DNA from: Gammaproteobacteria bacterium
GTDB taxonomy: Bacteria; Pseudomonadota; Gammaproteobacteria; SG8-11
Direction: 5' to 3'
DNA: 35,899 bases
Assembly (NCBI GenBank): GCA_013151345.1
Contig: JAADIM010000115.1
Coordinates: forward strand, 1 to 35,899
Notes under the pieces: model-generated
Told to the model about the DNA's origin: nothing
Databases searched by the model: none
Seen by the model: the letters and a program-made list of their open reading frames with translations, nothing else
Position numbers and translations under genes: made by a program
Shown here: positions 1 to 35,899 of the stretch, piece by piece
How the letters are laid out: each line of letters begins with the position of its first letter
Numbering within the stretch: position 1 is the stretch's first letter

Positions 1-273
1 AGCGCCATTTTCTTGAATGGCCCAAAGTCTTCCATCTCCACCGACGCTGATTATCGTAGCTTTAATCCCAGGAAAGCTCTTATTCTCATTTGTGTCTACG
101 TTTCTCCAATGGACACTTCCATCTGGATCCACATAATAACAAGCTTGACCTGTTGCTGAGTCAGCAAAAATAAATTTACGGTTTTCGCTGTAAATATCCC
201 AACGCGAATATTCTGGCGCCCAGCGAGTCCAAGCGCCATTTTTTTGAATGGCCCACATTCTATTTGTATTCAT
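1..273 (-). CDS. WAIQ-repeat protein, 5' end only (runs off window)
   Basis: The minus strand reads open from an ATG at 273 to the window edge (91 codons), so only the N-terminus is present; it is absent from the ORF track because its stop lies outside. A good Shine-Dalgarno (AAGGAAGG) sits just upstream. The translation contains two copies of a short motif, MWAIQKNGAWTRWAP near residue 6 and LWAIQENGA at residues 83-91, separated by a Trp/Tyr/Asp-rich stretch (CYYVDPDGSVHWRNV). This spacing resembles tectonin- or tachylectin-type beta-propeller lectin repeats, but I do not recognise the family with confidence. No signal peptide is seen. The rest of the gene lies to the left. Confidence 0.6.
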   Translation of the reverse strand, partial: MNTNRMWAIQKNGAWTRWAPEYSRWDIYSENRKFIFADSATGQACYYVDPDGSVHWRNVDTNENKSFPGIKATIISVGGDGRLWAIQENGA

Positions 274-743
274 TATCCTTCCTTAAAATATTTGAAGATT
301 CTCAGACACTTTTGTAATATTATTCAGGTAAAGTGTAACGTAGATGTATTGATAAATATATTAAATCAACAATACCAAACAAAAAAGGCGTGCCCCGTTT
401 CCGGTAGCAGGCCTTTTCATCTCGGTTTACCGCCGCGACCCAAAGACCGCACAAATAATCCGAGATCGCCTCGATTCCTTGTCGCTTAAACCTTTCGCTA
501 CCATCGCCATCATCCCGGCAGAATAAGTAATATCAGAAGGGGGGCAGGTTACTTGTATAATAATCAAAACCAAATATACAACCACTTTTTAACTTTGGAT
601 ATGATACAAGCAACTTGACCCTGTATGCTTTATCATAGAAACGAACCTTACAACTGCTTATTACCAAAACTAGACGGTCAACGAATATTATCTAGATCAA
701 AATTTGCAGTACCTCAGGGTCAGAGAGCAATAAACGCTAATAA
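274..743. other. Intergenic stretch with one hairpin, no gene recognised
   Basis: No supported gene. The 81-codon plus-strand ORF at 244-489 lacks a convincing ribosome site, has composition unlike a real protein and overlaps the start of the WAIQ-repeat gene, so it is left out. The stretch holds the upstream region of that gene and a terminator-like hairpin at 381-417. The part from about 600 to 743 may be eroded sequence of the C2-like fragment that follows. Confidence 0.5.
381..417 (-). terminator. Rho-independent terminator candidate
   Basis: On the minus strand AAAGGC, TGC and CC segments pair with GG, GCA and GCCTTT around a GGAAAC loop, followed by a run of six T. It would stop transcription arriving from the right before the WAIQ-repeat gene. 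Structure judged by eye only. Confidence 0.4.
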
Positions 744-1079
744 GTCCATTGCCTAGAAACGGGTGAAAGCAAGGGTGGTGGGGACGATCTCTATATTAAG
801 TACACTGTCGATGGTGGCAGTTTTGAAGACCGGTATCCATCTGGGACCGGCAGTGGTGGTCCCGATATTGAAGCAGGTGAGGACTGGCAGCTGGACCTGG
901 ATATCAGCTTCAAAAATACGTTAAGGATCGATTTGTATGATAACGACACGACGAGTTCGAACGATAGCTTAGGTTATCATAACTATACCGCAGGTGACGA
1001 ACAAAATGATATGACCGTCAACACCCAGTCAAATTGTGATGGGCAATATACGTTTGTAACTGGACCACCATCAGCTTAA
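744..1079 (+). pseudogene. C2-like / calcium-binding domain fragment, 5' end lost
   Basis: A frame opens after a TAA at 741-743 and runs to a TAA at 1077-1079 with no ATG or GTG at its beginning, so it is the C-terminal remainder of a gene. It reads TGESKGGGDDLYIKYTVDGG, then LRIDLYDNDTTSSNDSLG, then a Cys-containing tail ending TGPPSA. The pattern (D-L-Y-I-K-Y, later L-R-I-D-L-Y-D-N-D) resembles small C2-like or crystallin-like calcium-binding beta-sandwich domains. A terminator-like hairpin follows, consistent with a former gene end. Function cannot be stated; truncation is likely but a frameshift upstream is also possible. Confidence 0.5.
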
Positions 1080-1163
1080 CTGCCGCCACTAGACGAAAGC
1101 CTGCGTGGTTTCTCTCACAGAAGAATGTGGGATGAAGCAGCAGATATAATGGCATAACTACGT

Positions 1164-1199
1164 AAAGGCCACCTACCAACATGGGTAAGTGTGGCCTTT
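1164..1199 (+). terminator. Rho-independent terminator candidate
   Basis: AAAGGCCAC pairs with GTGGCCTTT across a loop whose inner bases can extend the stem, followed by a mildly T-rich stretch. It lies about 85 bases downstream of the C2-like fragment. Confidence 0.5.
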
Positions 1200-1296
1200 C
1201 ATTGTTATATTGTAACGCAACGATGTGTAATGGAATTAATAAAACAATTCCAATTCCAAGCTCAAACGTAAAATACGTTACAATCCATAGTGCAAA

Positions 1297-1431
1297 TTAA
1301 AACCTACCTAATACCAAGTCGCCGACATTGCTGATATAAAATACGCCGAGGCCACCAAAAAATCAGGTTATAAAAACACCGACTGCCATATTTTTAGGCT
1401 GCGTTAAAGTGGTAGCTGTTAATTTATCCAC
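1297..1431 (-). pseudogene. TM2-like small membrane protein remnant
   Basis: A GTG at 1431 preceded by AAGGAG opens a frame reading MDKLTATTLTQPKNMAVGVFIT, then a TGA, then FFGGLGVFYISNVGD and a stop after 45 codons. The K-x-x-A-V...F-F-G-G-L-G-V-F-Y pattern is that of TM2-domain proteins, whose usual second helix is missing. The TGA sits where TM2 proteins often have Trp, so a TGG-to-TGA mutation is plausible. The small membrane ORF at 1484-1669 lies just upstream on the same strand. Confidence 0.4.
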
Positions 1432-1483
1432 GCGTATTCTCCTTATTTAGCTGATGTATTATTATGTTGAGTTATAGAGATGG

Positions 1484-1669
1484 TTAGTAGCAATCAATTA
1501 TAGTACCAATCAATAAAGTACCAATACAAAATATAATAAAATAGAATTCATTTAGGAAATGGTCGAACATAACAAAGAGAATAGAAAAAATAAAAGTAAG
1601 TCCACAGGATATGTATCCTATTATTGGTGTTCCCATGTATTGTATGATGAATTTAATATGAACACACAC
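1484..1669 (-). CDS. Small hydrophobic protein, hypothetical
   Basis: A 61-codon frame with a GTG start and two predicted membrane segments (residues about 14-34 and 43-60). There are no cysteine motifs and no family I recognise. The ribosome site is only a weak purine run (GAGAG). It lies about 50 bases upstream of the TM2-like remnant on the same strand, so the two may have been one transcript encoding small membrane proteins. It may equally be a chance AT-rich hydrophobic ORF; confidence is low. Confidence 0.25.
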   Translation of the reverse strand: MCVHIKFIIQYMGTPIIGYISCGLTFIFSILFVMFDHFLNEFYFIIFCIGTLLIGTIIDCY

Positions 1670-1707
1670 ACTCTCTCTACTATCCTTATCATGTTTTTGG
1701 AGCTTAT

Positions 1708-2004
1708 ATGAAACAATATAATTACGATAATCTATGCGAAATTCTTGGTGAAAAAGTAATGCTCAAAGATGACCAAGGCAAGGAAATAGAACTGACGATT
1801 GCTGAAGTCTATAAAGGAACGTTGGACGGGGACGACTGGGAAGCCTTTTCGGTTATTTATCATGGAAGAAAAGACTTTTTTATTTCTCAGGGCGTCTATA
1901 CTTTTACTCATGAGAAATTTGGCGACAAAAGTTTATTTCTATCTCCTAAATCTGAAACTGAGTATGAAACTGTAGTAACACGTAAAAGGTCAAGTTCTGC
2001 ATGA
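1708..2004 (+). CDS. DUF6916-type small protein of tail-collar cassette
   Basis: A 98-residue protein starting at an ATG with GGAG about eight bases upstream. The pattern ELTIAEVYKG (residues 27-36), FSVIYHGRKD, then QGVYTFTHEKFGDKSLFLSP matches the small DUF6916-type proteins that I know as neighbours of Mdp/tail-collar genes: L-t-I-a-E-V, F-x-G, Q-G-x-Y-x-h-x-x-h, L-F-L-x-P. It has no signal peptide or membrane segment. The function of the family is unknown. It lies upstream of the collar triad on the same strand, with the GNAT gene inverted in between. The last few residues (RKRSSSA) are low complexity. Family call is from pattern memory, not a search. Confidence 0.65.
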   Translation: MKQYNYDNLCEILGEKVMLKDDQGKEIELTIAEVYKGTLDGDDWEAFSVIYHGRKDFFISQGVYTFTHEKFGDKSLFLSPKSETEYETVVTRKRSSSA

Positions 2005-2091
2005 ATTAACGACAACTATCTCAAAAAAATAACGTCGAAAGAGAATAATGAAATACAACAATAAAGAAAAATGCTAGTGCTAGTGTTAGGG

Positions 2092-2604
2092 CTAGGGTCG
2101 CCATTCCATCAGCAAATAAATATCGTTGGTCTTCGTTTTCAGTTCGAATCCCAATCGCTCGTAAAGCCGTTTTGCCGGATTGTTATGCTCGACATGAATC
2201 GTTACCGATTTCCCACTGGTTTTGGCTTGTTCAAACAATTGATGGAAAAAATAAGTGCCCACGCCTGTGTTACGATATTCTGGCATCAACGCGATGTCTA
2301 CAATACGAATTTCTTTTTCCCAATAATCCACAAACAGACGTCCAATGGGTGCATTGTCAAACTCAATAATATTAAAGGCATCAGTGCAATAATGCTGAGT
2401 GTAATGACTGTATTGAGCGCTAAACTGTTGTTTTAAAAAGTCCAGTTTTTCCTGTTGGGAAAAATTGGTCATTGCGAGTTCACTTTCACGCGTAGAAGCA
2501 TAGAGTGCTTCCATAAAGGGAATATCATTATGGGTATGTTTTCTAAGGGATCTTTTGTTTGCGCTTTTATTAGCCTTAGTATTAGTACAATGATTTGTTT
2601 GCAT
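2092..2604 (-). CDS. GNAT-family N-acetyltransferase
   Basis: A 170-residue protein of the GCN5-related acetyltransferase fold, which moves the acetyl group of acetyl-CoA to an amine. Motif A is seen around residues 121-140 as MPEYRNTGVGTYFFHQLFEQ (the R/Q-x-x-G-x-G/A acetyl-CoA loop appears as RNTGVG), followed by AKRLYERLGFE, the usual motif B end. About 20 Lys/Asn/Ser-rich residues precede the domain, so the true start could be internal. It is divergent from the collar genes, which begin 120 bases away, and sits between the DUF6916-type gene and the first collar gene. Substrate cannot be read; a role in modifying a cassette protein is an inference from position only. Confidence 0.8.
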   Translation of the reverse strand: MQTNHCTNTKANKSANKRSLRKHTHNDIPFMEALYASTRESELAMTNFSQQEKLDFLKQQFSAQYSHYTQHYCTDAFNIIEFDNAPIGRLFVDYWEKEIRIVDIALMPEYRNTGVGTYFFHQLFEQAKTSGKSVTIHVEHNNPAKRLYERLGFELKTKTNDIYLLMEWRP

Positions 2605-2639
2605 GAGAGTTTGTAACTTAAGTTATCAGCTATCGAATT

Positions 2640-2673
2640 ATTTATACGGCAGTCCTATTTATACGGTAGGCCT
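2640..2673 (+). repeat. 17-bp direct repeat pair in divergent promoter region
   Basis: ATTTATACGGCAGTCCT is followed immediately by ATTTATACGGTAGGCCT (15 of 17 identical). The pair lies between the GNAT gene and the first collar gene, a place where an operator would act on both. Confidence 0.45.
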
Positions 2674-2685
2674 ATAGGGTAAATT

Positions 2686-2719
2686 GTGAGGAGACTCACG
2701 CTAAATGTAAAGAGGAGAA
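2686..2719 (+). promoter_or_regulatory. 5' UTR hairpin and strong ribosome site of first collar gene
   Basis: GTGAG-GAGA-CTCAC forms a five-pair hairpin closed by a GNRA-type tetraloop at 2686-2699, followed by the ribosome site AAAGAGGAGAATGTT ahead of the ATG at 2724. The hairpin could protect the 5' end of the collar mRNA. Confidence 0.4.
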
Positions 2720-2723
2720 TGTT

Positions 2724-3257
2724 ATGGCAGAACCTTTTGTAAGTGAAATGCGCATGTTTGGTTTTGGCTGGGCGCCACGAGGTTGGGCGCAATGCGATGG
2801 ACAAAGCTTACCGATCAGTCAAAATCAAACTTTGTATTCGTTATTGGGGACCAGCTTTGGTGGCGACGGACGTACCAGTTTTAACTTACCCGATATGCGC
2901 AGTCGAGTGCCGGTGCACAGTCATGGTAGTGCTAATATCCCTTTAGGTACAGCGGGCGGCACTCAGTCTGTGACTCTTACATCAGAGCAATTAGCGACGC
3001 ATACTCATACCATGAAAGCGACCACCAGCAATGGGAATGCGATGACCTTTACCGGAAACATAATTGCTGCGGGATTCGACAATCGTCCTGATAAACAGCT
3101 GCCGGTCGATATGTATGGTCCTGCTGCTAATCTAGTGAGTTTAAACACTCAAAGTGTTTCAAGTAATGGTTCGGGAATGTCCCATGATAATATGCAGCCC
3201 TCTACGGTGGTTAATTTTTGTATCGCGCTTAGCGGTCTATTCCCGTCAAGAAATTAA
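2724..3257 (+). CDS. Tail-collar (Mdp-like) protein 1
   Basis: A 177-residue protein of the phage tail-collar family, similar to the non-phage microcystin-dependent protein Mdp. The N-terminal signature is EPFVSEMRMFGFGWAPRGWA, then CDGQSLPISQNQTLYSLLGT, then GGDGRTSFNLPDMRSRVPVH; a His pair (THTHTMKA) follows and the end is FCIALSGLFPSRN. No signal peptide is present. It is the first of three tandem paralogues of almost equal length, 16 bases before the second, and has the strongest ribosome site of the three. The family is best known as a receptor-binding fibre part in phages, but there are no other phage genes here. The cellular role is unknown. Confidence 0.85.
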   Translation: MAEPFVSEMRMFGFGWAPRGWAQCDGQSLPISQNQTLYSLLGTSFGGDGRTSFNLPDMRSRVPVHSHGSANIPLGTAGGTQSVTLTSEQLATHTHTMKATTSNGNAMTFTGNIIAAGFDNRPDKQLPVDMYGPAANLVSLNTQSVSSNGSGMSHDNMQPSTVVNFCIALSGLFPSRN

Positions 3258-3273
3258 TTAAGGAGAACAGAAT

Positions 3274-3807
3274 ATGAGTGATCCCTATTTAGGTGAAATG
3301 CGCATGTTTGCAGGTAATTTTGCGCCGCGATCCTGGGCATTTTGTAACGGTGCTTTGTTGTCAGTGGCAGAGAATAACGCGTTGTTTTCTTTATTAGGTA
3401 CAACGTATGGGGGTGATGGTCGCACTACGTTTGCTTTGCCGGAAATGCGTGGCCGATTACCGGTGCATCATGGTCAGGGTCCCGGCTTGTCCGACCGCCG
3501 CTTAGGAACGAAATTGGGTTCAGAAAGTGTCACATTGAACACGACCCAAATGCCAAATCATCATCACATCTTAAATGCGAGTACTGACGTGGCGAGTTCA
3601 AGCAATCCTGCCGGTGATGTTTTGGCATCACAAAATGACGGTGATATTCCTTATGCTACACAACCGGAAGATCCAGTCAACGTCGAAAACATGAACAGTC
3701 AAACTCTCGCAATGGCAGGCGGCAATCAATTTCATAACAACATGATGCCTTATCTTTCCATTAGCTTTATTATCGCCCTATTCGGTATCTATCCGAGCCG
3801 GTCTTAA
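3274..3807 (+). CDS. Tail-collar (Mdp-like) protein 2
   Basis: The second paralogue, 177 residues, with AAGGAG just upstream of its ATG. It keeps all the family blocks: GEMRMFAGNFAPRSWAFCNG, LFSLLGTTYGGDGRTTFALP, a GQGPGLSDRRLG loop, NHHHIL, and a C-terminal IIALFGIYPSRS. The GPGLS-R-x-L/I-G loop is shared with paralogue 3 but not with paralogue 1, which has AGGTQS there, so the three have diverged in the middle and central-to-C-terminal region while keeping the ends. That is what would be expected of a conserved trimerising or docking end with variable surface parts. It is 11 bases from the third gene, so co-transcribed. Confidence 0.85.
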   Translation: MSDPYLGEMRMFAGNFAPRSWAFCNGALLSVAENNALFSLLGTTYGGDGRTTFALPEMRGRLPVHHGQGPGLSDRRLGTKLGSESVTLNTTQMPNHHHILNASTDVASSSNPAGDVLASQNDGDIPYATQPEDPVNVENMNSQTLAMAGGNQFHNNMMPYLSISFIIALFGIYPSRS

Positions 3808-3818
3808 GGAGAATTATT

Positions 3819-4358
3819 ATGTCAGAACCCTTTATTGCGGAAGTAAGAATGTGGGGCTGTAATTATGCTCCCCGTGGCTGGGCTTTTTGCGATGGTCAAT
3901 TATTGCCTGTCGCCGAAAATACGGCTCTATTTTCTCTTGTAGGTACGCTTTACGGTGGTGACGGTCGTACGACACTGGGCTTGCCTAATTTAACGGATCG
4001 GTCGCCGATGCAACAAGGTAGTGGACCCGGTTTGTCCAGCAGACCGATTGGTCAATTCGGAGGCACGGCTCAAGAGGTATTAGCAGAAGCACAAATTCCA
4101 ACCCATGACCATATTGTTAGAGGCGTTACAGCAGCAGGTAGCGCTGCTACACCCGCCAGCGACCTATATATGGGGCAAGATAAATCATCACGCGGCGAAA
4201 GTATCTTTTATACGTCGACAGATACGACAATGAATACAACGCTATCTGCTGAGGCGATAGGGGCGAGTGGTTCAAGTCAGGCGCATGAGAATCAGCAACC
4301 TTTTTTAGGTGTTAACTTTTGTATTGCTTTGCAAGGGATATATCCTTCAAGATCTTGA
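3819..4358 (+). CDS. Tail-collar (Mdp-like) protein 3
   Basis: The third paralogue, 179 residues, with AAGGAG upstream. Blocks in order: EPFIAEVRMWGCNYAPRGWA, FCDGQLLPVAENTALFSLVG, GGDGRTTLGLPNLTDRSPMQ, GSGPGLSSRPIG, IPTHDHIV and a C-terminal FCIALQGIYPSRS. It has Cys at residue 14 where the other two have Phe or Asn, a possible paralogue-specific feature. A strong terminator follows, so the triad appears to be one transcript separate from the sulfotransferase gene. The role is unknown; a self-assembling extracellular or receptor-type complex is an inference from the three near-equal paralogues. Confidence 0.85.
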   Translation: MSEPFIAEVRMWGCNYAPRGWAFCDGQLLPVAENTALFSLVGTLYGGDGRTTLGLPNLTDRSPMQQGSGPGLSSRPIGQFGGTAQEVLAEAQIPTHDHIVRGVTAAGSAATPASDLYMGQDKSSRGESIFYTSTDTTMNTTLSAEAIGASGSSQAHENQQPFLGVNFCIALQGIYPSRS

Positions 4359-4365
4359 CATTTTG

Positions 4366-4392
4366 CAGTATCAGGGGATTCCCTTGATACTG
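4366..4392 (+). terminator. Terminator of the collar triad
   Basis: CAGTATCAGGGG and CCCTTGATACTG form a 12-pair stem (one G-T pair) with a three-base loop, followed by ATTTGAAAGATTTT. It begins eight bases after the third collar stop codon. Confidence 0.7.
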
Positions 4393-4493
4393 ATTTGAAA
4401 GATTTTAAAAAATTGAATATATCACTTGCATGATGGGCTTACCCCATATTTTTGACTAACCATATTAACTGTCGGGAATAATTACTTGCCGTT

Positions 4494-5339
4494 ATGAGTT
4501 CAAGCTATCATTTCATCTCAGGTCTGCCGCGCTCAGGTTCAACGCTGTTGTCCGCGATACTGCGGCAGAATCCGCGTTTTCATGCGGGCATGAGCAGCCC
4601 GGTGACGGCCATGTTCAAGTCGGTGTTGAACATCGTCAGCGCCGGTGGTGAGTTTTCTGGACAGATTTCAAACGAAAAACGCCAACGACTATTGGCAGGG
4701 TTGTTTGACAACTACTATGCTGACTGTGACAAAGACGTGATTTTTGACACGGGCCGAGGCTGGACGGGTCAATTGGCGGCCATGAAGATCCTCTATCCCG
4801 AATCCCGTTTTATCTGCTGTGTGCGTGATGTGGCTTGGGTCATGGACAGCATGGAGCATCAGTTTCGCAAAGACCCATTCGAAAACACGCGCCTCTTTAA
4901 TGATGATGTAGAGCGTGCCAGCGTCTACAGCCGGGTTAACGCCCTGGGTATGCATAACCGCATGGTGGGCTCAGTCTGGGCTATGCTGAAGGACGCCTAT
5001 TATTCAGAAGAAGCCAATTCACTGCTATTGGTAGACTATGCGTTACTGAGTAGCGTGCCGCACAACGTGATGCCGCTCATTTACGATTTTCTCGGCGAAC
5101 AACCATTCGAGCATAATTTTGATCACGTTGAGTACGACGCTGCCGAGTTCGACGCCAATCTTGGCGTAGAGGGTATGCACAGAATTAGCGGCCCGGTAAA
5201 ACGCAACGAGCGGCGCACCATTCTACCGCCTGACTTGTTTAAGAAATATTCTGAGATGAGCTTTTGGCAAGACCAAAAGGGCACGCGTGCCCATGTGATC
5301 GCCCCCAAACGGACTGAGGTTGAAGGTCAGGGCGAGTAA
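4494..5339 (+). CDS. Sulfotransferase-family protein
   Basis: A 281-residue cytosolic protein with the 5' PAPS-binding loop FISGLPRSGSTLLSAIL near residues 7-23 and a 3'-phosphate-type block ESRFICCVRDVAWVMDSM around residue 105. These are the two hallmarks of PAPS-dependent sulfotransferases (Sulfotransfer_3-like). The family moves a sulfuryl group to a hydroxyl or amine; the acceptor is unknown. It lies between the collar triad and the giant surface protein, about 40 bases before the latter, on the same strand. The ribosome site is weak. Sulfation of a glycan or of a cassette protein is an inference. Its base composition looks more GC-rich than the collar genes, perhaps a separate origin. 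Confidence 0.75.
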   Translation: MSSSYHFISGLPRSGSTLLSAILRQNPRFHAGMSSPVTAMFKSVLNIVSAGGEFSGQISNEKRQRLLAGLFDNYYADCDKDVIFDTGRGWTGQLAAMKILYPESRFICCVRDVAWVMDSMEHQFRKDPFENTRLFNDDVERASVYSRVNALGMHNRMVGSVWAMLKDAYYSEEANSLLLVDYALLSSVPHNVMPLIYDFLGEQPFEHNFDHVEYDAAEFDANLGVEGMHRISGPVKRNERRTILPPDLFKKYSEMSFWQDQKGTRAHVIAPKRTEVEGQGE

Positions 5340-5378
5340 AAATAATGAATAAAAATTAATAGGTAAAAGGAAAAAAAC

Positions 5379-8300
5379 ATGAAGAATCGGTTCCATTCTC
5401 AGCATGACGGACATTCATTATTGCATCGTACCGCATTCGCATCTGCTATCGCCCTGGCGCTGAGTCCTGTCGCTACCAGTCATGCCTCAATACTGGCTTT
5501 GTCGAAACCGGATGTGTTCACGCCTGAAACGTTTGCTTTAGCTGTACCGATGGTAGCACTGCCCATGGCATCCATCGCGGCACCGCTAATTGTAAAGGCA
5601 CCACTAACGGTAAAACAGCCGCATACTGGCGAGCTGCAAATTCTCACCGGCGGCAGTCAAATCGTCTTCATTGATGCCGCAGTGATTGATTACCAAACAC
5701 TGGTTAATGGCCTTGCGCCTGGCGCTGAGGTTTATCTGCTCGATAACCAGCACGATGGTGTGCGACAGATGGCTAAGATTCTTGGCCGCTACCGCAATGT
5801 ACAGGCCGTACACATCATTGCTCACGGTGAAGAGGCGAGTGTGCAATTGGGTAGTGTTACCTTTGATACCAATACGCTGTCAAATAATTACCAAAGTGAG
5901 ATGAACACTATTCGTCAGGCATTGGCTGAGGATAGCGATCTGTTGGTGCATAGCTGTAACACCGGTCGCGGTGCTGCAGGACGCAATTTCGTTGAAGAGC
6001 TCGCCATGGTTACTGGCGCCGATGTCGCTGCCTCTGATGACCTGACCGGTAGCACCGCGCAAGGCGCAGATTGGGAACTTGAAATCAGCAGCGGTTCTAT
6101 CGAAACCGGTTCTCCTTTTTCGGCGGCGGCATTACGAGATTTCAGTGACGTGCTGGCGCTACCGGCGGATAACACCATATTTGATTTTAGCTCATTTTCC
6201 GGTTCGGGCAGCAATACGCTGACGAATACTTACTTCAACGTGACCGCCGACGATAGTACTGGGGCGAAACCATTGACTATCTACGCTGCTTCGGTGGCGT
6301 ATATAAACTCTGCTACCACGAATGTCACCGGTGCATTCTTCAACGTGGTGGCGGATGGGGTAGATGTTGGCACGTTCCAGCTGACCACGGTGGTTATGGG
6401 AGACTATTCGGCGGCGGCCAATTTTTCAGGTTTTTATATCAAGGGCTATATGTCCGGCGGTGGCACGGTGTTGTCCACCACGAAGAACGGCACGGACGGT
6501 GTGCAGGATACATTCACGTTCAGCGGTGCCGATATGAGCAACTTTGTCGGGGTAAATCTGACGTCGTTCAAGGTTTTCTTCAACGAGGACGATGCTAGCG
6601 CCATTCCCGTTACGGATGCCGAGTTCCGCAGCTTCACCACCACTGGCGCCGCCGCGCCTGCCCCCGCTAACACAGCGCCCACAATTACCGGAACCCCTGT
6701 CAGTGTTACCGTCACGGAAGACGTCGCGACGGATGTTAATCTCTCGGCGGTTACTTTCGCCGACGTAGACGGTGATACGCTAACGGTTACTTTAACTGCA
6801 AACGCCGGAACCATCGCTTCTGCAGGTGGTAATGGTGTATTTGGTGGTGTAACGATTGCAAGTTCCGGCACATCTGCGATGACGCTGGCAGGGACGGCAG
6901 CCAATATCAACACCTTTCTTGATACCACCACCAACATCAAATACACGTCCGCTGCCAACGACACGACGTCACGGAACATCGCCGTTAAGGCCAATGATGC
7001 TACGGTTGATTCATCGATTAGTAATATCACTGTGAACATCACCGCCATAGGTGACACCCCTAGTGTGACTAATGCCAGTACCGATGAAGATGTACAAAGT
7101 ACATCAGGCCTGGTAGTGACGCGTAACGCAGCTGATAGCACTGAAGTGACGGATTTTAAAATCACCAGCATTACCGGCGGTAGCTTGTTCCAAAATGATG
7201 GCAGTACGCCGATTACCAATAATGCCTTTATTACGTTTGCCCAGGCCAACGCCGGGTTAAAATTTACCCCCACGGCTAATAGTAGTAGTAATGGTTCGTT
7301 TAATATCCAGGCGGGTACGGATGGGATTGGGGGCGGACTCTCTGCAGGGAGTGCGACAGCTACGATCACCGTTAATGCGGTTAATGATGATCCTTCCAAT
7401 GGGGGCACCTTACCGACCGATGTTATTGTTACTGAAGATGTCGCAGGCAATTTTGATATATCGGGCGTGACGCTTGTTGATCTGGATGCGGGTGTGAGTA
7501 ATGTGCTTGTTACGCTGACTGCAAGCGCCGGGATATTAGCGGCAACCACGGGGGGCAGTGTAACAGTAGGCGGCTCTGGTACCAGTACCTTAACGCTTAC
7601 CGGCACTGTTGCGAATATCGATACTTTTTTGAATACGGCCAGCAATATTCAATATACCGGTGCAACCGATGTTAATGGTAATAATGCCGCGACGGTTGCA
7701 GTTAAAATAAACGACGGCGGTAACACTGGCTCCGGGGGTGGCACCGATATCGCGCTGGGTACGGTTAATATGGATATCACGGCAGCGAACGATGCGCCCA
7801 CCAATATCGCCCTCTCTGCGACCAGTATCAATCAAAGCGCGACCGGCGCTGCGGCCAATGTAGGCAACTTAACGTCTACAGATATTGATGATGCGAGCTT
7901 TACTTATACGTTGGCTGCTTCCGGCACAGCCGCTAATGGGTTATGCGGTGCGGGTAATGATGCCAGCAATGCTAATTTTCAAATAACGACGGCCTCGTTT
8001 GAAACGGGGGGCACGTTGACGCCAGGCAGCTATAAAGCCTGTATCCAGACCAATGATGGCGACACGACGTTTGAAAAAACGTTTACCATTACGGTTAACG
8101 ATGATGCTGCGCCTACTATCAGTTCCGTCAGTATTCCCAACAACGCGCATAAAGTCGGTGATACGGTTACCGCAACCATTACGGTGGCGTCAGATACCGA
8201 AGATTATACTGCTGGCGGCTCTATCGCTGGAACCGTTGCCGGTTATACTTTAGGTGCTTTAAGCAAGACTAATAACACAACCTATACTGCGACGTTTACC

Positions 8301-11300
8301 ATTACCGATGGCGGTGCCGATGTCGCCGCTGCCAGCAGTGTGCCAGTGAACGTTACCTTAACTGATAACGCTGCCAATAGCAGTGCCGCCTTTACCACGG
8401 CGATCAGCCAGGCAAGCGATGCGATTTATGCGAATATACCGGATGTGGATTTAACCGCCAGCACTAATACCTTAGCGGAAGATGGCGGCACCTCCATGCT
8501 CACAGGCACTTTAAGTGGTAGTTTAAATAACCAATGGCCGGTGGATGTGACGGTGAATCTGGCTTACACCGGAACGGGCACCATCACCACCGACTATACC
8601 GGCGCGGCGGCTATCACCGTCACGTCGGGAAATTCATCTGGCACCACGTTGATCACTAGTCTCGCCGATACACTATTTGATGCCGCCGTTGCTGAAACCA
8701 TTATTGTGGATATCGATAGCTTGTCTGTCGGTAATGAAGGCGTCACTAACCAACAAACCCTCAGCATTACCGATGCGGAAACTGCGCCAACGACAATTCT
8801 ATCCGTCGGCAATGCGTCTGTCGCAGAAAATGGCGGCACGTCTACCATTAGCGCGACGTTGAATAATGCAACCTATGCTAATGTCACCGTTAACTTAACG
8901 TATAGCGGCAGCGCAACCCCCGGTGGGACTGATTACAATACCCCAAGCTCATCCATTATTATTTTGGCTGGAGCGACGTCAGGTAATGCCGTCACCGGTA
9001 TTACTTCGGTGGATGACGTCCTCGGTGAAGGCAATGAAACTATTATTATTGATGTCGCATCGGTCATTGGCGGTAGTGCGAGCGAAAACGGCACTCAACA
9101 ACAAACCGTCACCATTACTGATGATGAAGATACGACGGCGCCTATCATCAGCGCTGTCAGCATTGCCAACAACGCGCATAAAGTCGGTGATACCGTTACC
9201 GCAACCATTACTGTTGTTTCAGATACCGAAGATTATACTGCCGGCGGCTCTATCGCCGGCACCATTGATGGTTACGCATTAGGTGCTTTAAGCAAGATTA
9301 ATAACACTACCTATACCGCCACGTTTACCATTACCGATGGTGGCGCCGATGTCGCCGCTGCCAGCAGCGTGCCAGTGAACGTTACCTTAACCGATAACGC
9401 CGCCAATAGCAGTGCCGCTTTTACTACGGGGATCAGCCAGGCAAGTGATGCGATTTATGCGAATATCCCGGATGTGAATTTAATCGCCAGTACTAATACC
9501 TTAGCGGAAGATGGCGGCACCTCTACGCTCACAGGCACTTTAAGCGGCAGTTTAAATAACCAATGGCCAGTGGATGTGACGGTGAATCTGGCTTACACCG
9601 GAACGGGCACCATCGCCACCGACTATACCGGCGCTGCGTCTATCATTGTTGTATCCGGCAGTTCATCCAACACCACGGTGATCACCAGTCTCGCCGATAC
9701 GCTATTTGATGCCGCCGTCGCTGAAACCATTATTGTGGATATCGATAGCTTGTCTGTCGGTAATGAAGGTGTCACTAACCAGCAAATACTCAGCATTACC
9801 GATGCGGAAACAGCGCCAACAGCCACGCTCTCCGTCGGCAATGCGTCAGTGGCAGAAAATGGCGGCACGTCCACCATTACTGCAACGCTAGATAACGCGA
9901 CTTACGCCAATGTCACCGTTAACTTAATGTATAGCGGCACCGCAACTGCAGCAGGTGTTGATTACAATACCCCAAGCGCGTCTATTACAATTTTGGCCGG
10001 AGCGACGTCTGGCAGTGTAGTAACGGGTATTACCTCCGTGAACGATATTCTTATAGAGGGCAATGAAACTATCATTATTGATGTTGCCTCGGTAACAGGT
10101 GGCAGTGCGACCGAAAATGTTGTCCAGCAGAAAACCGTTAATATCATCGATGACGATGCACCTAGTGTGAGTTTAAGTGTTAGCGCTGCCGCGATAGCAG
10201 AAGCGGCTGGCACAAGCACTATTACAGCGACACTAAATAAAGTCACCTTTGCCGATGTAACGGTGACCTTAGGTTATACTGGCACCGCAACCAGCGTGAC
10301 TGATTATACCAAGTTCAACACGATTACTATTCTCACGGGCCAAACGACCGGAACAGCTGTTTTAACGGCGGTGCAAGATGCGTTAGTTGAAGTTGATGAA
10401 ACCATTATTGTGGATATCACTGGCGTTGCTGGTGGTGCTGCTGTTGAAAGCGGGGTGCAACAACAAACCGTTACTATCACCGACAATAAAGCACCTGTTA
10501 ACACCGTCTTGCCCGTGATCAGCGGCAACGGCTTAGTCGGCGTCACCTTAAGTACCAATGCTGGCACTTGGACAGATGCTGAAAACAACACATTAAGCTT
10601 TACCTACCAGTGGAAAGCAGCGGCTATTGACATCGCCGGTGCGACGACCAATAGTTACACAGTGACCAATGCGGAATTGGGTGCCGTGATCACTGCTGTT
10701 GTCACTGCCAACGATGGCATTAACACCGCTGTCTCCGTCACATCGAATGCGACCGCCGCTATAGATAGTGACTTTGATAATGATGGAACAGGCGACAGCA
10801 CAGATACTGATGATGACAACGATGGCATACCTGATGTCTGGGAGACGGCCAACGGGCTGAACCCACTGGATGCAAGTGATGCCAGTGGTGATCTTGATGG
10901 TGATGGTGTGAGTAACCTCGATGAGTTTTTGGCTTCCACTGATCCGACGGTCGATGACAACCCACCTGTCATCACGCCACCTGCTGATATTACGCTTGAT
11001 GCTGTGGGACTGTTTACGCCAGTTGATATTGGCGTAGCCAGTGCTAACGATGCACTAGATGGCGCTCTAACACCAGTTTCTGATGCGCCAAGCCACTTCA
11101 GCCCCGGCATCAATACGGTAACATGGAGTGCCACAGATGCGGCAGGAAATACGGGAAGCGCCACACAAACAGTGAACGTTAATCCTATGGCTGATTTTGC
11201 GAAAGATCAACTCACCTCAGAGGGCAGTACCGTTACCTTCCGCGTTATCCTCAACGGCGATGCGGTGAGCTATCCGGTGAGCGTGCCTTATACCGTGAGC

Positions 11301-11669
11301 GGCATCGCCGCTACGGACGGCAGTGACCACGACCTTAGCAGCGGTACTGCCATTATTAACAGCGGCACCGAAGTTGAAGTGAGCTTTACTACTGTCAATG
11401 ACGGCGCGGGTGAAGGGTCGGAAAATGTCGTGCTAACTATGGGTACACCGACTAATGCGGTAATTGGTTCTAAATTTAGCCATAATATCGATATTATAGA
11501 GGGCAATGTTGCACCCATAATCAGCCTGAGTGCTGATCAGGCTGCGGTTGAAACACTTATTGTGACGCTGGGGAATGGATCAGTGAGTGTTATCAGTAGC
11601 GTGTTTGATCCGAACACGGGTGATACTCAGGGCTACGATTGGAGTGCAACCGACAACGCCATTGATTGA
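5379..11669 (+). CDS. Giant DUF4347 surface protein, N-terminal 2096 residues (frameshifted end)
   Basis: The start has AAAGGA upstream and a signal-like hydrophobic stretch at residues about 17-37. Residues about 93-245 are a DUF4347 domain (QIVFIDAAVIDYQTL, HIIAHGEEASVQLG, LLVHSCNTGRGAAG, VAASDDLTG). A unique beta domain follows (about 260-430), then cadherin-like tandem repeats with NTAPTITGT and DVDGDTLTVT signatures. Two near-identical 343-residue blocks follow, each an Ig-like unit plus Calx-beta-like units (NGGTSTI, GNETIIIDV). Next come a thrombospondin-3-like calcium region (DNDGTGDSTDTDDDNDGIPD) and a HYR-like domain. The frame ends abnormally at a TGA in GYDWSATDNAID, and the natural continuation lies in the next frame. 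Likely an exported, Ca-stabilised adhesin-type surface protein. Confidence 0.85.
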   Translation: MKNRFHSQHDGHSLLHRTAFASAIALALSPVATSHASILALSKPDVFTPETFALAVPMVALPMASIAAPLIVKAPLTVKQPHTGELQILTGGSQIVFIDAAVIDYQTLVNGLAPGAEVYLLDNQHDGVRQMAKILGRYRNVQAVHIIAHGEEASVQLGSVTFDTNTLSNNYQSEMNTIRQALAEDSDLLVHSCNTGRGAAGRNFVEELAMVTGADVAASDDLTGSTAQGADWELEISSGSIETGSPFSAAALRDFSDVLALPADNTIFDFSSFSGSGSNTLTNTYFNVTADDSTGAKPLTIYAASVAYINSATTNVTGAFFNVVADGVDVGTFQLTTVVMGDYSAAANFSGFYIKGYMSGGGTVLSTTKNGTDGVQDTFTFSGADMSNFVGVNLTSFKVFFNEDDASAIPVTDAEFRSFTTTGAAAPAPANTAPTITGTPVSVTVTEDVATDVNLSAVTFADVDGDTLTVTLTANAGTIASAGGNGVFGGVTIASSGTSAMTLAGTAANINTFLDTTTNIKYTSAANDTTSRNIAVKANDATVDSSISNITVNITAIGDTPSVTNASTDEDVQSTSGLVVTRNAADSTEVTDFKITSITGGSLFQNDGSTPITNNAFITFAQANAGLKFTPTANSSSNGSFNIQAGTDGIGGGLSAGSATATITVNAVNDDPSNGGTLPTDVIVTEDVAGNFDISGVTLVDLDAGVSNVLVTLTASAGILAATTGGSVTVGGSGTSTLTLTGTVANIDTFLNTASNIQYTGATDVNGNNAATVAVKINDGGNTGSGGGTDIALGTVNMDITAANDAPTNIALSATSINQSATGAAANVGNLTSTDIDDASFTYTLAASGTAANGLCGAGNDASNANFQITTASFETGGTLTPGSYKACIQTNDGDTTFEKTFTITVNDDAAPTISSVSIPNNAHKVGDTVTATITVASDTEDYTAGGSIAGTVAGYTLGALSKTNNTTYTATFTITDGGADVAAASSVPVNVTLTDNAANSSAAFTTAISQASDAIYANIPDVDLTASTNTLAEDGGTSMLTGTLSGSLNNQWPVDVTVNLAYTGTGTITTDYTGAAAITVTSGNSSGTTLITSLADTLFDAAVAETIIVDIDSLSVGNEGVTNQQTLSITDAETAPTTILSVGNASVAENGGTSTISATLNNATYANVTVNLTYSGSATPGGTDYNTPSSSIIILAGATSGNAVTGITSVDDVLGEGNETIIIDVASVIGGSASENGTQQQTVTITDDEDTTAPIISAVSIANNAHKVGDTVTATITVVSDTEDYTAGGSIAGTIDGYALGALSKINNTTYTATFTITDGGADVAAASSVPVNVTLTDNAANSSAAFTTGISQASDAIYANIPDVNLIASTNTLAEDGGTSTLTGTLSGSLNNQWPVDVTVNLAYTGTGTIATDYTGAASIIVVSGSSSNTTVITSLADTLFDAAVAETIIVDIDSLSVGNEGVTNQQILSITDAETAPTATLSVGNASVAENGGTSTITATLDNATYANVTVNLMYSGTATAAGVDYNTPSASITILAGATSGSVVTGITSVNDILIEGNETIIIDVASVTGGSATENVVQQKTVNIIDDDAPSVSLSVSAAAIAEAAGTSTITATLNKVTFADVTVTLGYTGTATSVTDYTKFNTITILTGQTTGTAVLTAVQDALVEVDETIIVDITGVAGGAAVESGVQQQTVTITDNKAPVNTVLPVISGNGLVGVTLSTNAGTWTDAENNTLSFTYQWKAAAIDIAGATTNSYTVTNAELGAVITAVVTANDGINTAVSVTSNATAAIDSDFDNDGTGDSTDTDDDNDGIPDVWETANGLNPLDASDASGDLDGDGVSNLDEFLASTDPTVDDNPPVITPPADITLDAVGLFTPVDIGVASANDALDGALTPVSDAPSHFSPGINTVTWSATDAAGNTGSATQTVNVNPMADFAKDQLTSEGSTVTFRVILNGDAVSYPVSVPYTVSGIAATDGSDHDLSSGTAIINSGTEVEVSFTTVNDGAGEGSENVVLTMGTPTNAVIGSKFSHNIDIIEGNVAPIISLSADQAAVETLIVTLGNGSVSVISSVFDPNTGDTQGYDWSATDNAID
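8109..10166 (+). repeat. Two tandem 1029-bp intragenic repeats
   Basis: Unit 1 starts at 8109 and unit 2 at 9138, both beginning GCGCCTA and sharing CAACGCGCATAAAGTCGGTG at an offset of exactly 1029 bases (343 codons). Each encodes one Ig-like domain and two Calx-beta-like domains. The similarity is far higher than between the other domains of this protein, so the duplication is recent and could expand or contract by recombination. Confidence 0.85.
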
Positions 11670-12567
11670 TACTGATGCTGTCGACAACACCTTCACCTTT
11701 GATCCTTCGGGGCTAAGTCCCGGGTTCTATGCTTTGCGCTTAACGGTTAACGATGGCAGCGCAACGGACGAGGCAGAAATAACGCTTAATATTTTGAACA
11801 CTGCTCCCGTGCTGACTACCGCTGACAGTGATGGTGACGGCACCGATGATCAGACAGAAGGTTATGGTGACAGCGATGGTGACGGCATCCCGGAATATCT
11901 CGATGCCATCAGTAGCACCAATGTATTACAGAGTGAAACGGGGCAGAGCATGCGTTATCTACTTGAAACCGAAGCAGGCCTAAGCTTAAACCTGGGTAAT
12001 ATTGCCTTCCAGGCTGGCAATGGACAGTCTGAGGTGAGCATGACAGATATCACCAACGCGGGCAGCACCAATGATGACCCCCTTTATGAATATCTTGGCG
12101 GTCTGTTTGACTTCACTATCTCTGAACTACCGGTAGCTGGTCAGTCGGTTAATGTCGTGCTGCCACAGCTTACACAAGTACCAGAAAATGCAGTCTACCG
12201 AACGCTGTTGGTGGGTGGCTGGCAAGATTTTGCATTAGATGCCAACAATGTAATTGCTTCTGCACCGGGTGAAGAGGGATACTGTCCGCTACCGGGTGAT
12301 GTGGCCTACCAAAGCGGTCTCACCGAGGGGCACTGGTGTGTGCAATTAACTATTGAAGATGGCGGTGCCAACGACGCCGACAGTACTGCAAATAATAGCG
12401 TGGCTGATTCCGGAGGTGTAACACAGGCATTGTCTGTCAGAAAACATGGAGATGGCTGGTTTGGTATTGGCAGTTTTAATCCATTGTTGCTAATTTTATT
12501 CGGATTGTTTGGGTTTCACCGCGTTCTCTTTGGCAATCGCAAGAAGAAAAAGCGTCAACATCGGTAG
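11587..12567 (+). CDS. C-terminal part of giant surface protein: choice-of-anchor U plus GlyGly-CTERM-like anchor
   Basis: The ORF track gives a start at 11587, but the first 25 residues are out-of-frame noise; the real sequence starts near 11662 and continues the giant protein (LIDTDAVDNTFTFDPSGLSP). It ends a domain, adds a second thrombospondin-3-like calcium stretch (DSDGDGTDDQTEGYGDSDGD), then a region matching choice-of-anchor U domains: SEVSMTDI, GQSVNVVLPQ, CPLPGDVAYQSGLTEGHWCV, LTIEDGGANDADSTANN. The last 30 residues are Gly-rich, a hydrophobic helix (FNPLLLILFGLFGFHRVLF) and a basic tail (NRKKKKRQHR). That is the layout of a GlyGly-CTERM-type sorting signal handled by rhombosortase in other gammaproteobacteria. 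No rhombosortase gene is in the window. Confidence 0.8.
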   Translation: MLSVACLIRTRVILRATIGVQPTTPLIDTDAVDNTFTFDPSGLSPGFYALRLTVNDGSATDEAEITLNILNTAPVLTTADSDGDGTDDQTEGYGDSDGDGIPEYLDAISSTNVLQSETGQSMRYLLETEAGLSLNLGNIAFQAGNGQSEVSMTDITNAGSTNDDPLYEYLGGLFDFTISELPVAGQSVNVVLPQLTQVPENAVYRTLLVGGWQDFALDANNVIASAPGEEGYCPLPGDVAYQSGLTEGHWCVQLTIEDGGANDADSTANNSVADSGGVTQALSVRKHGDGWFGIGSFNPLLLILFGLFGFHRVLFGNRKKKKRQHR

Positions 12568-12889
12568 CAATCTCAGCTCGCTTTGACTTAAACAGTCAAT
12601 ATGAAACCCCTTCTATCATTTGCGGGTAATAGAAAGGTGGTGTGGGGAAGGCCAGAGAAAAACTGGCCTTTGCCCGATTATGTGTGCCTGAATTCCGTGC
12701 CACATTTCTGAATTTAGGGGTATTTACAGGTCTTGTAAAATGTAGAGTAGGGGACACTGTGATCTTAACCCGATTTCACGCACACTCAGTTAAGCAACAA
12801 AGCGTTCTTAAAAATTTACCAGTGATTGGTAATCAATGTAAGAATGCTTTCGTTGACGATTGTAAAATATTTCTATGTAATTACTACTT
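12568..12889. other. Intergenic, one hairpin, otherwise nothing recognised
   Basis: It contains the hairpin at 12648-12670 and AT-rich sequence up to the decayed gene on the minus strand. The 107-codon ORF at 12642-12965 begins inside the hairpin and crosses the antisense pseudogene, so it is not listed as a gene. Confidence 0.5.
12648..12670 (+). terminator. Hairpin downstream of giant surface protein gene
   Basis: AAGGCCAG pairs with CTGGCCTT around AGAAAAA, about 80 bases after the stop. The following sequence has only a short T run, so termination efficiency is uncertain. Confidence 0.45.
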
Positions 12890-13455
12890 ATTATTTTCTT
12901 CCAGAATAGTATTGGTAACGCGGCCAGTAATAAAATTACGGCTGGAGGTGTATTGGCGCAGCTGATAAGGTTCCATCATTTACCACCAAATGATCTGTAA
13001 AGGTTGTACTCGGACTAGAGAATTCAAGCCGATGATCTAGCTCATTACCAGTGAAACTTGTAGAAAATGGAGTGATTGTACCTGGGGGAATTGAACACGG
13101 TTTCGATAGAAACACCATTAATGGTGAGGTCTACGAACTCAGTGGGAACGTTAATCCTAAATAAATCAGTTGAAGCTTCCGCTCCTGCTCACGCCCCTTG
13201 CCTACGTCCTGTAGGCAAATCGTAGCAAGGGTGCCTAAGGTGCTGAAGATAGCGTGTTTTTCCATTTTTTAAGGCGATCGCGTAGTTACTCTACGGGTGA
13301 GTCTTAAAAAATGGAAAAAAAACGCGTTAGATTCAGTGCGTTAGGCGTCCGCAGTAGATTCAACTGATTTATTTAGGTTAATCTCTCCGTCAGAGAATAC
13401 GTTAAAATCAAGTTGCCAGGTTTGATTAGTCGGAAGAACTACGGTTCCTTCTTTT
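12890..13455 (-). pseudogene. Decayed exported-type protein gene split by a MITE
   Basis: With the MITE removed, the minus strand reads KEGTVVLPTNQTWQLDFNVF, then SDGEINVPTEFVDLTINGVS, IETVFNS, a frameshift at a run of five C, then PPGTITPFSTSFTGNELDHR, then another frameshift before TPPAVILLLAALPILFWKK. The Ser/Thr/Gly-rich beta body and late hydrophobic helix followed by Lys look like a surface protein with a C-terminal membrane anchor, but I cannot name the family. The boundaries are approximate because no intact start or stop is left. The MITE entered between the codons of EIN and VPTE. Confidence 0.5.
13156..13377 (+). mobile_element. MITE copy 1 with 19-bp perfect terminal inverted repeats
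   Basis: The ends are CCTAAATAAATCAGTTGAA and its exact reverse complement, flanked on both sides by TTAAT (13151-13155 and 13378-13382), a five-base target duplication. It has no ORF. The interior holds a long stem (TCCATTTTTTAAG with CTTAAAAAATGGA), an apical CGTAG/CTACG stem and an inner GCGATCGC, plus a second hairpin (GCCTAC-AGGAC-GTAGGC on the minus strand). It interrupts the decayed exported-protein gene. A second copy lies inverted at 31118-31291. Mobilisation must come from an element elsewhere. Confidence 0.85.
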
Positions 13456-13606
13456 TGGAAAAGTTGGCGATTTCTAAATGACTAGGCAAAAATAAGTATA
13501 TTGAGGATTCAAAATAGTTGAGGGCACCGATAACTTAACGGAATTGCTGATTAAGTGATTAAGTTACCAGTGTATCTGCTTGCGTAAATAACGCTTTTTA
13601 CTTCAA

Positions 13607-15460
13607 CTATCTAAACCTGTCTTTCAATTTATCCTTAAGTTTGTCTTTGCTTTTATCTTTTACTGCCTGGCCTTTTTCATTTTTCAACGAATCTATTTTT
13701 GTTTCAATCGATTTGATATTTTCCTCGGCACTCTTTTGCTTGGAATCCATGTTTTGCTGAATTCCGTTAAATTTTTCTAGTTGTGACTCCAGTTTTGCGG
13801 TCAGGCCTTTTGTTTTTTGCTCCACTTTATCCTTGAGCTCGTTTTCAAATGCCTGTGCTTTTTGTTTGAATTGTTCGCCCATGGCGTCTTTAACCACATC
13901 ATCCAGATTTGACGAGATATCAATATCTTGGTCTTTTATTGTTCCTTGCAAGTTAGCCTTTACATCAAAGGTTTTGACGTTCTTTAGGGCGTCGCCGATT
14001 ATCTTGGTGAGCTTGCTGGTATTTTTGTCCGAGGGCGTATCCAAAGACGTGTCCAAAGACATAACAAAGTTTGCTGACTTTACTTGTGACGCTAGATTTG
14101 CATTTAGGTTACCCTGTTTTAGTTCACCGCTTAACACAATGTCTGCTATTGCGCTATCGAGGGAAAGAGGAAATGATTGGCTTCGCGAGACAGTAAAGTG
14201 ACTGACTTTGTAGCCAGTCAGGTCTAAATTTACTGTATCAATTGAATCGTCGGGTTTTATATGATTAAAATTACCGGAGAATTTTAATTTGCTGATGTTA
14301 TCCATTTTGTCCGCGTCAAACAGAAAAGTGAGCGGGCGTCCTAGTATCTGCTGATCTGACGTGATGTCTTTTACTTCGCCGTTCATATTACCTGATTCCA
14401 GTTCTAACGAAACGCGTGTGGATTTGATTAAAAAATCAGGCAGTGGGTTGTGCTCTTTAAATTTAATATCGATGCCTTTGTGGCGCGGCACTTGTACTTC
14501 TTCACTTTGTTCTGATGTCGTGGTCTTCAACAATACGGGAGCTAATTTTTCGTACCAATCCATTGCGACACCGCTCCAATGCGTCACCGTTTCGCCGAAC
14601 AATAAACGACTGATGTTGGATAAACCGGATGACGATGGAGAATATTTTTGCATCAGACGTGCGATATCTTTTGAGGGTGCTTGTGATATGGCCTGAATAT
14701 CGTTTTTCATGAGACTGACGTCTTGACGCAATTCCTTGCCTGCACTGGTTAATTGGCCGAGGTCTGATTGTATGTTTTTCTTTATTGTATTTAATTCATC
14801 AACGGCATTGGACAGGGCTTCCAGGTCTTTTAGCTTGTTACCTGTTTTTACTGGCGTGATAGATTTTAACTTCTCTGCATAAGCATCGAATGTGGCCTTG
14901 TCCGGCAGTTCGGGTATTTTTTTATCCCATTTTTGTTTTGAGTTATCCATATTAATCTGGGCTTCTTCAACCATTTTCTCTGATTCAAGTGTTTCTTTGG
15001 CCAGGATGTCTTTTACATCGGGCATCTCGACGGCGGGCATGGAAAAATCGAATAATTCGTTTGTGTCCGAACCGGGCTCTTCAACCGGTTTTTCAGCAAT
15101 TTTGCCGGAGGTGGTGCGCTTGGTGTTTAGTCTGACTTTTTCTACATTCATCTCATCAACGATGACTTTCAGTCTTAATAGCTCTAGTGCGTGCATATGC
15201 AGCTTGATACGGCCTATCTGTACTGCATTGACCATCGGCTCTTCAGGGTTGGTTACTTGTAAGTTGTGTAATTCAACGCCGAGCGGTGACGCCGTTAGGT
15301 CGGCACGATCAAGTTCCACTTTGGCACCAACCATCTCGGTACCTGTGTGCTCAATGGCTGCTTTTAATAAAGTCTCGGCGAAAAAATAAAATCCACCCGT
15401 AAGCGCAACAGTAAACAATAAAAAAGCAAGGAGTCCGGGCCAGCGTATCCAGTTTTTCAT
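13607..15460 (-). CDS. TIGR03545-family protein
   Basis: A 617-residue protein with an N-terminal membrane helix (residues about 7-30) and a large periplasmic or extracytoplasmic body. After the helix comes an AsmA/DUF748-like beta segment (GAKVELDRADLTASPLGVEL, then LKVIVDEMNVEKVRLN). Then follow a helical middle, another beta region (GIDIKFKEHNPLPDFLIKST), and a C-terminal coiled coil rich in Lys/Glu/Gln with KDKSKDKLKDKLKDRF at the end. Length and layout fit the TIGR03545 family, which occurs paired with TIGR03546. Its start codon overlaps the TIGR03546 stop by one base (TGATG), so the two are translationally coupled. AsmA-like proteins are linked to lipid traffic between membranes; that role here is inference. 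Confidence 0.85.
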   Translation of the reverse strand: MKNWIRWPGLLAFLLFTVALTGGFYFFAETLLKAAIEHTGTEMVGAKVELDRADLTASPLGVELHNLQVTNPEEPMVNAVQIGRIKLHMHALELLRLKVIVDEMNVEKVRLNTKRTTSGKIAEKPVEEPGSDTNELFDFSMPAVEMPDVKDILAKETLESEKMVEEAQINMDNSKQKWDKKIPELPDKATFDAYAEKLKSITPVKTGNKLKDLEALSNAVDELNTIKKNIQSDLGQLTSAGKELRQDVSLMKNDIQAISQAPSKDIARLMQKYSPSSSGLSNISRLLFGETVTHWSGVAMDWYEKLAPVLLKTTTSEQSEEVQVPRHKGIDIKFKEHNPLPDFLIKSTRVSLELESGNMNGEVKDITSDQQILGRPLTFLFDADKMDNISKLKFSGNFNHIKPDDSIDTVNLDLTGYKVSHFTVSRSQSFPLSLDSAIADIVLSGELKQGNLNANLASQVKSANFVMSLDTSLDTPSDKNTSKLTKIIGDALKNVKTFDVKANLQGTIKDQDIDISSNLDDVVKDAMGEQFKQKAQAFENELKDKVEQKTKGLTAKLESQLEKFNGIQQNMDSKQKSAEENIKSIETKIDSLKNEKGQAVKDKSKDKLKDKLKDRFR

Positions 15461-15975
15461 CAGCTGCCCGCCCCCGTTAGGGATCTATAAACAGTGATCA
15501 GTTTCGAGCCTTTAATAATCTGCACAATTCGAATCTTGTTTACCCACTGTAGTAGTGAAGTTCGATACTTGGCGATTAAATAATTAGTGATCAAGACAAC
15601 GGGAATGAATAACACAAGGGAGACGAGTAAACTTCCCATGACGATCGTATTATTGAAGCGTTCCAGACGCCAGACAGTTGAATTGTACAAACTGACCCAG
15701 AGTTGGTTCATCGATTCGCTATTTAGTACACGCTGGCCAAATTCATGGAACAGCGGATCAAGCAAATAACCAATACCCGAAAACAAGGCAAAACCGAGGA
15801 TAAAAGTCGCAAGGTTGACCCTGATTACCAGCACTAACAAAATGACCAACAAGTTATGTAAACTGAATAAGGGTGTAAAACCGACAATCATAGCAAACGC
15901 CAAAGCTAGACTGATTTGAGTAGGCCGAGTTTCGGAATTGAGTACTTTAAGAAATGTTGCCAACGTATTGAGCAT
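15460..15975 (-). CDS. TIGR03546-family membrane protein
   Basis: A 171-residue integral membrane protein with hydrophobic segments near residues 22-53, 56-68 and 112-135. It has the signature TRPTQISLALAFAMIVGFTP and LHNLLVILLVLVIRVNLATF of the TIGR03546 family, related to DUF2062. It is always reported with TIGR03545, and here the genes overlap by one base. No catalytic residues are evident; it probably forms a membrane partner for the TIGR03545 protein. An ATG at 15975 follows a weak AGTAGG purine stretch. Confidence 0.85.
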   Translation of the reverse strand: MLNTLATFLKVLNSETRPTQISLALAFAMIVGFTPLFSLHNLLVILLVLVIRVNLATFILGFALFSGIGYLLDPLFHEFGQRVLNSESMNQLWVSLYNSTVWRLERFNNTIVMGSLLVSLVLFIPVVLITNYLIAKYRTSLLQWVNKIRIVQIIKGSKLITVYRSLTGAGS

Positions 15976-16327
15976 TTACTTACCTACTGTGGTGGATTGG
16001 TTAGTCTTATTTTTCATCGCTATTATTTCAGGAAATCGCAAGAATTCAATCAGTTTTATTACAAAAATAATTAAATCTCCTCAGCCAGCAATGAGATCAG
16101 ACTTACATTGCCTTGATTGCAGTAGTACTGAACGAAGCCGTTAGTATATTAGAGGTAAAGCGAGTTAAATAATTTAACCCGTCTGCAGTGCAATGTATTT
16201 GGCACAGCAAATGACAGGTGTTGCATTTTAGGTCAGAATATAACATCTTTTAAGAATGTAGGGACTCTGAACTAGTTCTTTTTGTTTGTGTTTTAAAGTA
16301 GTGAGTATGGGGATTGAACTAGTCATC
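15976..16327. other. Intergenic region, upstream of TIGR03546, no gene
   Basis: No supported gene; the 68-codon plus-strand ORF has no ribosome site and overlaps TIGR03546 antisense. A perfect palindrome, GTTAAAT-A-ATTTAAC, lies at 16164-16178 and could be an operator or a weak terminator for the globin-fusion gene. No clear sigma-70 promoter is visible. Confidence 0.4.
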
Positions 16328-17914
16328 CTAGTCTTCCATGCATGTTTTACAATATACTGTTCCTAGGCGCACGTGATAACGCACTTTCTCGCCCACTGAT
16401 ACCTCATTATGACAGTTATCACATAAGGTGCCATATGAAAGTATAAGTTCGTCAAAGCCTTCGACCGGGTACGATATGCCTTCGATTATTTTATTCCATG
16501 GTTTTGATTTTACAATTTGCTTTCGGTAGATCTCTTCTGCAGCACGCCATCTTTTAACAAGAAATTCGGCTAACCCGTGATTTCGTAAACACGATGCCAT
16601 TAGTTCTTCGCGATAATCAAATAATTCATCCGAGATCACCATCCAGTGATGGGCATTTCGTGGACGGTCGCCAAAATAAACTTTTTCGCCAGTAAATACT
16701 TGGCGCAGAAAATTGTATTGTTTTTCTATAGCGCGCCGTTCAGTGACACCATCAAAAAACGAAGCAAGTCGCGGGTCTTTAAAAACCTGCTGATAGAAAT
16801 CAGCCAATATTTTCGTCAAAAGCGCACCTTTCTGCAAGGCATCCCATATTTCCGGATCTGGGTCTGGATAAAAGCGGGCCTCCTCGATGTGTTCCATAGT
16901 GCTGGGCATCACTGCTGATGGCTCTTCGCTGTCAGGTGCAGGTAAGTATGGATCAATATGAATTTCATCGTTAGAAGCTCCAGTGGCCAATGCTGTTTTT
17001 TCTGCTGCGTATACCATGGCAGGAATACCGCAAAGGTAAACGCGCCATCCTTCGAGTGTTGGATGTTGGGAAAATGCAATATTGTCTGCCCGACCCGCTG
17101 TATATTCTGTTATATGAGAATTTCCTGACAGACAGGGCGTGTAGAAAAAATTAGAATATTGTTTGCTCAATTCTCGAAGAGTATCTTGTAAATAAAGCCC
17201 ATTAACGAAGCGACTACCATGATAAAGTTGTATGGTGCCGGTATGTCCGTTCTGCAATGCATCGTTGATGATTCCTATCAATGGTGCTAATCCAGTGCCA
17301 GTGCCGATTAACAACAGATTTTGAGCTAATTTATTTGGATAATAATAACAAAATCCTCGTGGTCCTTGAATCTCCACCTCGTCGTTAGCCTTCAGTTCGT
17401 CAAATATCCAATTACTCATTGTCCCGTTGGGTATGCGTTTAACATGAAATTCCAAAAAGTAGTCTTTGCTCGGTACACTTACAAGTGAATAACTGCGACT
17501 AACGCCATCGGGGCGCTTCAGGTTAATAAATTGGCCAGCGTGATAGTATAGCGATGTTGCCGGCTCCAATAGAAGACGAACAATATCGGGCGCCAATATT
17601 TCTTTAGCATAAACTATCGCCGGGCTAAACATTGTCAAGCTGAATAGGTCTGCCTCTCTGGGTAGTGCGATCGCCATATCCTCTTGTGGCAGACATTTAC
17701 ACGCGAGAAAGTACCCCCGTTTTCTCAAAGAATCTTTTAGTCCTCTTTGTGCTTTCTCTGGAATAATACCTTTTTCACTGCGCAATAAACAGGTGTGACA
17801 GATTCCGCTACGGCATGAAAATGCGGTATCCACACCATGCCGTTGAAGTGTCTCTAACACTGTTTCTGTGTCACGACAATCATAGTCGGTATTATTGAAA
17901 ATAAGTTTTGGCAT
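16328..17914 (-). CDS. Ferredoxin / FAD-NAD reductase / truncated-globin / zinc-ribbon fusion
   Basis: A 528-residue four-part fusion. Residues 1-85 are a plant-type 2Fe-2S domain with C34, C39, C42 and C72 (SCRSGICHTC and LACKC). Residues about 95-325 are a ferredoxin-NADP reductase-type module with the FAD motif RSYSLVS at 140 and the nucleotide loop GTGTGLAPLIG at 204, plus YLCGIPAM at 293. Residues about 355-470 look like a truncated haemoglobin: FYQQVFKDPRLASFF, then AHHWMVIS with His422 in the proximal position. The end carries CDNC (498-501) and CKTC (522-525), a zinc-ribbon-like pair. Electrons could pass from NAD(P)H via FAD/FeS to haem, as in NO-dioxygenase flavohaemoglobins, but that activity is inference. 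The gene is followed by TIGR03546/03545 and preceded by four 13-bp repeats. Confidence 0.85.
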   Translation of the reverse strand: MPKLIFNNTDYDCRDTETVLETLQRHGVDTAFSCRSGICHTCLLRSEKGIIPEKAQRGLKDSLRKRGYFLACKCLPQEDMAIALPREADLFSLTMFSPAIVYAKEILAPDIVRLLLEPATSLYYHAGQFINLKRPDGVSRSYSLVSVPSKDYFLEFHVKRIPNGTMSNWIFDELKANDEVEIQGPRGFCYYYPNKLAQNLLLIGTGTGLAPLIGIINDALQNGHTGTIQLYHGSRFVNGLYLQDTLRELSKQYSNFFYTPCLSGNSHITEYTAGRADNIAFSQHPTLEGWRVYLCGIPAMVYAAEKTALATGASNDEIHIDPYLPAPDSEEPSAVMPSTMEHIEEARFYPDPDPEIWDALQKGALLTKILADFYQQVFKDPRLASFFDGVTERRAIEKQYNFLRQVFTGEKVYFGDRPRNAHHWMVISDELFDYREELMASCLRNHGLAEFLVKRWRAAEEIYRKQIVKSKPWNKIIEGISYPVEGFDELILSYGTLCDNCHNEVSVGEKVRYHVRLGTVYCKTCMED

Positions 17915-18217
17915 ACCTGTTACTTAACTAATTTATTGATAGAGCTATGTTATAGAGCTATGTTATAGGGCTATGTGATAGGATTATGTGTTTACGCATT
18001 ACATAGATCGCTTATTACACGGCTTGATTCGAGATACGGCGTTCGCCATTGCCAGTGATACTTATATTATCGTTATATCCTGGGAAATATTTAGAGTTGA
18101 GTTGTTCAGTGTAATGCAATGGCGGGAGAATTTTAAAAAAACCAAAATTAGCCCTTATTGACAAGCCCTAAATAGGGTTGAATATATATTTGAATTAGTG
18201 AAATAAGGGGCAGATGT
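17915..18217. other. Regulatory region of the globin-fusion gene
   Basis: No gene. It holds the 13-bp repeat array at 17939-17990 next to the globin-fusion start, then AT-rich sequence behind the YkgJ-type gene. The ribosome site for the fusion is only AACAGGT. Confidence 0.5.
17939..17990 (-). repeat. Four 13-bp tandem repeats upstream of globin-fusion start
   Basis: Units on the plus strand: ATAGAGCTATGTT, ATAGAGCTATGTT, ATAGGGCTATGTG, ATAGGATTATGTG. The block ends 25 bases from the start codon, in the likely promoter or 5' UTR, so copy-number change would alter spacing or operator number. Confidence 0.7.
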
Positions 18218-18595
18218 TTATTTTTTCAGTAATGGAATTTTTATGTAATTTTCTTTTGGGATAAACGCCTTTGCGGCTACCTTGGCTGTTTCCGCGATAT
18301 TTATAAATTCATTATGCAACACTACCTGAAGCAGGAAATCCGAGTTACATTCATACTCTCGACATGTTTGTGGCCTTTTTTCCCAGATATTACACGAGCC
18401 TGAATCACGATTCATATGAATACAAATGCCATCAGGATCTTTATCTACAAACCCTTTAGGCGTTGAGCCATCCAAAGTCTTCTCCATTTCTTCGGGGCGA
18501 AGCCGGACTAACAAGCGGCAGCAAAATGTTTGACAGCCCAGGCGCTTGCCTTCCTCGCAATCGATACAGGTTTTGTCTTGTTTCTGAATATCCAT
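18218..18595 (-). CDS. YkgJ-family cysteine-cluster protein
   Basis: A 125-residue protein with the YkgJ/UPF0153 pattern: CIDCEEGKRLGCQTFCCRLL at residues 10-29, then CIHMNRDSGSCNIWEKRPQT and CREYEC. The Cys set (C-x2-C, C-x3-CC, C, C-x8-RP-x2-C-x3-C) is thought to bind metal, probably zinc or an Fe-S centre; the family's function is unknown. It begins 23 bases after the FimX-like stop, so it is likely the last gene of the GTPase/Roadblock transcript. The shorter overlapping frame at 18456-18686 is a shadow. Confidence 0.8.
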   Translation of the reverse strand: MDIQKQDKTCIDCEEGKRLGCQTFCCRLLVRLRPEEMEKTLDGSTPKGFVDKDPDGICIHMNRDSGSCNIWEKRPQTCREYECNSDFLLQVVLHNEFINIAETAKVAAKAFIPKENYIKIPLLKK

Positions 18596-18618
18596 AGTAA
18601 ATATTACGGTGATTGAGT

Positions 18619-20694
18619 TTATGTTTCGGCGGTAAAATCATACGATAAGGTTTCATTCGGCGATTGTAAATAATCGCCTTGAACAAAATCTATTTCACTT
18701 TGCCAAAGTATAGCCATGGTAGATGCGTCGTCAACTCTTTCAGCGATCGATAAGATGCCATGCTGTTTAGCAGAGCTAAATATGGAATCAACTATTCTTT
18801 GGCTCTGCTCGCTTGTTGCTAAACTTGAAGTAAATAACGGGTCAATTTTTATATATTCTGTTTCGACAAGATTGAGAAAACCAAACAGCTCTTTCCCATG
18901 GCCCGCATTATTTATAGCCGTCATGCAGCCCAATTTTTTAAGATTGCTTATAAATGCTTTTGCTTTAGCCATTGAATTGACAATGGACGTCTCATCTAAC
19001 GCAAAAACAAGCCTATTTGCTGGAAAGTGACAAGCCTTAATCAGTTTGTTTAACCAAACCAGAAACGATTTTTCTTCTATTGATTCAGATGAAATCTTAA
19101 TGAAAAGCTGCGTATCTGTCTTTTCGATGCTTGGCAATATTTCCTTAACGGCATGTTTTATGATCCAGCGATCAATCATTGTTAACAATCCGGTTTTTTT
19201 TGCGACGCCCATAAACTGGTCGGGCATGATTTGTTTATTATCAGCATCTATCAGTCGTACTAAAACTTCATAACGCGATCCTTCTTTGCCATGGAGTGCG
19301 ACGATAGGTTGATAGAGCAAATAGAAATCATCTTGCTTAAGTGCGTTATTGATCAACTGAACCCATTTATGATCTTCTTCATCTTTTACTTTTTCGTCGG
19401 CGAGTGTATATGCATAAATTGTATTACCACCATTGGATTTTGCTACTTTACATGCCGATTCTGCTTGCGACAAAATTTTTATACCACTATCACTTTTCAA
19501 CGAAATCTGTACGATGCCAATACTCGCTGTACAAGAAAATGATTCATCCTGGATGTCAAATTTGTGTTTGATTAACGCTTTACGAACAGATTCCGCAGTA
19601 CTTGTTGCTTTTTTAATGTCCGCCTGTTTGAGCAAAATTGTAAAGATATCGCCGGCAAATCGGGCGGCGATATCTTTTTCAGTGATCTGGTTGTTGATCA
19701 AATTAGCGAAATCTTTTAATACTAAATCACTATTAACAAGTCCTATTTTTTCACTAATTGATTTAAACCCGTCTAGGTCAATATGAATCAAAGCGCTATT
19801 AACATATTTTTCGTTATCCGTTGCTGCAGCAATTTCTTCCTCCAGCTTTTCGGTAAAATAGTTTCGATTGTATAGCGCAGTTAACAGGTCTTGCCTGCGT
19901 AACTTTTCAAGTTCTTCTTTAAGTACTTGGTGACCTCTGATAACAATTTGAGTACACGGTTCACCTTCGATACTTGCGGTTGAAAAAGTCATTGTGGCGT
20001 TAAATTTATCATTGTTGTTCCGTATGGCGACGAAATTAAATTCCTCTTCCGGGTTGCTGCCCTCATCCAGCTTGCGCAGTATTTTTTTAAAATTATCAGC
20101 GTCTTCCGCAGCGATCAGGTCCATCATAGGTATGGCCTCAATTTCTTCAGCAGAGGTGAATCCGAATGTGTCCAGGTAAGCGGTGTTAGAATAAATGTGC
20201 ATACCTTCGTGTATATAAGCAACCGCATCACGGGAACTGTTCAATAGTGCCCAGTTTCGTTTCTCACATTCTTTAAAATTAGACTCTGCCTGTTGAAGTT
20301 GTTGGCGCACTCGGAGGTCGGAGAGTTCCCGATTAAGGGTTAATAATAATAAAGGATCGTTTTTACTGGGTAGGTAGTTTCTAGCGCCATTGCGCAATAT
20401 TTCGAGTTGACTTAGTGTGTTGAAATCGTCTGTAATAACGATTGTCGTAATGTCCGGTCGGGTCAGTGTAACGATATTCAGGACTTCTTTAGCGTTAATT
20501 CCTGATGTGTCATCAGACGATATTATCAAGTCCCAGGAATGCTTCTTTATCGCTTCTTTCAGTTGCTGTTCAGTATTAACGTTTTCACTTCTTACAGCGT
20601 GTCCTTCATTTTGTAGCAGACTTGTGATGTGATCTGTCTCATTTGCAGATTCTAATACTGTCAGTAGTTGTACTACATGCTCACTACTCACCAT
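18619..20694 (-). CDS. FimX-like REC-PAS-GGDEF-EAL protein with degenerate catalytic sites
   Basis: A 691-residue cytosolic protein. REC about 7-128: the phospho-acceptor position reads Ser (LIISSDD), so phosphorylation is doubtful. PAS about 145-255 (SSRDAVAYIHEGMHIYSN). GGDEF about 262-428: the active site reads AGDIF at 347-351, inactive for synthesis. EAL about 440-685: EAL is EVL at 476, the DDFG motif is NNAG at 595-598 and the ExVE motif is ERVD, so hydrolysis is unlikely; YIKID and VQGDYL remain, so c-di-GMP binding may persist. The same layout and the same EVL substitution are known in FimX, the type IV pilus regulator of Pseudomonas. AAAAGG precedes the ATG. It is the last large gene of the GTPase/Roadblock set. 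Confidence 0.85.
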   Translation of the reverse strand: MVSSEHVVQLLTVLESANETDHITSLLQNEGHAVRSENVNTEQQLKEAIKKHSWDLIISSDDTSGINAKEVLNIVTLTRPDITTIVITDDFNTLSQLEILRNGARNYLPSKNDPLLLLTLNRELSDLRVRQQLQQAESNFKECEKRNWALLNSSRDAVAYIHEGMHIYSNTAYLDTFGFTSAEEIEAIPMMDLIAAEDADNFKKILRKLDEGSNPEEEFNFVAIRNNNDKFNATMTFSTASIEGEPCTQIVIRGHQVLKEELEKLRRQDLLTALYNRNYFTEKLEEEIAAATDNEKYVNSALIHIDLDGFKSISEKIGLVNSDLVLKDFANLINNQITEKDIAARFAGDIFTILLKQADIKKATSTAESVRKALIKHKFDIQDESFSCTASIGIVQISLKSDSGIKILSQAESACKVAKSNGGNTIYAYTLADEKVKDEEDHKWVQLINNALKQDDFYLLYQPIVALHGKEGSRYEVLVRLIDADNKQIMPDQFMGVAKKTGLLTMIDRWIIKHAVKEILPSIEKTDTQLFIKISSESIEEKSFLVWLNKLIKACHFPANRLVFALDETSIVNSMAKAKAFISNLKKLGCMTAINNAGHGKELFGFLNLVETEYIKIDPLFTSSLATSEQSQRIVDSIFSSAKQHGILSIAERVDDASTMAILWQSEIDFVQGDYLQSPNETLSYDFTAET

Positions 20695-20729
20695 TGTGTA
20701 CCTTTTGCTTAATGGATTATAAATTACAC

Positions 20730-21197
20730 TTATAAATCATCTAAAAATTTGTCAAGATCGTTGTTAACAAAAACATCATGTATTTTTGTTGCCGTTTTTC
20801 TTGCGTCCAGCAGTACTTTGCCCAAATTTACATTGGGGCGAGCAACAACGGCTAATACAGCACTTGTACCAACATGAATCAATAACAAGTAACCTTCGGT
20901 TCCATCTATGAGAAGTTGCTTTAAGTTACCGCGCGCCAGTTCCTTGGCCGTTTTATCGGCCAGAGATAGCATCGAGGCGCACATTGCACCTAGTCTATCC
21001 GGATCAACGCTTTCTTCCATGACTGAGCCGACACTCAAACCGTCCCTCGTCATCACGCTTGAAGCTTCTATCTCCTTGGAGGACGCATTTAATTCACGCA
21101 ATATCGGGCGTACGCGTTTTTCAATATTTTCAGATATTTCCTTGATATTAATTATTTTCGCAGGTGATTTATTTGCTGAATCTTTTTTTCCCATCAT
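20730..21197 (-). CDS. Roadblock/LC7-domain protein
   Basis: About 155 residues. The track begins at a TTG (21212), but an ATG at 21197 or 21194 with AGAGAA just upstream is a better start. An N-terminal charged helix (VRPILRELNASSKEIEASSV) leads into a Roadblock/LC7 fold at about 45-145: MTRDGLSVGSVM, DRLGAMCASMLSLADKTAKE, then YLLLIHVGTSAVLAVVARPN and NLGKVLLDARKTA. Such proteins dimerise and act as activating or scaffolding partners of MglA-type and CvnD-type GTPases. It lies 35 bases before the FimX-like gene; about 180 bases separate it from the other Roadblock-like gene, which leaves room for another promoter. Confidence 0.85.
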   Translation of the reverse strand: MMGKKDSANKSPAKIINIKEISENIEKRVRPILRELNASSKEIEASSVMTRDGLSVGSVMEESVDPDRLGAMCASMLSLADKTAKELARGNLKQLLIDGTEGYLLLIHVGTSAVLAVVARPNVNLGKVLLDARKTATKIHDVFVNNDLDKFLDDL

Positions 21198-21376
21198 TAT
21201 TTCTCTATTCAATTCCCTGATATAAATCAGTACGACAAATTATAGTTGAAATATGAACAATATATAGCTGCGACGTCGCAACAATGTCATATCTGGATCA
21301 TTATAAACGAGGATCTGACCGTTTTGATAAGCGTAATTATCAAGACGGTCAAGGCCAATAACATGGCTGTCTTTAC

Positions 21377-21781
21377 CTAGGCTGCTTTTTCAACAGTGGG
21401 TAAACTACCGCGTGCTTTTGTCAAAACCATGCCAAGGTTTGCAGATTTGCGACAAACAAGCACCAAAATATGATCTTCATTGGCTTTGCTACGCATGAAC
21501 ACATGAATAAGGTTGTCGCTCATCACTATCATCTCCTGAAAATAATGATGACCATCGTCTGGAACTCCGCGTGATTTTTTAAACATGCTTTCAATCAATG
21601 ATACGTTAGTGCCCTGAAACATTTCGGCAGTCGCGGCTGCAACTACTTCAAGGACTTCTGCAGGGTGTGAGTCAACCGTCTTGGCGCCAAGTAACATGCC
21701 GGTACTCATATCGACATACCCGGCTGCTACGCATTCTGGCACATCAGTAACTGCTTGTTGTAGTGATTTATCGAGGGACAT
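21377..21781 (-). CDS. Roadblock-like protein, second and shorter
   Basis: A 134-residue protein with AGGAG six bases before its ATG. The pattern CVAAGYVDMSTGMLLGAKTV, a central helix (AEVLEVVAAATAEMFQG), then HVFMRSKANEDHILVLVCRK and NLGMVLTKARG is that of the Roadblock fold and ends like the other copy (N-L-G-x-V-L-x-x-A-R). The two proteins are divergent in sequence, so a heteromeric complex is as likely as two homodimers. It sits 46 bases after the ABC-phosphatase gene. The Roadblock call rests on pattern likeness and is less sure than for its neighbour. Confidence 0.7.
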   Translation of the reverse strand: MSLDKSLQQAVTDVPECVAAGYVDMSTGMLLGAKTVDSHPAEVLEVVAAATAEMFQGTNVSLIESMFKKSRGVPDDGHHYFQEMIVMSDNLIHVFMRSKANEDHILVLVCRKSANLGMVLTKARGSLPTVEKAA

Positions 21782-21827
21782 TGTATTCTCCTGTTAATTG
21801 TTTACGTTAGTGAATTAAGTCGTATTA

Positions 21828-23180
21828 TCAATGCGTGTTAACGGCTTTAACTGACCTGGTGGGGTCAATTTGATTACCAGAATCCGCCACCGCCCGAGCA
21901 AATTCCTCAAGAAATTTAACTTGTTCCTCCGATTGAACCCAACGGGGTTCAACCCGGCGTACCGTCTCTAACGCATCCAGTGCTGTATGGCCATCCCAGA
22001 TTAATTGTGTTGCCAACGCTGTACCGGTGCGTCCCATGCCTGCTTTGCAGTGCATTGCAATAGCTTCATTGTTTTCGATTAACGTCTCGACCTGTTTGCA
22101 AAGATCAATGGCTGCATCTATAGTGGGTACACCCATATCGACCACTGGGAATGCAATGCCAGCGATGTCATAGGGCGCCAGGTGCGTTGGGTCTATCGGT
22201 TCTTCTGTTAGCGAGACCAATACGGTAATGCCAACACGCTTTAACGCCTTCAGATCATCTTCTATATCAACTAGTAACCCCGGTTTTGGTGTGCCTGCCA
22301 GGACGCCTTTTTTGAGCCAAAGAAAATTGCGTGGTCCGAATGAATCACTCTTGTATTTGCGCGCTTCTTTTGGCAAAGGACGAATAAGGGGCTCTAAATC
22401 AGGGTCGATTTCTTCGGGCTTTGCATCTACCGGAGGTACAGTGCAGTTACCGTAAACGATAAAATGTTTTGTAAGATCGGATTGTGGCGATGTAAAAAAT
22501 TCTTGCGTACTAGAAACATCTTGAATCCAGCCGCCCGCCAATAAGGCGGTGTTTCCACCTAATTGTTTCGCCTGGGTTTGATTATGTAACACGATGAGCA
22601 CCGCACTTCTTTGGGACTGTTGTTCGATATACTTCAGTAAAGATTGTGCAGCTTCATCATCCAGGTCGCTGGTGGGTTCATCAATGCAAATTAATTTTGG
22701 GCTTGATGCAGAAGTGCGTAGTATTGCTAAATGCCGTTGTTGACCAAGGGGCAGATTAACCACGTTTTCGTCCATTTTCGAAACGAGTTCATCGAGCCCC
22801 GCATGAATAAGCAATCGTTCAGCAACATCGTGCTTTTGTGCCGAGGACAAGCTTTCTCGTTCCGGTAAGCCGTAAACAATATTTTCAAAAACGGTAGCCA
22901 TTAATAATTTGGCGTTCTGCGCGACGAGAACGGGCAGTTCGCCTTTAAATAATTCAGTCCCCGCGTAATAAACCTTGCCCCATGTGCGTAAACTGGGAAG
23001 GGGAGAATTCAATCCGCAAATGGTCCTTAATAAGGTTGATTTTCCGGTTCCTGCTGGCCCCATTAAGGTAAAAATGCCACGCTCAGGAATATCTAGCGTT
23101 ACGGACGCAAGTATAATGGTGTCATTGAATGCCACACCAAAACCCTGCATCGATAGAAGGGGTTCGTCTTGTTGGTTCAT
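21828..23180 (-). CDS. ABC-type ATPase fused to dual-specificity phosphatase
   Basis: A 450-residue two-domain protein. Residues 1-235 are an ABC ATPase: Walker A GPAGTGKST (41-49), Q-loop QNAK near 88, Walker B LICIDEPTSDLDD (163-175), H-loop His199. The signature motif is unusual, LPLGQQRH instead of LSGGQ. Residues about 280-435 are a Cys-based phosphatase: FGPRNFLWLKKGVLAGTPKP start, a candidate acid Asp348 (FPVVDMG), and the P-loop HCKAGMGRTG with Cys378 and Arg384. No membrane segment and no permease gene nearby, so a transport role is doubtful. The start codon follows the GTPase stop directly. Fusion of these two domains is unusual; the substrate is unknown. Confidence 0.85.
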   Translation of the reverse strand: MNQQDEPLLSMQGFGVAFNDTIILASVTLDIPERGIFTLMGPAGTGKSTLLRTICGLNSPLPSLRTWGKVYYAGTELFKGELPVLVAQNAKLLMATVFENIVYGLPERESLSSAQKHDVAERLLIHAGLDELVSKMDENVVNLPLGQQRHLAILRTSASSPKLICIDEPTSDLDDEAAQSLLKYIEQQSQRSAVLIVLHNQTQAKQLGGNTALLAGGWIQDVSSTQEFFTSPQSDLTKHFIVYGNCTVPPVDAKPEEIDPDLEPLIRPLPKEARKYKSDSFGPRNFLWLKKGVLAGTPKPGLLVDIEDDLKALKRVGITVLVSLTEEPIDPTHLAPYDIAGIAFPVVDMGVPTIDAAIDLCKQVETLIENNEAIAMHCKAGMGRTGTALATQLIWDGHTALDALETVRRVEPRWVQSEEQVKFLEEFARAVADSGNQIDPTRSVKAVNTH

Positions 23181-23717
23181 CTAGTTAATGATCCCCGGAT
23201 CTAGCGTGTAAAGAAGTGCCTGCACTAGCTGTATAACATCTTTTTCCTCTCTACCATCGATTTCTAATACCGGAATATTTAACTTATTTTCCTTTAACCA
23301 ACGATGATAATCGTTAATAGATGGAGAGGGATTCATATCCATACGTGTTATGCCGATCACGACGGCGGTCTTATCAATAAAGTCTTCGAATGCTTCGAGG
23401 AAGAATTGTAGATCGGCCATCGGATCTGGTCGCTTGTTATCAGCCAGCAATATCAGCCCAATGCCACGGTCAGTTAGAATTTCCCACATAAAATCGAAAC
23501 GATCTTGACCGGGTGTACCGTAGAGGTGAATACGCTCGCCACTATCAAGTTTCAACATGCCGTAGTCCATGGCGACCGTTGTCTTTTCTTTTCTATTGGC
23601 TGTTTCGTCAGTAGCGGTTTCTTCAGTTTTAAAAGGCTTAATATCACTAATAGAACCAAGTGCAGTCGTTTTGCCTGCGCCGACGGGTCCGGAGAATATA
23701 ATTTTATAGGCACTCAT
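23181..23717 (-). CDS. Small Ras-like GTPase of the CvnD/MglA type
   Basis: A 178-residue GTPase. P-loop GPVGAGKTT (10-18), switch I Thr46/47 in KTTVAMDYG, G3 motif GTPGQDRF (67-74), and TRMD (124-127) in place of NKxD. The pattern DYGMLKLDSGERIHLYGTPG and the TR-x-D motif match the GTPases paired with Roadblock proteins in Streptomyces conservons (CvnD) and related to MglA of Myxococcus. It is the first gene of the set and abuts the ABC-phosphatase gene, so the two are probably made in fixed ratio. The ribosome site before the ATG is weak. Nucleotide specificity cannot be proven by motif; GTP is expected. Confidence 0.85.
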   Translation of the reverse strand: MSAYKIIFSGPVGAGKTTALGSISDIKPFKTEETATDETANRKEKTTVAMDYGMLKLDSGERIHLYGTPGQDRFDFMWEILTDRGIGLILLADNKRPDPMADLQFFLEAFEDFIDKTAVVIGITRMDMNPSPSINDYHRWLKENKLNIPVLEIDGREEKDVIQLVQALLYTLDPGIIN

Positions 23718-24187
23718 CGTAAGTATTGATTCTGACTGGTAATGACAATTTCACATGGGTTCTTAAGTTTTTCCTGAAAAATTAAAGAAAGCATTTTGTT
23801 CGAACGCGTGTCCATGCCAAAAACCGTAATCTTTACAGGATGTTTGCTTTGAATACTTAAATTTGGTCTGTAGCACATGCAGTATGCTTCCGATTTACGC
23901 TAATCGCTTCTTAATCGCCATTGCATAAAAAATTATTTCATGTAGCACCTGTTGTTTCGTCAAAAAGATTATTTACTTTAGTGTTACTGTCGGAATTTTT
24001 AGAAATATATAACTATATAAGAGTACTGTTTTGGCATATAGGGTTTGGTATATTGGGGCGGAGCAGAATAAAGGATCGCTACGGAAGAATTGTCATGCTA
24101 CGGAGAAGGGTTACTTGACTCGTTGCTTATTATTATGCAGATAAATTATTAGATGCTAGCCTGTTGAATACTTGGGTTATTTACAAA
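23718..24187. other. Intergenic region upstream of the GTPase module
   Basis: No supported gene. The 65-codon plus-strand ORF at 23921-24118 has no ribosome site and an odd composition. The promoter of the GTPase module must lie here or just inside; a TTGTCA near 23750 is a candidate -35, but a matching -10 would overlap the start region, so I do not call it. Confidence 0.45.
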
Positions 24188-25576
24188 CTATTTTAAGGCG
24201 TATGTTGCATTAGGAAATTCCACTATCACCCTAAGCCCGCCAAAAGCTGATTTTTTTAATGCAATTCGTGCGTTATGTATTTCACCGATACGTTTTACGA
24301 TTGATAGGCCCAGGCCATAACCCGCAATTTTAGTTGCACTACAACGGTAAAATCGTTCAAATACTTTTTGCCGTTCTATGCCAGAGATACCTGGGCCGCT
24401 GTCATCTATTTCCAATAACGTTTGGCTCTTTTTTTGGTAAATTGTTACTTTTACTTTCCCGTTCTCCGGTGTGTAATTTATTGCATTATCTATTAGGTTG
24501 CGCATCAGTATCGGAATTAAACCAAGCCTGGCGGAAATAACAAAAGGCTGATACGCATTCAAGCTTATGTCTAAATTTTTCTCTAATGCTTTGGGGGCCT
24601 GATTTGCAATGACGTCTTTGGCCATCTTGGAGAGATCCAACTGTTCTGTTTTTTGCAAACTGTCCTCTGGATCCAGGCGTGATAACGTCAAAAGTTGCTC
24701 TACCAGGGTAGAAAGCTGACAGACTTCATCGAATATTTCATCTACTGCCTCGATGCGAGATGGTTCGTCCTTGGCTTTAATTGCGAGTTGTGAGTGTATT
24801 TTTAGTACCGCCAATGGCGTACGTAATTCATGCGCTGCATCTGAGGTAAAGCGACGTATATTCTCAAACGCTTTATACAAACGATCAAAAAGGCGATTCA
24901 ATGCTGAAATCATTTTATCGACTTCAACTGGGATGGCACCAGTGCTAATTGGGTGTAGGTCATCTGATTTTCTATTTTCAATTTCTTTAGCGATTTTCTT
25001 TAAGGGCGCCATTGCTCGACCGACACTGAAATATATAACTAGCGCTATGAAAGGTAAAATGATGGCCAGAGAGGTCATATAGTGGAAGGAGATTGCGTTT
25101 GTCAGCCTGTCTCTATCGGTGTAGTCAGCCATAATTTGCACTTGTATTGTTTTCTCTGAGTTAGAGATAGCATACGTTCGACGATTTGTGCCGTCTTCGA
25201 GTACGAGGTCTGAGAAAGTTTTCTCCCGTTCCGTTAGGCGATAATCTGGCGCGCTACTAGTGCGAACTGCCAATATGTCACCATTTAACCAGACCTGATA
25301 ATCGATAATTTGCTCGTAGACATTTTCATCTATTGGAAATGTTTGTGGCAGTCTGTTTGCTTGGTCGCTACCCTGTTGGTTAAACGCCAGCTGTTCGTGT
25401 AATTCATGGGCGCTCATATTTAGGAGAATTTTCGCTGATTGCTCCAATTGCGCATCAAACAGTTTTCCTACTTCGTTATGGGTTTCATTATAAATAATTA
25501 ATGAACTTATGGAGCATATAACAACAGAAAAGGTTATTAGCCAAATAAGCAACCTGCGTCGAATAGAATATTTCAT
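24188..25576 (-). CDS. Sensor histidine kinase (QseC/PmrB-like)
   Basis: A 462-residue membrane kinase. TM1 about 10-29, a periplasmic sensor about 30-165, TM2 about 166-185, HAMP about 186-240, HisKA with phospho-His249 in FTSDAAHELRTPLAVLKI, and an ATPase domain with N-box RNLIDNAINYTPENGKVKV, DSGPGIS and GYGLGLSIVKRI. It would autophosphorylate on His249 and pass phosphate to the partner regulator, whose stop overlaps this start (ATGA), so they are translationally coupled. The signal cannot be read. Position next to a multicopper oxidase suggests a metal or redox cue, as inference only. Confidence 0.9.
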   Translation of the reverse strand: MKYSIRRRLLIWLITFSVVICSISSLIIYNETHNEVGKLFDAQLEQSAKILLNMSAHELHEQLAFNQQGSDQANRLPQTFPIDENVYEQIIDYQVWLNGDILAVRTSSAPDYRLTEREKTFSDLVLEDGTNRRTYAISNSEKTIQVQIMADYTDRDRLTNAISFHYMTSLAIILPFIALVIYFSVGRAMAPLKKIAKEIENRKSDDLHPISTGAIPVEVDKMISALNRLFDRLYKAFENIRRFTSDAAHELRTPLAVLKIHSQLAIKAKDEPSRIEAVDEIFDEVCQLSTLVEQLLTLSRLDPEDSLQKTEQLDLSKMAKDVIANQAPKALEKNLDISLNAYQPFVISARLGLIPILMRNLIDNAINYTPENGKVKVTIYQKKSQTLLEIDDSGPGISGIERQKVFERFYRCSATKIAGYGLGLSIVKRIGEIHNARIALKKSAFGGLRVIVEFPNATYALK

Positions 25577-26235
25577 TTCAGGCTATCTACAATATAACCG
25601 ACTCCTCTAATAGTACGTATGAATTTGGCGCCGAATCGCTTGCGAATATTGTGAATATGTACTTCGAGCACATTGCTCTCGACATCGTTTTTCCAGGAAT
25701 AAAGACTTTCTTCCAATCGAGTTCTAGATTGTACTCGTCCCGCGTTTTCCAGCAATTTCTGTAAAATGGTGAATGAACGCGTAGGCATTTCAATAATTTT
25801 ACTCGCTTTGCGCACAGTCAGTGAAGCTGGATCCAACTCGATATCGCCGTAATTAACTACAGTTACCGTTCGACCAACAATACGACGTGACAGCGCGCGA
25901 ATACGTGCGCTCAATTCATCCAAATCAAAGGGTTTCACAACATAATCATCAGCACCACGATCCAGACCAGAAATACGATCATCAATAGAATCGCGTGCTG
26001 TTAGGATAAGCACTGGTAACGACATGCCCTCCTGACGTAATGTATCCAACACAGCCAGACCTGGAAGCATTGGTAAGCCTAGATCTAAAACAAATACGTC
26101 GTAGGTTTCATCTCTGAGCGCACTAAGTGCTGTGCTACCGTCTCTAACCCAATCGACGGCATGACCTTCATACCTTAAACCAGTGCGGATACCTTTGCCT
26201 AATTTTTCGTCGTCTTCAGCTAACAGTAATCTCAT
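25573..26235 (-). CDS. OmpR/PhoB-family response regulator
   Basis: A 220-residue regulator. The receiver domain spans 1-115 with acidic pocket EDD (7-9), phospho-acceptor Asp51 (FVLDLGLP), Thr79 and Lys101 (VVKPFD). The winged-helix DNA-binding domain spans about 125-218 with IEMPTRSFTILQKLLENAG and VEVHIHNIRKRFG-type recognition region (here LEVHIHNIRKRFG). It resembles QseB/PmrA/TctD regulators. It overlaps the kinase gene by four bases and lies downstream of the multicopper oxidase on the same strand. The ribosome site is a G9 tract four bases from the ATG. Confidence 0.9.
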   Translation of the reverse strand: MRLLLAEDDEKLGKGIRTGLRYEGHAVDWVRDGSTALSALRDETYDVFVLDLGLPMLPGLAVLDTLRQEGMSLPVLILTARDSIDDRISGLDRGADDYVVKPFDLDELSARIRALSRRIVGRTVTVVNYGDIELDPASLTVRKASKIIEMPTRSFTILQKLLENAGRVQSRTRLEESLYSWKNDVESNVLEVHIHNIRKRFGAKFIRTIRGVGYIVDSLK

Positions 26236-26239
26236 ATTT

Positions 26240-26248
26240 CCCCCCCCC
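26240..26248 (-). repeat. G9 homopolymer tract at the regulator's ribosome site
   Basis: Nine C on the plus strand are nine G in the mRNA, separated by AAAT from the ATG, so the tract is itself the Shine-Dalgarno element. No other purine-rich site is nearby. Length change by slippage would alter spacing. Confidence 0.7.
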
Positions 26249-26318
26249 GGAATATTTAAGTTTACGAATTTTTGTTTTGGCAGTATGCACTATGCCACAC
26301 AATGTGTGTGTTAACCAT

Positions 26319-26357
26319 TAATAATGGGCGGCCATATTATTTAATCGCCCATTATTA
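26319..26357 (-). terminator. Perfect 12-bp stem-loop between oxidase and regulator genes
   Basis: TAATAATGGGCG and CGCCCATTATTA pair perfectly around a 15-base loop. No strong T run follows on the minus strand, so it may stabilise the oxidase mRNA 3' end or terminate only partly. Confidence 0.5.
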
Positions 26358-26359
26358 TT

Positions 26360-26457
26360 AACTGAAAATTATTAACTGAAAATTATTAACTGAAGATTAT
26401 TAACTGAAGATTATTATTTGAAAATTATTAACAAAAAATTATGAACTAATAATTATA
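26360..26457 (-). repeat. 14-bp AT-rich tandem repeat, about seven units
   Basis: Units of AACTGAAAATTATT run from 26360; the first five are nearly identical, the last two are more diverged. The array ends 11 bases from the oxidase stop codon and lies between it and the stem-loop. Confidence 0.75.
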
Positions 26458-26467
26458 AGTTTATAAC

Positions 26468-27508
26468 TTAAGGTAAGATTTGATACGACGTTGACATACC
26501 CCCTAAGATATGATCAGAAACGTGACAATGGAAAATCCATTCGTCAGGATTATCAGCCTTCATGTCGGCCGTGATCATCGTTGCGGGTAATAGATTAACA
26601 ACATCGGTACGCCGGGCAAAGTCCTTAGCGCCTACAGTTACTGTTTTACCGTGCCAATGTGGCGTATGCAAATCCACTTCATTACCCATACCTAATACGT
26701 GCCAACGTATTTTATCTTCATTATTAGCAATTAATCCCTTTAAGTTACCAAAAATGTAACCATTGATGGAGTGCATCAAGCCGGGTTCTGTGCCACCTAA
26801 TTCATCGAATATAAAAAATGCGGTAACAAACTCCTGGTCTACACCGATAGGTGAGCCATCTGGCTTCGCTTGGCCTTTTCTGGTGATAATAATCGGGCCC
26901 AATAAACCAGCATTTGTTTCCGCAGGCTCATTAATGTGTGAATGGTACCACCATACTTTTGAACTTTGATCGCCCTTGGCCGGCCCACTTTCTTTATCTG
27001 CAACCCAATTATAAGTAAAACACGTCTGCGGTGCTATTTGGGCACCCGCGCCTTCTGGCGCACCACTGTTTACGCCTGTATAAGATGCACCTTCATTATC
27101 TTTTGTATACCGAAACCCATGTGGATGCATGCCAAGTGGACCAAAATTGGAATTATTACAAAAATGCACTTTGACCTTATCACCCACTTCTGCGCGTATA
27201 ATCGGCCCCAGGATACCCAACCATTCGGGTTGTGGTTTTTTTACAGAAAATGTTGCATCTGTATATTCTATATACCGTGTTTTATTAAACACGTGGCTAT
27301 TTGTCCAAGGTTGCGGAATAGCACAGGGTGCTGGTTGCCTCATACAGTTGCCAAGGTTTTGCCCACTGGGTGCGTAATCCCACACCACGTCTTCAGCTGC
27401 AACAAAATATTCCCGTGTTACGCCTGCAGCAGCTATACTTATATTGACACAACACGCAAATACAAGAATTCCCCCAGTAATATATGATCGTTTGATTTTA
27501 CTTTCCAT
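26468..27508 (-). CDS. Two-domain multicopper oxidase, ceruloplasmin-like
   Basis: A 346-residue exported protein with a signal peptide (residues 1-28, GGILVFACCVNISIAAAG). The first cupredoxin domain starts REYFVAAEDVVWDYAPSG, like ceruloplasmin and hephaestin domains. Trinuclear-cluster ligands are present as HPH (128-130), HSH (189-191) and HTPHWH (281-286). The type 1 copper site is HCHVSDHILGGM with His327/329, Cys328, His333 and Met338. Domain count and length fit the small two-domain laccases, which work as trimers. It would oxidise a metal ion or phenolic substrate with O2 in the periplasm; the substrate is unknown. It precedes the two-component pair on the same strand, with a perfect palindrome upstream. 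Confidence 0.85.
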   Translation of the reverse strand: MESKIKRSYITGGILVFACCVNISIAAAGVTREYFVAAEDVVWDYAPSGQNLGNCMRQPAPCAIPQPWTNSHVFNKTRYIEYTDATFSVKKPQPEWLGILGPIIRAEVGDKVKVHFCNNSNFGPLGMHPHGFRYTKDNEGASYTGVNSGAPEGAGAQIAPQTCFTYNWVADKESGPAKGDQSSKVWWYHSHINEPAETNAGLLGPIIITRKGQAKPDGSPIGVDQEFVTAFFIFDELGGTEPGLMHSINGYIFGNLKGLIANNEDKIRWHVLGMGNEVDLHTPHWHGKTVTVGAKDFARRTDVVNLLPATMITADMKADNPDEWIFHCHVSDHILGGMSTSYQILP

Positions 27509-27850
27509 AATGGTATTCCTCTTGGCTTGTGTAGTAATTGGTTTTCAGTCGGATGAACGAAGACTTCGTTCAATTTACTGCTGATATTATTTTTCGGCAG
27601 TTATTAGAAGAATACATATGAATTTTTTTTATACCTTAATCGCGCATTAGCTACAGCTTAAATAAACCGGAGTTAATTATTATGGCGGCTTAATAATTTA
27701 TTAAATAACCTAAATGGAGGTAGTGCGTAGCGGGTGTGTGAAAAAACTAAAACGAAAAATAACCGAGAGAAAATAATTGGGCAGCCATAAATACTAAAAT
27801 CCTCAAGTAAATATAAGGCTTGCTAGAGTAAAGAAGGTGTAGTGAGTTTT
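27509..27850. other. Intergenic region upstream of the oxidase gene
   Basis: No gene. It carries the palindrome at 27555-27571, AT-rich stretches suited to a promoter, and the end of the folE2 transcript. No obvious terminator is seen after folE2. Confidence 0.45.
27555..27571 (-). promoter_or_regulatory. Perfect 17-bp palindrome, operator candidate
   Basis: GAACGAAG-A-CTTCGTTC is a perfect inverted repeat about 46 bases upstream of the oxidase ATG. It could bind a dimeric regulator or form a 5' UTR hairpin. I saw no second copy in the window. Confidence 0.45.
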
Positions 27851-28687
27851 CTACTTCGTTTTGTCTTTTTGGACCAGCGCGTAAGCAGAATGGTTGTGTA
27901 TGGATTCGAAATTTTCAGCTTCAACCGTATAAGCTGTAATGCGGTCATCTTTGTTAAGTTCAACCGCAACATCTCTTACCATGTCTTCTACAAACTTTGG
28001 ATTATCATATGCACGTTCGGTAACATATTTTTCATCCGGGCGTTTTAATATGCCATAGAGCTCACAGGTTGCCTGTTTTTCTACGATATCGATAACATCT
28101 TCAATCCAAACAAACCCTTTGGTTTGTACAGTGATTGTGACATGTGAACGTTGGTTATGTGCACCATAGTCTGAAATGCTTTTTGAACATGGGCACAAGC
28201 TGGTAACCGGGATAACGACTTTTATATTGGTGGTTGTTTTGTTATTTAAAACTTCACCTATAAACGTGACGTCATAATCCATAAGGCTTTTGACTTTTGA
28301 TACTGGTGCTTCTTTGGTAACGAAGTAGGGGAAAGACATTTCAATATGGCCTGACTCGGCATCCAGGCGTTGATTCATTTCCTGCAACATGTCCTTAAAC
28401 GATTTGACTGATATCTCGCGTTCATGTTTGTTAAGTATTTCAACAAAACGAGACATGTGGGTGCCTTTGAAGTTATGCGGCAGATCTACAAACATATTGA
28501 AGGTGGCGATGGTATGTTGCTCTCCGCCACATCGGTCTTGTACTCTGACAGGATGGCGAATATCTTTGATGCCTACTTTATCTATAGGGATGCGGCGTGT
28601 ATCTTCACTGCCTTGCACGTCATCGATCGCATTATTTGTCGATTTGTTACTTGGCTTGCTTGAAGTAGTGTTACTTATTTCACCCAT
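27851..28687 (-). CDS. folE2: GTP cyclohydrolase I type IB
   Basis: A 278-residue enzyme of the FolE2 (GCYH-IB) family, which turns GTP into dihydroneopterin triphosphate and uses metals other than zinc when zinc is scarce. Motifs: [15 protein letters not shown] (about residues 35-49), [20 protein letters not shown], and the metal/active-site block [22 protein letters not shown] Ser/Asn/Thr-rich N-terminal tail (about 25 residues) precedes the domain. It has AAGGAT near its start. It lies 12 bases after queD, so the product can feed QueD directly, and the pair supplies queuosine or folate precursors. FolE2 is often zinc-regulated in other species; no such operator is evident here. Confidence 0.92.
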
Positions 28688-28699
28688 TATCCATTATCC

Positions 28700-29086
28700 T
28701 TATTCACTATCATCTGAGTAGCGGACACTTGCACGGTCTGTTTCCCATATTGTTACTGCTTTTACGCGGATTTGTTCATTATTCAGTTTTTCAGACAAAC
28801 CCTGGTAAAAATACGCTGAAATATTCTCGGCAGTCGGGTTTATTTTATCGAACGGTTCAATATCATTTATATTACGATGATCAAGTACTTCGATAAGATC
28901 ACACGTCGCTTTTTTTAAGTCTCTGAAATCTATGCCCATGCCAATTGAATCCAGCTTGTTTGCAACGACTTCAACTTCCACCTTCCAATTATGGCCATGG
29001 ATCCGGCTGCATACGCCGGGATAATCCCGCAGCGAATGGGCTGCAGAAAAATCAGTTAGAATTTTTACGGTGTAATTTGCACCCAT
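28700..29086 (-). CDS. queD: 6-carboxytetrahydropterin synthase
   Basis: A 128-residue enzyme of the 6-pyruvoyl-tetrahydropterin synthase fold. Zinc ligands are His17 (AAH), His30 and His32 (the C-x3-HGH block VCSRIHGHNW, Cys26 as the expected catalytic Cys). Other family blocks: DFRDLK (53-58), LDHRNIN, PTAENIS (84-90), and E115 in IWET. QueD converts dihydroneopterin triphosphate to 6-carboxytetrahydropterin in the 7-deazaguanine (queuosine) pathway, so it uses the product of the adjacent folE2. It is 32 bases from dxs and 12 from folE2; later pathway genes (queE, queC) are not in the window. Confidence 0.88.
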   Translation of the reverse strand: MGANYTVKILTDFSAAHSLRDYPGVCSRIHGHNWKVEVEVVANKLDSIGMGIDFRDLKKATCDLIEVLDHRNINDIEPFDKINPTAENISAYFYQGLSEKLNNEQIRVKAVTIWETDRASVRYSDDSE

Positions 29087-29118
29087 GAAAATAATTTACT
29101 TAATAACAGACTAATTTA

Positions 29119-31053
29119 CTAGGAATTTACTTGGACTGGACGATATTGGCAAGTCTGATTTTCATAAAATCGCTCAATGGTCGAAATTATACCATCACTT
29201 GAAAGGTTGTAGTCAGTAAGAATTTGCTCTCTACTGCCGTGATTTGAAAATTCATCAGGTAAGCCGAGGTTAATGACCGGAATTTCAATGCCGTTTGCCA
29301 TTAGATACTCATTTACCGCGCTGCCAGCGCCGCCGGCAACGGCATTTTCTTCAATAGTAACAATTAAATTGTGGTTAGATGCCATTTGCATAATCAGTTT
29401 TTGATCAATTGGTTTCACAAATCGCATGTTTACAACGCTGGCATTTAAATTATCGCCGGCTTTCAGTGCCGATGCCACCATGCTTCCGAACGCAAGAATC
29501 GCGGTTTCAATTCCTTCGCGGCGAATCTCACCTTTGCCAATGGGTAACTTTGTCATTGTTTTTTCTATGCGGGCACCGGGACCCTTTCCGCGAGGATAAC
29601 GGACTGAGCACGGCGCATCGTGTATGAATCCGCTATAGAGCATTTGTCGGCATTCATTTTCATCAGCGGGCGCCATGACGACCATATTGGGTATGCAACG
29701 CAAAAAGCTGAAGTCGAAACTGCCTGCATGGGTTGCGCCATCCGGGCCAACAATGCCGGCTCTGTCAATTGCAAAAAGGACTGGCAGATTTTGAATAGCA
29801 ACATCGTGAATAAGTTGGTCGTAGGCGCGCTGTAAAAAAGTGGAGTAAACCGCAACAACCGGTTTTGCGTTTCCACAAGCTAACCCAGCGGCGAGGGTAA
29901 CACAGTGTTGTTCAGCGATACCGACATCTATATATTGTTTGGGATACAGTTTTGAAAATTCGACCAGTCCTGAGCCTTCGCACATCGCGGGTGTAATACC
30001 AATGAGACGTTTATCGATGGCGGCCATGTCGCAAATCCATTGGCCAAATACTTGCGTGTAGGTAAATTCTTTAGATGTAGTATTATTAGAAGAGTTATTA
30101 GACGCTTTTGCAGATTTATTTGCGGATATTGCTGCGGTAGTTTCCCCGGTTTCAGGATCAAATGGCGTAATGCCATGATAGTCGCAGGGATTTTTTTCTG
30201 CGGGTGCGTAACCTTTGCCTTTTTTAGTGACAACGTGCAGAAATCGCGGACCCTTGAGAGAGCGCAGGTTAGTTAACGTTGTTACCAGAGTATCAAGGTC
30301 GTGACCATCAATCGGGCCAATATAATTAAACCCAAGTTCTTCAAACAACGTACCTGGGATCACCATACCTTTTACATGTTCCTCGGCGCGACGCGCTAAT
30401 TCCCACATAGTGGGCATGACACCCAGTACTTTTTTACTGCCTTCGCGAACGGATGAATAGAGGCGACCAGATAATATTCTGGCGAGGTAATTTGACATAC
30501 CCCCCACATTAGGTGAGATGGACATGTCATTATCATTGAGAATAACCAGCAAGTTAGCATCAACATCGCCCGCGTGATTCAAGGCTTCGAATGCCATGCC
30601 GGCCGTCATTGCGCCATCGCCAATAATCGCAACCGCTTTTCGATCACTGCCTTCTTGTTGCGCGGCCAGCGCCATGCCTAACGCGGCACTTATAGATGTA
30701 CTTGAATGACCAGCGCCAAAGGTGTCATAGGGGCTTTCTGAGCGCTTTAGAAATCCTGAAAGACCATCTTTTTGCCTGATGGACGACATTCTATCTTTGC
30801 GGCCGGTTAAAATTTTATGCGGGTAGCCTTGATGGCCAACGTCCCAAACCAGCGGGTCATCGGGTGTATTAAATACGTAATGCAATGCCACTGTGAGCTC
30901 GACGGTACCTAGACTGGACGATAAATGTCCGCCGGTTTTACTAACAGATTGAATCAAATACTCGCGTACGGCATCTGCTAAACTGCGCAAATCATTCTGA
31001 GGCAATTTACGTATTTGTTCAGGGGTGTCAATGGTATCGAGTATACTGGACAT
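29119..31053 (-). CDS. dxs: 1-deoxy-D-xylulose-5-phosphate synthase
   Basis: A 644-residue thiamine-diphosphate enzyme of the MEP isoprenoid pathway, joining pyruvate and glyceraldehyde 3-phosphate. The TPP motif is [20 protein letters not shown] with [12 protein letters not shown]. The active-site region includes [14 protein letters not shown], and the second-half signature is [19 protein letters not shown] short Ser/Asn/Thr-rich insert ([15 protein letters not shown]) lies between the two halves and is not in typical Dxs proteins. The gene leads the dxs-queD-folE2 transcript. A MITE copy begins about 65 bases upstream of the start, so it may sit within or next to the promoter. Confidence 0.95.
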
Positions 31054-31117
31054 ACGTGTTTTACTGTAAATATTAAGGTATTAAAATAAAAGGACAAAAA
31101 AAAGGTATTACGTTTAA

Positions 31118-31291
31118 CCTAAATTAATCAGTTGAATTTGCTGCGGACGCCTAATGCACTGAACCTAAAGCATTTTTCCCTGGTTTTAGGCTCACTCGTA
31201 GAGTGACTACGCGATCGCCTAAAATTAGGGAAAAATGCTTTATCTTCAGCACCTTAGTCGTCCTCGCGACGATCCAACTGATTTATTTAAG
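31118..31291 (-). mobile_element. MITE copy 2, inverted relative to copy 1
   Basis: It has CCTAAATTAATCAGTTGAA at one end and TCCAACTGATTTATTTAAG at the other, imperfect but the same termini as copy 1. Shared internal blocks are CTGCGGACGCCTAA, GTAGAGT-ACTACGCGATCG and ATCTTCAGCACCTTAG. It is 174 bases against 222. A clear target duplication is not seen (TTTAA against TAAAA). It lies upstream of dxs. Confidence 0.8.
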
Positions 31292-31864
31292 TAAAACGTG
31301 TTTCGAGCAATGATGACGGTTTAACGAAAACGATGCAAGGAGAAATGGAATAAATGTAGCCGGGTTGTAATTGGAATAATGACTGTATATACAATCAATT
31401 CAAGGGGTAAGTGGGATCAAGGCTGCCTGAAAGGAGAGTAGCGCATTCCTGAATGGTGTTTGACTTAATCGTTCCGGAATTTCGCTGTGTTCGGCAATTG
31501 CTTCTCGATAAATGCGTTGTCTGCTGCTTGTATTGTGCTTGATCGTCACTCCCGGCGCTATTTTACCTCCTGGCCCTGATGGTTATTTGTGCTCATCATC
31601 CATATGGCTTCTTGATTGCCGATGCAGGTATCAGGTTTTGAATGAACCCGTCTGACCTATCTCATCAGCAGATTTTGTATCTTTTGCAACTTGCCGGAAA
31701 AGGTTTTCTGTGCTTCACTTGCCAGAAAGTCTCTACGGCTTTCAATCAGACTGCTTTTCTGTTTTCGCTAAACTGGCACCCGGTAAGTTTCTCCTTTGGC
31801 CATGAGCACCCACGTCATTTGACATGAAGACAGATCATATGTGTTAGTTTTTAGAGGTGCCCAT
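31292..31864. other. Non-coding stretch, nothing recognised
   Basis: No protein of known family in any frame; short ORFs are chance. It may be eroded N-terminal sequence of the transposase remnant that follows. No structured RNA is apparent by eye. Confidence 0.4.
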
Positions 31865-32277
31865 AATGGTATTTTCAACCTTCCCAAAAGATAAATTTGC
31901 AATAGAGGATATATTAGAGTGGTATCGTTTGAGGTGGCAAGTTGAACTATTTTTAAACGTCTAAAGTCTATACTCAACATGGGCCATTTACCGAAATTCG
32001 ATCCAGCAAGTTCTCGATCGTGGCTATACAGTAAACTCTTTCTGGCACTATTGTCAGAAAAACTCGCGCGGATTTCTCACGCTTTTTCCCCCTGGGGGTA
32101 CATCTTTGCAGAAGCCGATGGAGGGAGTTTAAATTCATATGGCATCAAATAGAACAAGTGCCAGTTCCTGTTCTTTCCCTTCGCGAGATTCTCAACAAAT
32201 GACCCTCAATTGCTGAATCACTAGCAGAACCCTCGCGACTTCGCATTCCTCAGTTAGACGAATACGATTTTTCTTGA
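31865..32277 (+). pseudogene. IS4-like transposase, 3' remnant
   Basis: Three frames join to give VFSTFPKDKFAIEDILEWYR, LRWQVELF, then FKRLKSILNMGHLPKFDPAS and LYSKLFLALLSEKLARISHA, then REFKFIWHQIEQVPVPVLSL and SLAEPSRLRIPQLDEYDFS. These are C-terminal blocks of an IS4-family DDE transposase (Y-R-x-R-W-Q-x-E-L-x-F-K-R-L-K-S). At least two frameshifts and one internal TGA (after REILNK) break it, and the N-terminal two thirds are gone. It is not functional. Confidence 0.7.
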
Positions 32278-32354
32278 AATTATTTGGTTAGCGCTTATGG
32301 AGGGTGTCAGGTGACCGGCATTCCTACCACGACACATTCAAAAAGGAAGAAAAC

Positions 32355-32857
32355 ATGGCGAATTGCATACAAATCGCAGATCCAAAAACACATACCAGAA
32401 GAAACCTATTAAAGTCATTTTCAATACAGGAATTCAAAAAAACTAATAGATGCCAGATACTTGTTTCTATCACAACACGAGCAGTACATCTCGTAAACGG
32501 AATTTCAAATCCGGCAGAAACCTTAATCGGAGACCTCGAAGCCGTGATAATTGGTGCAAACATGACTGATTGTTGTGGTCGTGGATTATATTTCGTAGGG
32601 AATACACCAAGGAGCTTCTGGTTTTAAAGCTAACTTGAGAGGCCCCTATAATCAAGTGCAACACGCAACTGCAGGTATTGTTATAGGTTTTCGATATGGT
32701 GGGCCGGGCATCAATTTGCTAAGTGGCGTGAAATAGAGGCTGAGGACGACCGTTTTATACGACGCAACATGTCTAATTAGGTCGATCTCTTAATGACAAA
32801 AATTACTTTGCCTTACCAATGAGAATCAAATCTGCTATTGGTGACAAATCATGCTGA
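32355..32857 (+). pseudogene. Decayed small protein with QHATAG-x4-G-x-x-YG motif
   Basis: An ATG at 32355 has AAGGAAG upstream (the track's longer start at 32304 does not). The frame reads MANCIQIADPKTHTRRN to VGNTPRSF, then three frameshifts restore GASGFKANLRGPYNQVQHAT, AGIVIGFRYGGPG, HQFAKWREIEAEDDRFIRRN, and LGRSLNDKNYFALPMRIKSA with IGDKSC and a TGA. The reconstruction joins well and ends with a stop overlapping the next gene's ATG, so it was a real gene. I recall similar small proteins in proteobacteria but cannot name the family. An effector-type role is a guess from the paired layout. Confidence 0.6.
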
Positions 32858-33216
32858 GGCGCAGAAAATATATTTTTGCTTTTTTGATTATGATTGTTCT
32901 TATGCTTATTGTAGTGATAGAAGAGCTTGAAAGACACGATATTCTAGTCAAGGACTTTGCAAAAAGTCAAATGTTTCAAATACTTTCTAGTGAGAATTCT
33001 TTGTCTAAATTAGGCTTTCCAAAAAAATTACTAACTAGTATTTTCAAAATAGTTGATACAAACTATACCTTTACTCAATGAGAGGTTATTTTTTCATTTG
33101 AGGAAGGAGGATATGCTCAAGTATATATTAAGCCAAAATATTTTTTTATTGTGCCATTATTTAATTTCAAGGAGGACTTCGAAATCGACTACATTAGTTA
33201 TGTTGAAAACGAATAA
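32851..33216 (+). pseudogene. Small membrane-anchored protein gene with one internal TGA
   Basis: The ATG at 32851 overlaps the stop of the upstream decayed gene (ATGCTGA), a sign of translational coupling. The frame encodes one N-terminal membrane helix (KYIFAFLIMIVLMLIVVIEE), stops at TGA 33079-33081 after YTFTQ, then continues in the same frame as EVIFSFEEGGYAQVYIKPKY through NFKEDFEIDYISYVENE to TAA. The 121-residue whole looks like one real product with a single nonsense change, perhaps TGG to TGA. An immunity or partner role for the upstream protein is inference. Confidence 0.6.
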
Positions 33217-33255
33217 ATGCTAACAACACGCCCTGAGGTGGACAGCAAGTAAAAA

Positions 33256-33957
33256 TCACTCATTTGCAGCATATTTTAAAAGTGGAGAACCTCGTTTTTT
33301 CAGGGCTTTGAGATAGGTAGATTCATCATATGGCTTGTTGTCTTTCCAACACCTAAAAGCAATCCTGATCCATTTAAATGCCAATGCACGAATGACAGTA
33401 TTATGGGGTTTGCCTTTGCTAATTTGTTGATCGTAATAAGCCTTCGCCCAGAAAGAATAACGAATCGTTAACCCAGCCCATTCGACGAACGTTTGCCGTA
33501 AAAATGTTGGGCAACTGTACCTCCAATGAGTCCATTTCTTTTGCCCACTCTGCTCAGTCACAGGCGCGATACCGGCATATTTCTGTAAGTCTGATGTACA
33601 GTGATAGCGTTCTCGATTTACCCCAAAGGCGACGAGTAGGTGCGGCGTGAGTTGAGGCCCGGCACCTGGAAAGCGGTTAAAAATATTTTGGTCCTCTAAC
33701 GTTTTGTAAAGCTGTCTAATTTCACGGTCCATACGATCAATTGATTCGATGAGTAATTTGAATTGAGGGATTAGCACTTCGATCATGATCCGATTGGGTT
33801 CTATTACACCCGAATCATTGGTTAAAGCCTGCGCGGATTTAATATCCGAAAACCGTTTTTCATTTACTGCAGGATAACGTGAGTTATGCTGGTTAAAGAA
33901 ATTAAATAGCGTTTGTTTGCGTGCTTTTTTGATTGCCGCGAGAGTGAAAGTTCGGGG
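33256..33957 (-). pseudogene. IS110-family transposase, C-terminal half
   Basis: The open frame extends upstream of the track's start (33786) without a stop to about 33957 (TLAAIKKARKQTLFNFFNQH, then VIEPNRIMIEVLIPQF). It contains the IS116/IS110/IS902 C-terminal domain: FPGAGPQLTPHLLVAFGVNR, LQKYAGIAPVTEQSGQKKW, and a Lys/Arg-rich tail. The N-terminal DEDD catalytic domain is missing, cut at the REP-type hairpin. It is not mobile on its own. Confidence 0.75.
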
Positions 33958-33962
33958 GACAC

Positions 33963-34020
33963 GAGTTCTGGGGACACAATACTAAATTCCGTGAAACTAA
34001 ATATTGTGTCCCCAGAACTC
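33963..34020. repeat. REP-type hairpin with 19-bp arms
   Basis: GAGTTCTGGGGACACAATA and its exact complement TATTGTGTCCCCAGAACTC flank a 20-base centre. The GAxTTCTGGGGACAC core is that of the hairpins carried by REP-associated tyrosine transposase (RAYT) elements in gammaproteobacteria. Part of the motif (GGGGGACACGA) is repeated just outside at 33955. No transposase of that type is present. Confidence 0.7.
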
Positions 34021-34469
34021 ACACCACGGTGCGATGACTGAAATCATCAGCGTTCATTCCAAGGCCCACCCCGGCCCAGTAGTGGCCGATACCCGGCGCA
34101 GACCAGACCGTTTGGGCGGGTCACCGACAGGCTGAGACTTTTTACCTCCTGCCCGATTTTAATCGTCGTAGGCGCAAGAGTAAAAGTCCGGTATTTCAAT
34201 TCATACCATACCCGTAGTAATGGATTATGATTGTCAATAGGGATTGTCATCATGCCGGAGAAATACGTCAGGTCCCTCCTGGCGGTGAAACCCGACTCGC
34301 CTAATCCGTTAGGATCATTAATCCATAGTTGTGCTACATTCCAACCCAGGCCATACCTTGTATTAGTTTGACCTACCGCAGACTGGAAAAATAACGAAAA
34401 GGCGATACCCATCAAAACATAAAACAGGTATTTTTTCTTTATGCTCTTATCCATACATAACCTATCCAT
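34019..34469 (-). pseudogene. Exported beta-rich protein with a C-terminal frameshift
   Basis: The track frame (34047-34469) has a signal peptide (KKYLFYVLMGIAFSLFFQSA) and a beta-rich body (YGLGWNVAQLWINDPNG, VWYELKYRTFTLAPTTIKIG) but ends abruptly. After a shift of one base near 34105-34125 the next frame gives GIGHYWAGVGLGMNADDFSH and RTVV with a TGA at 34019, a natural-looking C-terminus. It may be an outer-membrane or periplasmic protein; family not recognised. The likely start is the second ATG (34454). It could be a sequencing error, but the surrounding decay favours a pseudogene. Confidence 0.55.
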
Positions 34470-34930
34470 ACAGCTTGTTTATGCGGGCCTGCAATTCTAT
34501 AGACGCCATTGGCGTACCGCATACGACGACTAATATTTCCCAGTGCTGTTTTCACGCGGGAGGAAATGTGTTTCTCCATCAAAATCTAAGCCTATTGTCC
34601 ATCTTTATATAGGTAAGCGAATTACAGGAGACTTAAAATTGAGTTAATGTAAGATTTAATATCAATCTTTTAGAGCGGGGAGGGGAGGCCTGATCTTCTT
34701 GCGGTATTTGCTAGTCAGGCCCTGAGCCGACTATTGCGTATTTCTTACTCATTGGGTATTCTGTCTTTGAATCTTCACGCAAACGCGGCATGGGCGGGTA
34801 TTAGAATAAATTCACCGTGTGTCTCAGCCGCCTTGTGGGCTCGTTCTCATTGACGTTACTAGCAGATAACTGCGGCTATTTATCTTTTATTCCACCATGA
34901 GTGCACCATAGGAATCTATAACGCTCACTA
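34470..34930. other. Intergenic stretch, no certain gene
   Basis: A 46-codon minus-strand ORF (34439-34579: MEKHISSRVKTALGNISRRM...) begins here, but it has no good ribosome site and overlaps the next gene, so it is not called. A weak inverted repeat (GGCCTGA/TCAGGCC) lies near 34690-34720, between the DUF4760-type gene and the exported-protein pseudogene. Nothing else is recognised. Confidence 0.4.
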
Positions 34931-35584
34931 TCAGGTAGACCACCTCTCCTTTAAACGAAGGAGATTGCCATAATAATCTGAGTCTTTTTCCTCACCATCT
35001 TTTTTTAACTCTCTTGCCATTTTAATAAACAATTCAGCCCGTTTACAATTATTTAAAATAATTCCGCGTAAACAAGTTTTTAATAATGTTTCATCAAGAT
35101 CGCCACTTAAAATACCTGCAGCAATAAATTCATAATAATTAAGCAAATATTTCATTGCGTCTAAAGATTCAGTTTTGTCTTTACCGAGGTCACCCGATAA
35201 ATATTCATCTATATCCTTTTGTGGCACACATATGAGCTTTGGATTTTCTGGGTAGGACTTCGCCGTCTTTTCTCTATACCCTTTAAATGTATCGCTTAAT
35301 CTGGATTGCAGTAAAATATTGATAGTATGCTGTTTCGTAGAATTGTAGAGTGATACTCCGGCAGCAACGAGCCATCCCGTCAGCGCGACCAACATACTGA
35401 AAAAAATGATAACTGGTGTCAGGGTCACATCATCAGCAATTAAAAACATTATAATACTTATAAAAACAACTACTAAAGCCATCATCAGTCCAAATAAGAA
35501 CAAACGATCCACAGCTTTATTTGGAAGTTTTTTAAAGCACTCGGGAAGTTTCTGAAAATACTCTTTGAGTTTTTGAAAACACAT
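34931..35584 (-). CDS. DUF4760-type membrane protein
   Basis: A 217-residue protein with two adjacent membrane helices (residues about 28-50 and 57-80) and a helical cytosolic C-terminus. The pattern TINILLQSRLSDTFKGYREK, AMKYLLNYYEFIAAGILSGD and LDETLLKTCLRGIILNNC resembles DUF4760 proteins (L-L-N-x-x-E-F-x-A-x-G-I). The first 20 residues carry a repeated F-x-K-L-P/K pattern (FQKLKEYFQKLPECFKKLPN). No function is known for the family. There is no clear ribosome site; the upstream terminator and tiny ORF may regulate it. Confidence 0.65.
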   Translation of the reverse strand: MCFQKLKEYFQKLPECFKKLPNKAVDRLFLFGLMMALVVVFISIIMFLIADDVTLTPVIIFFSMLVALTGWLVAAGVSLYNSTKQHTINILLQSRLSDTFKGYREKTAKSYPENPKLICVPQKDIDEYLSGDLGKDKTESLDAMKYLLNYYEFIAAGILSGDLDETLLKTCLRGIILNNCKRAELFIKMARELKKDGEEKDSDYYGNLLRLKERWST

Positions 35585-35614
35585 AAAATTAAGTTTTCTA
35601 GATTGTATTATCCA

Positions 35615-35640
35615 TAAAAAAACCCCGTATTCGACGGGGC
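35615..35640 (-). terminator. Terminator between leader region and DUF4760-type gene
   Basis: On the minus strand GCCCCGT-CGAAT-ACGGGG is followed by a run of seven T. The end lies about 30 bases before the DUF4760-type ATG, so it can act as an intrinsic attenuator of that gene, or end a small RNA. Confidence 0.75.
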
Positions 35641-35678
35641 TTTTGACTCATATAAACATTAGATTGTGGCCTGAGAAA

Positions 35679-35711
35679 CTATCCTCCAAAACCTTCGCTT
35701 ATCTTGTTCAT
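35679..35711 (-). CDS. Ten-codon ORF, leader peptide candidate
   Basis: MNKISEGFGG then TAG, with TAGGAAT about seven bases before the ATG. It is too short for the ORF track. It lies about 26 bases after the predicted transcription start and 38 bases before the terminator hairpin, the layout of a leader peptide or a small-RNA reading frame. The peptide ends in Gly-Gly, with no run of a single regulatory amino acid. Coding status is unproven. Confidence 0.35.
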   Translation of the reverse strand: MNKISEGFGG

Positions 35712-35743
35712 TTGATTATTCCTAATTAATTAACTTGCTTAAT

Positions 35744-35771
35744 ATGATACGCCTTCATCGAGACATGTCAA
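35744..35771 (-). promoter_or_regulatory. Sigma-70 promoter, near consensus
   Basis: On the minus strand TTGACA (perfect -35) lies 16 bases from TATCAT (-10, one or two mismatches). Transcription would start near 35737 and run to the ten-codon ORF and terminator, giving a transcript of about 120 bases or, if read through, the DUF4760-type mRNA. Confidence 0.6.
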
Positions 35772-35899
35772 TCTACTACAACATCGGCCTAGCTATTTAA
35801 ACCTTTAAATAGGTAAAATATCAATGAGTTAGATGTGTTTATATGCCTGATAAGTATATGATTATACGATATTTGCACCCAGCTCTGTGTTTCGGACCA
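35772..35899. other. Right end of window, nothing recognised
   Basis: AT-rich sequence with no gene start or stop that I can support; a gene may begin beyond the edge. Confidence 0.4.

Follow-up and report, generated by a model that had tools for sequence, protein, structure and literature searches.

We analyzed a 35,899-nucleotide stretch (the window) of a gammaproteobacterial draft genome that is 68.5% complete. Between positions 18619 and 23717, five ORFs, all on the minus strand, follow one another with intergenic gaps of 0, 46, 164, and 35 bp (Table 1). They encode an MglA-family small GTPase, a fusion of an ABC-ATPase and a dual-specificity phosphatase (ABC-DSP), two Roadblock-fold proteins (Roadblock 1 and Roadblock 2), and a FimX-like protein. 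The original prediction, which had been made from the sequence alone, placed five same-strand genes in this span, the first two abutting and the others separated by about 180 bases or less, and this layout as well as its domain calls (small GTPase, ABC_tran plus DSP/PTP, two Roadblock folds, and a relative of FimX) was borne out. The predicted boundaries are too narrow at both ends of the unit, which extends downstream into two further genes and upstream into the remnant of a gene for a receiver-like partner protein (R). The prediction had overlooked the R remnant as well as the two downstream genes, which encode the CxxCxxCC protein and the ferredoxin-reductase/truncated-globin protein. Except for the R stub, the ORFs are full length with intact catalytic residues. 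Among the anti-phage systems covered by PADLOC, none fitted the locus, and weak partial ATPase-domain matches fell on the ABC half of the fusion only; readings of the locus as anti-phage defense or as phage genes were dropped for want of a fitting match.

Table 1. Coordinates of the genes and gene remnant at the locus
Feature	Position	Strand	Evidence
R deletion remnant (5' stub), receiver-like partner	23732-23899	-	profile and tblastn
MglA-family small GTPase, Group 3 type by motifs and gene context	23181-23717	-	small-GTPase matches; G motifs
ABC-ATPase and dual-specificity phosphatase fusion	21828-23180	-	ABC_tran plus DSP/PTP families
Roadblock-fold protein 1	21377-21781	-	AF2 model matches MglB; neighbor of ABC-DSP gene
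Roadblock/LC7 protein 2, MglB-like	20730-21212	-	PF03259, E 1.4e-12
FimX-like protein: N-terminal region, PAS, degenerate GGDEF and EAL	18619-20694	-	FimX structures are best relatives
CxxCxxCC putative metal-binding protein, accessory member	18218-18595	-	PF03692, E 1.3e-6
[2Fe-2S] ferredoxin, FAD/NAD reductase, truncated globin, and Cys4 fusion	16328-17914	-	domain matches

The GTPase and the Roadblock proteins

The GTPase carries the motifs GPVGAGKT (G1), YGTPGQ (G3), TRMD (G4), and DGR (G5). Its G3 is of the MglA type, in which the usual Asp is missing, and in an alignment of 14 sequences the P-G-Q of this motif was invariant, as were D154 and R156 of the G5 D-x-R across the 14 homologues. 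Group 3 MglA proteins are defined by a G4 that lacks Lys and a D-x-R G5 (PMC4316618), and the GTPase has both, along with two MglB-type Roadblock neighbors. Based on these motifs and the gene context, we assign the GTPase to the Group 3 MglA type, the GTPase tree covering Group 3-like loci only. An actinobacterial conservon (CvnA-D) was ruled out because there is no CvnC neighbor and G4 is TRMD rather than the NxFD of Group 2; likewise, a Rup small GTPase, which is uncoupled to MglB, was ruled out because two Roadblock genes come after the GTPase gene.

Roadblock 1 has no Pfam match. Its AF2 model (pLDDT 87) aligned with Thermus MglB with a TM score of 0.72 (E 7e-8), and its predicted fold is that of MglB. 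In the 14 other ABC-DSP loci described below, its counterparts are 61-76% identical to it. Roadblock 2 is likewise conserved in the module; its start codon as listed is TTG, and an ATG at 21197 or 21194 is equally possible.

The ABC-DSP fusion

In all 15 ABC-DSP proteins, Walker A and B and the Q and H loops are kept, while the LSGGQ signature is missing. With these motifs intact, the ABC domain is predicted to bind ATP. Because the signature is lost, it probably cannot form a normal composite hydrolysis site, and it would therefore be more likely to gate the phosphatase than to power transport. The closest NCBIfam family is PstB, at 146 bits far below the 343-bit cutoff. In the phosphatase part, the general-acid Asp and the HCx5R(T/S) motif, i.e., D348, C378, and R384, are conserved in 15/15 sequences, and the best PDB matches are the DSP proteins 25xa and DUSP23. 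By these residues, the phosphatase looks active. No gene for a cognate kinase is linked to it, and a search of plasmids for the fusion found none.

The genes at the two ends

The open frame of the R stub runs from 23717 to 23899 with its homologous part at 23732-23842, and its stop codon overlaps the start of the GTPase gene. When a profile of 12 R proteins was compared with the 776 frames of the window, the stub was recovered with E 2e-9 (next best, E 1.6); tblastn placed R at the same position (E 0.002). Of the 14 other ABC-DSP loci, 10 have an intact R gene beside the GTPase gene, where the stub lies in the window, and an R-like protein is encoded elsewhere in the genome of the window (contig C40, 25568-26707). 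The N terminus of the R model weakly resembles receiver domains, and this receiver-like N terminus alone was recovered; the described Group 3 partner has a receiver-like N terminus and a winged-helix-like C terminus, its DNA binding being a fold prediction (PMC4316618). Because the draft genome is 68.5% complete, the deletion of R may reflect misassembly or a loss in a single strain.

At the other end, the gene for the CxxCxxCC protein, which five further module loci share (L010, L011, L012, L157, and L161), is followed after 303 bp by the globin fusion gene. The truncated globin domain of the fusion matches PF01152 (Bac_globin; E 1e-7). The globin-Cys4 part occurs in 10 of the 15 module loci, and the heme-ligand His, the B10-type Tyr, and the four Cys are kept in all 10. 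It stands alone in L006, L011, and L012, and is preceded by ferredoxin without the reductase in L014 and L018. Of 143 relatives, the two with ABC-DSP were the only ones to have the globin-Cys4 form. A protoglobin gene lies between the Roadblock genes of four other Group 3-like loci, including one in the genome of the window. The globins that meet Roadblocks elsewhere (protoglobin and HGbRL) are unrelated to the truncated globin.

Recurrence of the module and the position of FimX

We found 15 loci with the ABC-DSP fusion in Gamma- and Betaproteobacteria and in one planctomycete. In all 15, the fusion gene is followed by the same Roadblock 1 gene, which is thus an obligate neighbor, and the GTPase gene is present in 13; the planctomycete locus has the ABC-DSP/Roadblock 1 pair alone. 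Named strains with the module include Marinobacter guineae and Exilibacterium tricleocarpae, the latter of which has no linked globin gene. The order R, GTPase, ABC-DSP, Roadblock 1, (Roadblock 2), (CxxCxxCC), (ferredoxin-reductase-)globin, with optional parts in parentheses, holds across several gammaproteobacterial families and Betaproteobacteria. The four-gene order of GTPase, ABC-DSP, and two Roadblock genes thus recurs in distant genomes far beyond chance; neither the globin (missing in 5/15 loci) nor the GTPase (missing in 2/15) is obligatory. The distribution is patchy, and the module was absent from the other family members searched. Group 3 MglA systems in general were present in 64 of the 369 gammaproteobacterial genomes sampled, and other Group 3 loci adjoin a gene for a different phosphatase, a calcineurin-like metallophosphoesterase, a homologue of which was not found in the genome of the window. 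No transporter gene recurs beside ABC-DSP across the loci. In locus L109, pilT/pilU lie beside the ABC-DSP/Roadblock 1 pair; a type IV pilus link based on this arrangement was discarded, as it concerns one locus and pilT-yggS-proC is a common gene order.

The original prediction treated all five genes as one module and proposed a search for their order in other genomes as a check. In this search, the GTPase/ABC-DSP/Roadblock part stood, but none of the 14 other loci has FimX as a neighbor (1/15 overall). The FimX-like protein itself was correctly recognized as degenerate: its GGDEF is AGDIF and its EAL is EVL, and its best PDB matches are FimX (4j40 and 7lkq). Its gene is intact over 691 aa, has a GC content of 0.389, below that of its neighbors, and sits between the genes for Roadblock 2 and the CxxCxxCC protein, with a gap of 23 bp to the latter. 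An orthodox FimX is encoded on contig C44 of the same genome, and in a tree the closest kin of the window copy were orthodox FimX genes of the same family, away from the module. FimX as a conserved module member was ruled out by synteny and tree; given the absence from the other loci and the orthodox FimX on C44, the window copy is a lineage-specific insertion into the operon, a divergent and fast-diverging second FimX. Genes related to c-di-GMP lie near three other loci of the subtype (L006, L018, and L157), which are too few, and none is FimX.

Discussion

These results support that the locus belongs to a distinct, recurrent subtype of Group 3 MglA systems, in which ABC-DSP is inserted between GTPase and Roadblock and a globin usually lies downstream; that it works as follows is, in our estimate, just on the probable side. 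The GTPase would be the switch, and Roadblock 2 would act on its GTP state as a regulator of the MglB kind. Roadblock 1, based on its gene linkage in 15/15 loci only, would be the docking partner of the ABC-phosphatase, in which the ABC domain would hold ATP and gate the phosphatase rather than power transport. The phosphatase would take phosphate off a component of the switch or an effector, and the heme/[2Fe-2S] protein would provide a redox, O2, or NO signal. Since R is cut to a stub and the run of genes now includes a second FimX, dependence on R may have given way to c-di-GMP/type IV pilus control via FimX as the output. The two unusual components of the operon, the ABC-phosphatase and the heme/Fe-S protein, suggest a surface-behavior switch that reads the redox state of the cell or oxygen. 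A link to type IV pili is plausible by analogy: the genome carries pilT, and in Snodgrassella, motility that depends on pili is altered by an mglB allele of Group 3 (PMC11112851). The most specific version, in which the heme/Fe-S protein and the ATP-gated phosphatase together determine the state of the GTPase and the lineage, having deleted R, recruited FimX for a direct c-di-GMP/pilus output, is a proposal we make with little confidence.

The main uncertainty concerns the output. A serious possibility, which falls somewhat short of probable, is that the FimX-like gene is a passenger, i.e., a duplicated FimX without a functional tie, and that the module works as in its relatives via the R-like protein encoded on C40; the absence of FimX from the 14 other loci and the low GC content agree with this reading, while the intact frame, the tight packing in a same-strand run, and the coincidence with the local loss of R argue against it. 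The opposite extreme, a conserved five-part nucleotide-switch circuit of GTPase, ABC-phosphatase, two Roadblocks, and FimX, would fit the closeness of the genes in the window and the motility effect of Group 3 mglB alleles elsewhere (PMC11112851), but is improbable, being weakened by the synteny survey, in which FimX is not a recurring neighbor of the module, and by the kinship of the window copy with orthodox FimX genes outside it. We hold it similarly improbable that the window copy of the module is a decaying, nonfunctional remnant left after the deletion of R: the stub and the patchy distribution would be expected under decay, whereas the full-length ORFs and intact catalytic residues would not.

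Two further alternatives concern single components. The ferredoxin-reductase/globin protein could be a metabolic enzyme (an NO dioxygenase or a peroxide/O2 reductase) that is coregulated with the switch rather than a sensor. Its full-length form pairs a reductase with a globin, as does flavohemoglobin in another order; however, the solitary globin-Cys4 proteins and those lacking the reductase are unlike an NADH-fed enzyme, and elsewhere in Group 3 the corresponding position is held by protoglobins, and we regard the enzyme reading as rather unlikely. Very improbable is that the ABC domain is a true PstB-like transporter ATPase with membrane subunits encoded elsewhere and the phosphatase as an appended regulator: PstB is the best NCBIfam family, if only at the low score given above, and the Walker motifs are intact, but LSGGQ is missing throughout and no transporter gene is a recurring neighbor.

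If the favored reading, a Group 3 subtype with an ABC-phosphatase and a heme protein, is true, it would connect bacterial Ras-like switches with the sensing of oxygen, NO, or redox state and with the dephosphorylation of proteins, and the window would be a natural case of a signaling module changing its output. Two recurring themes are testable, namely, unrelated globins by Roadblock genes (a truncated globin, a protoglobin, and a published fusion) and unrelated phosphatases by the switch (dual-specificity in the ABC-DSP subtype and a metallophosphoesterase in another).

The original prediction regarded the full set as unfamiliar, yet its core of GTPase, Roadblock, and R has been on record since 2014 as the Group 3 MglA system of beta- and gamma-Proteobacteria (Wuichet and Sogaard-Andersen, PMC4316618). 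We found little functional work on Group 3 MglA in the literature, and no input. The open-access literature yielded no description of the gene set, of Roadblock with protoglobin or truncated hemoglobin, or of Roadblock with FimX, and novelty is unproven in this sense. What would be new here is that an ABC-phosphatase fusion and a heme/Fe-S protein are built into a Group 3 MglA operon, the core being known.

The locus shares with Group 3 MglA systems an MglA-family GTPase with a G4 without Lys and a D-x-R G5, a pair of Roadblock genes of the MglB family, and, ancestrally, a receiver-like R of similar kind. It differs in that an ABC-phosphatase fusion and a ferredoxin-reductase/globin are not part of the description of Group 3 (partner, MglA, and one or two MglB; PMC4316618), the order of the Roadblock genes is changed, with Roadblock 1 first and after the fusion, and R is a stub in the window. 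The MglA/MglB/RomR/MglC polarity module of Myxococcus xanthus similarly combines a GTPase and Roadblocks with a receiver-domain protein and a link to type IV pili (PMC7519303, PMC9481161), but its MglA is of a different group, and the module as described there lacks an ABC-phosphatase and a globin. Conservons CvnA-D are also operons with a GTPase (there of Group 2) and a Roadblock partner, whereas our module has no CvnC, no NxFD, and no conservon-type kinase in its conserved set. FimX of Pseudomonas and Xanthomonas has the same PAS and degenerate GGDEF-EAL with EVL replacing EAL; the window protein, in contrast, is a divergent paralogue encoded within an MglA operon, in addition to the orthodox FimX of the genome. 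HGbRL of Methylacidiphilum (PMC4476040) is a proposed sensor in which a heme globin is likewise physically tied to a Roadblock, but the globin is of another family and is fused rather than neighboring, and there is no ABC-phosphatase. Finally, flavohemoglobin (Hmp) joins a globin and an FAD/NAD reductase in one chain, as does the window protein, in which the domain order is reversed, the globin is truncated, and a [2Fe-2S] ferredoxin and a Cys4 are added.

Gene content of the module

The original prediction, that five neighbouring genes encode a small GTPase, an ABC-ATPase joined to a dual-specificity phosphatase (ABC-DSP), two Roadblock proteins and a FimX-like protein, was borne out: the five ORFs lie on the minus strand with intergenic gaps of 0, 46, 164, and 35 bp, and two further same-strand genes follow at 23 and 303 bp. 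Pfam and NCBIfam matches confirmed the small GTPase, the fusion of an ABC ATPase with a DSP/PTP domain, one Roadblock/LC7 protein, and, for the FimX-like gene, a PAS-GGDEF-EAL product. Roadblock 1 had no Pfam match; a link to Roadblock 2 came from profile comparison (E 1.3e-5, probability 80%), and its AlphaFold2 model (pLDDT 87) resembles solved MglB proteins (TM 0.72, E 7e-8), establishing the Roadblock fold.

Features of the window and of compared loci
Feature	Location	Description
Three tandem paralogues, ~177 aa each	window 2724-4358	phage tail collar domain (PF07484) in first and third, the two scanned
Sulfotransferase gene	window 4494-5339	precedes the DUF4347 protein gene
2096-aa protein	window 5379-11669	DUF4347 domain, N-terminal
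DUF2062 gene and 617-aa gene	window 13607-15975	same strand, one-base overlap; downstream of globin gene; 617-aa gene with weak coiled-coil-type matches only; no recurring homologue in the module loci compared
Ferredoxin-reductase-globin-Cys4 gene	window 16328-17914	minus strand
CxxCxxCC gene	window 18218-18595	minus strand
FimX-like gene	window 18619-20694	minus strand
Roadblock 2 gene	window 20730-21212	minus strand
Roadblock 1 gene	window 21377-21781	minus strand
ABC-DSP gene	window 21828-23180	minus strand
GTPase gene	window 23181-23717	minus strand
R stub	window ~23732-23899	minus strand
IS110/IS116-family transposase ORF, short	window 33256-33786	PF02371; probably a fragment
Other FimX gene, window genome	C44:7295-9361	
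Group 3-like locus L113, window genome	C54:5538-9430	R-like protein, 225-aa protein weakly Roadblock-like, protoglobin (PF11563), Roadblock, contig end; GTPase missing from its usual place
Ferredoxin/globin/Cys4 gene	L018:12258-13118	
ABC-DSP/Roadblock 1 pair	L109:4377-11127	no GTPase or R; few genes away from two PilT-like ATPase genes
~505-aa protein genes	L100:6113-7630; L103:8280-9854; L104:5943-7457; also L182, L184	calcineurin-like phosphoesterase C-terminus

Of the window's 776 open frames, a single one significantly matched a profile of R, the receiver-like partner of Group 3 MglA systems (E 2e-9, against 1.6 for the next-best frame). This remnant lies directly upstream of the GTPase gene, retains ~37 N-terminal residues, and its stop codon overlaps the GTPase start. 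The R model has a receiver-like N-terminal domain and a helical/strand C-terminal part; its Foldseek matches were mostly receiver domains, none beyond the E 0.001 threshold. Contig C40 of the window genome also encodes an R-like protein, and contig C54 carries a second locus (R-Roadblock-protoglobin-Roadblock) that lacks a GTPase up to the contig end. The recovered 68.5% of this genome yielded a single GTPase of the window type.

Recurrence and motif conservation

The ABC-DSP fusion is rare. We found it in 1 other genome among 143 relatives and in 3 more genomes of one further family; 399 genomes from the phylum gave 1 other full-length case. Two further loci were reached via their GTPase neighbours, and the rest came from scanning named genomes (Exilibacterium, Marinobacter guineae, a Gallionella MAG, an Ideonella MAG, Caldimonas, a gammaproteobacterial MAG, and Planctomycetales bacterium 10988). 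Across these 15 loci, window included, the linkage is established: Roadblock 1 follows the fusion in all (61-76% identity to the window protein), the GTPase gene lies upstream of the fusion in 13, R (a stub in the window) lies upstream of the GTPase gene in 11, and the globin and CxxCxxCC proteins occur in 10 and 6, respectively; these counts are small, and the window genome is a draft. Because the planctomycete locus and that of genome G265 keep nothing but the ABC-DSP/Roadblock 1 pair, this pair is the irreducible unit. In L109, the pair lies near two PilT-like ATPase genes.

All 15 fusions retain Walker A, the Q-loop, Walker B with its Glu, the H-loop, and the phosphatase Asp, Cys, and Arg, and all have lost LSGGQ. 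The globin proteins (10/10) retain the haem-ligand His, a B10-type Tyr, and the four Cys of the C-terminal domain. In the window and L018, an unusual single chain runs from a [2Fe-2S] ferredoxin through an optional FAD/NAD reductase and a truncated globin to a Cys4 domain at its C-terminus; some module loci keep the ferredoxin but lack the reductase, or have just the globin. We found the globin-Cys4 form only together with the fusion; other relatives have generic truncated globins in which the globin part alone aligned (~30% identity). We found no description of the ferredoxin/truncated-globin/Cys4 fusion in the open-access literature searched.

The best solved relatives of the FimX-like protein, which has AGDIF and EVL motifs, are FimX structures. 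It is 44% identical to the other FimX of the same genome. In a tree, the latter is sister to FimX of a same-genus genome (100/100) and the window protein is a long branch inside the family's FimX group; the window protein is thus a divergent second copy. Its gene sits between those for Roadblock 2 and the CxxCxxCC protein; relatives with a CxxCxxCC gene near the module have no FimX-like gene at that place.

Proposed mechanism

Roadblock 2 would regulate the GTPase, and Roadblock 1 may bridge to the ABC-phosphatase, in which dephosphorylation would be gated by ATP; the globin/Fe-S protein is a candidate input and FimX a putative output in the window's lineage. A globin input is supported because unrelated globins repeatedly meet Roadblocks, including in the published globin-Roadblock fusion HGbRL (PMC4476040). 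A surface output is supported because a Group 3 mglB allele alters pilus-dependent motility in Snodgrassella (PMC11112851) and pilT is present in the window genome.

Relation to Group 3 MglA systems

Group 3 MglA systems of beta- and gamma-Proteobacteria comprise a partner protein, receiver-like at its N-terminus and winged-helix-like at its C-terminus, MglA lacking the G4 Lys and with D-x-R as G5, and one or two MglB (Wuichet and Sogaard-Andersen, PMC4316618). The window GTPase has these MglA sequence features. The Group 3-like loci surveyed had three arrangements, labelled here type A (R, GTPase, ~225-aa Roadblock, optional protoglobin, Roadblock), type B (R, GTPase, two Roadblocks; several loci also have a metallophosphoesterase protein encoded convergently), and type C, that of the window (R, GTPase, ABC-DSP, Roadblock 1, Roadblock 2, CxxCxxCC, ferredoxin-reductase-globin). 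Other Group 3 MglA loci have the conserved ~505-aa phosphoesterase protein in convergent orientation, which places a different phosphatase next to the same switch. In the GTPase tree, arrangement types cluster (2 changes needed versus 19 with shuffled labels), and type C was not recovered as a single clade. We found no description of the type C subtype, with its phosphatase and globin, in the open-access literature searched; the core of the system is already known.
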